DNA of 64,000 nt from positions 41,840,066-41,904,065 of the forward strand of contig NC_080042.1 of NCBI RefSeq assembly GCF_012489685.1. The letters run 5' to 3'. Every line of letters begins with the position of its first letter. Within the stretch, counting starts at the first letter, position 1. The notes beneath the pieces are model-generated. The model saw nothing but the letters and a program-made list of their open reading frames with translations, was not told where the DNA came from and did not search any database. The position numbers and the translations under genes are program-made. The DNA is from Lotus japonicus (Eukaryota; Streptophyta; Magnoliopsida; Fabales; Fabaceae). This document shows, in pieces, positions 1 through 64,000 of this stretch.

Positions 1-327
1 TAAAACGAAGATAACAGAACTAATATACAATATGATTACAGCCCCCACTGTAAGTTGTAAACCACGTCACGAGTAAACCTCCAGTGACGGAAAGTAAAAG
101 AGAGTAACGCCCGTAGGCAAAAGTACAAACCAAGGTAAAAATACTGTGTCCGCAACACTAAACCTCAAATCTGAGAACAAGTTGGCCCAGCGGCCTAAGA
201 AAAGACCCCCTAAATCCAACCAGCTCTCTGTGATCTCCATAGGAAACCACACAAAAGCTACCGGTAGGAAACTACCCTGTCCCCAAAACTGAAGCATGAC
301 GGTCAGAGCATCGACACTACTCCTACA

Positions 328-456
328 CTAGTCCCATCTCGAGTAAGTCGCTCGGTGGCCAGCAGGGTCGACCACCCCTGAACCGTAGTCCTCCTGATCA
401 AGCTTCTTCAACCTAGTTTCCCCTGAAGGGTGAACCATCGTGAACCGGTCCGCCAT
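328..456 (-). pseudogene. Truncated LTR-encoded ORF in A's 3' LTR
   Basis: The minus-strand frame begins at the ATG at 456, reads MADRFTMVHPSGE, continues through a HRATYS motif, and stops after 42 residues. It aligns with the first 40 residues of the LTR proteins in B (39937-40416) and L2 (7482-7964). The rest of the ORF is missing because the sequence jumps from just after HRATYS to the region downstream of the intact ORFs. The partner LTR carries the same truncation at 12397-12525, so the loss predates this insertion. Confidence 0.7.
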
Positions 457-2777
457 ACTCAACTGACAATGGCGTAGTCCGCCCAAACACACACAGAAGA
501 CGCAAGGGTCAACTCCAAAGAATTATATAAATAATAAAACCAGATATATAGGGTAATAATTATTTAGCTTCTCAGGCTTATACGTTTAGGGATAACATCC
601 TAGGGTTGCATATATCACAATGAATATAAAGATCATGATAACAATTAGCATGCCTCAAGTAGGATAAACAGGTACCAATCACACTCAGCAACTAAGTCAG
701 CATGTATGTTGCATGAAATGCAATGCTGAGTAACAAAATGCATTCCGGAAGAAGGATGGACACCATCGAGTCAGCCCTAACACCGGCCAAAGTGGGACCA
801 TTCCGCTCGGGCGTCTCTTACACCACACAAAAGTAGTCAGATCAGCAGTGAACCCGTAGGTCTGCCATTCCGTCTGCTACTGAGGACCACCGTAGTGTCC
901 TAAATATGGAAATCCGGGTCTTATGACCATTTTGGAATCCACCGAGGTCCGGTAATCCGCCGTGTATTAACCTCAAAATGAGTGCATGAATGCAAGTGAT
1001 TAGCCAAACAACGTCTCCGACCTCACTCGACACGTCGTCACGTGTTCTAGCTAACTTATTGTCTCTAAAAAGCCTACCCTAAGGCAAATGTCGATTCTGC
1101 GACAAAATGAATTAATCAAAAAGAAGAAGAATGTACTTTGGAACTCATGGTTCCCGGCTAAACTTTAGATAGCCAATCAATAAACTGCTCATCGAGCGAA
1201 AAGGTACCGAAGTACTTGGAAACTTATAGTCTCCGGCTAAACTTTAGATAGCCAAACATTAAACTGCTCATCGAGCGAAAGAGTATAAGCATACTCGGAA
1301 ACTTGTAAGTTTCCTCAAGACTTGGACTCGACGACACTTCTCATATCTTCAAGACTAATATTCAGGCTCTAAGCTCTTATCTAAATGTTGTTATCATTGT
1401 TCAAGGGGTTTAGAGATTGATTAATGTCTTATGAATTTCCTTTGAGAAAATAGATTTCGTTTAGTCTTATGATACTTCCTATGAGTTTCAGGGATCCCAT
1501 AATCCCAATTAATTTCTGAGAAGGTCTCGATCCATTAAAATATAACAAGGTCCGAACTTCGTTCGTCCTTTCAAACTCTCTCAAAATCTCATAAAAATTC
1601 GGCATGACTTGCCCGTAATCCTCACTCCTCAGAATCTCAGGTACAAGTGGAATAGCATAAATAAAACAGCTCAGTCAAAAGCATAAACAGCATATTCCAA
1701 CACATCCTAAGTTAACCATGTAGCACATAGCATGTGAATCATTTAGCACACAATATCATGGCATCAATTACTCAACAAGGTCGGCCGAAGCCTCAGAGAA
1801 CAATTCAGACATTTAGCAATTAAGTGCATAACACATAAATCAAGTCGAACTTGTCGACACCTAAAGCATTATCTAGTAATTCAGAGAGTAGCCCTCACCT
1901 GTTGGTTTTCCAGCTCGCTCCTTGGTCTTTCCTTCACAATCTTCCTCCTCAAGTCCTCCGAATTCCTCAAACGAACCTTAAAGCAATTTCACAGAAATCA
2001 ATCACAATGAGTCAGAAACTCAGCAAACAATAAGTCCTAGGGTCACACGGAACACTACAACTCCGTGGTACGACAATCTAACGCGTTAAGACAAGTTTTC
2101 GAAAAAGTCGGATTTCCTCCCCCCTTGGTATAGCTCTCGGCCACTTTCCTTAATTGGGAGGGTCGATTTTTCTTCGATCAAACTTGGTTCCTAGGTTAAC
2201 ATAAGCCGTAACTAAGACGGTTCTAAGCTCGGAAAAATTTTCGGATCGAAAACTGATATAGGGGTAGTTTGGTCATTATTTTTAGCTCAAAATTTCAAAA
2301 TTGGATTTTTGAAAAACAGATTGGATGGAGACGTCCACAACGACGTTTATGACGACAAATCCTACTAGCACTAAGCCAAGTCGATAGATTAGAGCTTAAA
2401 GGTTGCGAATTTACCGAAAAATGGGTATTTAAGGTAGAAATTGATCCCGGCGGCATTTCGTCGACATTTGACAAAATCTAATCCGCAGAACACGCTCAGG
2501 AGCATGCAGGGAAGAAGTTTAGACACTGAAATCAAGCTATTTGGACAATTTTACAAAAAGCTCCAAACTTTGAGCTCAGAAAAACATAGAAAAAGTCGAC
2601 AGATCTGACGATCAGAAGTGAGATATAGTTTACCTACCTCAAGGTCTTCGATTAGCGACGATCGGTGAAGAAAACGGGCAAGAAACGACGAAGATCCGGA
2701 TTCTCTCTCTCTCTCTAGCTGCTCACGGTTTTGGGGGAGGGAATGGGTGCCTTTTTGCAAAAAATCAAATTTTCAAG

Positions 2778-2787
2778 CTATTTATAG
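2778..2787 (-). promoter_or_regulatory. TATA box in A's 3' LTR
   Basis: The minus strand reads CTATAAATAG. It lies about 145 nt upstream of a GTAGGT splice-donor-like site in the same strand, and the same arrangement occurs at 14847-14856 and 10468-10477. It is the likely core promoter of the LTR. Confidence 0.6.
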
Positions 2788-3465
2788 GTTTTGGAAAAAG
2801 CGGAAAAAGGATTTTTTTGCGATTCCGATTTTTCCTGCGCGTTCCTCTGCGCATTCTAAGATAGGTTCTGGCGACAGAATTCCAGAACTCAAAACAGGAT
2901 TCTTGGAATTAAACCAAAAGATCCAAAATCGGCATAAGTCGGTGTAAGTCGGATTATCCCGAAAAACTACTTTTTGCAGTGATCGTCGGATGAGAAAACT
3001 TCCTTCTGAAGAAAGATTAGGAATGATGAGAGAAATAGGAGAACGCGGGTGGAATCTTCATTTGCAGCTCCGAATAGAAAAAGTCTTCATCGTCTGTCGA
3101 TCTTAGGTTTTCTCGAACTATCAGGGATTCCGTTTCGGCAAACTTCCGAGAATTGGAATTTGACGTTCGTACTTTCCAGGATTTCGCATCGAAATGGTTG
3201 TTTAAGGACGGAAAAGAGAAGTTCTAACATTTCTCTGAGGATTTTTTTTTTGGAATTAGTTTCCATCGTGTCCTAAAGCGTAAATTAACTATTCACTAAT
3301 ACCTTTGACCTAGGATTAAGCGTATGTTAGTCGTGCTATAACTCTTTCGGTTTTTCGATAAATTCTTGGACTTTTCCTGAACCTTTTTCCTTCCCAAATT
3401 TATCTTAATCAAATAACTCTTTTATTTTATTCACTTATCCAAGGCGTTAAAACTTGGGCCTTACA

Positions 3466-3490
3466 TTACTACCCTCCAAAAAGAAAGTTT
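3466..3490 (-). promoter_or_regulatory. Polypurine tract region of element A
   Basis: The minus strand here reads a T-run, then GGAGGGTAGTAA, directly against the TGTAAGG start of the 3' LTR. The same block precedes the 3' LTR of B (45560-45575) and, slightly changed, that of C (33473-33488). It is the expected plus-strand primer site. Confidence 0.75.
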
Positions 3491-3502
3491 CGACCTCGAA
3501 AC

Positions 3503-5195
3503 TTAAGGGTCAGTAAAAAGTTCTGGGTACTGTTCCTTGATCTTTTCCTTCAGCTCCCACGTCGCATCGCCGGTGTCCTTGTTCCAAATAACCTTCACTA
3601 ACTCGATCTCTTTTCCCCTCAACTGCTTTATCCTTGTGTCACCAATGCTGATTGGCGGTGTCTCGAAAGACAAGTTATCCTTCAACTCAATGTCATCCAG
3701 CTCGATGACGTGCGTCGGATCAGCAATATACTTCCGCAGTTGTGACACATGGAATACATCGTGAACGTTTGATAGAAAAGGCGGTAGTGCGATCTGATAA
3801 GCTACCGGTCCTACACGACGAGTAATATGATAAGGTCCAATGAACTTTGGCGTCAGCTTTCTTGACTTGATTGCTCGACCAACTCCTGTAGTCTGGGTAA
3901 CTCGCAGAAACACATGATCTCCTTCTTCGAATTCCAGGGTTCTGCGCCTTTGATCTGCATAGCTCTTCTGTCTACTCTGAGAAGCCTTCATCTTCTCTCT
4001 GATCTGTTTAATCTTCTCAGTTGTCTGTTGCAGAAGTTCCGGTCCTACTAACAAATTCTCTCCATCTTGATACCAACATAAAGGTGTTCTACACTTGCGG
4101 CCATACAAAGCCTCATACGGTGCCATACCTATGGTCGTATGAAAACTGTTGTTGTATGTGAACTCAATCAGTGGCAATAGGGTGTCCCAACTGCCCTTGT
4201 TGTCTAACACGCAAGCTCGTAGCAAATCCTCCAATGATTGGATAGTTCTCTCAGTTTGCCCATCAGTCTGTGGATGATAAGCAGAACTTAATCTCAGCCT
4301 CGTTCCCAAAGCCTCATGAAGAGCTCCACACAAATGTGAAGTAAACTTCGGGTCTCTATCGGAAACGATACTTGTTGGCACTCCATGAAGTCGCACAATC
4401 TCAGCTATATAAATCTCTGATAGTTTATCCACGTTGTACGTAGTTCTCACAGGTATGAAATGAGCCGACTTAGTCAATCGATCCACGACTACCCAAATCG
4501 AATCGTATCCTCTTTGAGTTCTTGGTAATGCCACGACAAAATCCATCGATATGCTATCCCATTTCCATTGAGGTACATCCAAGCTCTGTAGCATACCTGA
4601 AGATTTCTGATGTTCCACCTTCGCCTTCTGACAGATTAAACATGCAGCTACATATTCTGCCACTTGTCTCTTCATCCCTGGCCACCAAAAATTCACCTTC
4701 AAGTCCTGATACATCTTTTTCATTCCAGGGTGAATGCTCAACTTGCTTTTGTGACCTTCGTCCATAATCAACCTCCTTAAGTCAGGGTTGTTAGGTACGC
4801 ACACTCTATCCTTGCATCGCAGGATATTGTCACTCCCTACCTTGAATTCCGGGTCCTTACCCTGAATTACTAAATTCTTATTTTCCGAGTAAAAATTCAT
4901 CTTGTAACTGTTGGTCTCGGATTTCTTCCTTCAATCCATTGGTGATCTTGATCGTCCCAAACTTCAGTTCTCCCTCAGATGCTCTCACATCTAAGCTCAA
5001 ATCTCAAAATTGTTCCAGCAGTTGCAGCTCCTTAACCATCATTGATGAGATATGCATCTTCCTGCTCAATGCATCAGTAACGGCATTAGCCTTTCCAGGA
5101 TGGTATTGTAAGGTAAAATCGTAATCCTTGAGAAATTCCATCCAGCGTCGTTGTCTCATGTTCAACTCCTTCTGGTCAAACAAGTACTTTAAGCT
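3503..5195 (-). pseudogene. Pol 3' end of A: RNase H tail, integrase and chromodomain
   Basis: Minus strand 4900-3503 is an open 465-codon stretch covering all of integrase: an HHCC zinc region ([11 protein letters not shown] then CLICQKAK), the catalytic Asp in SMDFVVALP, the second Asp in SDRDPKF, the Glu in DGQTERTIQ, and a C-terminal chromodomain ending in QYPELF. It is very close to the same part of B. Upstream (4901-5195) the RNase H-to-integrase linker is recognisable but carries a nonsense codon near 5010 and a frameshift near 4880. Homology to pol stops abruptly near 5195, where the spacer begins. Integrase would insert cDNA, and the chromodomain would guide it to marked chromatin. 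Here there is no proper start, so I treat it as a remnant. Confidence 0.88.
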
Positions 5196-6640
5196 CTATG
5201 TTGTCCTGCTCGACCACTCGTGTCGGTTCTATGTTGGAAATAACATTGGTTGACGCTACGTGCAATTGCACAACCTTAACCACTTGATCCTTTACTTTTG
5301 TTCGTCCAAAAATTCTGCTTAAACTCAGTACACCTCTGGCATTCCAGAGTGAATGTTCAACTTGTCCTCGTGATCTCCACTCATGATTCAAAACTTAACT
5401 CGATCGCTCCATAACTCATAGACGAACTATTCCCTTGGAATCTACTAGTCCATTAACGTCGATTCCAACTTCGTAACTATCCTCATTCGCACCATGAAAT
5501 CAATCGTCTACTTAGTCATCACTCAAAGTAAAACTCGACGTGAGTCTTAATACCTTGTGCATCGCTAGACCCAATCCCTTTTAACATCCATTCATCAGCA
5601 ACTTATAAGCTAATCACCATCTTAATATCTTACAATCCATTATTGTCATCTCCCCTTTTTCGAGACTTCCCTTACTTGAACCATAAAACCAACCTTCACT
5701 TATTCACAACCCACTTTACAATTACCTAAAATCCTTAACACTTCCCCCCAAATCCGAACTTATTCCCTAGAAGATCAAACCATAGTTGTACCTCAGGAAA
5801 CTTAACTAGTCATTTTATCATCCGATCCCTCAACATTCGGAGGTTTAACTACAATCATTAATGCCAACACCACTAAACCTCTGATTCGAACATGATTTTC
5901 ACCTCCCAAGGTCAATCTTAACCCTTAAATCCTCACTTAACTTAGTGAAATTCACTTGCTAACCCCAGCATGCAATATCGGAATCCATAACAAAGTTCCA
6001 TTCACTCTTAGACTCTAAGAAATTTGTCCACATATAACAACCTCAAGTATTAATCTTGATACTAACTCTTTATTTCCGTAACTAGATCGTCCTCCCATCA
6101 ATCCGATACTTAGTCTCTCGATCAAAACCTGACAAACCTTGAGTCCTACGCACTTAAGACAAGAATTCATAGACTTAAAACCTAAACTTTCACCACGTTT
6201 GGACCTCAAATGTCCTTTAATTCTTCAATACATCTTAAATGAATATCCATTTCTTAAACTATAACTCCTCCCCAAAGGAAATCAATTACTTAACAAAAAC
6301 TTTACTTCCCGACTCCACTAATCCTCGATCCAATCAAATTAATCTTATCAATCTATCTATCAAAGTCCATTGCCAGTTCTGATTCCGAATATCACCCCCT
6401 CAATATTAAGTTGATCAGGCCTAATACATCGAAGGTGAAGATTTAGAAAAACCCACTGGAACAGTCGATGAGTTCCTAACATCCAGTAGTCACAGAGATC
6501 TTGATATTAAATCCTCAATGATGCCGCTACGGAACTACACACTCTCGACACCATACATATACTATCCATACGGAATCTCCCTGAGATTCATCCTTCAGCT
6601 TCTAGCTTCTTTGTTAAACACATCGGTGCAAGACTACTTT
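5196..6640 (-). other. Non-coding spacer in A, related to the interior of element C
   Basis: No ORF of note exists on either strand. Several blocks match C's interior (33700-34630) in the same order and orientation, most clearly at 6390-6420 against 34230-34260 (both contain ctcaatattaagttgatcag) and at 5440-5500 against 33890-33940. Intact B has nothing like it. The spacer sits exactly where capsid-to-RT coding sequence should be, so it looks like an exchange with a C-like non-autonomous relative rather than random filler. Confidence 0.7.
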
Positions 6641-6997
6641 TCTAGGCTTAACGTGTTATTCTAAACCTCGTGTAACTTCTATAGTTTAAACACGAGCAAC
6701 GGTCAAATAAAGTATTATTAGGCGTAATAACTATAAAGTCAATGCTTAAACAATATAAGTAAAATAGGTGCGTTACATGTGCTACGAGAGTAATGGAGCG
6801 TATTATACTAGAATGAGAAAGAATAGTTAGAAGGTTACCATCGTTCTTGCGCTCTCCTTTGACTAATTCGTCAGCTCCCTCAGCCTCTTCACCATCCATG
6901 GTGTATACTTTTCCTCTAGCAGCAGGGTGCTTTCCCCTTGCAGTGTTAACAGATGGTTCAACCTTGGGTTTCTTGCAAACCACGGCTAGGTGTCCCA
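6641..6997 (-). pseudogene. Gag-protease junction remnant of A
   Basis: Reading from 6997 down, the minus strand encodes the last half of a CCHC zinc knuckle, a basic linker, and the VYTMDGEEAEGAD segment matching [13 protein letters not shown] just before protease in B. The protease catalytic DSG motif is not recoverable: the frame breaks immediately before it and homology fades by about 6650. The solo LTR L2 cuts this fragment from the rest of gag at 11157-11742. Confidence 0.8.
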
Positions 6998-7481
6998 TGT
7001 AACACCCCGATTTCGGTGGCGTCACTTTACTAACCAAAAGAAAATACTTTAAGCGGAAAAACGTGAATTATTTTTTTTTCGACAATATAACTAAAGACAG
7101 AAAGCAATAAAACTTCCCAACAAAAGATAAAAGGAACTACTATACAACTATATATACATGCCTCGCTAAACACTACCACGTCACGAGTAACCTCCAGTGA
7201 CGGGTGACAGAAAAGAGTAACGCCCGAAGGCAATATGTACAGTCCAAGATAAAGATACTGTGTCCGCAACACTAAACTACAAAATCTGAGAGCAAGTTGG
7301 CCCAGCGGCCTAAGAAAAGACCCCCTAAATCCAACCAGCTCTCTGTGATCTCCATAGGAAACCACACAAAAGCTACCGGTAGGAAAACTACCCTGTCCCC
7401 AAAAACGGAAGCATGACGGTCAGAGCATCGACACTACTCCTACACTATCCCTACCCGAGGAGCCCACACTAGCACTCGATC

Positions 7482-7964
7482 CTACACGCTAGCGCGGTCG
7501 TCATCCGAATCTGCATCCAGGACGACTAGGTCGACGTACTCAACACTGCCCTCTCTGTCCACCCTAATGCGCTCCTGCACTGGACTCTCGGGCTCGGGGC
7601 CCGGAACGAGATCCGCGACGACAGCAGCAGCAGTAGACGGACTAGACTCCGTCGAAGCCCCACCTACTGGCACCTCCTCAGAAGGGTCCTCATCATCTGA
7701 AGGGGATGGTGGCGGTGGAGGTACTCCCAAGCCGGGTCCACAGTGTACTCCTGGAGGCAGGTTGAAGCTCACTATGTGCCTCCTCATCACTCCCTCCGTC
7801 AAGCGTCCAAATCGGTCGACACGGTCCTCCATGATCCGACCGGTGTAGGTCGCACGGTGGCCCTCGGAATCGACCACCCATGCACCTGGGTCGTCTTGGT
7901 CAAGCATCTCGTACCTGGTCCCCCCCGACGGGCTGACCATGGTAAACCAATCCCCCATACTCAT
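7482..7964 (-). CDS. LTR-encoded small protein, L2 copy (160 aa)
   Basis: I do not recognise this family. The frame is open from the ATG at 7964 to the stop at 7482. Residues 1-80 form the conserved block, with MSMGDWFTMVSPSGG, a WVVD motif, HRATYTGRIMED and FNLPPGVHCGPGLG, followed by a proline run, an acidic SDDEDPSEE patch, a variable Ser/Pro-rich middle and an acidic DLVVLDADSDDD tail. B's copy (39937-40416) matches it closely, and many differences are silent. Frame similarity to B continues 17 codons upstream of the ATG, so an upstream exon or non-ATG start is possible. I chose the ATG because all copies share its position directly after a CAG. It lies sense to the element, downstream of the LTR's TATA box. 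The role is unknown; a small acidic regulatory or chromatin-related protein is only a guess. Confidence 0.72.
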   Translation of the reverse strand: MSMGDWFTMVSPSGGTRYEMLDQDDPGAWVVDSEGHRATYTGRIMEDRVDRFGRLTEGVMRRHIVSFNLPPGVHCGPGLGVPPPPPSPSDDEDPSEEVPVGGASTESSPSTAAAVVADLVPGPEPESPVQERIRVDREGSVEYVDLVVLDADSDDDRASV

Positions 7965-8689
7965 CTGACAAATGGCGTAGTCCGCCCAAACACACACAGC
8001 AGACGCGAGGGTCAACTCCAAAGAATTATATAATTAATAAAACCAGATATATTTATAGGATAATAAATACTCGCCTCTCAGGCTTATGAGTTTTGGGATA
8101 GCTTCCTAGGGTTGCATGTATCACAATGAATATAAAGAGCCATAAAAACAAGTAGCATGCCTCAAAAATAGGATAAACAGTTACCAATCACACTCAGCAA
8201 CTAAGTCAGCATGTATGTTGCATGAAATGCAATGCTGGGTAACAAAATGCATTCCGGAAGAAGGATGGACATCAACGAGGCGGCCCTAACACCAGCCACG
8301 GTGGGTACCTTCCTGCTCGCGTGTCTCTTACACCACACAAAAGTAGTCAGATCAGCAGTGAACCCGTAGGTCTGCCATTCCGTCTGCTACTGAGGACCAC
8401 CGTAGTGTCCTAAATATGGAAATCCGGGTCTTATGACCATTTTGGAATCCACCGAGGTCCGGTATCACGCCGTGTATTAACCTCAAAATGAGTGCATGAA
8501 TGCAAGTGATTAGCCAAACAACGTCTCCGACCTCACCCGACACGTCGCCACGTGTTCTAGATAACTTAAAGTCTCTAAAAGAATACCCTAAGGTAAATGT
8601 CGATTCTGCGACAAAATACAATTAATCATAAACAAAAGAGTGCAACCACTCACGACAACTCTTCGAGTCATCAATGCTCTCACGAAGTC

Positions 8690-8935
8690 TCTCGCTTCTG
8701 TGGAGTCTCACACATTCACAAAGTCTCACGCTTCAGTGAAGTTTTATGCTTTCACAAGGTCTCACGCCTCAGTGAATTTACACACTTGCACGAAGTCTCA
8801 CGCTTCAATGAAGTTTCATGCTGTTCACGAGGTCTCACGCCTCAGTGAAGATCCATGCTTTCCACAAGGTCTCACGCCTCAGTGGAGTATCACGCATTCA
8901 CAAGGTCTCACACCTCCGTGAAGCTTCTCGGCTCA
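8690..8935 (-). repeat. Tandem 35-38-bp repeats in L2
   Basis: About six or seven imperfect copies of a unit containing cacaaggtctcacgcctcag run through this stretch, with small drift between copies. The same repeat, in four copies, occurs in B's LTRs at 39093-39236 and 47683-47826 in the matching position, inside the proposed second leader intron. A's LTRs have a different repeat here. Confidence 0.75.
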
Positions 8936-9586
8936 TCCCTTGGATGGCTAAACAAACTGCTCCCAGAGCGAATGAGTATCAACATACCCAGAACTCGAAA
9001 TCTTCTCAACACTTGGATCCGACGACACTTCTCGTTTTCCAAAACTAAACTTCAATCCAAAGCTTGCATCCGAGATTGTTATCTTTATTTAAAGGTTTAG
9101 AGGTTGTTTAATATCTTATGAATTTTCTTTATAAAAATAGCTCTTTTTAGTCTTATCGTATTTCCTATGAGTTTCAAAGTTCCCATAAACCCAAGTAATT
9201 CCCTGAGAAGGTCTCGATCCATTGGAGCATGACAAGGTCCGAACTCCGTTCGTCCTTTTAAAACTCTCTCAAAATCTCATAAAAATTCGGCATGACCTGC
9301 CCGTAAACCTCACTCTTCAGAATCTCAGGTACAAGTGGAATAGCATAAATAAAACAGCTCAGTCAAAAGCATAAACAGCATATTCCAACACATCCTAAGT
9401 TAACCATGTAGCACATAGCATGTGAATCATTTAGCACACAATATCATGGCCTCAAATACTCAACAAGGTCGGCCGAAGCCTCAGAGAACAATTCAGACAT
9501 TTAGCAATTAAGTGCATAACACATAGATCAAGTCGAACTTGTCGACACCTAAAGCATTATCTAGTAATTCAGAGAGTAGCCCTCAC

Positions 9587-9664
9587 CGGTGGGTCTTCCA
9601 GCTTCTTCCTCAATATGTTCTCCAAACTCTTCTCCTTGATTTCTTGGAATCTCCTCAAACGAAC
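9587..9664 (-). other. Putative 78-bp leader exon in L2
   Basis: On the minus strand a pyrimidine-poor CTTAAG acceptor precedes 9664 and a GGTGAGG donor follows 9587. The enclosed 78 bp is open in one frame and encodes an acidic peptide starting SFEEIP. The equivalent segments of L3 (13968-14045) and B (38304-38381) are also exactly 78 bp with the same splice-like borders. None contains an ATG. Its role as a spliced leader exon is inferred. Confidence 0.5.
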
Positions 9665-10467
9665 CTTAAGCAAAAATCACAGAAATCAACACCAAGAGTC
9701 AGAAACTCAGCAATCAAAGAGTCCTAGGGTTACACAGTACACTACTACCTCCTTGGTACGACAATCTAACGCGTTAAGACAAGTTTTTCGAAAAATCGGA
9801 TTCTCCTCCCCCCTTGATATAGCTCTCGGCCACTTTCCTTAATTGGGAGGGTCGATTTTTCTTCGATCAAACTTGGTTCCTAGGTTAACATAAGCCGTAA
9901 CTAAGACGGTTCTAGGCTCGGAAAAATTTTCGGATCGAAAACTGATATAGGGGCAGTTTGGTCATTATTTTTAGCTCAGAATTTCAAAATTGAATTTTTG
10001 AAAAACAAATTGGATGGGGACGTCCACAACGACGTTTATGACGACAAATCCTACTAGCACTAAGCCAAGTCGATAGATTAGAGCGTAAAGGTTGCGACTT
10101 TGCCGAAAAATGGGTATTTAGGGTAGAAATTGATCCCGGCGGCATTTCGTCGACATTTGACAAAATCTAATCCGCAGAACACGCTCAGGAGCATGCAGGG
10201 AAGAAGTTTAGACGCTGAAATCAGCTGATTTGAACAGTTTTTCAAAAACCTCAAAATTTTGAACTCAGAAAGTCGCAGGAGAAATGGACAGAAACGACGA
10301 TTCGAAGGAGAGTATAGATTACCTACCTCGAGGTCTTCGATTAGTGACGATCGGTGAAGCAAACGGGCAAGAAACGACGAAGATCCGAATCTCTCTCTCT
10401 CTCTAGGAACTCGCGGTTTTGGGGGTGGGGGAAAATGGGTTTTTTCTCAAAAAATCAAATTTTCAAG

Positions 10468-10477
10468 CTATTTATAG
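10468..10477 (-). promoter_or_regulatory. TATA box of solo LTR L2
   Basis: CTATAAATAG on the minus strand, followed downstream by a CT/GA-rich leader without ATG and a CTCGAG/GTAGGT donor-like site near 10330. It is the probable core promoter driving the LTR-encoded ORF. Confidence 0.6.
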
Positions 10478-11151
10478 GTTTTGGAAAAAAAACGGAAAAA
10501 TGATTTTTTTGCGATTCCGATTTTTCCTGCGCGTTCCTCTGCGCATTCTAAGATAGGTTCTGGCGACAGAATTCCAGAACTCAAAATAGAATTCTTGGAA
10601 TTAAACCAAAAGATCCAAAATCGGCATAAGTCGGTGTAAGTCGGTTTATCCCGAAAAACTACTTTTTGCAGTGATCGTCGGATGAGAAAACTTCCTTCTG
10701 AAGAAAGATTAGGAATGATGAGAGAAGTAGGAGAACGCGGGTGGAATCTTCATTTGAGTTTCCGGATAGAAAAAGTCTTCATCGTCTGTCGATCTTAGGT
10801 TTTTCGAACTATCAGGGATTCCGTTTCGGCAAACTTCCGAGAATTGGAATTTGACGTTCGTACTTTCCAGGATTTCGCATCGAAATGGTTGTTTAAGGAC
10901 GGAAAAGAGAAGTTCTAACATTTCTCTGAGGATTTTTGGAATTAGTTTCCATCGTGTCCTAAAGCGTAAATTAACTATTCACTAATACCTTCGACCTAGG
11001 ATTAAGCGTATGTTAGTCGTGCTATAACTCTTTCGGTTTTTCGATACATTCTTGGACTTTTCCTGAACCTCTTTCCTTCCCAAATTTATCTTAATCAAAT
11101 AACTCTTTTATTTTATTCACTTATCCAAAGCGTTAAAACTTGGGCCTTACA

Positions 11152-11742
11152 TCCCACTCGGTGGCAATTAAAACACCTTGGTCCAGTCGCTGAGCACCTG
11201 CTAGCAAAATGCCCAATTTCCCCACATCTGTAACATGACACTTGTTTCTCTGCCCCTCTAGCTATGGCAGGAAACTTGCCCTTCATCTTGTTGTCAGATG
11301 GTCCCGCCTGAAACGTCTTACAGTTCACGGCCAGATGCCCTATCTGGTTGCAATTGAAACATCGAGGCCTTTGGCCCAGACATGCATTAGCATAGTGCCC
11401 GTTCTTTCCACACCTGAAACATGTTACCTCTGGGTGTGCTGATTGGCTTCTTGCCCCTGGAGTGGCAGTAGTCGAAGACTTAAAAGATCTTGGGGTAAAA
11501 CCCCTCCCCTTCGGATGCTGATATGGCCCCAACTGACGGTACTCCTGAGAACCTGACCTCACTGGTCCTCCAGTTCCAGCTCGGTCCAACCTACTTTGCT
11601 GATACTTGGACGCATCGATTAGCGGTTGAGGTCGTTCACGTGCCGCCTCCTCAGCGCGTCTGTAAGCGTCCTCAGCAGCCTGATTCATCAATGCCTCAAT
11701 CATGGTAGCTATTGCCTTCGCCATACGGTCAGGGCTTACCAT
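11152..11742 (-). pseudogene. Gag fragment of element A without capsid, cut by L2
   Basis: The ATG at 11742 matches the gag start of B in context. The N-terminal approximately 40 residues resemble B's gag, but the whole capsid core (about 180 residues in B) is absent, and the frame jumps straight to the AGTGGPVRSGS linker. CCHC knuckles follow: CFRCGKNGHYANAC, CFNCNQIGHLAVNC, CYRCGEIGHFASRC, and a fourth broken by L2 at 11151. B has only two knuckles, so the pair seems duplicated. Without capsid this Gag could bind nucleic acid but not assemble particles. Confidence 0.85.
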
Positions 11743-11937
11743 CCTATGTTTAGTCAAACAAACAGTTAGTACTCATCATAAGATAGCATCTAACATACTA
11801 TACAATATGATTAAGCAATAACTTCAATCAATTCTAAGCGACAAATCGCTTGAAGACAATCAATTTTTACTCTTTACAGAGTCACACAACCTAGCACAGA
11901 AGACCTATTCCCCAAAGACTCCCAAAAGACTCGACAA

Positions 11938-11949
11938 GCTCTGATACCA
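11938..11949 (-). promoter_or_regulatory. Primer-binding site of element A
   Basis: The minus strand reads TGGTATCAGAGC, complementary to the 3' end of initiator Met-tRNA, three bases inside the 5' LTR end at 11953. It is identical to the sites in B, C, D and the copia element. Confidence 0.9.
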
Positions 11950-12396
11950 CAATGTAACACCCCGATTTCGGTGGCGTCACTTTAGTAACCAAAGAAATAA
12001 CTTAAGCGGAAAAACGTGAATTATTTTTTTTCGATGATGTAAGTAAAGACAGAAAGAGATGAAACTCTAAAACGAAGATAACAGAACTAATATACAATAT
12101 GATTACAGCCCCCACTGTAAGTTGTAAACCACGTCACGAGTAAACCTCCAGTGACGGAAAGTAAAAGAGAGTAACGCCCGTAGGCAAAAGTACAAACCAA
12201 GGTAAAAATACTGTGTCCGCAACACTAAACCTCAAAATCTGAGAACAAGTTGGCCCAGCGGCCTAAGAAAAGACCCCCTAAATCCAACCAGCTCTCTGTG
12301 ATCTCCATAGGAAACCACACAAAAAGCTACCGGTAGGAAACTACCCTGTCCCCAAAACTGAAGCATGACGGTCAGAGCATCGACACTACTCCTACA

Positions 12397-12525
12397 CTAG
12401 TCCCATCTCGAGTAAGTCGCTCGGTGGCCAGCAGGGTCGACCACCCCTGAACCGTAGTCCTCCTGATCAAGCTTCTTCAACCTAGTTTCCCCTGAAGGGT
12501 GAACCATCGTGAACCGGTCCGCCAT
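12397..12525 (-). pseudogene. Truncated LTR-encoded ORF in L3
   Basis: Same 42-residue remnant as in the other LTR of A (328-456): it starts MADRF, passes the HRATYS motif, then stops. The C-terminal two thirds present in B and L2 are deleted. Confidence 0.7.
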
Positions 12526-13967
12526 ACTCAACTGACAATGGCGTAGTCCGCCCAAACACACACAGAAGACGCGAGGGTCAACTCCAAAGAATTATATAAA
12601 TAATAAAACCAGATATATAGGGTAATAATTATTTAGCCTCTCAGGCTTATACGTTTAGGGATAACATCCTAGGGTTGCATATATCACAATGAATATAAAG
12701 ATCATGATAACAATTAGCATGCCTCAAGTAGGATAAACAGGTACCAATCACACTCAGCAACTAAGTCAGCATGTATGTTGCATGAAATGCAATGCTGAGT
12801 AACAAAATGCATTCCGGAAGAAGGATGGACACCATCGAGTCAGCCCTAACACCGGCCAAAGTGGGACCATTCCGCTCGGGCGTCTCTTACACCACACAAA
12901 AGTAGTCAGATCAGCAGTGAACCCGTAGGTCTGCCATTCCGTCTGCTACTGAGGACCACCGTAGTGTCCTAAATATGGAAATCCGGGTCTTATGACCATT
13001 TTGGAATCCACCGAGGTCCGGTAATCCGCCGTGTATTAACCTCAAAATGAGTGCATGAATGCAAGTGATTAGCCAAACAACGTCTCCGACCTCACTCGAC
13101 ACGTCGTCACGTGTTCTAGCTAACTTATTGTCTCTAAAAAGCCTACCCTAAGGCAAATGTCGATTCTGCGACAAAATGAATTAATCAAAAAGAAGAAGAA
13201 TGTACTTTGGAACTCATGGTTCCCGGCTAAACTTTAGATAGCCAATCAATAAACTGCTCATCGAGCGAAAAGGTACCGAAGTACTTGGAAACTTATAGTC
13301 TCCGGCTAAACTTTAGATAGCCAAACATTAAACTGCTCATCGAGCGAAAGAGTGTAAGCATACTCGGAAACTTGTAAGTTTCCTCAAGACTTGGACTCGA
13401 CGACACTTCTCATATCTTCAAGACTAATATTCAGGCTCTAAGCTCTTATCTAAATGTTGTTATCATTGTTCAAGGGGTTTAGAGATTGATTAATGTCTTA
13501 TGAATTTCCTTTGAGAAAATAGATTTCGTTTAGTCTTATGATACTTCCTATGAGTTTCAGGGATCCCATAATCCCAATTAATTTCTGAGAAGGTCTCGAT
13601 CCATTAAAATATAACAAGGTCCGAACTTCGTTCGTCCTTTCAAACTCTCTCAAAATCTCATAAAAATTCGGCATGACTTGCCCGTAATCCTCACTCCTCA
13701 GAATCTCAGGTACAAGTGGAATAGCATAAATAAAACAGCTCAGTCAAAAGCATAAACAGCATATTCCAACACATCCTAAGTTAACCATGTAGCACATAGC
13801 ATGTGAATCATTTAGCACACAATATCATGGCATCAATTACTCAACAAGGTCGGCCGAAGCCTCAGAGAACAATTCAGACATTTAGCAATTAAGTGCATAA
13901 CACATAAATCAAGTCGAACTTGTCGACACCTAAAGCATTATCTAGTAATTCAGAGAGTAGCCCTCAC

Positions 13968-14045
13968 CTGTTGGTTTTCCAGCTCGCTCCTTGGTCTTTC
14001 CTTCACAATCTTCCTCCTCAAGTCCTCCGAATTCCTCAAACGAAC
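13968..14045 (-). other. Putative 78-bp leader exon in L3
   Basis: Bordered by a CTTTAAG acceptor-like site and an ACAG/GTGAGGG donor-like site on the minus strand. The length matches L2 and B exactly, and the one open frame encodes an acidic peptide starting SFEEFG. No ATG. Confidence 0.45.
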
Positions 14046-14846
14046 CTTAAAGCAATTTCACAGAAATCAATCACAATGAGTCAGAAACTCAGCAAACAAT
14101 AAGTCCTAGGGTCACACGGAACACTACAACTCCGTGGTACGACAATCTAGCGCGTTAAGACAAGTTTTCGAAAAAGTCGGATTTCCTCCCCCCTTGGTAT
14201 AGCTCTCGGCCACTTTCCTTAATTGGGAGGGTCGATTTTTCTTCGATCAAACTTGGTTCCTAGGTTAACATAAGCCGTAACTAAGACGGTTCTAAACTCG
14301 GAAAAATTTTCGGATCGAAAACTGATATAGGGGTAGTTTGGTCATTATTTTTAGCTCAAAATTTCAAAATTGGATTTTTGAAAAACAGATTGGATGGAGA
14401 CGTCCACAACGACGTTTATGACGACAAATCCTACTAGCACTAAGCCAAGTCGATAGATTAGAGCTTAAAGGTTGCGACTTTACCGAAAAATGGGTATTTA
14501 AGGTAGAAATTGATCCCGGCGGCATTTCGTCGACATTTGACAAAATCTAATCCGCAGAACACGCTCAGGAGCATGCAGGGAAGAAGTTTTGACACTGAAA
14601 TCAAGCTATTTGGACAATTTTACAAAAAGCTCCAAACTTTGAGCTCAGAAAAACATAGAAAAAGTCGACAGATCTGACGATCAGAAGTGAGATATAGTTT
14701 ACCTACCTCAAGGTCTTCGATTAGCGACGATCGGTGAAGAAAACGGGCAAGAAACGACGAAGATCCGGATTCTCTCTCTCTCTCTAGCTGCTCACGGTTT
14801 TGGGGGAGGGAATGGGTGCCTTTTTGCAAAAAATCAAATTTTCAAG

Positions 14847-14856
14847 CTATTTATAG
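14847..14856 (-). promoter_or_regulatory. TATA box of A's 5' LTR
   Basis: CTATAAATAG on the minus strand, followed by a GA/CT-rich leader without ATG and a CTTGAG/GTAGGT donor-like site near 14710. Confidence 0.6.
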
Positions 14857-15509
14857 GTTTTGGAAAAAGCGGAAAAAGGATTTTTTTGCGATTCCGATTT
14901 TTCCTGCGCGTTCCTCTGCGCATTCTAAGATAGGTTCTGGCGACAGAATTCCAGAACTCAAAACAGGATTCTTGGAATTAAACCAAAAGATCCAAAATCG
15001 GCATAAGTCGGTGTAAGTCGGATTATCCCGAAAAACTACTTTTTGCAGTGATCGTCGGATGAGAAAACTTCCTTCTGAAGAAAGATTAGGAATGATGAGA
15101 GAAATAGGAGAACGCGGGTGGAAAAAGTCTTCATCGTCTGTCGATCTTAGGTTTTCTCGAACTATCAGGGATTCCGTTTCGGCAAACTTCCGAGAATTGG
15201 AATTTGACGTTCGTACTTTCCAGGATTTCGCATCGAAATGGTTGTTTAAGGACGGAAAAGAGAAGTTCTAACATTTCTCTGAGGATTTTTTTTTTGGAAT
15301 TAGTTTCCATCGTGTCCTAAAGCGTAAATTAACTATTCACTAATACCTTTGACCTAGGATTAAGCGTATGTTAGTCGTGCTATAACTCTTTCGGTTTTTC
15401 GATAAATTCTTGGACTTTTCCTGAACCTTTTTCCTTCCCAAATTTATCTTAATCAAATAACTCTTTTATTTTATTCACTTATCCAAGGCGTTAAAACTTG
15501 GGCCTTACA

Positions 15510-16102
15510 GAGTCAAACCTCTTCTCTTACTTCTCTCTTAGATTCTGAACTCTTGTGTGTTCCAACGTCCTTTCAGAACCCAAAACACTTGAGAGTTCCA
15601 GTGCCATAAATTGTCTACACCAACTCTTTTGAGAAGAGATTTCTTGTAGAGCCAAACAATCTTGTTGATTGTAGGAGGAGTTCTGTACAATACTTGGAGA
15701 AGTCCGTGATAATACTAGGAGGAGTCCTGTACAATACTTGGAGAAGTCCGTGATAATACTAGGAGGAGTCCTGTACACTACTTGGAGAAGTCCGTGATAA
15801 TACTTGGAGAAGTCCTGTCTAATACTTGTATTGGAGAAGTCCTTGATACTTGCTAGTGAAAATCTTGGTGGTGGCCAAGTACTGGACGTAGCCCAATCGT
15901 TTAGGGTGAACCAGTATAAATTCCTGTGTGCTGATCGTTCTGCTTTATTTACTTACTTCCGCTGCACTAAACAGTTTTTGAAAAGTCACCAGAACAATTT
16001 TCTTAAGAACTTATCTTCTTTTCATAAACTAAAGTTTTAACAAGTAATTTTTAAGAACACAATTCAAACCCCCCCTTTCTTGTGTTACTTATTTACATAT
16101 CA
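15510..16102 (+). repeat. 3' part of the copia 5' LTR
   Basis: Aligns base for base with 25062-25654. It begins gagtc, the presumed target site of element A, and contains a 44-bp tandem repeat at about 15675-15806. It lacks the U3 region and TATA box seen in the 3' LTR at 24876. Confidence 0.93.
15675..15806 (+). repeat. 44-bp tandem repeat in the copia LTR
   Basis: Three copies of a unit containing ggaggagtcctgtacaatac and then cttggagaagtccgtgataa. The 3' LTR has the same array at about 25227-25358 with one or two substitutions. Confidence 0.8.
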
Positions 16103-16104
16103 AT

Positions 16105-16116
16105 TGGTATCAGAGC
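16105..16116 (+). promoter_or_regulatory. Primer-binding site of the copia element
   Basis: TGGTATCAGAGC, two bases after the LTR end, complementary to initiator Met-tRNA. Confidence 0.92.
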
Positions 16117-16161
16117 TTAGGCTCTAGAACTAACATCTTAACAGGTGTAGAGTAAAGATCC

Positions 16162-17925
16162 ATGGCAGAAGATCAAGCTATCGCTACGGGCTCATCCAAC
16201 AACAAGCCTCCTTTCTTTGATGGAACCGAATATCCCTACTGGAAGACGCACATGCAACTTTTCATAGAATCCTCAAGCTACAAGTTGTGGGATATCATTG
16301 AAAATGGCAACATCGTCTATAAAGATGACGCTGGTGAACCCATCAAGAAAGATCAGCTGACAGAAGCTCAACGCAAAGACTATCAACTCAATTCAAAGGC
16401 AAAACTATTTCTCTTATGTGCCTTAAGCAAAGCTCAGTTTGACAAAGTTGATGGACTCGCAACTGCCAAAGAAGTATGGGAAGCTCTAGGGCTTGCCTAT
16501 GAAGGTACAGCAAATGTACGTCAAGCCAAAGTAAGTTTACTAGTGGCTGAATATGAAACCTTCAAAATGAAGGAAAATGAAACCATTGATGAAATGTTCG
16601 CAAGATTTCAAACCATTATCAATGGTCTTCGAAATCTCGATCGCACATACGCACACATTGATCAAATCACAAAAATACTGAGGTGCCTTCCTAAAAGATG
16701 GAGACCCAAATTTACTGCTATCCAAGAAGCAAGAGATCTTAGCACACTAAAACTTGAAGATCTCCTGGGATCTCTGAAGGTTCATGAGATTGAACTTTCT
16801 CAAGATGAAAGCCTAAAGAAGCAGAAAAGCATCGCCTTCAAAGCTAACATCTCCAAAAACAGTCAGACGAAAGAAATGTCTGATGAAGAAGATTCCTCAG
16901 AAGAACTGTCCGATGATGAGCAAGCACTGTTCAACAGAAAGTTCAAAAAGATGTGGATCAAACAACAAAGAGGAAAAGGCCTGAAGAAGGACAACAAAAG
17001 AGAATCAAGTCAGAAAAAGAAATCCTTTCCACACAAAGGTGAAAGCACCTCAACTGCAGACAAAAGCAACATTACATGTTTCGAATGCAAAAAGCCAGGT
17101 CACATCAAACCAGACTGTCCTAGACTAGCTAAAAAGCCTGTCAGGAAACCATTCTACAAGAAGAAGAAAGCTCTAGTAACTGGCTGGGATGATTCTGAAA
17201 ACAACTCTGAAGATGACGAGGAAGAAGAAGATGAAGAATCTCTATTCGCTCTCATGGCTTCAGTAGATGGATCAGATGATGATGAAGATGATGAGGTAAG
17301 ATCTGAAAACCTTGAAGAAGAGTTTAATGAACTGCTTGAACATTCTTACACTTTATCTGAAAAATACAAGAACCTGAAGAAACAGTTTTCCAAGTTGCAA
17401 AAAGAACATGAGAAAGTTTTAAAAGAAAAAGATTCCATTATTCATGAAAATGAGTTTTTAAAGAAACAAGACTCCACAATGGAAGTATCTGCTTTAAAGA
17501 AAAGAATCAAAGTTTTGATCGATGATTTATCTACTTTCACAATAGGGCATGACAACTTAGTTAAACTATGTGGAAACAGTAGAGACTTATATGATAAAAG
17601 TGGTCTGGGTTTTGACAGCAGTGAACCGTCTAATGAAACTATGTCTGATATATCGTTTACTTCTTCTATTGATAGTGAATCTAAATTTGTTGTGAACTGT
17701 TCAATAGAAAGGGAAGGAAAGAAAATCTTCTATGAGAAGAAGATTCCTCCCAAGCGTGCAACTAACCCTATAGGACCCAAGAAAATCTGGGTACCTAAGA
17801 AATCAATAATTCCTGTTGCAGATTTACTTAACAGAACGAAGGAAACGCCAACAATGGTACCTGGACAGTGGATGCTCGCGTCATATGACGGGAGAAAAGT
17901 CTATGTTTCCAAAGATTCAAGTTAG
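16162..17925 (+). CDS. gag: Sirevirus Gag (587 aa)
   Basis: The ATG at 16162 follows the primer site by 45 bp. Residues 10-200 form the copia Gag core ([20 protein letters not shown] near the start). A CCHC zinc knuckle [14 protein letters not shown] starts at residue 306, flanked by lysine-rich linkers. Acidic stretches (about 350-385) and a Lys/Glu-rich, coiled-coil-like segment (about 395-450) follow. Gag packages the RNA into virus-like particles in the cytoplasm. The long C-terminal extension after the knuckle is typical of Sireviruses. The last 110 bp overlap pol in a different frame (pol is +1), so Pol would need frameshifting, or one indel has split a former single ORF; I cannot tell which. 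Confidence 0.9.
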
Positions 17926-20900
17926 ATCTGATGGTGGATCTGTAACCTTTGGTGGAAATCAAAAAGGATTCATTGTTGGAGAAGGTACTGTTGGTAAGGA
18001 ACCTCTTCCAGTAATTAATAATGTCTTATTAGTTGAAGGGTTAAAACATAATCTACTTAGCATAAGTCAATTATGTGATAGTGGGTTCACTGTTTCCTTT
18101 AATAAAGTGAAGTGTAGTGCTACTGATTCCGATGACAAAATCATCTTTGAAGCTCAGAGACAAGGGAATCTATATAAGACGAACTTGGAAAACCTAGCAA
18201 ATCAAAATGTAACTTGTCTAGTATCATCAGAGGATAATACATGGCTTTGGCATAGGAAGCTAGGGCATGCATCCTTAAGGACCATTACTAAAATCATAAG
18301 TAATGACTTAGTACGTGGTTTGCCAAAACTATCTATTAAATCCGATGCTACATGTTCTGCATGTACTCAAAGCAAACAGCATCGTACCTCCTGTCGTGCT
18401 AAAAACTTTGTCAGTACTAGCAAACCTCTGGACCTCTTACATATGGATTTGTTTGGTCCCACTAGGGTAGCTAGTGTTTCTGGAAAAAGATTTTGTTTTG
18501 TCATTATCGATGACTACACAAGATTCTGTTGGGTCTACTTCCTAAGAAGCAAGGATGAAACATTCCAAGCATTCAAGATCTTCAGCAAAAGAGTTCAAAA
18601 TGAAAAGGGCTACTGCATCACAGCCATTCGCAGTGACAGAGGAGGAGAGTTTGTGAATGAAGATTTTGAAAAATTCTGTGCAGAAGAAGGTATCAGCCAT
18701 CAGTTCTCAGCTCCAAGGACACCACAGCAAAACGGTGTAGCTGAACGGAAGAACAGATCACTTCAAGAAATGGCAAGGACAATGCTCAGTGAAACTTCCC
18801 TACCAAAGTATTTCTGGGCTGAAGCTATTGAAACTGCATGCTACATTCAGAATAGAATATCTATGCGACCCATGTTGAAAAAGACTCCATATGAACTATG
18901 GAAAGATAGAAAGCCAACTGTATCGTACTTTCATCCATTTGGATGCAAGTGTTACATTCTCAACACCAAGGACAACATCGGAAAATTTGACAATAAGTAT
19001 GATCAAGGAATTCTCCTTGGATATTCTTCTCACTCCAAAGCCTATAGAGTTTACAACTCAAGAACAAAAGTTGTTGAAGAATCTATCAATGTCAAGTTCG
19101 ATGATAGTTCAATCAAGGTCGTTGATCGTTTAGAAAGAGATTTTCTCAATCTAGACCTATCAGATCATGATGAAGCAGATGACGACACAACAAGAGCTCA
19201 ACCATCAGAATCAGTTCATGAAGATCAATCTCCGTCACCTCCTGGTACTATTCCTGAACAGTCCGACCAAGTCATGACTTCAAGCGGAATCTCACTTCCA
19301 AAGGAGTGGAAGTACAGAAGTGATCATCCACCAGAGCAAATCATTGGAAGTGTATCAGAAAGAGTAAAGACCAGATCAGCATTCAGAGAAGAATCAAACA
19401 GCGCATTCATCTCAGAGATTGAACCAAGGAACGTTGAAGAGGCTCTACAAGATGAAGGATGGATTCTGGCTATGCAAGAAGAACTAAATCAATTTGAAAG
19501 AAGTCAAGTATGGACCCTAGTTCCAAGACCAACTGGAAAATCTATCATTGGTACTAAATGGGTCTTCAGAAACAAGATGGATGAAAATGGGAAAGTCACT
19601 AGAAACAAAGCGAGACTAGTAGCACAAGGTTACAACCAACAAGAAGGAATTGACTACACTGAAACGTTCGCACCAGTTGCAAGAATTGAAGCAATAAGGA
19701 TACTCCTAGCTTTTGCATGTCAACATTCCATCAAGCTATATCAAATGGATGTCAAAAGCGCCTTTCTGAACGGAGTAATTGAAGAGGAAGTCTATGTGAA
19801 GCAACCTCCAGGCTTTGAAGAACCATCCACTCCAGACTACGTGTACAGGTTGAAGAAAGCTCTGTACGGTTTAAAACAAGCCCCAAGGGCTTGGTATGAT
19901 CGTCTAAGCAACTTTCTCATGAAGAATGGTTTTTCAAGAGGAAAGATTGACAACACCTTCTTCAGGAAGCAATTGAAGGACGACTACATCCTTGTACAAT
20001 TGTATGTTGATGATATCATCTTCGGTGCAACTAGCGATAAACTGTGTAAAGAATTTTCTACTCTCATGCAAAGTGAATTTGAAATGAGTATGATGGGAGA
20101 ACTGAAATTCTTTCTGGGACTTCAAATCAAGCAAGAGAAAGACAAGATCTTCATACATCAGTCCAAGTACATAAAGGATATGCTCAAGAAATACAACATG
20201 CACAAGTCAAATGAGATGAGTACTCCTATGTATCCCAACACTGTTCTGGACAAAAGTGATGAAAGCTCACCAGTTGACCCAACATCGTACAGAGGGATGA
20301 TTGGTTCACTTCTTTATTTAACGTCCAGCAGACCAGACATAATGTTTAGTGTTTGTCTATGTGCAAGGTTTCAGGTAAACCCACAGCAATCTCATCTTAG
20401 TGTTGTTAAGCGAATCTTTAGATATTTAATTGGTACTGCTAATCTTGGTCTATTATATGAGAAAGGTGAAGATTTCAGGTTGAAAGGATTTTGTGATGCG
20501 GATTATGCTGGTGATCGAGTTGAACGGAAAAGCACTAGTGGAGGATGTCACTTTCTGGGAAACTGTTTAGTATCCTGGACAAGTAAACGTCAAAGCACTA
20601 TTTCCTTATCCACTGCTGAAGCTGAATATGTGGCAGCAAGTTCTTGTTGTACACAACTCCTATGGATAAAGCATCAACTTGAGGATTACAACATTCAAGA
20701 AAACAAGATACCTCTTTTATGTGATAACACAAGTGCCATCAATATTGCCAAGAATCCAGTTCAGCATTCAAGAACAAAGCACATTGAGATCAAACATCAT
20801 TTCATTAGAGACCTTGTGGCAAAGGGAAACATTGATATATCTCATATACACACAGAAGATCAACTTGCTGACATTCTCACGAAACCTCTTTTAGAAGGCA

Positions 20901-20947
20901 GATTCTCAGATCTAAGAACAAGGATAAATATGCACTCTGCTCAATAA
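17816..20947 (+). CDS. pol: Sirevirus Pol (1043 aa): protease, integrase, RT, RNase H
   Basis: Domains appear in copia order. Protease has [13 protein letters not shown] (catalytic D17). Integrase has the HRKLGHAS / CSAC zinc region, then D211 (HMDLFG), D274 (SDRGGEF) and E310 (GVAERKN) with the 35-residue spacing of D,D(35)E. RT starts near residue 545 ([12 protein letters not shown]) and has YVDD at 730-733. RNase H has FCDADYAGD and ends near the [13 protein letters not shown] motif. No internal stops occur and all catalytic residues are present, so the enzyme looks functional. The frame is open from 17816 (a TTG, not a real start); translation presumably comes from gag. Expression is doubtful because element A separates the promoter from the coding region. 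Confidence 0.93.
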
Positions 20948-21441
20948 AAGGTATGGAAACAAAGGTTTCTATTTTGCAGGTTTCGTTCTTCGAAGAACAT
21001 CCGCACTGTTCTGTCTCCTCACTGTTCAACTAGTAGATCAAATCGTTCAACAACTCTCCGTTCAATGAAGTTGCTCTCAGGAAATCTATATCGTTTGGTT
21101 AACAGCTGGCAAAGACATTGTTTAGTTCAATGCATCATTACTCTTGCACGTGCTACAACAGTGAACTTTGAAAGGTCTCATCACATTAAATGCGAAGCAG
21201 TTATCTCTCTTACTTTTAACGCGCATGGTCTCAACTGCTCAATTGTTTAATAGTTTCCCTCTCATGAAAAGAAAACCGCCATCTGCACACCACCCAAAAC
21301 TGCCATTCCTTATTCCAAATCAAATATATCCAAAAGATTTCCTTCTCTCTCTTTCACCTCACTTCATTTGACATTTACTCTCTCTCTCTCTTCCAAGTAA
21401 AGAAACCCTAAGCCTTCTCTGAAACTTCCTCTCATTCCCAA
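20948..21441 (+). promoter_or_regulatory. Pol-ORF3 intergenic leader
   Basis: This 494-bp gap has no ORF in frame with its neighbours. Its last 120 bp resemble a plant gene leader: a TATA-like aaatatatcc near 21322, a long CT-rich tract (21340-21395), and aaaccctaag just before the ORF3 ATG. It could be a subgenomic promoter or a splice-acceptor region for ORF3; both are inferences. Confidence 0.4.
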
Positions 21442-23823
21442 ATGGCCGGAGTTCTTGCTACCTCTTCCAAAGCCCCTTCCAAATCTAAGGCCCCATCCAA
21501 GAAAGGTGGTAAAACACCTTACTCTGCTGAAGAAATGGAGATCATCCAGAGGAGATCAGAGAGGATCAACCGCCAACGCTCTGTTCAACTCAAGGAGGTT
21601 GGAGCCGTGAAAACTGAGAAACTGGGTGACAACTCTCTTGTGTCCCCAAGGTACTTTGATCTGAAGGTGTTTGCCTTCGTGAAGATGGCTGGGCTTGCAG
21701 ACTTACTTCATCAGGACTGGGAGACGGTGTACACCATGGCTCAGCGCGAAGTGTATGTGCCTTTGGTAAAGGAATTTTATGACTGTGCCGTTGTGATAAA
21801 TCACAGACAAGTCATTAAGTCCAAAGTAAATGACAAGATCATCTCAGTGACTCTCAACGACATGGCTGAAGCACTGAATGTGAAGTTGGAAGTTGGTGAA
21901 AAATATTCCCCAAATTGGTTTGCGAAAGTTAATGACTGGAAGTGCATTTGGAAGAACCAAGAGGAACCACTGACTGTGGAAGTGGGCAATCTCATTGATG
22001 ATGTAAAGTTCAACAATGCTGTGATTAGCAAGGTTGTCTTACCAAAGGATGGTGCAAGAAATTATGTAAATGCGCATGCAAGGTACGCATTGTACAAGAT
22101 CTTGAAAAGAGTGAAAATTAACCCTGCACACTTGATGTGGAACTACTTGATCAACTATCTGGAGAAAAGCCAAGGATACCTTCCTTTTGGCTCGCTGCTG
22201 ACCGTTATTTTCGAAAAGAAAGGTGTTATCAAAGAGTTTCTGGAATCAGAGGATCGCTTGAATGAAGATGTGATCTTTCCTTCACCGATCAGACTGGGAG
22301 ATGTGAGCAAAATGAACATTCCCTTTGATGCCTCTGATGTTCCTGAAGAATACTTGCCCAGAACAAGGAAAAACACCAGAGGAAAAGAAAAGGTATCTGA
22401 TGAACAGACTGTCCAGACAAGGAAGAAAAATATGACAGAACTGTCCGATGTGTCAAAGAAGGAACCGTCCAAGAGAATCGTTCCTGCAGCTCTCCGCATC
22501 GCATCGTTCCCTGAGGACGAGGAAGAACAGTCTGTTCGAATCAAGATTGTGAAGAGTGGTGAACCATTGCATTCTCAATCCAACCCCATCGCTTCAAGAA
22601 CCAGATCAGGAAAAGGTTCTCCGCCTGTCAAGAATGCTGAACCCAAAAAGCTAAAGAGATTGAGGAAGCAATTTGAAGAATCTCAAGTTACTGTTGAACC
22701 ACAACCTGCATGTCAGAAAAGGAAGATTTTCTCTGCTGAACCTGAGGAGCCCGTCTTTGATGAGGACATTGTTCTTCACACAAGGTTAGCAAACTCTCTC
22801 TTACCTTATCAAGAAATTCCTTCTGAAATGTCCAACAAAGAATTTCTGGATTCACTGTTTGTTGACAATACTCAAACACCACACTCCTCTCCAACACATT
22901 CACAACACCACACTGAACCATTGCCAAAACTCCCACCAAACACAAACCTCAATGAACCCTTGACTGAAACAACAAATGAACCACTCACATCTCAACCAAA
23001 CTCTACCATGAACACTGCTTTCATCACTGACCAAACTGCCGTTGCACAAGAGAATGGCTCTGCATTCCAACTTGTTCAATCTTTGCCTAAGTCATTGATT
23101 GCCGATGAGCATATGACTTCTACTCTCAAACCGTTCACGAAAGCAAGCACTAAGAAGGCAAGCAGATCCGGTACTGTTCTCTATTTTTCTCAAGCAAGAA
23201 AGAGGCGCCTTCAGACGCTAGTGTCCTCTGCTATCCAACGCAGACGCACCTTGAGGACTACCAAGGGATCGTTCAAAAGCTACCTGAACCTTCTGGCAAG
23301 AAAGATTGACAAGTCTTCAAGCAATCAGCTCACCGCTACATGGAAACGACAAGAGGGTGACAACTACTTGTTCCAACTTCACGCTTGCAAAGTTTCTGAT
23401 CCAGAGTTCTGGAAATTGAGTGTCTCTGAGGGATATGTTGGTACTATGCCATATTCTCTCATGAATCGGACCTCCGCGCTCTCACTGAAATTTGGAACTT
23501 GGGTGTTTGTACTCCTACCCACTCACATTCCTGAAGTTGTTTCTCATTCTGAGAAAGCCAACACTGAAAAAGGAAAGGAGAAGATGCTTGAAGAAGCAGA
23601 TGATACAGAGTCACAACTGAACAGTTCTGCTGATGGAGAAGAAGAAGATGAATCTGCGGGACTTCAAGCTGATTTCAAGACTGAAGGTGGAAGCTCAAGT
23701 GCTCAAGTCTTGGCGACTCAATTTGTCACCAGAGAAGACTTTGAAGACCACCGTGACCACATCAACCAGCAGTTCATGACTCTTGCCCAGAAAATCGATC
23801 AGCTGCTGACACGCTTTGGCTAA
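21442..23823 (+). CDS. Sirevirus third ORF (793 aa), putative plant transposon protein, env-position
   Basis: The ATG at 21442 follows a leader-like sequence. Residues 55-300 resemble the putative plant transposon protein domain found after pol in many Sireviruses (YFDLKVFAFVKMAGLADLL, then NDMAEALNV). The rest is long, low-complexity and rich in Ser, Pro, Thr and Lys, with a basic patch around 575-605 (RKRRLQTLV). A short C-terminal helix (DHINQQFMTLAQKIDQLL) could form a coiled coil. I see no signal peptide or convincing transmembrane segment, so the old label envelope-like rests on gene position rather than on sequence. The role is unknown. No internal stops in 794 codons suggests recent activity. 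Confidence 0.8.
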   Translation: MAGVLATSSKAPSKSKAPSKKGGKTPYSAEEMEIIQRRSERINRQRSVQLKEVGAVKTEKLGDNSLVSPRYFDLKVFAFVKMAGLADLLHQDWETVYTMAQREVYVPLVKEFYDCAVVINHRQVIKSKVNDKIISVTLNDMAEALNVKLEVGEKYSPNWFAKVNDWKCIWKNQEEPLTVEVGNLIDDVKFNNAVISKVVLPKDGARNYVNAHARYALYKILKRVKINPAHLMWNYLINYLEKSQGYLPFGSLLTVIFEKKGVIKEFLESEDRLNEDVIFPSPIRLGDVSKMNIPFDASDVPEEYLPRTRKNTRGKEKVSDEQTVQTRKKNMTELSDVSKKEPSKRIVPAALRIASFPEDEEEQSVRIKIVKSGEPLHSQSNPIASRTRSGKGSPPVKNAEPKKLKRLRKQFEESQVTVEPQPACQKRKIFSAEPEEPVFDEDIVLHTRLANSLLPYQEIPSEMSNKEFLDSLFVDNTQTPHSSPTHSQHHTEPLPKLPPNTNLNEPLTETTNEPLTSQPNSTMNTAFITDQTAVAQENGSAFQLVQSLPKSLIADEHMTSTLKPFTKASTKKASRSGTVLYFSQARKRRLQTLVSSAIQRRRTLRTTKGSFKSYLNLLARKIDKSSSNQLTATWKRQEGDNYLFQLHACKVSDPEFWKLSVSEGYVGTMPYSLMNRTSALSLKFGTWVFVLLPTHIPEVVSHSEKANTEKGKEKMLEEADDTESQLNSSADGEEEDESAGLQADFKTEGGSSSAQVLATQFVTREDFEDHRDHINQQFMTLAQKIDQLLTRFG

Positions 23824-24002
23824 TGGCCAACTCTCTATCCTGAACAATTCGCATTTACTTTTATGTTTTCAGACAATTGTTCACTGATTATGCATATTTT
23901 ATCGTTCCATCATGCTTATCGTTTTATAACTAACGTTTGCCATGTTTACTATGCATATTATACCTTTCTACTTATTTCTTTTCCCTTTCTTTTTAATAAT
24001 GC

Positions 24003-24232
24003 CAAAGGGGGAGAAAATAGGAATTAGGAATTATAGAAAAGTTTAAGATCAAGTTCAAGGTTGTTTCCTTAACCTAACACCAAAGTTTTATACAACTCAG
24101 GGGGAGTAATATGATTTGAATAAGTTTTTTTTAAAACTTTTATCTTACCCAATTTAGGGGGAGCATAAATTCTTTTTACTCTTGATCATTATCCTTTTCA
24201 ATAAAAATTGTCATTATCAAAAAGGGGGAGAT
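24003..24232 (+). promoter_or_regulatory. Repeated polypurine tracts before the copia 3' LTR
   Basis: GGGGGAG occurs four times: near 24007, 24100, 24157 and 24225, the last directly against the LTR start (aaagggggagatTGTTAAG). Multiple polypurine tracts are a known feature of Sireviruses. Only the last should prime plus-strand synthesis. Confidence 0.85.
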
Positions 24233-25654
24233 TGTTAAGTTCAAACGTGTTACAACGTGTTTCAATCTTATTTTGATCCTAATAATTTTTATAAATACTT
24301 TTCTCTACTAAAATCTAATTCCAGATGTTAATGACATTTTTCAGGAAATATATATTATAAGGTCGCATGCTTCAACGAATATGTCTAAGCCTTATAAGGA
24401 AAAAGAAGTTTATGCAAGATATGACCGCATCGTCCAGTAAACAAGGAAGACACTTATTCTGTATCGTTTCATGCCACGTCATACCTCAGAATTTCAGAAG
24501 AAGCCTTTGAGCGGGAAAGTCAAAATTGTATCTCAACTATTTGCCCCATGCTTTAGTCAGAAGGAAACTAATCTGGTCACGTGCAAACTGATTTACCTTT
24601 GAAGAGAGAAGTCTCAATGACCAATGAAGAGGAAAAAGGACAACACGTCAACATCACTTTTCCAAAATGTCTCTCTTCTGCAAAGTAGCCCAAAGCTATC
24701 ACCACCTACTAGCTGACAAAGTACACCTTTTTGGCTAAAGGATAGCTTTGAACAGCAGCATGCATTTAATGAAGCTACCAACCGGAGATTTGAATCAATG
24801 GTTAGATGACACTCACAACGGCTACAAACAACGGCCAGATTTTGTGTCTCAACGGCTACACAACTAGCAAGATCATATATAAAGGACATATCTGAAGATT
24901 GAAGAAGACAAGAAGAGAAAAATTTATTGCAAGAAAAGAAAGAACTCAGAGCAGTTACTCCAAACATTCTTCAAAGCATTAAAAGCTCACAGCAGATTTC
25001 CTAAGAGTAAAATCCGATCTCATACCTCTGCTAAATCAAGAGAGAATACCAAACCTTAAAAGAGTCAAACCTCTTCTCTTACTTCTCTCTTAGATTCCGA
25101 ACTCTTGTGTGTTCCAACGTCCTTTTAGAACCCAAAACACTTGAGAGTTCCAGTGCCATAAATTGTCTACACCAACTCTTTTGAGAAGAGATTTCTTGTA
25201 GAGCCAAACAATCTTGTTGATTGTAGGAGGAGTCCTGTACAATACTTGGAGAAGTCCGTGATAATACTAGGAGGAGTCATGTACAATACTTGGAGAAGTC
25301 CGTGATAATACTAGGAGGAGTCCTGTACAATACTTGGAGAAGTCCGTGATAATACTTGGAGAAGTCCTGTCTAATACTTGTATTGGAGAAGTCCTTGATA
25401 CTTGCTAGTGAAAATCTTGGTGGTGGCCAAGTACTGGACGTAGCCCAATCGTTTAGGGTGAACCAGTATAAATTCCTGTGTGCTGATCGTTCTGCTTTAT
25501 TTACTTACTTCCGCTGCACTAAACAGTTTTTGAAAAGTCACCAGAACAATTTTCTTAAGAACTTATCTTCTTTTCATAAACTAAAGTTTTAACAAGTAAT
25601 TTTTAAGAACACAATTCAAACCCCCCCTTTCTTGTGTTACTTATTTACATATCA
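24233..25654 (+). repeat. 3' LTR of the copia element
   Basis: Complete LTR of 1422 bp, TGTTAAG to TATCA. It includes a clear TATA box (24876-24883, tatataaa), the 44-bp repeat array near 25227-25358 and a C-run near 25620. It ends where LTR F sequence resumes. Confidence 0.95.
24876..24883 (+). promoter_or_regulatory. TATA box of the copia LTR
   Basis: TATATAAA in the 3' LTR, followed about 30 bp on by a purine-rich leader. It lies upstream of the point (25062) where the 5' LTR was cut by element A, so the 5' copy of this promoter no longer abuts gag. Confidence 0.75.
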
Positions 25655-27579
25655 AACTTGACTAATTCAATTCGGAACATTTTTATTAACGAATAAAGTA
25701 TAGGAAACTAAAGGGGAAAATAATTGCGAAAGACGGGGAAAAGTCGACTTTTGTTGTGGGTTCTGGAGAATTGCTAGACACCAGGGGGGGTGAGCCACGG
25801 TGATGAGTGAAAGTCACCGAGTACTCTAGTACTCTTGTTGTTGGAGTTTGTGTTGTATTGACCGACACTAAACTCTTGGGTTTTGAGATTGGGTTTTGAG
25901 CTAAACACTTGCGTTGGGAGAACGATTCGATGTTTGGCTAACCATATTGCATCATGCATCATTTGAGGTTTGTACGATCGAAAGATTGGGCCTCGGTGAA
26001 GAACGGGAATGTTTCACGAAGGTTGGGGAATAGCTTTCATCGAAGAACACATAGATGTATCTTCGGCATAGCGGGCAGAGTGGCACGACCTAGGGTGGTT
26101 GGGGCTGATCCGACTATGCATGGGTTTGTAAGCGACACCCGAGCAAAGTTGGCGACACTAGGCCTGTGTCGTGTGGTCTCGTGGTGCCCATCCCAAATTG
26201 AATTATCCGGATCATGTTGAATTGCATTTCACGCATACATTCACGCTTACTGGAATTGTATGTTGTTTGAATTATTGAAGCATTGTTAGAGCCAATAACA
26301 TGCTAGGATTATTAATATATATATAAACATATATATCTATACCCCAATCACATGTTGAATGTATAATTACTTTATTCCGTGAGTTGACCCTAGCGCCTTG
26401 GCTTTGGTTTCATGTTTGTGTTTGGGCGGTCGGCTTGCTGCCAGATGTCGATGGCGGACTGGTTTTCGATGGTCTCTCCCTCCGGGGGGATCAGGTTTGA
26501 GTTGGTGGACCGTCATGCCCCTACCGCTTGGGTGATCGATGATGTGGATCATCGAGCGACGTACCGGGGAAAGGTCATGGAGGACCGGACAGACGAGCGT
26601 GGACGTTTGACGAGGGGAGTGCTACAGCGCATGGAGCTGAGCTTTGACTTGCCGCCTTCAGTTCGTTGTGGACCAGGTACTGGTCGAGGACCACCTGCAC
26701 CACCTCCGACTTCATCTTCTTCCGATGACGAGGACCCATCCGAGATCGAGGTTGATGTGGCTGCACCTGTTGCACCACCTCCTTCTACTGCTATTGATCC
26801 TACCGACGTGGCGTCGTCCTCGAGGCTCGTGGAGCCGAAGAGGGAGTCTGTTGTTCCATCTGCCTCACGTCGTTTTCCTTTTACTCCACCGCGCGGCTAC
26901 CGTGTGGAACCCCTGGTTCGGGTGGTGGAGGAGGATGTTCTTACTGGAGAGGTGGATGTTGAGACGGGCTCGACTAGGACGGTGCGCAGGACAGTTAGGA
27001 GGGAGGTCATGGACTTGGACACCGAGATGATCACGGTGGATTCTGACTCGGACTCTGACAGCGATGTGGACAGCTACTCGCTGAGCGACTAGGGAGAGGA
27101 GGAGGAGCTATGAGCGGTACTAGGAGGGTAGGTTAGGCAGCGTCATATTTTGTGTAGAGCTCTGATTTGTCTTACTTTTGGGACAGGGTAGGTTCCCGAT
27201 GCATGGCTTTTTGTGTGGTTCTCTTGACGAGGAATCACAGAGAGTCTGTCGGACTATAGGGGTCTTTTGTTTAGGCCATTTTGGAGCCGACTTTCTCATT
27301 GGATGACTGTACGTAAAACCTTTTACTTACACTACTGGTTCTGTACATATTTGCCTACGGGCACACTATTTTAGAGTCACTGCGAGTGCGCATGACGTTG
27401 ACGTGCAGCTGAGGCTGTACATGTATATATGTTTGTACATCGGTTAGTTTAGTTGCTGGGTTATGTTTTTAATTTCTATCGCTTTAATTTTAAGGAACCA
27501 AACGAAAAAAAAATACCTGTTTTCCGCGTAAAGTTTATTTTGAGTTACTTAAGTGACACCTGGAAATCGGGATGTTACA
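25655..27579 (+). mobile_element. LTR F: right part of a gypsy LTR, inserted in D's 5' LTR
   Basis: The end reads GTGACACC, then GGAAATCGGGATGTTACA at 27562-27579, the terminal form of the B/L2 LTR family. No primer site follows. Instead the next 23 bp are identical to the terminal 23 bp of D's 3' LTR, so F sits inside D's LTR a few bases from its end. It is either a solo LTR or a 3' LTR; its left part is beyond the copia element, off-window. It carries its own LTR-encoded ORF. The first 700 bp (25655-26390) have no coding feature I can support. Confidence 0.82.
26445..27092 (+). CDS. LTR-encoded small protein, F copy (215 aa)
   Basis: Unrecognised family, diverged homologue of the L2 and B proteins. 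The conserved block MSMADWFSMVSPSGG, AWVID, HRATYRGKVMED and FDLPPSVRCGPG starts at the ATG right after a CAG at 26442-26444. An in-frame ATG 11 codons earlier (26412) is also possible. The proline run and the DDEDPSE acidic patch follow, then a middle about 55 residues longer than in B, including a Val/Arg/Thr-rich stretch with a RRTVRREV motif, and an acidic DSDSDSDSDVD tail. An in-frame TAG upstream limits this copy's N-terminus. The retained frame in a more distant LTR supports selection on the protein. Location and function are unknown. Confidence 0.7.
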   Translation: MSMADWFSMVSPSGGIRFELVDRHAPTAWVIDDVDHRATYRGKVMEDRTDERGRLTRGVLQRMELSFDLPPSVRCGPGTGRGPPAPPPTSSSSDDEDPSEIEVDVAAPVAPPPSTAIDPTDVASSSRLVEPKRESVVPSASRRFPFTPPRGYRVEPLVRVVEEDVLTGEVDVETGSTRTVRRTVRREVMDLDTEMITVDSDSDSDSDVDSYSLSD

Positions 27580-27602
27580 GGAAGGGGGAAGGGGGTGTCA
27601 CA
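27580..27602 (+). repeat. Terminal 23 bp of D's 5' LTR
   Basis: Identical to 59383-59405. It is followed by attgg and the primer site, as expected for an LTR-interior junction. It is all of this LTR that the window holds. Confidence 0.8.
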
Positions 27603-27607
27603 ATTGG

Positions 27608-27619
27608 TGGTATCAGAGC
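27608..27619 (+). promoter_or_regulatory. Primer-binding site of element D
   Basis: TGGTATCAGAGC, five bases after the LTR end, complementary to initiator Met-tRNA. Confidence 0.88.
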
Positions 27620-28917
27620 GGTCGGTTCAAATCGGACTGTGACCCGTATATAGAGAGAGAGTTGAGTCTAGTGTACATGGCTTAGGATTTTGTGACCACT
27701 AGTAGGAATTTGTAACTTCTGATTGTTCTGGTATGGGTTGCAGGCCTGGCCAACCTGGTAACTCATTCGACAAAATGAAGTCCCAAATATCCTAGGTTGC
27801 AGATAGTATAGGTAAGTTTTGGGTCAAGGGAAATGGGTTTAGTGCGTTTCTGTTGAATACTCTGAGGATAGTTAAACTTTCAGTGATTTGGTGGATAGAA
27901 GGTTGCTAGGACAAGAAAGATCTATACTTGGTGCTGAAAGTTTATAGGATAATGAATCATGAGTCTCTGAGGATAAGTTATGATCCTTAAGGTTTCTTAT
28001 CACTTCCAAAGGAACTTGTAGTAGTCTCAGTAAGTAGTGGGCGGATTGGTAGGAAACATTTTTACCTACTTAACTTACTAGTAGTTAAGTGGTCATTCGA
28101 GTTCACAATTAAGGGAATTGGTCTAAAGGGAATTGAGTTTTAAGATAGGTATACCACGGGAGTAGCAAAACCCAACAGGAACAATGACTAACAACTAACA
28201 CTCTAACACTCAACAGATTTTTCCCCAATCTGTTGAAGATACCTTTAGGTATCAATACTAACACTTGAAGTGATTATGAGTGTTGAATTGCAATATGATT
28301 ATGTGTTCTGTGAATTTGATGTGAATTTTTGTGTGCATTTCTGGATTGTTGATGCTTTATATCACCCTAGGCAGACGACTTATGATAGGATAATGAGTAA
28401 TGTGCGGTGTTAGACTGCCATTTAGTTAGCTTTAATCTACCATAATCTTTTGTAGAACTAGGACTTTGAGTTGCCAACCCTATGGCAACAATCTTTTGCA
28501 CGTTATATAGTTAGATAGAATAGAAATTCTGAATAGGATGCGTAGATAGACGACCTTCATTCACGTTTTAGATCTATTCTAGGAGCACAGAATCCCAAAA
28601 AAAACTCTTTCTTTATTAATCCCGACACTTCTGAAACAAGATATGGACTTACGCAGTAAACGTAAAGTTCAAGGAAACTCAGAAGCTGGCATCAAAGGAA
28701 GCTTATCATACACGCAATACACCAAAAGAAAACTCACCTAAAGTGGAAAAGGGAATGCCGCGAAAGAAAAAGAGGAAAAGTAGGAGGGAAAATTCAAAAT
28801 TTTTCTTGATCATTGTGTAGTATTCGGCCAAATCCTAGCCTTTCAAATTACTTTTTGTGAGAAATCCCAACCATTCCTTGTCTTGATCCGTGCTCCAATG
28901 TCTCGACCAATCACCAT
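27620..28917 (+). other. 5' interior of element D, non-coding
   Basis: About 1.3 kb of AT-rich sequence with no ORF above background on either strand. Its one clear structure is a perfect 9-bp hairpin at 28211-28235. It ends at the accat duplication (28913-28917) of solo LTR E. In a full-size gypsy element this position would hold gag. Confidence 0.7.
28211..28235 (+). other. Hairpin in D's leader
   Basis: CAACAGATT and AATCTGTTG form a perfect 9-bp stem with a 7-nt TTTCCCC loop, about 600 nt after the primer site. The place fits an RNA packaging or dimerisation element, but a single hairpin is weak evidence. Confidence 0.4.
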
Positions 28918-29548
28918 TGTAACGCCCCGATTTCTCGAGTGTTACACAGTAACTAATTAACCAATTTTCGTAAAGAGTTTTCGTCGATTCATTTATTAAT
29001 CTTGAATTAATGATAAAAGTTCAATTTTACAAAATTCTCGAAACTTAACCATTTCAAACTTGCGGAAATAATCATCAACGTAAACCTCAAACTTTATTAA
29101 TCATTGAAAAGAGTATGAAATAAATATCCGGAAGAAAACTTCAAAGTAAATTACATCAAGCTAAACTATCTTAACTAAAATAAAGTAATGGTTCAATACT
29201 TCCAAAATTCGGTACTCTCAACCCAAAAGAAAAATGGATGTCTCACAACCCAACCATATCCTTGGCCCCTTCCTCTTTATCTTCTTCCACTTCATCAGAA
29301 GTGTAGTCGTCATCCGGTAGTGGCTCATCACGTAGCATCAACTCCCAAGAATGAGTCGTCGTCATGATCTTCACGACCATCTACCCCCCTAAATAAACAC
29401 ATAGCAAACAAGCAGGGTCAGGTACAACAAAAAGAATGATAATGACAAAATCAACAACAACATAATATAAGTACATTATATGTTTTTTATGGGAAAGAGT
29501 CAGTTACTAACGGAATCTCACATCACACAACCCACCAATCCTGCCTTG

Positions 29549-32500
29549 TGTAACGCCCCGAATTTCGGGTGTCACTTTAGTAACCTATTAAAGTAAATAT
29601 GCAATATTTTCCAAACGAATGTATAAACACGAGTATTATATTTTTTTTTCTTTTCGAAGTGTATTTCCAAAACATGTCATGCATACTCCCAACTACAAAG
29701 CCTAACCAATAGAAACAACTCAACAAAACTATTATGCAATGACACCATGAATCCGACATACTCCTTACGATCTCCACATCGGGGAACCGCAGGAAAGCAA
29801 TGCATCGGAACCTACCCGAAACCTCAAATATAAATTCCTAAAATCTTTATGCAAGCTTAAACCAATAACGGTAAGCTCTGCAACCCAAGGCTTTAGCCTT
29901 AAACCAGACTCTACTCGTCGAGTACTCCACTATCCTTCAAGTCCTCATCTCTACTTGCACAAAGGTTAAGCTCCTTCGAAGATTCTCCATCGCCTAATAG
30001 CGTTAAGCGCCCAAACAACAAATAACAAACAGAAAGGGTTAACTCCATGCAATTACCATGTATAAAGAGAAAATCATGCTATTCAAATTTAATTACCTAG
30101 CATGGTAAATAAACTAGCAACATAACTCAACTCATATATCAACAACTTAAACATAGATTAACTCAGATAATAATAACCTCAACAATGTATCATCAAATCA
30201 GATATCAATAAACCAATAAATAGAATCCAACAACATAGGGTCAGGTGTTAGTTTCCTATAATGCAACTATATGCTGCTACCAAAATGGATCGATCAATAA
30301 CGTCTCTCAAGACGGGACAGACATGTGAAACGACAACCACTGAATGCCACTTAATATCGCCTCACAAGACGGGACAATCATGTGGAACGACAACCACTGA
30401 ATGCCACTTAATAACACCACGAAGGACGAGACAGACATGTGGAACGACAACCACTGAATGCCACTTAATAACGCCTCACAAGACGGGACAACCATGTGGA
30501 ACGACAACCACTAGATGCCACTTAATAACGCCACGAAGAACGGGACAGACATGTGGAACGACAACCACTGAATGCCACTTAATAACGCCTCACAAGACGG
30601 GACAACCATGTGGAACGACAACCACTGAATGTCACTTAATAACGCCACGAAGGACGGGACAAACATGTGGAACGACAACCATTGAATGCCACTTAATAAC
30701 GCCTCAAAAGACGGGACAGACATGTGGAACGACAACCACTGCACTACCACTAAGTTCAGCCCTATATGCCAAAATCAATCAACAATAATCACGTCTTATC
30801 CACTTGAAAGCAGTAATGACGGAAACTAGTAAACGGCCGAAGCGTTCAGAAAACATTTGGCACAAGCCTCAGAAACAGTCAACATAAGCAAGCATACAAC
30901 ATTGCAAGCATAATAATCATAATCCAGTGCCAATCAATATAAACATCTTCATCTCAAACGCAGGCAGTGCAATAAAAGCATGCAAGACTCAAAGACACTC
31001 TAAAACTGAGTTACCCTTACCTTAGCCAATTTCCTGCCTAAACTGCAACTTCAATCCAATAAAATATTTGTTTTCCACGTCGGCTCGCTTCCTTCTATTC
31101 TTTAGCTTCGCCGCGAGGCGCTTTCGTCCTTCGTACCCTTCACAAAGTTCATATACTAAACCTTAGCCTCTAAGGTCACATCCAAAGTTCCAAAACAAGC
31201 TTAGCTAATCTTTCTAACTTACTTAGGCTAATTCAAATGCTTTATTGTTTCAAGGACTAAAGTCCAAGAGAAAATATTTATGAGTCTTAAAGAAAGGTCC
31301 TTTAAGAAACGCGTTTTGCAAATAAGTCCTCAACTATAAGTGAGTTCTTTTTCAACCCTCAATCTTTAATAAATTTATCAAACAAACCCCAAGACTTTTA
31401 AAACTCAAGTTTAACCCAAAACTTCTAAGCATATTGTGTTTTAGGCCCTAAAATTATTTTCATACAATTTCTAACACTTAGAAAATCCACAAGTTATTCA
31501 AGCATTGTAATATAATTTTAAAATAAAATATTTTCTCATCTATTTTCCAAAGTAATTCTTTGCACTTGAAATAACTAATTTTGTCAAACGATTATAAACT
31601 GTACAGCGACTTTGGCTAATTTTTAAATATGTCAAATGCACTCCAAAAAATCTAATATTTTTATCATGGTTTCGTCTACAGGTTTTGTAAATCCCTATAA
31701 ATTTTCAAGTCTAAATTCGAAGTACAAAATTCAGGAAAAATAGAATACTAACAGCAGTTCCTGAGAAACGGGACAGCTTAACCCGTGCTCACTAAAATGC
31801 GCATAACTTGAGCTACACGAGTCGGAACGACATGAAACCAGCGGCAAACGTTTTCTAACGAAAAGATCTACAATTCTTATGAAGACAACTTCTTGAAATT
31901 CATTTGTTAACACAGCTTAAGAACGAGTTCAAGAGTTCGTAAATCCTACTAAGTTTTCATTCTGAAAACCTAACCTTTGTACTTTAATTCACAAAGGGCT
32001 AAAGTACAAGGCTTCCTATATATAAAAGAAATACAGCAGCACCATGATACATTTTGTAAAACTAAAATCCAATTTCTATTTTCCAAATCAGAAAAATATA
32101 TTAACCCTAGACTAACAATTGACAAAAACCATACAACCAATAATCTTATCTTTTCAATTAACATATAATTTCTAAACACAGTGTTCAATTCTTTCTCCTT
32201 CTACCTCAAGTCTCATGGTCATGGGACTGAGCTTCACTTCTTCCTCTGGTCTGGTCTGGTCGGGCTCTCCCCTTCCTCCAGTAGCCATTGAAACTGAATG
32301 ATAAAGGCACATAACTCAGAGAATGGAACTCAGGATATGAACAAGAGAAAAGCTAGGGTTTTGAAAAGGGAAATTTGAAATAGATAAGAATAATCACCTC
32401 TTAAAGATGATTGAGCCTTAGATTCAGGAAGAGGAGGTTGAGAGCTTCAAGAAATTGGCCTCCTTTCTCAGAACAAAGCTTGCCGGAGAAGACGGCGGCG

Positions 32501-33472
32501 ACGGCGGTCGCCGGAGTCACGGTGGCCGATCATCGAATCGATGGAGGGGTTTTGTTGCGGATGATGAGGGGAGTTCATTGGTGGTGTTTGTTTCTCCAAA
32601 AACTTAATGGGTCGCCGGAGATCGGAGGAAAAAGGTGGCGGCTAGGGTTTTGTGGTGGTGACCAAGGTGGCTCGTTCATGGTCACGTGATGGTGGTGAGG
32701 ACGTGGTGGTGCTCGCAGCTGAAGGAGGTGGCGGCGTCACCGTGGCTGCTGGCGGTGGTGGCTAGCTTGGGTGATGCCATGGTGGTTTGCACATGGAAGG
32801 AGAAGAAGGACATGGTGCTGATGCTCAGCTTAAGGGAGGAGAAGGAGTAACTGGGGCTGTGGTGAAGAGAAGAGAAGGTGATGGTGATGGGTTTTGCAAC
32901 AAAAATAAATTGAAGAAGAAGAAGGTGTTGTGGGTGAGTTGCAGAGGAAAAAGAGAAGAAGCTGTAGTGGGAAGGAAGAAAAAGAAACGTGAATGAGGAG
33001 GGTGGAAGAGAGAGAGAGCGGTTGAGGGAGTGGATGAAGGGAGAGAAAGAAAAGAAAATAATATCTGATTGGTAGGAGTGGGACCCGCGTAGGAGAGAGG
33101 AAGAGTAGTGGAGAAGAAACCAAATTTGACTAATTAAAGAGAGAGAGAAAGAATGAGGACGGTTGGGGGTGAGTGAGGGAAGAGAGTGTAAATTCAATTT
33201 TGATTGGTGGGGTAGGGACCACGAAGAGAGAGAAGGTTATCAGAAATTTGAATGTGTAATGAGGATGAGAGAAGAATAAAGGATATTCTTTTATGATAGG
33301 CTATCATAGGGAATTAGGAAAGGTGACCTGTTAGAGCAGGTCATCTCTTCAATAAAAAAAGAGATAATTAAAGAGTGGAAATTCCTAAGATTAAAATAGA
33401 ATAGTACACACAAAAATAATTAATACGTCGAAAATAAATCAATAATCTAATTATTTATTTTAGAGTCTTACA
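29549..33472 (-). repeat. 3' LTR of element C
   Basis: TGTAACGCCCC at the left, AGTCTTACA at the right. It includes the 57-bp repeat array (30312-30767) and a GA-rich segment at 32780-33240. It lacks about 46 bp present in the other LTR (near 36190-36235), which lie between two copies of cggccgaagc, a likely slippage deletion. ORFs read here are short or low-complexity. Confidence 0.93.
30312..30767 (-). repeat. 57-bp tandem repeat array in C's 3' LTR, 8 copies
   Basis: Eight copies with exact 57-bp spacing, each starting at or near acgggaca and containing gtggaacgacaaccactgaa. Two variants, ending cacgaagg and tcacaag, mostly alternate, giving a 114-bp higher-order unit. Because 57 is divisible by 3, spurious repetitive ORFs arise on both strands. 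Confidence 0.95.
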
Positions 33473-34892
33473 ATACTACCCTCTAAAAAGAAAGTTTCGT
33501 CCTCGAAACTTGGTGTCAGAGAAAGCTCGGGAATACCGTTCCCTGACATTTCCTTCCACCCTACAAGTAGTGTCAGAACGCATCCCAATACAGGGAAACG
33601 TTACAACGAAATACCTTAAAGGTGACATACAAGACAAAAGCAATTTTTAGGTATTATCAATCATCCTCGACTAGACCTAATAACATGCTCATGCTAGTGT
33701 ACTAAGCATCAAGATCCAAAGCCTAACTCACTCGCTATATGAACGACTTCACCGATATCGTCGTGCTCTCACACTAACAGCTCAACCATAATACTCACTA
33801 CCATAAACCTCATGCTAATACTATTCTAATCTCATCACAAGCTTCTTCTACCAACAGTCTCTTACGCAATAAGTCATCTTAGAATCTAACAATCCACTAA
33901 CGTCATCTCTTTCTGAAACTATCCTCATTATAACCATCCAATCAAGTTTAGTCTCTTAGTGCAATTAGCACGGAATCACATAGCCTATGGTTTTATAACT
34001 TTCGAAAGAATACTTAAGACTCTCTAACATTGAATCTTTTGTCTTAGTCTACCTCTACTTAGAGTAATCATGCAGACACTAATTATCGACTATACGACAA
34101 TCGTCAACTTTCAAAGATTTAAATCTCATTCCTCTACCATCAAGTGCTTAACATACTTACCTACCAACTCGACTAATCATCGATCAACTCTAATCAATCC
34201 TCCTATCATAGTCCATGCCAGCTGTGATTCCAAATATCAACCCCTCAATATTAAGTTGATCAGGCTCAATATCTTGCGGAAGAAAATTCAGAAAAAACTC
34301 ACTAGTAAGGCCAATGAGTCTATCTCATCAAGTGGTCTCATCTAAATTAAGATCATCTCTTAATCTACTCAATCTCTAACAACTCCATCTAGAAGAAGTA
34401 CAACCTTAGTTCTTGAAACTCAAACAACACTCTCTTAGGATTCATTCTAAGCTTCTATCTTCCTTACTAACATATCTGTACCAAAACAAGTTTCAAGGCT
34501 TAGAACTGCTCTAAACCCTATACCATTGTCCTAATTAGAATGCACACAACAGTCAAAGGAATGTGCCTAATGCATACTCCTTTCCCTGTTCAACAACATA
34601 TAGTCTCTACCTAGAATAACGTATAACAAAGCAGACAAACAACGAGTACGGTTAATATTTCGGTGGGGGTACTAACCATCTAGTCAGAAGTTAAGGAGTT
34701 AGTATTCAAAGCAGCAACATCAAGCAATAAACATCTAGTAGACAAAATAACAAGTAATCATATAATCTATATGGTAACACTCTGTCAATCGATCAACACC
34801 CAGCCGATCAATTACAGAGTTCAAACAACCTAACACAGAAGACCTATTCCCCAACAAGCTCTGGTTTCTCAACCAAAGCTCTGATACCACAA
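33473..34892 (-). other. Interior of element C
   Basis: It starts with the polypurine region (33473-33500) next to the 3' LTR and ends with the primer site at 34878-34889. No gag, protease, RT or integrase is detectable; a short stretch near 33520-33550 reads like the last chromodomain codons. The middle (33700-34630) is AT-rich, non-coding, and shares ordered blocks with the spacer in element A (5196-6640). Shared non-coding sequence in two elements with different LTRs suggests either common descent or function in cis. Confidence 0.8.
34878..34889 (-). promoter_or_regulatory. Primer-binding site of element C
   Basis: The minus strand reads TGGTATCAGAGC, three bases inside the 5' LTR that starts at 34893. 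Confidence 0.9.
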
Positions 34893-35655
34893 TGTAACGC
34901 CCCGAATTTCGGGTGTCACTTTAGTAACCTATTAAAGTAAATATGCAATATTTTCCAAACGAATGTATAAACACGAGTATTATATTTTTTTTTCTTTTCG
35001 AAGTGCATTTCCAAAACATGTCATGCATACTCCCAACTACAAAGCCTAACCAATAGAAACAACTCAACAAAACTATTATGCAATGACACCATGAATCCGA
35101 CATACTCCCTACGATCTCCACATCGGGGAACCGCAGGAAAGCAATGCATCGGAACCTACCCGAAACCTCAAATATAAATTCCTAAAATCTTTATGCAAGC
35201 TTAAACCAATAACGGTAAGCTCTCCAACCCAAGGCTCTAGCCTTAAACCAGACTCTACTCGTCGAGTACTCCACTATCCTTCAAGTCCTCATCTCTACTT
35301 GCACAAAGGTTAAGCTCCTTCGAAGATTCTCCATCGCCTAATAGCGTTAAGAGCCCAAACAACAAATAACAAACAGAAAGGGTTAACTCCATGCAATTAC
35401 CATGTATAAAGAGAAAATCATGCTATTCAAATTTAATTACCCAGCATGGTAAATAAACTAGCAACATAACTCAACTCATATATCAACAACTTAAACATAG
35501 ATTAACTCAGATAATAATAACCTCAACAATGTATCATCAAATCAGATATCAATAAACCAATAGCTAGAATCCAACAACATAGGGTCAGGTGTTAGTTTCC
35601 TATAATGCAACTATATGCTGCTACCAAAATGGATCGATCAATAACGTCTCTCAAG

Positions 35656-36112
35656 ACGGGACAGACATGTGAAACGACAACCACTGAATGCCACTTAATA
35701 TCGCCTCACAAGACGGGACAATCATGTGGAACGACAACCACTGAATGCCCACTTAATAACGCCACGAAGGACGGGACAGACATGTGGAACGACAACCACT
35801 GAATGCCACTTAATAATGCCTCACAAGACGGGACAACCATGTGGAACGACAACCACTGGATGCCACTTAATAACGCCACGAAGGACGGGACAGACATGTG
35901 GAACGACAACCACTGAATGCCACTTAATAATGCCTCACAAGACGGGACAACCATGTGGAACGACAACCACTGAATGTCACTTAATAACGCCACGAAGGAC
36001 GGGACAAACAAGTGGAACGACAACCATTGAATGCCACTTAATAACGCCTCAAAAGACGGGACAAACATGTGGAACGACAACCACTGCACTGCCACTAAGT
36101 TCAGCTCTATAT
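35656..36112 (-). repeat. 57-bp tandem repeat array in C's 5' LTR, 8 copies
   Basis: Same array as 30312-30767, also eight copies, with a one-base insertion in copy 2. Equal copy number in both LTRs fits a recent insertion. Confidence 0.95.
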
Positions 36113-37480
36113 GCCAAAATCAATCAACAATAATCACGTCTTATCCACTTGAAAGCAGTAATGACGGAAACCAGTAAACGGCCGAAGCCTCTCAGAAAAC
36201 GTCTCAATAAGTTTACTCGGCCGAAGCCTTCAGAAAACATTTGGCACAAGCCTCAGAAACAGTCAACATAAGCAAGCATACAACATTGCAAGCATAATAA
36301 TCATAATCCAGTGCCAATCAATATAAACATCTTCATCTCAAACGCAGGCAGTGCAATAAAAGCATGCAAGACTCAAAGACACTCTAAAACTGAGTTACCC
36401 TTACCTTAGTCAATTTCCTGCCTAAACTGCAACTTCAATCCAATCACATCTTTGTTTTCCACGTCGGCTCGCTTCCTTCTATTCTTTAGCTTCGCCGCGA
36501 GGCGCTTTCGTCCTTCGTACCCTTCACAAAGTTCATATACTAAACCTTAGCCTCTAAGGTCACATCCAAAGTTCCAAAACAAGCTTAGCTAATCTTTCTA
36601 ACTTACTTAGGCTAATTCAAATGCTTTATTGTTTCAAGGACTAAAGTCCAAGAGAAAATATTTATGAGTCTTAAAGAAAGGTCCTTTAAGAAACGCGTTT
36701 TGCAAATAAGTCCTCAACTATAAGTGAGTTCTTTTTCAACCCTCAATCTTTAATAAATTTATCAAACAAACCCTGTAAGGCCCGAGTTTTTAAGTTTATG
36801 CTAAGTGAATAAACTTCTTATTCACGATTAGAGTTGATGTAATGTGAAGGGAAACCTGAACGAAAGTTTATTAAATGAAATATATTTATGAAGGAGAAAG
36901 TTCAGGAAAAGTTCAAGGATTGAATTATGATCGATAAAAGTTATAGCACGAACGTGTTACGCTTAAACCTATGTCAGAAACCCTGGTATATAGCTAATTT
37001 TCACTTTTAGGCACGCTGGCAGTTAATTCCAAAAATCTTCAGAGAAATGTTAGAACTTCTCTTTTTCCATATATCACAATCGTTTCGAGGCGAAACTCTA
37101 GGATCTACGAACGTCCGATTCCAATCATCGGAAGTTTGCCGAAACCGAATCCCTGGTATTTCAAAACCCTAGAATTTCTCGACAATGAAGACTTTATCTA
37201 TTCAGAGCTTCAAATGAATATTCTACACGCGTACACCCATTTCTCTTGATGATTTCAATCTTTCTTCCGAAGGAAGTTTCCTATTCCGACATTCGATGCA
37301 AAAAGCAACTTATCGGGTAAAATAGTTTTATACCGACTATGCATTAGTTGCCAAAAATACAAGGAGACCTCTTTATAGTTTTGGAATTCTTTTGCCAAAA
37401 CATATCTATTAATTCACGAAGAATGACGCCGGAAAAATCAGATTCGCGAAACTTTCATTTTCCCGCGAATTTCCAACCTT

Positions 37481-37488
37481 TATATATA
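37481..37488 (+). promoter_or_regulatory. TATA box of B's 5' LTR
   Basis: TATATATA within ctttatatatagcaaag. From here to the donor-like site CGAG/GTATAG at 37630 there is no ATG. The 3' LTR has the same box at 46071-46078. Confidence 0.65.
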
Positions 37489-38303
37489 GCAAAGAAAGGA
37501 AGAAAAACTCAAATTCTCCTCCATTTTCTCTCTTCAAACCCGCGGCCAAGAACAAGGAAGAAGGAAGAAGAATTTTCTTCATCGTTTGCTTGATCGTCGA
37601 TCAATCAGTTGCTACTTCAAGGCTTCGAGGTATAGTCGCTAATCCTTACCTCCGATCGCTTTTTCCATAGCTTTTCTGTAGAGTTTTCTGAGTGGATAGT
37701 TTATGGGTTTTTGCAAAACTATCCTGAATCTTTCATTTCTGATTCTAAACCTCTTCCTTATGCGCCCAAGATCACTTCTGCCGGATTAGATTTTCCGTTA
37801 TGTCGCCGGAATTCCGTCGGAATCAATTTGAGTCTAAAATACCCATTTTTGGAGTTTTTGGAGTAAAGCTTCAACCTTTAGGCTGAAAACTATCGCCTTA
37901 GCTTAGTGCTAGTAGGATTAGTTGTCATAAACGTCGTTGGTGACGTCCCTGCAAAATTTTATTTTTGGGATTTCAGTTTTGAAAAATCCTAAGTTAAAAA
38001 TCATGACCAAAATACCCCTGCGACAGTTTTTGATCCGATAATTTTTCCGAGTTCAGAATACCCTTAGTTACGGCTAATGATAGCATAGGAACCAAGTTTG
38101 ATCGAAGAAAAATCGAGCCCCACAATTACCAAAAGTGGCCGAGCCCTATAGGGGAGGAGGAGGAAAATTTCCTTTTCCGAAAACTTGTCTTTCGCGCTAG
38201 ATTATCGTACCTTAGAGTATAGATTACTTCGAGTAACCTTAGTAAGTATCGATAGCTTAGTTTTCGATAGATTCTTATAGTATTCTGTGATTTTATTGTA
38301 AAG

Positions 38304-38381
38304 GTGCTTTTGAGGATTTCCCCGAGGACCAACACTTTGAGAGCGAGGAAGCACTAGTTGATCATTCTGGAGAACTTTCAG
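38304..38381 (+). other. Putative 78-bp leader exon in B's 5' LTR
   Basis: TTTTATTGTAAAG acceptor before, TTTCAG/GTGAGGG donor after. Open only in one frame (acidic peptide starting AFEDFPED). Same length and borders as in L2 and L3 although the sequences have drifted, which suggests the splice structure is maintained. It contains no ATG, so the first ATG of the predicted spliced mRNA would be that of the LTR-encoded ORF. Confidence 0.5.
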
Positions 38382-39092
38382 GTGAGGGCTTCTCACTGAA
38401 TCTCTAGTTAATGCTTAGGGTCGATGTTTCGACATTGTTTACTGTTTATGCACTGGAATTGTGTGTGATTGGAAAATGTTTTCTGAGGCTTCGGCTGACA
38501 ATGTAGATGATTCATCTACTGAATGTTTTTGAGATTGTCTTACATGCTATGTGCTATGTGGGTAATCTAGGATGTGTGGTGCATGCTTTATATGCTAAGT
38601 GCTAAGTGTTTATGATGCGATTTATTGATATATGACATGTTGTTGATTGTGATGATTTAAATATGCTCTGTACTGGAATCTGAGATTCTGAATGGTGAGA
38701 ATAGCGGGCAGGTCATGCCGATTTTATTTTGAGAGTTTTGAGAAAGTTTGATAGGACGAACGAGGTTCGGACCTTAATTTTGTTTAGTGGATCGAGACAT
38801 CCTCTGGAAGCGACTTGGGATTGGGAGATCCTGAAAATGTATAAGACTTGCGATAAGACAAAATGGAATCTATTTTATAAAGAAAATTCATAAGACCTTA
38901 AATAACCTCAAAATCTTTAAGTAATGATAACAACCTCGAAGGAAGGCATTGGAAGTCAAATCATAGTTTTGGAAAAACGAGGAGTGTCGTCGGATCCAAG
39001 TGTTGAGGAGTTTGGTAAGTTCTGAGTATGTTGGTACTCCTTCGCTCGTTGAGCAGTTTGTTAGCCATCCAAGGGATGAGCCGAGAAGCTTC

Positions 39093-39236
39093 ACTGAGGC
39101 GTGAGACCTTGTGAATGCGGGATACTCCACTGAGGCGTGAGACCTTGTGGAAAGCATGGAACTCCACTGAGGCGTGAGACCTTGTGAGAGCATGAAACTT
39201 CACTGAAGCGTGAGACTTCGTGAGAGCATTGATGAC
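39093..39236 (+). repeat. 35-37-bp tandem repeats in B's 5' LTR
   Basis: Four copies starting cactgaggcgtgagac at 39093, 39128, 39165 and 39201. The same array is at 47683-47826 in the 3' LTR, and a longer one is in L2. Confidence 0.8.
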
Positions 39237-39936
39237 CCGAAGAGTCATCGTGAGTGGTTGCACTCATTTTATGATTATTGTATTTTGTCGCAGAATCGAC
39301 TTTACCTTAGGGTAAGCTTTTAGAGACATTAATTTAGCTAGAACACGTGGCGACGTGTCGAGTGAGGTCGGAGACGTTGTTTGGCTAATCACTGCATTGC
39401 ATGCACTCATTAAGTGGTTTAAACACGGCGAGATACCGGACCACGGCGGATTCCAAAATTGGTTATAAGACCAGGATTTCCGCGTAAGAGCGCTGCTAGG
39501 TGACTCTTAGTAGCAGACCGAAATGGCAGGCCTTCGGGTTTTATGCTGATCTGACTACATGATGATGTTGGAGTAAGAGGCATCACGGGCCGAAATGGTC
39601 CCACCGTGGCTGGTGTTAGGGCTGATCCGATGATGTCCATCCGTTCCGGAATGCATATTGATTGACTGGGTTAACCTGCATATCATATCATGCAACATGC
39701 ATACTAATTTAGTTGTCGAATGTGATTGTTATTTGTTAATCCTATTTGGAACATGTTAATTGTTATTATTGCTGTTATGTACATTATGGAATATGCAACC
39801 CTAGGATGTTATCCCTAGCTATAAGCCTAAGTGGCTATTTATTATTTGTACCTATTGGGTTTATTATCTACATAGTTCTTTAGAGTTGACCCTCGCGTCT
39901 TCTGTGTGTGTTTTGGCGGACAACGCCTTTTGTCAG

Positions 39937-40416
39937 ATGAATATTGCGGATTGGTTCACCATGGTCCACCCTTCGGGGGGGATTAGGTATGAGATGATCG
40001 ATCAGGACGACCCCGGGTCGTGGGTGGTTGACCCCGCGAGCCATCGAGCGACGTATTCGGGGCGCATCATGGAGGATCACGTGGATAGCGGAGGACTTCT
40101 GAGGTCAGGAGTGTTGAGGCGATGCTCTATCAACTTCAACTTGCCACCGGGCGTTCACTGTGGACCAGGACTTGGAGGACCACCACCACCACCACTGTCT
40201 TCAGACGAGGAGGATCCCTCAGAGGAGATTCCAGTGGGAGTGCCTTCGGCAGGGTCTAGTGCACCCACCGTTGCGATCATCGATGATCAGGGTTCGGGCC
40301 CTAAGCCCGTGAGTCCAGCATCGGAGCGCACTGCGGTTGCGAGGGGAGGACGGATAGGGTTAGTAGACTTGGTCGTTCTGGATTCTGATTCAGACGACGA
40401 TCATGCTAGCACATAG
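39937..40416 (+). CDS. LTR-encoded small protein, B 5' LTR copy (159 aa)
   Basis: Unrecognised family. It begins MNIADWFTMVHPSGG, then SWVVD, HRATYSGRIMED, FNLPPGVHCGPGLG, a run of prolines, a DEEDPSEE patch, a variable Ser/Pro/Ala-rich middle and the acidic tail DLVVLDSDSDDD. Against L2 the block FNLPPGVHCGPGLG is identical in all 14 residues with 8 silent codon differences, and the HRATY..MED block has 7 silent changes against one replacement. That pattern points to purifying selection. The ATG follows CAG at 39934-39936. A protein-like frame also continues upstream to 39886 without ATG. It lies upstream of the primer site, so it is part of the LTR's R/U5 region and would be copied into both LTRs at each cycle. 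Confidence 0.75.
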   Translation: MNIADWFTMVHPSGGIRYEMIDQDDPGSWVVDPASHRATYSGRIMEDHVDSGGLLRSGVLRRCSINFNLPPGVHCGPGLGGPPPPPLSSDEEDPSEEIPVGVPSAGSSAPTVAIIDDQGSGPKPVSPASERTAVARGGRIGLVDLVVLDSDSDDDHAST

Positions 40417-40909
40417 TTTTGAGTGTTGGTATGAGCTCCTCGAGTTAGGATTAGTGTAGGAGTAGAGTTTTAGCTCTGACAGTCTTGCTTCATTTGTTAC
40501 TTAGGGGACAGGGTAGATCCGCCTATAGCTTTTTGTGTGGTTTCCTTACGGGAATCACAGAGAGTTGGTTGGACTAAGGAAGTCTTATTTTCAGACCATT
40601 GGGTCAGCTGATTCTCAGTTTTGAGGGATAGTGTTGCGGGCACTTCACCTTTTCATTTGGTTTGTATATATTGCCTACGGGCGTTGCACTTTTCTTTCCG
40701 TCACTGGAGGTTACTCGTGACGAGGTTGCTACTACAGCGGGGGCTGTTTATATATTGTATATTAGTTCTGATTTTTGTTATTGTTGGGTTTTATTTAATT
40801 CCGCCTTGTCTTAGTTATTATTATAAAAAAAAAAAAATATTCACGTTTTTCCGTATTAAGTTTATTTTGGTTACTAAAGTGACGCCACCGAAATCGGGGT
40901 GTTACATTG

Positions 40910-40921
40910 TGGTATCAGAGC
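40910..40921 (+). promoter_or_regulatory. Primer-binding site of element B
   Basis: TGGTATCAGAGC, three bases after the LTR end at 40906. Confidence 0.95.
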
Positions 40922-41119
40922 ACGGTCGAGTCTTTCGGGAGTTGTTGGGGAATAGGTCTTCTGTGCTAGGTTGTGTGACTCTGTAAAGAGTGAAAATTGA
41001 TTGTCTGCAAGCGATTTTTCGCTTAAAAATTGATTGAAGTTATTGCTTACTCATACTGTATAGTGATGCTAGATGCTATCTTATGATGAGTACTGACTGT
41101 TTGCTTCCTTTATCAGAAT

Positions 41120-44100
41120 ATGGTGAATACCAATCAACTAGCTGAGATGATGGCCACTATGGCCCAAGCCGTTACCGCACAGGCAAATGATAATGCCATG
41201 AGGCGTGCTACTGAAGAAGCACGTGAACAGCATCAGCGCCAGAGGGAAGTCACTCTGGACCAGAACAAAGGCCTCAATGACTTCAGGAGGCAAAACCCAC
41301 CAAAATTCTCTGGTGGTACTGATCCAGACGCAGCGGATCTCTGGATCCAGGAAATCGAGAAGATTTTCGGCGTTCTGCAGACTGTAGAGGGTGCCAAAGT
41401 GGGCATGGCGACTTATCTTCTGCTGGGAGATGCTGAATACTGGTGGAAGGGCACCAGGGGGATCATGGAAGCTAACCATGAAGAGATCAACTGGAACTCT
41501 TTCCGGGACGCATTCTTGGAGAAGTATTTTCCAACAAGTGCCCGGGATGAGAGGGAGGCGCAGTTTTTGACACTCCGTCAGGGAGGTATGTCTGTACCGG
41601 AATTTGCTTCGAAGCTGGAGTCTTTGGCAAAGCATTTCCAATTCTTTAATGATCATGTTGACGAGCGCTACATGTGCAAGCGCTTCGTGAATGGACTGAG
41701 ACCCGATATTGAGGACTCAGTGAGGCCGCTGGGAATCATGCGATTCCAATCATTGGTGGAGAAAGCCACGGAAGTGGAGCTGATGAAGAACCGGAGGTTG
41801 AACCGGGCTGGAACTGGAGGGCCGATGAGGTCGGGCTCTCAGAATATTCAGAACAGGGGAAGGTTTCAAAACAGGAGGCCGTATCAGCGTCCTGCTGGTA
41901 GAGGGTTTGCATCAGGATCTTACAAGCCCATGGTGGGTGCTACTGGTGGTTCTGGGGGTCAGACTCAGAACAGGGAACTGACGTGCTTCAAGTGTGGGAA
42001 GCCGGGGCACTTTGCTCGTGCTTGTCCCGACACGAGGCCTCAATGCTTCAATTGCAACAAGTTGGGGCATACTGCTGCTCAGTGCAGGGCACCAAAGGCG
42101 GAGCCAACCGTCAACACTGCTCAAGGAAAGCGTCCTGCTGCAAAGGCGAGAGTCTACACCATGGATGGTGAAGATGCTGAGGGGGTAGATGGACTGATTA
42201 GAGGCGACTGCGAGATTGACGGTAACCTTCTATCCGTACTTTTTGATTCCGGAGCAACGCATTCATTTATCTCTAGAGATTGTGCAATCAGATTAAGACT
42301 TCCTATTACTGCTTTGAGCTTCGATCTGATAGTTGCTACTCCTGCCAAGACTCTACTTGCTAATTCAGCATGCATGTATCGTCCGATAACATATAACAAT
42401 AGGATCTACCATGCTAACCTAGTATGCCTAACTCTTAAGAACCTAGATGTTATCCTAGGAATGGATTGGTTGTCCCGCTATCATTGTCTTTTGGACTGCA
42501 ACCGAAAGAGAGTGGTATTTCCTGATTCGGATCTTTCCGAGTATCTATCTGCCAATCACATCAGCGTCTCTTTGAACGAGGGATCTCAGGAGTATTCTGT
42601 TTTGCTAAGCTTGGAGAGCAAAGGGAACCCGGAAGTTGGCAGTATTCCAGTGGTGAGAGACTTCACAGATGTTTTTCCTGGCGATGTACCTGGTTTGCCG
42701 CCTGTACGCGACATTGAGTTTGCTATAGATATCGTACCGGGAACAGGGCCGATTTCGATTGCACCATATCGTATGGCACCTGCGGAGCTAGTGGAATTGA
42801 AGTCTCAACTCGAAGATCTTCTGTCGAAGGGATTCATACGACCAAGCGTTTCACCTTGGGGAGCCCCAGTCTTATTGGTGAAGAAGAAGGACGGGAAGTC
42901 GAGATTATGTGTCGACTACCGACAATTGAACAAGGTAACCGTCAAGAATAGGTATCCGTTACCTAGGATTGATGATTTGATGGATCAACTGCGGGGAGCT
43001 ACCATATTCTCGAAGATCGACCTGAAGTCGGGTTATCATCAAATCAGGGTCAAGACCGAGGATATCCAGAAGACGGCATTCAGAACCCATTATGGACACT
43101 ATGAGTACTTAGTGATGCCATTTGGGGTGACAAATGCGCCGGCAATATTCATGGCTTACATGAATATGACTTTCCATACATTCCTGGATCGATTCCTCGT
43201 GGTGTTTATCGACGACATCCTGATCTATTCAAAGAATGCTGAAGACCATGAGGAGCACTTGCGACAAGTTTTACAAGTGCTGAGGGAGAAGGAGTTGTAT
43301 GCCAATCCTTCTAAGTGCGAATTTTGGCTCGAAGAGGTAAAATTCTTAGGCCATGTGATCTCTAAGGAGGGGATAGTTGTGGATCCAGCAAAGGTAGAGA
43401 CCGTATTGTCGTGGGAACGGCCGAAGACAGTGACGGAGATCAGAAGTTTTGTCGGTTTGGCGGGATACTATCGTCGTTTCATCGAGAACTTCGCGAAGAT
43501 AGTTGGACCTTTGACTCAACTGACGAGGAAGGACCAACCTTTTGCATGGACTGAAGCGTGCGAAACTAGTTTTCAGACGATGAAGGAACGGTTGACGACG
43601 TCACCTGTACTCGTCTTACCGCAACCGGAGGAACCTTATGAGGTATACTGTGATGCTTCGCATCAAGGTTTGGGATGTGTGCTGATGCAACATCGGAAGG
43701 TGGTTGCTTATGCTTCAAGACAACTGAAGGTGCATGAGAAGAATTATCCAACTCATGACTTGGAACTAGCTGCAATCGTATTTGCGCTGAAGATTTGGAG
43801 ACATCACTTATATGGATGCAATTTCACCATATTTAGTGATCATAAGAGCTTGAAGTATTTGTTTGAGCAGAAGGAGCTGAACATGAGACAGCGTCGGTGG
43901 ATGGAATTTCTCAAAGATTACGAGTTCACTCTGCAATATCATCCTGGAAAGGCGAATGTTGTTGCTGATGCCTTGAGCAGGAAGATGCACATCTCGTCGA
44001 TGATGGTGAAGGAGCTGCAACTGCTGGAACAATTTCGAGATATGAGCTTGGATGTGAAATTGTCCGAGGGAGAACTGAAGTTTGGGATGATCAGAATTAC

Positions 44101-45538
44101 CAATGGATTGATGGAAGAAATCCGAGACCAACAGTTACAAGATGAGTTTCTGCTCGGGAAAAGGAATTTGGTAAGTCAAGGTAAAGACCCAGAATTCAAG
44201 GTAGGAAGTGACAATATCCTACGGTGCAAGGATAGGGTTTGTGTACCTAACAACCCTGACTTGAGAAGATTGATTATGGATGAAGGTCACAAGAGCAAGT
44301 TAAGCATTCATCCTGGAATGAAGAAGATGTACCAGGACTTGAAGGTGAATTTTTGGTGGCCAGGAATGAAAAGACAAGTGGCTGAGTATGTAGCTGCATG
44401 TCTGACATGTCAGAAGGCGAAGGTGGAGCATCAGAAGTCTTCAGGTATGCTACAAAGCTTGGATGTGCCAGAATGGAAATGGGATAGCATATCGATGGAT
44501 TTCGTCGTGGCTTTGCCAAGAACTCAGAAGGGATACGATTCTATTTGGGTAATCGTGGATCGACTGACTAAGTCGGCTCATTTCGTACCGGTGAGGACTA
44601 CGTACAACGTGGAGAAACTATCAGAGTTATATATAGCGGAGATTGTACGACTTCACGGAGTACCGACAAGTATTGTATCCGATCGAGACCCGAAGTTTAC
44701 ATCACATTTTTGGGGAACTCTTCAAGAGGCTTTGGGAACGAGGCTGAGACTAAGTTCTGCTTATCATCCGCAGACTGATGGACAAACTGAGAGGACAATC
44801 CAGTCGTTGGAGGATTTGCTACGCGCTTGCGTATTAGACAACAAGGGCAGTTGGGATACCTTGTTACCGTTGATTGAGTTCACATACAACAACAGTTTTC
44901 ATACGAGCATTGGTATGGCACCGTATGAGGCTTTGTATGGCCGCAAGTGTAGAACACCTTTGTGTTGGTACCAAAACGGAGAAAATCTGTTGGTAGGACC
45001 GGAACTTCTGCAACAGACCACTGAGAAGATCAAGCAGATCAGAGAGAAGATGAGGACTTCTCAGAGTAGACAGAAGAGTTATGCAGATCAGAGGCGCAGA
45101 ACTCTGGAGTTCGAAGAAGGAGATCATGTATTTCTGAGAGTTACTCAGACGACGGGTGTTGGTCGAGCAATCAAGTCAAAGAAGCTTACGCCCAAGTTCA
45201 TTGGACCGTATCAGATCACTCGTCGAATTGGACCAGTCGCTTACCAGATTGCACTACCTCCATTTCTATCAAATATTCATGATGTATTCCACGTGTCACA
45301 ACTGAGGAAATATATTGCGGATCCGACACATGTTATCGAGCTGGATGACATTGAGTTGAAGGATGATCTGTCTTTCGAGACACCGCCAATTAGCATTGGA
45401 GACACCAGGATAAAACAGTTGAGAGGGAAAGAGATCGAGTTAGTGAAGGTCATCTGGAATAAAGACACTGGTGATGCGACATGGGAGCTGAAGGAGAAGA
45501 TTCAAGAACAGTATCCAGAACTTTTTACTAACCCTTAA
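41120..45538 (+). CDS. gag-pol: Chromovirus Gag-Pol polyprotein (1472 aa)
   Basis: A single frame starts at ATG 41120. Gag has the retrotransposon capsid core from about residue 58 ([18 protein letters not shown]) and two CCHC knuckles at 289 ([14 protein letters not shown]) and 309. Protease has the DSG motif with D376 ([12 protein letters not shown]). RT spans about 525-765 with FIDD at 696-699, the usual form in plant gypsy. RNase H starts near 840 ([12 protein letters not shown]845). Integrase has H1057 in its zinc region and catalytic D1127, D1188, E1224 with 35-residue spacing. A chromodomain occupies about 1420-1470 ([17 protein letters not shown]). All key residues are present and no stop interrupts, so the element looks competent to make RNA-packaging, reverse transcription and integration proteins. 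The ATG lies 198 bp after the primer site, just after an acceptor-like TTTATCAG. Confidence 0.96.
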
Positions 45539-45544
45539 GTTTCG

Positions 45545-45575
45545 AGGTCGAAACTTTCTTTTTGGAGGGTAGTAA
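45545..45575 (+). promoter_or_regulatory. Polypurine tract region of element B
   Basis: After the Gag-Pol stop comes a short inverted repeat (TTTCGAGGTCGAAA), then TTTTTGGAGGGTAGTAA directly against TGTAAGG of the 3' LTR. The palindrome is shared with element A. Confidence 0.8.
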
Positions 45576-48500
45576 TGTAAGGCCCGAGTTTTTAAGTTTA
45601 TGCTAAGTGAATAAACTTCTTATTCACGATTAGGGTTGATGTAATGTGAAGGGAAACCTGAACGAAAGTTTATTAAATGAAATATATTTATGAGGTCGAA
45701 ACTTCCGATGATTGGAATCGGACGTTTGCCGAAACCGAATCCCTGGTATTTCAAAACCCTAGAATTTCTCGACAATGAAGACTTTATCTATTCAGAGCTT
45801 CAAATGAATATTCTACACGCGTACACCCATTTCTCTTGATGATTTCAATCTTTCTTTCGAAGGAAGTTTCCTATTCCGACATTCGATGCAAAAAGCAACT
45901 TATCGGGTAAAATAGTTTTATACCGACTATGCATTAGTTGCCAAAAATACAAGGAGACCTCTTTATAGTTTTGGAATTCTTTTGCCAAAACATATCTATT
46001 AATTCACGAAGAATGACGCCGGAAAAATCAGATTCGCGAAACTTTCATTTTCCCGCGAATTTCCAACCTTTATATATAGCAAAGAAAGGAAGAAAAACTC
46101 AAATTCTCCTCCATTTTCTCTCTTCAAACCCGCGGCCAAGAACAAGGAAGAAGGAAGAAGAATTTTCTTCATCGTTTGCTTGATCGTCGATCAATCAGTT
46201 GCTACTTCAAGGCTTCGAGGTATAGTCGCTAATCCTTACCTCCGATCGCTTTTTCCATAGCTTTTCTGTAGAGTTTTCTGAGTGGATAGTTTATGGGTTT
46301 TTGCAAAACTATCCTGAATCTTTCATTTCTGATTCTAAACCTCTTCCTTATGCGCCCAAGATCACTTCTGCCGGATTAGATTTTCCGTTATGTCGCCGGA
46401 ATTCCGTCGGAATCAATTTGAGTCTAAAATACCCATTTTTGGAGTTTTTGGAGTAAAGCTTCAACCTTTAGGCTGAAAACTATCGCCTTAGCTTAGTGCT
46501 AGTAGGATTAGTTGTCATAAACGTCGTTGGTGACGTCCCTGCAAAATTTTATTTTTGGGATTTCAGTTTTGAAAAATCCTAAGTTAAAAATCATGACCAA
46601 AATACCCCTGCGACAGTTTTTGATCCGATAATTTTTCCGAGTTCAGAATACCCTTAGTTACGGCTAATGATAGCATAGGAACCAAGTTTGATCGAAGAAA
46701 AATCGAGCCCCACAATTACCAAAAGTGGCCGAGCCCTATAGGGGAGGAGGAGGAAAATTTCCTTTTCCGAAAACTTGTCTTTCGCGCTAGATTATCGTAC
46801 CTTAGAGTATAGATTACTTCGAGTAACCTTAGTAAGTATCGATAGCTTAGTTTTCGATAGATTCTTATAGTATTCTGTGATTTTATTGTAAAGGTGCTTT
46901 TGAGGATTTCCCCGAGGACCAACACTTTGAGAGCGAGGAAGCACTAGTTGATCATTCTGGAGAACTTTCAGGTGAGGGCTTCTCACTGAATCTCTAGTTA
47001 ATGCTTAGGGTCGATGTTTCGACATTGTTTACTGTTTATGCACTGGAATTGTGTGTGATTGGAAAATGTTTTCTGAGGCTTCGGCTGACAATGTAGATGA
47101 TTCATCTACTGAATGTTTTTGAGATTGTCTTACATGCTATGTGCTATGTGGGTAATCTAGGATGTGTGGTGCATGCTTTATATGCTAAGTGCTAAGTGTT
47201 TATGATGCGATTTATTGATATATGACATGTTGTTGATTGTGATGATTTAAATATGCTCTGTACTGGAATCTGAGATTCTGAATGGTGAGAATAGCGGGCA
47301 GGTCATGCCGATTTTATTTTGAGAGTTTTGAGAAAGTTTGATAGGACGAACGAGGTTCGGACCTTAATTTTGTTTAGTGGATCGAGACATCCTCTGGAAG
47401 CGACTTGGGATTGGGAGATCCTGAAAATGTATAAGACTTGCGATAAGACAAAATGGAATCTATTTTATAAAGAAAATTCATAAGACCTTAAATAACCTCA
47501 AAATCTTTAAGTAATGATAACAACCTCGAAGGAAGGCATTGGAAGTCAAATCATAGTTTTGGAAAAACGAGGAGTGTCGTCGGATCCAAGTGTTGAGGAG
47601 TTTGGTAAGTTCTGAGTATGTTGGTACTCCTTCGCTCGTTGAGCAGTTTGTTAGCCATCCAAGGGATGAGCCGAGAAGCTTCACTGAGGCGTGAGACCTT
47701 GTGAATGCGGGATACTCCACTGAGGCGTGAGACCTTGTGGAAAGCATGGAACTCCACTGAGGCGTGAGACCTTGTGAGAGCATGAAACTTCACTGAAGCG
47801 TGAGACTTCGTGAGAGCATTGATGACCCGAAGAGTCATCGTGAGTGGTTGCACTCATTTTATGATTATTGTATTTTGTCGCAGAATCGACTTTACCTTAG
47901 GGTAAACTTTTAGAGACATTAATTTAGCTAGAACACGTGGCGACGTGTCGAGTGAGGTCGGAGACGTTGTTTGGCTAATCACTGCATTGCATGCACTCAT
48001 TAAGTGGTTTAAACACGGCGAGATACCGGACCACGGCGGATTCCAAAATTGGTTATAAGACCAGGATTTCCGCGTAAGAGCGCTGCTAGGTGACTCTTAG
48101 TAGCAGACCGAAATGGAAGGCCTTCGGGTTTTATGCTGATCTGACTACATGATGATGTTGGAGTAAGAGGCATCACGGGCCGAAATGGTCCCACTGTGGC
48201 TGGTGTTAGGGCTGATCCGATGATGTCCATCCGTTCCGGAATGCATATTGGTTGACTGGGTTAACCTGCATATCATATCATGCAACATGCATACAAATTT
48301 AGTTGTCGAATGTGATTGTTATTTGTTAATCCTATTTGGAACATGTTAATTGTTATTATTGCTGTTATGTACATTATGGAATATGCAACCCTAGGATGTT
48401 ATCCCTAGCTATAAGCCTAAGTGGCTATTTATTATTTGTACCTATTGGGTTTATTATCTACATAGTTCTTTAGAGTTGACCCTCGCGTCTTCTGTGTGTG

Positions 48501-49496
48501 TTTTGGCGGACAACGCCTTTTGTCAGATGAAAATTGCGGATTGGTTCACCATGGTCCACCCTTCGGGGGGATTAGGTATGAGATGATCGATCAGGACGAC
48601 CCAGGGTCGTGGGTGGTTGACCCCGCGAGCCATCGAGCGACGTATTCGAGGCGCATCATGGAGGATCACGTGGATAGCGGAGGACTTCTGAGGTCAGGAG
48701 TGTTGAGGCGATGCTCTATCAACTTCAACTTGCCACCGGGCGTTCACTGTGGACCAGGACTTGGAGGACCACCACCACCACCACTGTCTTCAGACGAGGA
48801 GGATCCCTCAGAGGAGATTCCAGTGGGAGTGCCTTCGGCAGGGTCTAGTGCACCCACCGTTGCGATCATCGATGATCAGGGTTCGGGCCCTAAGCCCGTG
48901 AGTCCAGCATCGGAGCGCACTGCGGTTGCGAGGGGAGGACGGATAGGGTTAGTAGACTTGGTCGTTCTGGATTCTGATTCAGACGACGATCATGCTAGCA
49001 CATAGTTTTGAGTGTTGGTATGAGCTCCTCGAGTTAGGATTAGTGTAGGAGTAGAGTTTTAGCTCTGACAGTCTTGCTTCATTTGTTACTTAGGGGACAG
49101 GATAGATCCGCCTATAGCTTTTTGTGTGGTTTCCTTACGGGAATCACAGAGAGTTGGTTGGACTAAAGAAGTCTTATTTTCAGACCATTGGGTCAGCTGA
49201 TTCTCAGTTTTGAGGGATAGTGTTGCGGGCACTTCACCTTTTCATTTGGTTTGTATATATTGCCTACGGGCGTTGCACTTTTCTTTCCGTCACTGGAGGT
49301 TACTCGTGACGAGGTTGCTACTACAGCGGGGGCTGTTTATATATTGTATATTAGTTCTGATTTTTGTTATTGTTGGGTTTTATTTAATTCCGCCTTTTCT
49401 TAGTTATTATTATAAAAAAAAAAAAAATATTAACGTTTTTCCGCATTAAGTTTATTTTGGTTACTAAAGTGACGCCACCGAAATCGGGGTGTTACA
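45576..49496 (+). repeat. 3' LTR of element B
   Basis: Matches the 5' LTR apart from a net loss of 212 bp near its start. There the sequence jumps from tatttatga to gaggtcgaaac and then carries 23 bp (about 45702-45724) that are the reverse complement of 37112-37134. Its LTR ORF is frameshifted. TATA box at 46071-46078. Confidence 0.95.
48527..49005 (+). pseudogene. LTR-encoded ORF, B 3' LTR copy, frameshifted
   Basis: The ATG at 48527 starts MKIADWFTMV, but a run of seven G in the 5' LTR is six here (about 48566), so the frame stops shortly after. The remainder stays open in the other frame to 49005 and is nearly identical to residues 17-159 of the 5' copy. This is a fresh one-base loss in a homopolymer, arising after or during insertion. 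Confidence 0.8.
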
Positions 49497-51576
49497 AACC
49501 CCAAGACTTTTAAAACTCAAGTTTAACCCAAAACTTCTAAGCATATTGTGTTTTAGGCCCTAAAATTATTTTCATACAATTTCTAACACTTAGAAAATCC
49601 ACAAGTTATTCAAGCATTGTAATATAATTTTAAAATAAAAGATTTTCTCATCTATTTTCCAAAGTAACTCTTTGCACTTGAAATAACTAATTTTGTCAAA
49701 CAATTATAAACTGTACAGCGACTTTAGCTAATTTTTAAATATGTCAAATGCACTCCGAAAAATCTAATATTTTTATCATGGTTTCGTCTACAGGTTTTGT
49801 AAATCCCTATAAATTTTCAAGTCTAAATTCGAAGTACAAAATTCAGGAAAAATAGAATACTAACAGCAGTTCGTGAGAAACGGGACAGCTTAACCCGTGC
49901 TCACTAAAATACGCATAACTTGAGCTACACGAGTCGGAACGACATGAAACCAGCGGCAAACGTTTTCTAACAAAAAGATCTACAATTCTTATGAAGAAAA
50001 CTTCTTCAAATTCATTTGTTAACACAGCTTAAGAACGAGTTCAAGAGTTCGTAAATCCTACTAAGTTTTCATTCTGAAAACCTAACCTTTGTACTTCAAT
50101 TCACAAAGGGCTAAAGTACAAGGCTTCCTATATATAAAAGAAATACAGCAGCACCATGATACATTTTGTAAAACTAAAATCCAATTTCTATTTTCCAAAT
50201 CAGAAAAATATATTAACCCTAGACTAACAATTGACAAAAACCATACAACCAATAATCTTATCTTTTCAATTAACATATAATTTCTAAACACAGTGTTCAA
50301 TTCTTTCTCCTTCTACCTCAAGTCTCATGGTCATGGGACTGAGCTTCACTTCTTCCTCTGGTCTGGTCTGGTCGGGCTCTCCCCTTCCTCCAGTAGCCAT
50401 TGAAACTGAATGATAAAGGCACATAACTCAGAGAATGGAACTCAGGATATGAACAAGAGAAAAGCTAGGGTTTTGAAAAGGGAAATTTGAAATAGATAAG
50501 AATAATCACCTCTTAAAGATGATTGAGCCTTAGATTCAGGAAGAGGAGGTTGAGAGCTTCAAGAAATTGGCCTCCTTTCTCAGAACAAAGCTTGCCGGAG
50601 AAGACGGCGGCGACGGCGGTCGCCGGAGTCACGGTGGCCGATCATCGAATCGATGGAGGGGTTTTGTTGCGGATGATGAGGGGAGTTCATTGGTGGTGTT
50701 TGTTTCTCCAAAAACTTAATGGGTCGCCGGAGATCGGAGGAAAAAGGTGGCGGCTAGGGTTTTGTGGTGGTGACCAAGGTGGCTCGTTCATGGTCACGTG
50801 ATGGTGGTGAGGACGTGGTGGTGCTCGCAGCTGAAGGAGGTGGCGGCGTCACCGTGGCTGCTGGCGGTGGTGGCTAGCTTGGGTGATGCCATGGTGGTTT
50901 GCACATGGAAGGAGAAGAAGGACATGGTGCTGATGCTCAGCTTAAGGGAGGAGAAGGAGTAACTGGGGCTGTGGTGAAGAGAAGAGAAGGTGATGGTGAT
51001 GGGTTTTGCAACAAAAATAAATTGAAGAAGAAGAAGGTGTTGTGGGTGAGTTGCAGAGGAAAAAGAGAAGAAGCTGTAGTGGGAAGGAAGAAAAAGAAAC
51101 GTGAATGAGGAGGGTGGAAGAGAGAGAGAGCGGTTGAGGGAGTGGATGAAGGGAGAGAAAGAAAAGAAAATAATATCTGATTGGTAGGAGTGGGACCCGC
51201 GTAGGAGAGAGGAAGAGTAGTGGAGAAGAAACAAAATTTGACTAATTAAAGAGAGAGAGAAAGAATGAGGACGGTTGGGAGTGAGTGAGGGAAGAGAGTG
51301 TAAATTCAATTCTGATTGGTGGGGTGGGGAGAAGGTTATCAGAAATTTGAATGTGTAATGAGGATGAGAGAATAGTAAAGGATATTCTTTTATGATAGGC
51401 TATCATAGGGAATTAGGAAAGGTGATCTGTTAGAGCAGGTCATCTCTTCAATAAAGAAAGAGATAATTAAAGAGTGGAAATTCCTAAGATTAAAATAGAA
51501 TAGTACACACAAAAATAATTAATACGTCGAAAATAAATCAATAATCTAATTATTTATTTTAGGGTCTTACACCTTG

Positions 51577-53596
51577 ACCAATCACTTACATCCGCAGATG
51601 TACAATCACGTGAAGCTGCAATACTTCACAAAAATCTCATGGTGACCGCAGTCAACCAAACATGTGGAGCCGCAATGATCCACAAAATCTCTAGGTGACC
51701 GCAGTCAACCTTTTCACATGGAGACCAACAGTCAATCCACAATTTTCCCTCGCGTGCAAGCCCATCATTCTCATGGACTATAGTCTACACTAGACCTATG
51801 CCCATATTATTCACATTTACTTGCAAGCGAGTTAATTACACGTTTCTCTTAGTTTAAGTCTCTAAAGTCAACCTAGAGTCTTACATCAACATCTCATAAA
51901 TACAACAATTAAACGATTACAGACACATCGGGAATTACAGCTAGATGAGCGACCCTTTGAACAATTTCCAATAATATCACAATTCACGTAAGGCATAGCA
52001 TGAACTTACACTTACGCATGGAACATCATGGCATAAATTATCAAATAAGGTAACATAAGGCTTATGCATGGAAAACAACACATTTTCGCAACTTAGCTTT
52101 TTGGACAGTAGAAACAACGTTCACAAAAACAGAGCCACAGAATGCATCTTTCAACCAAAAATCACGTATGATACCTTTCTGGAAAGCTATTTTAAATATC
52201 TACAACTCTCTAGCTACACACTTGTTCATTTGAGTCCCAGAATTAGGTGATATTAGGCCTTAAAGCTAACTGTCCGGAACAGGAAAAAGAGCAGGTGTGA
52301 CAGTTACTTAAACAACCTCTAGACCTCATTACTAAACCAAAATTTATGATTTTTATATGTCTGGAACGCTATTTCAAAAATCTACAACTTTCATTTTAAT
52401 CACTTTTGCATTTGACGACCAGAAATAGATGAAAATGGGCTCTGAAGTCCGCTGTCCAGTACAGGAAACTGGCAGCGAAACTCCCATGGCTCTATGGTTT
52501 TCAAAAATAATTTTCCTTCCTTCCCCTTTGATCATGGCAATCTTGGTACAGCCCCAACAACCCAAATATTCACTCAAAATTTCAGAACCAAACATTTAGC
52601 AAGGATCATGTTATAACAAGTGCAAAATAGCACAAAACTTAACAAATACCATGGCAACTCGCATAAAATCATAGATTCAGATCATAAACAAAGTTTGAGG
52701 ATCATATTCATGGCTTTTCAAGAGAAAAATTCCAGCAAGCAAGCATGTACAGGAAATCATGCAAAAACAGTCCAAAACTCAAGTTGTTTCTCATGGCAAT
52801 TCATGGCATATTCCCTAAAGAACCTACCCATTCCTAGAACCAGCCCTTACCTTGATTCTTGATCTGAAAAGAGAAGAGAATGAAGTTTGGAAGAACAATC
52901 TCTTGCTGTCCAAGTCCCCTTCACCTTCCTTCTCCCTCACGATTTCTCTCTCCCTCTCGCAAGCTCTCTCTCGCGCGCGCAAGGTGTTCCGGCGGTGGTG
53001 GCTTGGTCGGCGGCGGCTAAGGGTGCAAGGGGCGGTCCTCTCACTCTTTTCTATTCTGTTTTCTTTACGTAAGGAGTGCAAGGGTTTCTGTTTCAGAACT
53101 GAATGGAAAAGAAACTTTTCCCCCCTTCAAGACCCTAATACAACCACGGGCTCCCCCTCTTCATGGGCTTGGGTTTCTTTTCTTTTCTCTTGAGCCCGCT
53201 CCATGTCAAACCCTTGACCCAATAACTTAAGCACTTAATCAGACCTGAATCTAATTAAAAACTTAAGCCCTCTTAAGTAATTTCATAATCAAATTCGGAA
53301 TTAGAAGAAAACAAACTAATTTACTCGCTGGTACTGTACAGCCGGAACCACCGTCGCTTAAACGCGAATATCTCGAGCTATGGAGGTCGGAATGACCTGT
53401 TTCAACTTCGAGAATTTTCTTAACTTAAAGGGCTACAACTCTCATGAAGGAAGTTTTCCCAACCGAGGTCGTTAAGACCCTCTAAAAATCCACACAAGTT
53501 GACAGCTATAATCTGTCAATTTACAAACTTGGCCAAAAACCTCATTTTTATTCAATTTTTCTCAAAAACGATACAAAATGAATTTAGGGCCTTACA
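51577..53596 (-). repeat. Right part of solo LTR E
   Basis: Continuation of 28918-29548 after element C. It starts with accaatc after the ccttg duplication and ends GGGCCTTACA followed by accat. It includes a GA/CT-rich stretch (52860-53110). No ORF here looks real. Confidence 0.9.
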
Positions 53597-53601
53597 ACCA
53601 T

Positions 53602-53732
53602 CAAGCATTCTTAGTGGATTTTGAGTATAAATGGGCGTAGAGTCTTAGTAGGAATATCACAAGTGAGGCAAGTAGGAAGCGAGAGTGATTTAGATAGTTC
53701 GAGCCTAAAATTTTGAAGTAGAGAGAGTCATC
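53602..53732 (+). other. D interior just upstream of the 113-aa ORF
   Basis: 131 bp of D between solo LTR E and the ORF start. It contains a purine-rich run (gaagtagagagagtcatc) just before the ATG and no upstream ATG in its last 90 bp. Confidence 0.5.
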
Positions 53733-54074
53733 ATGAGTTCACCTTTTGAGCGAATTGCTGAACCCCAACGGGAGATTGAAGAAGTTCAAAGAGAAGAAGA
53801 GCGAAGGGGAAATAGGCGTCTTCCCATGTGGATAAATCGCCGGCGCACCTATATAATTCTCATACTTGCAATGGTTTTCCTCAAGATGCTCTATGATGTC
53901 GACATGGAGTATAAGTTGGAACGCCTTGGCATTTTTCTCGGCATGTCTACGGTCATATATCTTACTTATCGATTGGGAAGGTTCATAAATTGGATGTTAG
54001 GCTTTATAGATGATGAGGGAAATCCAAGAGGTTTAAGCCATCTAGCTTATGACCCCAAAGATCTTCAAAAGTAG
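53733..54074 (+). CDS. Small membrane protein ORF inside element D (113 aa)
   Basis: Unrecognised. It starts at a real ATG and is the only credible ORF in D's interior. Residues 1-39 are charged (EIEEVQREEERRGNRR). Residues 40-58 (TYIILILAMVFLKML) and about 67-90 (GIFLGMSTVIYLTYRLG) are hydrophobic and fit two membrane segments separated by a short charged loop (DVDMEYKLER). The tail (FIDDEGNPRGLSHLAYDP) is polar. Both ends would probably face the same side, likely the cytosol given the Arg-rich front. It sits where pol would end in a normal gypsy element, 690 bp before the 3' LTR. It might be a captured host gene, an accessory protein or chance. No homologue is known to me. Confidence 0.55.
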   Translation: MSSPFERIAEPQREIEEVQREEERRGNRRLPMWINRRRTYIILILAMVFLKMLYDVDMEYKLERLGIFLGMSTVIYLTYRLGRFINWMLGFIDDEGNPRGLSHLAYDPKDLQK

Positions 54075-54764
54075 TTTTTGAACCATAGTATGTTTTAGGT
54101 GTACCTCTTACTCTTTTGTCTACTCGTGCTTATGTAAGCTTGATATCTCAAGAATTCCCCGTTAAGGATGAATGACGATGTCCTTAATCTTAATCGTGCT
54201 ATTTTGAATCCAAGTCTCATGATCTAACTCAATTTAACCATTATCTCATCCTTATGATGTTCTTGTCTCTAAAATCCCAAGAACATGATTCGTTAAGCGC
54301 TTCTAGTGACTCTTCGACAAAGTCACAGACGACAACCCGGATGATTAACCTACCCTAGAGAGGACCCTAGAGACCTGGAACAGATTGGAAAGCCTTTAGA
54401 CTAAGATTAGAGATATGTACCGACCAGAACTGGAACCTTGGAATAGAAGGATAGAATGTAGGAAGGATTGAGGGCAGCCTCATGCCACTTGGAGTAGAGA
54501 ATAAGGCGTAGAAGAACCACCCAACTTTGGGAAAGTCGTGGGGAGGAAATTGTAGGACTAAAGTACTAGAGTTCGCAGTGGAAGCGTAAGTAAGAAGGAA
54601 GGTATTGCAAGGAAGAGTATAGAACTTCTAACAATTAGGTTAGAGATCTTGAACTTAGTCTAAGTGTAAGATCCGAGGACAATGTGAGCTAGTCATGCCC
54701 TCTCCGTTGCTCTCAACCTCAGAATGGAATCTCGAGGACAAGATTTTATTTCAGGGGGACAGAG
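54075..54764 (+). other. 3' interior of element D and polypurine tract
   Basis: Non-coding by my reading. It ends cgaggacaagattttatt then TCAGGGGGACAGAG (about 54751-54764) directly before TGTAGCATCCC of the 3' LTR, the expected polypurine arrangement for a gypsy element. Confidence 0.7.
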
Positions 54765-55701
54765 TGTAGCATCCCTCACTTTAACCTACTTAGAAAATAT
54801 GCACGACAAGTGCGTACTTAGGTAATCGACGAGCGGACAAGCCAAACCGATAGTTATAGGACTCGATATCAATGAAGTACCTTGTTCTTTGATCGCTTAA
54901 ATTGATTTTAAGTGATCCAATATCCTCCCTAACTACCTCATCGATCTTAAAATAATCCCTACTACGATATGGTATCCTCATGGAAATTTTGGTGTCGATC
55001 GAGCGAGCGAAATTCTATATCGTCAAAACTAGCGCCTATATAGACTTTTACCTTGACTTCTCACTAAGTGCAGCCCATGCACGAATCTTTCCCTTCCAAA
55101 TTCACTATTATAGACTCATTCTACCTTATAACCCAATGGAGAACACATATGGCAAAAAATGTTACTACTTAAGTGATAACCCATCATCACTTCCACCACA
55201 TTTCAATAGCATATTTATTCAAACTTCCTCAATGCATGTGACCATCTATTTAATTACCATTTTGACATGCAAATAAGGCCAAAAGACCATGACATCACCA
55301 TCCAACCTCATTTGTACACTCTTGGGACTTGGTATCACATGTGTGTAGTCTAATACCCCAAAATACTCATTCAAGCCTTCTCCAAGCCTTATGCCACACG
55401 CCCAGCCCCTCTTTCTCACCATAAAATTCTGAACATGCATTTAATTCTCCTCATCATTACTTTCACAAACCAACAAAAGATGACATCACCACATCCATGC
55501 ATCATGATGCAAAGTGCATGACCATACATCATGAAAATCATTTAAAATTCTCTTCTGAAGCTTGTGCCACGCATATCACCTCTCCACCACTTGAATTCAC
55601 CATTCCCAAGAACTTAATGCTAATGATCTTGCATGTAACTCCATTGGTGAAGCAACATGCTTAAGGAAATAACCATGATTTCTTCCCTAATCACTCCAGC
55701 C

Positions 55702-55710
55702 CTATATATT
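55702..55710 (+). promoter_or_regulatory. TATA-like box in D's 3' LTR
   Basis: CTATATATT about 0.94 kb into the LTR, upstream of a stretch rich in ctctc/gagag like the leaders of the other LTRs here. Confidence 0.5.
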
Positions 55711-56739
55711 CGTAAATTCTGAAGCTCCAGGGGTCCTAGGACATTAAACTTAAGCTCAGAAGCAAGAGAGAATCAATGAGAAGCTCTCAGCCCCTCTCTA
55801 GCTCAAGATTCAAGCTCCAAACTTCAAATCTTCGAATCTCCCTTTCCTCTCATCCAAATCACTCCAAACCTGTCCCATTCTGTTTCTGGAAGATCATAGT
55901 TTGATTCTGGGCTAAATTTGAGAAGTTTTGGTCAAGAAATCGCGAAGAACAAGAAGCTGCGATTCCTCCGGCGAACCTGCCAAGATTCCGGCGAGGGTTA
56001 GCGACCTGTAAATGCTCTTTTCTTCCTCCTCCGATCGAACCACGCCACGAAACCACCACCATTCTCTTCCTGGAAACGAGACGCATCTGAAACTTCCATT
56101 TTATTCCTCAAAATCAGAGAAAAACAGCTCCGGTCACCTTCTCCGGCGAGCCTTTTCGCCGGAAAAATCGTGAAACTCCATTCTGGTTCGTTCTGACCTT
56201 CCCCGACGTATTTTTAAGCTCTATTTTACCATTTAGGACATGGAAAGCATAGTTTTAGGCACTGGGTAAGCTAATTTCGAATTGGATAAAGTAAAGTTCA
56301 AACCTGCACATTTTGACAATTCTAAGGCACTAGGACAGCATAAGCTCGGTTCTGAACTATTAGAATCATTCTTGGGTAGCTTTATAAGCCTTCTGGGTAC
56401 AGAAATGGAGTTAGGAGTCAGGGGAAGGAAAAATTGATTTTCACTTCCTTGATGTTCATGGTGTTCATCACAAGGATGATGATCTACACGGTTCTGACAT
56501 CAACCTCACTATAGACTTGTTGAATGATAGTAATATAAGTCTGAAAGTAGGAAAGAATAAATTAGGCCTAAGGTTTTGTCATGAAATTGCATTCTTAAGT
56601 CATAAGAAACACTAGTAATGGTATATTAATTGAGAAAATTGTTAGTTAATAGATTAGAATAGTTATAATGTTACTAAGACCATAACCAGATTTATAATGA
56701 AAAAGAAAAGTGTTAATTGTTGCTGTTCATAACTTGTTA

Positions 56740-57140
56740 GGGTTAATATGGTTAATTAGTGACTAATTAGACTTAATTAAGTTAATGGTAGTAATTAGTA
56801 TAATAGAACATGATTAGGTGAGGCTAAACTAGATTAATATGAGGTTTGGTAGAAAATAATTAAGTTGAGATTAGTAACATGCTTAATTAGGATCATTAGA
56901 GGATTAATTAAGGAAAATGACTAATGTTAAGTGTAGTTAATCTTGATTAATTAGGACTAATATAGCTAATTGTGGTTGATTAGACTTAATTAAGTTAACT
57001 GATGATAATTGCTGGTAAAACCTAATAATGTAAGGACTAAATTAGATTAGATGATAGTAGAAAAGGAATTAAGTAATGAATTAGTTAAGGTGATTAAATA
57101 AGGTGAATGACTAATGTTATTGTGGGATTAATTGGTTAAG
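56740..57140 (+). repeat. Degenerate ~200-bp tandem duplication in D's LTR
   Basis: gattagacttaattaagtta (approximately) appears near 56770 and again near 56975, with the following 150 bp alignable at reduced identity (both end in a block containing gaatgactaatgtta or aaatgactaatgtta). The whole stretch is dominated by taatta words. Confidence 0.6.
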
Positions 57141-59405
57141 CTAAGAATTAGTGAAGTTGTGGTTAAATAATGAAGTAAGTAAGAAAGTAATTAGGGAAAC
57201 GGTAACTTAAGTAAGCCATAATCAGTAATAGAGATAAAATAGTTTAGTACAAGACAAATGAACTAGGATATAATAACTAGTTAACCTAAGTGTAGTTAAC
57301 TATGCTAATTAGAAGTTTGCTAAAGTCTTTAAGAACATAATTCAACTTAGATGACTAAGAATAATAAGTGGACTTAATAAGGTATCTATGTGAAGTAGTT
57401 AAAGGAACCTTAGAATAATCAACTAAAGTAGATGATTAATGAGAAATCACTTAATAAGTGCATATGCATATAGAACAAGTAGGAGCAAGACATAAATCAA
57501 GTAACCTATAGACACTCTAGGAGTAGCGCTATAACATCATAAATCGTTGCAGAATGAATGATTGTGCGAGAACTTAATCAAAGAGATCGTCACTAGGTAT
57601 CATGAAGGAAATGACGCCAGGACGAGGAATCTCCTAACTTATGTTTAAAATGCATTGGATATCCAGGTCAGCGGAGGACTGAGTTTACCTTCATTATAAG
57701 GGCTTGAGTGTGGCTTTAGTGCATACTTTGGTTATGTGTTTGGTTGGATTATGTGTTGATTGAATTGATTGTCTGATATATGCATGACTTGAATGAATGA
57801 TTGTTTGAATAACATGCTTATTGAATGTATGTCTAATATGCCATATGATAATGCTGATTGTGATGAACAGATGTCTGACTTGTTTGGAATGGATGTGCAT
57901 GATTGTAATGTTGCACTGTTTAGAAAGGGATTATAAGTACACTATGGGATATAGTGGTACTTTAGGTGATAAAGCCTTTGGCTTGGACATTGAAAGAGTG
58001 TGGCATAGTGATAACTTGAGCCGAGGAAATTATTATAGTTTGAGCTCACAAGAATGGACGCCTATGCAATCCAAAAAGGTTTCTTTTGAAATAGTAGTCG
58101 TCATCTTCAGGAGATTCTCATTTGAAATGTTAGGTAGATTTGATAAAACCCTGAAGATTAGGTTTACTCCTTTTGGTTATCGTTTGGTTCAAAAAGGTTT
58201 CAATAAAGGTAAAAGTGAATGCATAGATGGACCCCCGAGGATAGTGCTCAAGTTACCACGTACCAGGGACTAGTTGTCGGCGTGAGTGGGACATGATGTT
58301 GAATGGGACGCATCATGAGCCACAATAAAGTCGGGGACTAGCACCAAAAGGTGTGCCTTGTGGAATTCATCTTAGTTATGAATATCCTTGAATGATATAG
58401 AAGAAATAAGGGGGCGTATGTATGGCATATGAAAACACAAGAAACAATAAGGAGTAGGAAGGTACTGTCACTACCACTAGAGAGAGTGGGAATACAGAGA
58501 CGCCAAAGGTGGCCTTGTTCAGAGATGAATAGGCCCGGGACTTACACTGCGGTACACCTCTATTGTCGGTTACGACGTGGATCCCTGAGGTCGGGCTGGC
58601 AAGAAGTTTAAGGCAAAGAGTTGAGTCGTGTATTTCTGTCGGAAAAGCTACTGAGCGTTCATTGTCCGGTAAAGAGTGGACTGTAAGGAGTGTCCATGTT
58701 CCCGGGACGACCTTCCGAAGATTGTGAAGCTAAAAGCTTCGGGCCTTAAAACACACATATACAACCTAAATAATTTAAAAAGGTCAGGCGAGGAACCCTC
58801 TTCTCCCATGATCAACGAGGGAGAAGTCTGACTGAAGGAAGGGGTAATAAGGTGGTAAACTCTCACGCTGCATCATATTGTATGTGTTTGATGATTGGTT
58901 TGTGATGATATTATGATATAATAATATTGATATATCTAGAATATGAATTGTGTTTGGTCGACCGGCATGTGACTCGAGTCGGTGCTACTAACACATTCAT
59001 GTTCTTATATTGTTGGTAGCTCACTCCCTCCAGTGGTTAACATTTTCAGGTAAAGGATTGAGATGGGCTTAGATCGAGTTGGTTGCTGTTTGCCGAAGCT
59101 ATTAAGCCATGGTAGCTGTCGGTGGTTAGGAGGATAGGACCTAGTGAAGAAGCAAAGTTAAGTGTAAGGATGTAGAATTAGGTTTCAGGTTGTTTAGGCA
59201 TAGACGTTGTCTACTTTGATTTGAAGTTTAAAAAGGGATTATGATATTCCGCCTTAATCCTGAGAACAAGTTGAGTTGAGATTTGAAAGTTTGATGTACT
59301 TAAGGAAGTTAGTCAAGAGAGTTAATAGTCAAAAAAAAAAATCGTGACGTCTTCTTTCCACTCTCTGAGTTGACGTTACTCAGGAAGGGGGAAGGGGGTG
59401 TCACA

Positions 59406-59967
59406 CTTCATGATTAATTGAGTTGATGCAATCAAGGAGGGTGGTTGGTCCAGAGTAGGTGTAGGGAACAAGGGAGAGGTTTGGTTCAGGTGATGAAGAT
59501 TGATTGCCTCTTTCTACCTCAGAGGGAGAGCCAATCTGCAGAGTCTGATATGTAGATATGTTGGCCTCAGGGTTTTGATGAGAGGTTTCAGTCTCAGGGT
59601 TTTGTGATTTGTCTGAGGAATGGTTTGACACTGATTCAACATTCTCTGGAAGAGGAGAATGAGGAAGAGGAGGTGGAGGAGGCATTGAGGAGAGAGGGAC
59701 CCCTTGGATTGGGAAATCCGGAGCAACCAGAGGTTCTGGCCTTGGTCCAGGGTAGCGGTTTGGACTGGGAACAGTAATGAAATTTGGAGGAATTTCTGAA
59801 ATCATTTCTCTTGCAATTTGAAAGAATTTCCGATTGGCTTCAGATTCATTTGAGGGAGAGGCGAAAGAAACATTGGTTGGAAAAGAAACAGAGGGACCAG
59901 GAGAGAGAATTTCACGTTCAGAGTGAGTATGTGTATGTGGTTCAGAGGTGGTTTTATCAGAGGCTTG
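59406..59967 (-). pseudogene. Fragment of an older Pro/Ser-rich coding region, cut by D and by the CACTA end
   Basis: The minus strand is open over the whole 560 bp, from the CACTA end at 59968 to D's LTR at 59405; the frame stops on the first codon of D. It encodes about 188 residues rich in Pro, Ser, Glu and Asn (HTHTHSERE, SSMPPPPPLPHSPLPENVES) and ends TTLLDCINSINHEV. The frame also continues into the CACTA terminus without a stop. So both elements seem to have inserted into a longer ORF. Composition resembles the low-complexity tails of Sirevirus third ORFs, but I cannot assign it. Confidence 0.5.
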
Positions 59968-59984
59968 CACTATACCACAAAAAG

Positions 59985-60190
59985 GATTAAGTAGCGGCTC
60001 AAAAGTAGCAGTTTTAAAAGAACCACTACCTTATCACCTTTTTTTTTTTGAAAATTGGTGTGAAGGGGCTAAGGTAGTGGTTAAAAAAACTACTGCAACC
60101 TTTAAGCAAGCATTGGTAGTGGGCTAAATAACAAAACAGGGAAGGAGGGCTTTGGCAACGGGTAAAAAAGAACTGCTACCTTAGAATTTG
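59985..60190 (+). repeat. CACTA subterminal repeats
   Basis: Motifs gtagcggctcaaaagtagca, gaaccactacctta, gtagtggttaaaaaaactac and gaactgctacctta alternate in direct and inverted orientation. They are probable transposase-binding repeats. Confidence 0.6.
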
Positions 60191-60289
60191 CTACTTTAGC
60201 ATTTTAAAATTAAAAATTAAAAAAAGCTGGGTTTCTCACTTTCTCCACTAATAGATTGTGCACGCATAGATTCTTCCCGCCCTACTCCA

Positions 60290-60800
60290 CACCTTGCTGT
60301 GCCGTCATTGCATCGATCCTTTTGCCATCTCGCGCCCTAACTGTCTCCTTTCCCCATTTCTGAGCCGACCCACAACTCCTCTGCCATCATGCTCACCAGA
60401 AGAAGACGGAGAACGAACAACACCAGCACCAATAGCAGTTGTAAGGCCTAAAACCCTTGATTCCACAAACCCCATCTCCAAAATTCCCATTTTTTAGGTC
60501 AGGGGTTTCCAATTTAGGCGAAACTGGAAGAATTGTAACAGGAACATTGCGATTGGGATTGGAATCAGCAGAGCGACACTTTCGACCTTCCCAATCAGCG
60601 GTGAAAGATGCGGTCAAATTCGCTGTCGATGCCCATGACACGGAGGTTGGTTGGGTCGAGGAGGGAGTGGAAGGGAGGAGAGGAAGAAGTTGAAGAAGGA
60701 GGGGTTGGGGTTGGGGGCTCGTAATCGATGTTCCTCTTGGCGTTCAAGCGCTGCAACCGAGGTTGAGGTTGCTTCTTCGTCTTCCACTTCCACTCCATTG
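60290..60800 (-). pseudogene. Gene-like fragment, not identified
   Basis: GC is higher than in the surroundings. Minus-strand frames are protein-like: one reads a Pro/Ser-rich start then HSLLDPTNLRVMGIDSEFD, and continues in another frame with ADWEGRKCRSADSNPNRN and VPVTILPVSPKLE. A frame change near 60600 and a stop split them. This could be a captured exon of a host gene. I do not recognise the family. Confidence 0.35.
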
Positions 60801-60947
60801 TTACTGGTTATGCTCTTGTTCTTCTTCTACTGCTTCTTCTCTGGCTGCTGGAAACTACTAGAAAGGAATGTGCTGAGTTGTTTCCTCTTGGTTGCATTCT
60901 TTCTTACCACTTTTACTTACTTACCCATGTCAACCAGTGGGGTCTAT

Positions 60948-60966
60948 CACTATACCACAAAAAGGA
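60948..60966 (+). repeat. Second copy of the CACTA terminal sequence
   Basis: CACTATACCACAAAAAGGA, identical to 59968-59986 and in the same orientation. What follows differs (gtgtggctcg). It may be a fragment of a second element or an internal duplicate. Confidence 0.6.
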
Positions 60967-60969
60967 GTG

Positions 60970-61390
60970 TGGCTCGTATTAACTGGAGCTATTTTGTGTT
61001 GAGGTTGGTTCTCTGTCTTTGATGTTGTTACCCCAGCCAATTTTAGTGCTCCTCTGCATTGTGTTTTGTTCGGCTATTCTCACCTCTTAGATGGCCTACA
61101 GTTGCTGAGATTGCCGGTTGCTTATCTTGGCTGCATTGTTTCTGCGACCCTGCATTTTCCTTGCTGTGTCACTGCCTCTACACGTTATTGATTTGGTTGT
61201 GTTTTTCCCTTGTTTCTATTTTCTGTTTTGTGCACTGTGTTTCTTTATCTTTCTGTTTTGTTCCTTTTCTTCTCTGGCCTTGGCGGTCTTCACTTTGTGT
61301 TGGTCCCCCTTGGCTTTGCCCGTACTGCTCTTGAGCTTTTCAGCTCATGTCTTATGCAATTAAGCTTTTGTTTCCAAAAAAAAAACTAAT
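60970..61390 (+). other. Possible 3' tail of a retroposon (LINE-like)
   Basis: T/C-rich sequence with many short words of ttct, tgtttc and ttgtgt, ending gcttttgtttcc followed by ten A at 61377-61386. A T-rich 3' region closed by an A-tract is typical of plant LINE or processed-copy tails. No reverse transcriptase is present, so only a 5'-truncated copy could be involved. Confidence 0.35.
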
Positions 61391-61875
61391 AAAACACTAG
61401 TATGATATAATGATACTAGTGTGCGGACAATGTCTGCTTGGCAGCCGTAGGTGTTTATCTTCCCGTTACTGAAAGAAAATAGATTATTAGTATGAATCTA
61501 GACTTCTCCAAATGGTTTTCATGGATTTTGTAATGGGTGGATAGGATCGGTTCTGATATTAGATGCAAATTGTCTATTTAATGAAAAAATGCACGAGCTC
61601 TTTTAGGATTATATAATGATAGTGATATTTTGTCATAGGTTCACATTATGCAGAAACTGTAAGCGCCTTTCCAAGAAGAAAATACTTATATTCATGTATG
61701 CCCTGTATCTCTTATTTTGTTATACAATGTGCTAATTGATAATTCCTCTAATAGGACTAAATGGATGAAATGACAGCAATGGAAGTTCATTTTTCCTTTA
61801 AAATGTTAAATTTAATGCACCAATTGTTTCTTTGAAACATCCCATGAAGCAACTCTGAATAGACTTTGTTTTCAG
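61391..61875 (+). other. Upstream intron or flank of the ARF-like exons
   Basis: AT-rich, no ORF. It ends with a pyrimidine-rich acceptor (tttgttttcag) directly before the first recognisable ARF exon, so it is probably intron sequence. Confidence 0.5.
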
Positions 61876-63993
61876 TCTGTAGGGAAGAATTTTGAGGGCA
61901 ATGAGCTTGAGGAATTGGGCGCATATGAGAAGGGTCGCCTTCAAAATCAACTTCTCACATGTTCTGCAAAACACTTACTACCTCTGATACCATCACTCAC
62001 AGGGGATTTTCTGTTCCTCGTAGAGCTGCTGAGGACTGTCTTCCTCCTTTGGTGTGACATCTTTCACTTGTCTTTCTGAACATATAGCATGTTTGTATTA
62101 ATTTTCTTCTCTCACAATCAATTCTGAAATCCAGAAGCTACTCATGAAAACTTCTATCCAGAATTTATTCGGGCTTAAGAACCAACTGTAGAAAGATTTC
62201 CAAATAAGCACATATCAATTCTAAAGTTTGATTGTGTAGTTTCCCTGAAATTTACAGGATTATAAGCAGCAGAGACCCTCTCAAGAGCTTGTTGCGAAAG
62301 ACCTGCATGGTGTGGAGTGGAAATTTTGTCATATTTATAGAGGTAATGTGATTAAGGGAAAGTTAACAACTATACAAGGTGTAGCTTCATATGTTGACTA
62401 ATTAGCACAAATAATCAATCTGGTGATTTGTCAGGTTAACCAAGGTGGCATCTACTCACTACTGGCTGGAGTATTTTTGTAAGCCAAAATAATCTTGTTT
62501 CTGGTGATGCAGTGTCTTTTCTAAGGTATGTATCTATCTATATGTGTGAGTGTGAGTTTGTGCATGGAGAAATTCTTAGGTACTCCTGTGGCAAATTTGT
62601 TTTTTCTTCTGACCATTGAATCTTTATCCCCTCAGCTATGTCAGCCTTTACCACTTCAACTATATTTTTAACATTATAGCTGATAAAGTCATGTTGCATG
62701 TGTGTGATGAACTGGGACATTTTAATAGGCATCAGGTCCCAGTAGAAAGTAATCATCCATTGGCGAACAAAAGTAGATGTTATTAATTTTGTCTTTTTAT
62801 ACAAAAAGTAATAATTTTTGGTGTATTATTAATATTCAATAGCTAATTGTCTTGGTGAGCATTAAGTACCAAACTGTGAAAAAGAGCCAGGAAAAAGAAA
62901 ATATCTACACACAAAACATACCTCAAAACCCATGGCTTCCTGTACATGAAAATCATGAATATATGTCTTGCAAACTTTGAAATCGCTAAAAAGGAGAAAT
63001 AATAATCTTTGAATGTCCATTGATTAATCAAACTTGAAATTCCAACTACACAGTCTCTAAGAAAGAGAAGACTATCATCTATCATTCTTATACCTTTCAA
63101 ACCCTCAATGCTTATTGCCTGTCTTTAATTTGTAGGGGCGAAAATGGAGAACTAAGATTGGGAATCAGAAGATCTGTTGGGCCTAGAAATGGTCTTCCTG
63201 AATCAACTGTTGGTAATCAGAACAGTTATCCCCATATCCTATCTGTTGTGGCAAATGCTATATCCACCAGAAGCATGTTCTATGTTTTCTACAGTCCAAG
63301 GTACTAATACTAACTGATCACGTATTCTTGCTTTGCAAGATGTATGGAGTTCATGCTGTAATTATTTTTTATTTTGTTGTCAGTTGTCTCAATGTAAGTA
63401 AAATAAAACACTAGTTTCTTACTTTTTTTATTATTTCAATTAATTTTGTGCACGCTCTGGCATGATGCAAGGTTAGTGTGTGTGTGTAATAGCACTATGT
63501 GTATGACAATTGATAAGAATGAACTTGTGAAACTCCACTGTTGTGAATGGAAACAAATAGGGAACACTTTGATTTGGACAGAATGGCCCTATCCTTCCTA
63601 GAAATTAAGATAAAAATATCTTTACAGCTTACTTAGTAGCTGTGGCCATAACCATAAGTTCATAACCTATTTATTCAACCAATTTTCTCCTTTTCTGATT
63701 CCTGATAAGTGGTGGTGGGAAATGGGTTCCTTCTACTTAGAGCCTTTAAAAAATAAACTAAATATGATTCTTCCTCTGATTGGTTTTCTCATAAATAAAA
63801 AATCTTTTGCCATAAGTTTTAATTTTGTGTTGATGTAACTTCTTCCTCTTTGGCTGCTAACTCATGAGTCATGATTACTATGTCGCTCTAGCAATGAGTC
63901 TGTAACATGTTTGAATTTGCTATAATACAGAGCAAGTCATTCAGATTTTGTTGTTCCCTACCAAAAATATGCTAAAGGCATACAGTTCATTTA
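61876..63993 (+). pseudogene. Auxin response factor (ARF4-like) DNA-binding domain, broken
   Basis: Five exons with proper splice borders: 61876-62051, 62258-62342, 62435-62525, 63136-63300 and 63931 to about 63993. They encode the end of the N-terminal dimerisation region and the B3 DNA-binding domain: [78 protein letters not shown], then SHSDFVVPYQKYAKG. This is the ARF3/ARF4 type, closer to ARF4. ARFs bind TGTC auxin-response elements in the nucleus. Lesions seen: a frameshift near 61940 in the first exon, a TAA at 62437-62439 where the conserved QPRR motif should start, Trp for Arg in that motif, Arg for Gly before FSVPRR, and a stop at 63991. The first exons and everything after B3 are missing here. 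Confidence 0.85.
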
Positions 63994-64000
63994 GAAAAAA

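What the first reader, a model, noticed from the sequence alone, without database searches (positions are those of the whole stretch)
39937..40416. A conserved small protein gene encoded inside the LTRs of a chromovirus family
LTRs normally carry no protein genes. Here three diverged LTRs (B 39937-40416, L2 7482-7964, F 26445-27092) keep an open sense-strand frame with the same architecture: an ADWF/MV/PSGG start, HRATY..MED, [FN]LPP.V.CGPG, a proline run, an acidic DEDPSE patch, a variable middle and an Asp/Ser acidic tail. B against L2 shows mostly silent codon differences inside the conserved blocks (8 silent, 0 replacement in one 14-codon block; 7 silent, 1 replacement in a 12-codon block). 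I know of no described family with this pattern.
Basis: partly seen in the sequence, partly recalled or inferred. Interest (0 to 1): 0.9.

Follow-up and report, generated by a model that had tools for sequence, protein, structure and literature searches.

The report
A gene hidden inside retrotransposon LTRs
In a legume genome, the repeated ends of a family of jumping genes, which normally carry only control signals, contain a small protein gene, probably with its own promoter and introns, that evolution has kept intact, although what the protein does is not known.

Summary
The frames at B 39937-40416(+), L2 7482-7964(-) and F 26445-27092(+) encode one protein family inside LTRs. The B and L2 LTRs are bounded by perfect 5-bp target-site duplications; L2 is a solo LTR. 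Selection is strong: B/L2 dN/dS is 0.17 overall and 0.05 over codons 1-80 (2ΔlnL 58, 62); the other sense frames and flanking LTR give no such signal. The nine relatives with a named species are all Lotus japonicus; eight more show no species. Three RefSeq models carry an upstream exon joined to the ORF exon at one splice junction, which window LTRs reproduce. The LTRs also share a TATA box, another intron-like pair of sites, and an AUG-free 197-198-nt spliced leader: the LTR looks like a three-exon gene. The protein is acidic and lysine-poor, with a predicted β-sheet N-domain and a SUMO-interacting-motif-like C-terminus in 14 of 15 sequences (loose pattern; 9 strict). No known family or fold matched. 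Best guess: an accessory regulator made from spliced RNA, working like CERV/Rev (about 0.35). RNA and function are untested.

The parts
36774..40906 (+). 5' LTR of element B (4133 bp)
   Evidence: TGTAAGG...GTTACA ends, 5-bp TSD AACCC, 99.55% identity to the 3' LTR over 3781 aligned bases
36769..36773 (.). target-site duplication AACCC, left copy
49497..49501 (.). target-site duplication AACCC, right copy
37478..37490 (+). TATA-like box of the B LTR (CTTTATATATAGC)
   Evidence: corresponding box CCTATAAATAGC in L2, La and Lb. Promoter function inferred
37510..37629 (+). putative exon 1 (start set at TATA+32), donor GAG|GTATAG
   Evidence: consensus signals only, no gene model or transcript
37630..38303 (+). 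putative intron 1
   Evidence: consensus signals only
38304..38381 (+). putative exon 2 (78 nt), donor CAG|GTGAGG
   Evidence: counterpart of the upstream exon of RefSeq models P0003, P0005, P0006 as seen in L2 and La
38382..39936 (+). putative intron 2 (1555 nt), acceptor TTTTGTCAG directly before the ORF ATG
   Evidence: same junction as in P0003, P0005, P0006
39937..40416 (+). LTR ORF of B, 159 aa (exon 3)
39937..40176 (+). N-terminal conserved domain, codons 1-80, four predicted beta strands (residues 15-68)
   Evidence: B/L2 dN/dS 0.049; AlphaFold2 pLDDT block means 63-82 for residues 11-70
40369..40404 (+). C-terminal SIM-like motif LVVLDSDSDDDH
40417..40906 (+). LTR region 3' of the ORF, presumed 3' UTR/terminator
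   Evidence: 14 indels, no frame with a strong codon signal; terminator role inferred
41120..45538 (+). gag-pol ORF of element B, 1472 aa
   Evidence: Pfam gag, CCHC, protease, RT, RNase H, integrase, SH3_Tf2-1
45576..49496 (+). 3' LTR of element B (3921 bp)
48527..49005 (+). copy of the ORF in the 3' LTR, frameshifted
   Evidence: 6 G instead of 7
6998..11151 (-). L2, solo LTR (4154 bp) with TSD TCCCA, inserted in element L
10467..10478 (-). TATA-like box of L2 (CCTATAAATAGC)
10327..10446 (-). putative exon 1 of L2 (start set at TATA+32)
   Evidence: consensus signals only
9587..9664 (-). putative exon 2 of L2
   Evidence: upstream piece of P0003 matches 9670-9587 at 61%
7482..7964 (-). LTR ORF of L2, 160 aa
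26445..27092 (+). LTR ORF of F, 215 aa; its LTR aligns to the end of the B LTR up to 27579
11953..15509 (-). La, LTR of element L, with TATA, both pairs of splice sites and an ORF remnant at 12409-12531
1..3465 (-). Lb, partner LTR of element L (cut by the window edge), same TATA and splice sites, ORF remnant 340-462

Best explanation
The LTRs of this Lotus Ty3/gypsy family are themselves genes. Shown by sequence: an ORF of 159-215 codons inside the LTR is held by strong purifying selection across two diverged subfamilies, so its protein serves the element. Supported by three RefSeq gene models and matching sites: a 78-nt exon upstream in the LTR is spliced over a 1.4-1.6 kb intron to an acceptor (CAG) immediately before the ORF's first codon. 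Inferred from conserved signals alone: a TATA box about 0.7 kb into the LTR starts the RNA, and a further intron of about 0.67 kb precedes that exon; fully spliced, the ORF's AUG is then the first. Inferred by logic: both introns are present in the five LTRs examined, so the RNA that is reverse transcribed must keep them; the element would make a spliced message for the small protein and an unspliced genome. That is the situation in which HIV Rev, MMTV Rem and nematode Cer1 CERV act. My commitment on function (about 0.35) is a nuclear accessory regulator, made from the spliced RNA, that helps intron-retaining genomic RNA survive and leave the nucleus. The acidic, lysine-poor protein with a SIM-like tail suggests that it works through SUMO-rich nuclear complexes. 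Because the gene is in the LTR, intact solo LTRs remain possible standing copies of it.
For: Selection: B/L2 dN/dS 0.166, 2ΔlnL 58; codons 1-80 0.049, 2ΔlnL 62; B/F 0.187; L2/F 0.150. Other sense frames 1.06 and 2.02, flanks 0.55-1.93. Indels 1 in the ORF, 56 elsewhere. LTR limits by TSDs. RefSeq models P0003, P0005 and P0006 carry an upstream piece whose counterpart lies 1.6 kb upstream of the ORF in L2 (P0003) or 1.4 kb upstream in La (P0005, P0006), ending at the donor; joining exon 2 to exon 3 in L2 and La reproduces the residues across the junction, in frame with the ORF for P0003 and P0005 and in another frame for P0006. B, B 3' LTR, L2, La and Lb keep the TATA box and both pairs of splice sites. 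0 AUG in the 197-198-nt spliced leader against 42-54 in the unspliced one (B, L2, La). Lys:Arg 18:276 over 20 sequences against 93:102 in gag-pol. Precedent: CERV, from a spliced Cer1 mRNA, is required for gRNA export (PMC10309623 abstract and passages); unspliced EVADE RNA is mostly nuclear (PMC8892269 passages).
Against: No transcript, TSS or poly(A) site was seen. No gene model supports intron 1: P0003 begins two residues before the putative acceptor of exon 2, P0005 begins inside exon 2, and the first 26 residues of P0006 match nothing in these LTRs. The AUG-free leader alone is weak (shuffle P 0.024-0.037 each; random pieces of the unspliced leader lack AUG in 5-6% of draws), and the LTRs are related. 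L2 and F have a TATA-like run 93 and 129 nt upstream of the ORF, so a proximal promoter is possible; F's upstream LTR is missing, so its introns are untested. Nothing in the protein was recognised as an NES or RNA-binding motif (not searched systematically); B and L2 lack the Arg-rich stretch of F. SIM-like matches occur in up to 22% of shuffled versions of these acidic proteins. Fold models are weak (mean pLDDT 54) and have no significant match.
Confidence: 0.75

Rival explanations
1. The same LTR gene encodes an anti-silencing factor: the protein binds SUMO-modified chromatin or RNA-silencing proteins through its C-terminal motif and relieves silencing of the family in trans.
For: SIM-like C-terminus: of 15 sequences that reach the C-terminus, 9 match strict I/V/L core plus acidic tail and 14 match if Met is allowed; SxS after the core as in Daxx IIVLSDSD (PMC8616421 passages); lysine scarcity; putative exons 1 and 2 are the most diverged noncoding parts of the B/L2 LTR, about 97/198 against 805/3284 differences, as silencing pressure on exons might produce.
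Against: The motif is degenerate and shuffles often hit it; AlphaFold places the core in a low-confidence beta-hairpin; no binding data.
Confidence: 0.25
2. The protein is a particle or Gag co-factor with a structural role in the cytoplasm rather than a nuclear regulator.
For: Its N-domain is the best conserved part and it belongs to an element with an intact gag-pol frame.
Against: None of 20 members matches a Gag, nucleocapsid or protease model in Pfam; a separate spliced message would be an odd way to make a structural protein.
Confidence: 0.12
3. The ORF is a leader cistron of the genomic RNA, or is transcribed from a promoter just upstream; the spliced RefSeq models are prediction artefacts.
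For: TATA-like runs 93 nt (L2) and 129 nt (F) upstream of the ATG; some database proteins read straight in from the sequence before the ATG (P0001, P0007).
Against: Three models from different loci share one junction; the unspliced leader has 42-54 AUGs if it starts at the upstream TATA; the motif scan found no proximal TATA in B.
Confidence: 0.12
4. Selection acts through the host: LTR copies were domesticated as Lotus genes, and the element merely spreads them.
For: RefSeq lists eight loci as uncharacterised genes.
Against: The signal is seen between copies of mobile elements, and copies decay after insertion (B 3' LTR frameshift, La/Lb deletions).
Confidence: 0.05
5. Chance or recently captured open frame with no function.
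For: No named species other than L. japonicus in the databases searched.
Against: dN/dS and indel results, and open frames in two subfamilies with about 50% protein identity.
Confidence: 0.02

Closest known systems
Additional ORFs (aORF/eORF) of plant LTR retrotransposons (e.g. Grande gene23, RIRE2, Retand, env-like ORFs)
   Same: Extra protein gene of unknown function without known homologues, kept in many copies of a family (PMC7264820, text parts 1 and 2 of 3 read)
   Different: [quoted passage not shown] this one lies inside the LTR. The survey PMC6317226 counted extra ORFs of at least 250 codons (passages), so proteins of 159-215 aa would be missed
MMTV Sag (LTR-encoded accessory protein)
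   Same: Protein encoded in an LTR (PMC11998498 passages, call Sag an 'LTR-encoded' protein)
   Different: Sag is a type II transmembrane protein; here the highest 19-residue hydropathy is 0.56-1.02, which suggests no membrane segment. None of my family or fold searches linked the two
CERV of C. elegans Cer1; by function also HIV Rev and MMTV Rem
   Same: Ty3/gypsy element, lineage-restricted accessory protein (no clear homology outside nematodes) from a spliced mRNA, element must keep unspliced gRNA (PMC10309623 abstract and passages)
   Different: [quoted passage not shown] here the gene is in the LTR. Export activity is not shown here
EVADE (Ty1/copia, Arabidopsis) and Ogre introns
   Same: Plant LTR elements that use splicing; in EVADE a short, spliced and early-terminated RNA makes one protein (PMC8892269, PMC12786077, PMC6317226 passages)
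   Different: Those introns serve the expression of gag and pol, not a separate gene in the LTR

Membership tests
Plant retrotransposon additional ORF (aORF/eORF) | ORF beyond gag-pol, kept in several copies | tested here: met
Plant retrotransposon additional ORF (aORF/eORF) | location in the internal region | tested here: not met
   B 39937-40416 lies inside 36774-40906; L2 lies inside a solo LTR with TSD
MMTV Sag-type LTR gene | encoded in the LTR | tested here: met
MMTV Sag-type LTR gene | type II transmembrane protein | tested here: not met
   maximum 19-residue Kyte-Doolittle 0.56-1.02 for B, L2 and F
MMTV Sag-type LTR gene | gene placed in U3 (recalled for Sag) | tested here: inconclusive
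   depends on the true start and end of the RNA; the upstream TATA would put it in R/U5
Rev/Rem/CERV-type regulator | translated from a spliced element mRNA | tested here: inconclusive
   splice sites and three RefSeq models agree on one junction; no RNA read seen
Rev/Rem/CERV-type regulator | nuclear protein needed for export of unspliced RNA | not testable with these tools
   needs experiments
SIM-containing protein | hhXh or hXhh core with acidic/Ser flank | tested here: met
   9 of 15 strict, 14 of 15 with Met allowed, P0004 fails; shuffles hit in up to 22%; consensus from PMC8616421 passages
SIM-containing protein | binds SUMO | not testable with these tools
   none
Chromovirus (Tekay/Del) | Ty3/gypsy order gag-prot-RT-RH-INT | tested here: met
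Chromovirus (Tekay/Del) | chromodomain after integrase | tested here: inconclusive
   no Pfam chromodomain hit; the C-terminal [17 protein letters not shown] looks like the plant type as I recall it

The most novel reading that the evidence does not exclude
A plant retrotransposon family has turned its LTR into a complete three-exon regulatory gene, so that terminal repeat, promoter and gene are one unit, made twice at every transposition and left behind in every intact solo LTR. The protein acts in trans on intron-retaining genomic RNA or on its silencing, giving plants a Rev/CERV-like system of independent origin.
Probability: 0.3. Interest if true: 0.92.

Novelty: new variant of a known kind. 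Interest (0 to 1): 0.78.

Why it matters
LTRs are treated as regulatory DNA and usually masked before gene finding. A protein gene under selection there means that solo LTRs can be standing sources of an element-encoded factor. If the LTR introns are real, the family poses, in a model legume, the question how a plant retrotransposon keeps and exports unspliced RNA, and it offers a candidate protein to test. It also suggests that surveys limited to internal regions or to ORFs of 250 codons and more can miss such genes.

Tried and rejected

Considered and rejected: chance open frame; a protein-coding exon 2 joined to the ORF: open in frame in L2 and La but interrupted by a stop in B, so exon 2 is taken as noncoding; a promoter only near the ORF: no such TATA in B. 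Lysine scarcity is partly composition: 3-5 Lys expected per protein against 0-2 seen in B, L2 and F (P 0.03-0.31), so it is supporting colour only. The second antisense frame also shows dN/dS 0.31; it mirrors third-position changes, and pol behaves the same way in its mirror frame (0.15).

Limits: DNA for dN/dS comes only from this window (three intact copies); synonymous divergence is near saturation, so the ratios are rough. Relatives are known as proteins only. One search scored only the 7995 candidates that share most words; one search had 41 candidates.

Full report
WHAT IS THERE. The window is a nest of LTR retrotransposons. Element B runs from 36774 to 49496: a 4133-bp 5' LTR (36774-40906), an intact 1472-codon gag-pol frame (41120-45538) with Ty3/gypsy domain order, and a 3921-bp 3' LTR (45576-49496), with the target-site duplication AACCC on both sides. 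The LTRs are 99.55% identical over 3781 aligned bases, so the insertion is young. L2 (6998-11151, minus strand) is a solo LTR with the duplication TCCCA, next to sequence that reads as a CCHC zinc knuckle and so apparently inside the gag of another element, L, whose LTRs are La (11953-15509) and Lb (1-3465). F is the 3' part of a more distant LTR; it aligns to the end of the B LTR at 68% and abuts, at 25656 on its left, the end of another element.

THE OBSERVATION. A profile of the family finds six copies in the window's six-frame translation: three intact (B 5' LTR, L2, F), one frameshifted (B 3' LTR) and two remnants (La, Lb) (lesions). The B pair is informative: the same ORF is intact in one LTR and broken in the other after a recent insertion. 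Resident copies therefore decay, and selection must act on the copies that transpose.

SELECTION. The same calculation in the other two sense frames gives 1.06 and 2.02; one antisense frame, the mirror of the third-position changes, gives 0.31; the six frames each of the 3' flank and of the end of intron 2 give 0.55-1.93 with no 2ΔlnL above 5.0. The pol frame of B against L, a yardstick, gives 0.058. Synonymous divergence is near saturation, so the ratios are rough; the contrast between frames is not. Indels agree: one 3-nt indel in the ORF against 56 elsewhere in the LTR, 6 of them multiples of three; P(no frame-breaking indel) is about 0.0009.

RELATIVES. Three protein searches listed 17 relatives, P0001-P0017. 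Nine are named Lotus japonicus: eight RefSeq entries (P0002, P0003, P0005, P0006, P0008-P0011) and I3SYR4 (P0013), which I recall as belonging to a cDNA set. Three come from the source marked lgn (P0001, P0004, P0016; Logan, as I read it) and five from short ENA records of 532-637 nt (P0007, P0012, P0014, P0015, P0017); for these eight the output shows no species or sequence type. They fall into a B/L2-like and an F-like group. No other named species appeared; whether the family is young or hidden elsewhere by TE masking I cannot tell. The host is Lotus or very near it (P0003 is 91% identical to L2, P0008 91% to F).

A SPLICED GENE. Three RefSeq proteins have N-terminal pieces that do not come from the sequence just before the ORF. 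The piece of P0003 matches L2 at 9670-9587, 1.6 kb upstream of the ORF; those of P0005 and P0006 match La at the corresponding place. In these LTRs the matching block ends in a strong donor (CAG|GTGAGG or CCG|GTGAGG), and the ORF exon is preceded by TGTCAG (TGCCAG in F), a good acceptor. Joining the two in L2 gives ...KKLEDPP-MSMGDW, as P0003 reads ...RKLEDPP-MSMADW. Joining them in La gives, in one frame...SELENQQ-LSMADR, as P0005 reads ...TLEELQ-MSMADW, and in another ...KERAGKPTVEYGG, as P0006 reads ...KERAGKSTVEYGG (P0006). So three loci share one junction. P0006 enters the ORF exon out of frame and reaches the family frame only further on, so it is evidence for the junction, not for the protein. 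Exon 2 has 78 nt in all four LTRs measured.

Upstream the signals are conserved but no gene model backs them. Exon 2 is preceded by an acceptor-like TTAAG or TAAAG, an earlier donor-like GAG|GTAGGT or GAG|GTATAG lies 0.66-0.67 kb before it, and a TATA box lies at LTR position 653-705 in B, L2 and La; Lb has all of these too. P0003 starts two residues before the putative acceptor, and the first 26 residues of P0006 match nothing in these LTRs. With exon 1 set to start 32 nt after the TATA box, the spliced leader (197-198 nt) has no AUG in B, L2 or La; the unspliced one has 54, 42 and 43. Shuffled leaders lack AUG in 2.4-3.7% of cases, and random pieces of the unspliced leader of the same sizes in 5-6%; the LTRs are related, so this is support and not proof. 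Introns have 32-35% T, the ORF 20-21%, the leader exons 17-29%. L2 and F also have a TATA-like run 93 and 129 nt before the ORF.

WHAT THIS IMPLIES. Every part of an LTR is copied from the genomic RNA: U3 from its 3' end, U5 from its 5' end (textbook replication). Both LTRs of B, the solo LTR L2, La and Lb all keep these sites and the sequence between them, so whatever the exact start of transcription, the RNA that was reverse transcribed had kept the introns. If the splice sites are used, the family must make two RNAs, one spliced for the small protein and one unspliced for replication. Cer1 of C. elegans solves this with CERV, a nuclear protein from a spliced mRNA required for export of unspliced gRNA (PMC10309623: abstract, passages and section 6). 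In Arabidopsis, unspliced EVADE RNA is mostly nuclear (PMC8892269, passages). A CERV/Rev-like role is therefore the explanation I rank first, at about 0.35. This step is inference.

THE PROTEIN. It is acidic (pI 4.2-4.5 for B, L2, F) and poor in lysine: 18 Lys against 276 Arg over 20 sequences, while gag-pol has 93 and 102; composition explains part of this. AlphaFold2 with two alignments (20 and 19 sequences) agrees on four strands at residues 15-68 and a C-terminal hairpin, at mean pLDDT 54 and pTM 0.41 and 0.29. No fold match is significant. After a variable middle the C-terminus recovers, roughly (L/I/M)(V/I)x(L/V)DSDSD. This fits the SIM consensus of a four-residue core with an acidic flank, with SxS as in Daxx IIVLSDSD (PMC8616421, passages): of 15 complete C-termini 9 match strictly and 14 if Met is allowed; P0004 fails. 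By the criterion I set, up to 22% of shuffled versions of a member also match, so this is a lead that needs a binding test.

KNOWN OR NEW. The review of additional ORFs in plant LTR elements places them in the internal region (PMC7264820, parts 1 and 2 of 3 read). The large survey counted extra ORFs of at least 250 codons (PMC6317226, passages). A 2025 review says that plant LTR elements generally lack introns, naming Ogre and EVADE as exceptions (PMC12786077, passages). My searches for such ORFs listed no plant case among the titles and abstract beginnings shown (lists were cut at 10 to 25 rows where more papers matched). Of the hits I opened three non-MMTV papers at the matching passages (PMC1560396, PMC12037069, PMC4016481); none describes a gene encoded by an LTR. 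Several other titles concern MMTV, whose Sag is LTR-encoded (PMC11998498, passages). Only open-access papers are held, so a subscription paper could exist. I class the find as a new variant of a known kind: an accessory gene of an LTR element, in a place and with a gene structure that I did not find described for plants.

CONFIDENCE. Protein gene in the LTR under selection: about 0.95. Intron 2 and its junction: about 0.85. TATA start and intron 1: about 0.6. CERV/Rev-like function: about 0.35; anti-silencing through SUMO: about 0.25.

Noticed in passing
37510-37629 and 38304-38381 (and L2, La equivalents): Putative exons 1 and 2 are the most diverged noncoding parts of the LTR between B and L2 (about 97 of 198 sites against 805 of 3284 elsewhere), while their splice sites are kept; L2/La exon 2 differs by 34.6% next to downstream intron sequence differing by 0-4%, with raised divergence also upstream of it. 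Recombination or silencing pressure on exons could explain it.
   Followed up: partly
39094-39333: A block in intron 2 where B and L2 differ by only about 6%, against mostly 18-30% around it; a cis element or a recent recombination.
   Followed up: no
P0014, P0015 against 26445-26687 and 27138-27188: Two F-like database proteins keep the N-domain and jump to sequence 3' of the ORF, as a deletion between GGTACT repeats would give; P0013 looks similar by eye.
   Followed up: no
29549-36773 and 49494-51571: Another element family appears to form an LTR-internal-LTR-internal array; B seems to have inserted a few bases before the end of its second LTR.
   Followed up: no
30176-30817 and 35635-36162: 57-bp tandem repeats inside the LTRs of that family, with an open frame at 30261-30788 that has no Pfam match worth noting.
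   Followed up: no
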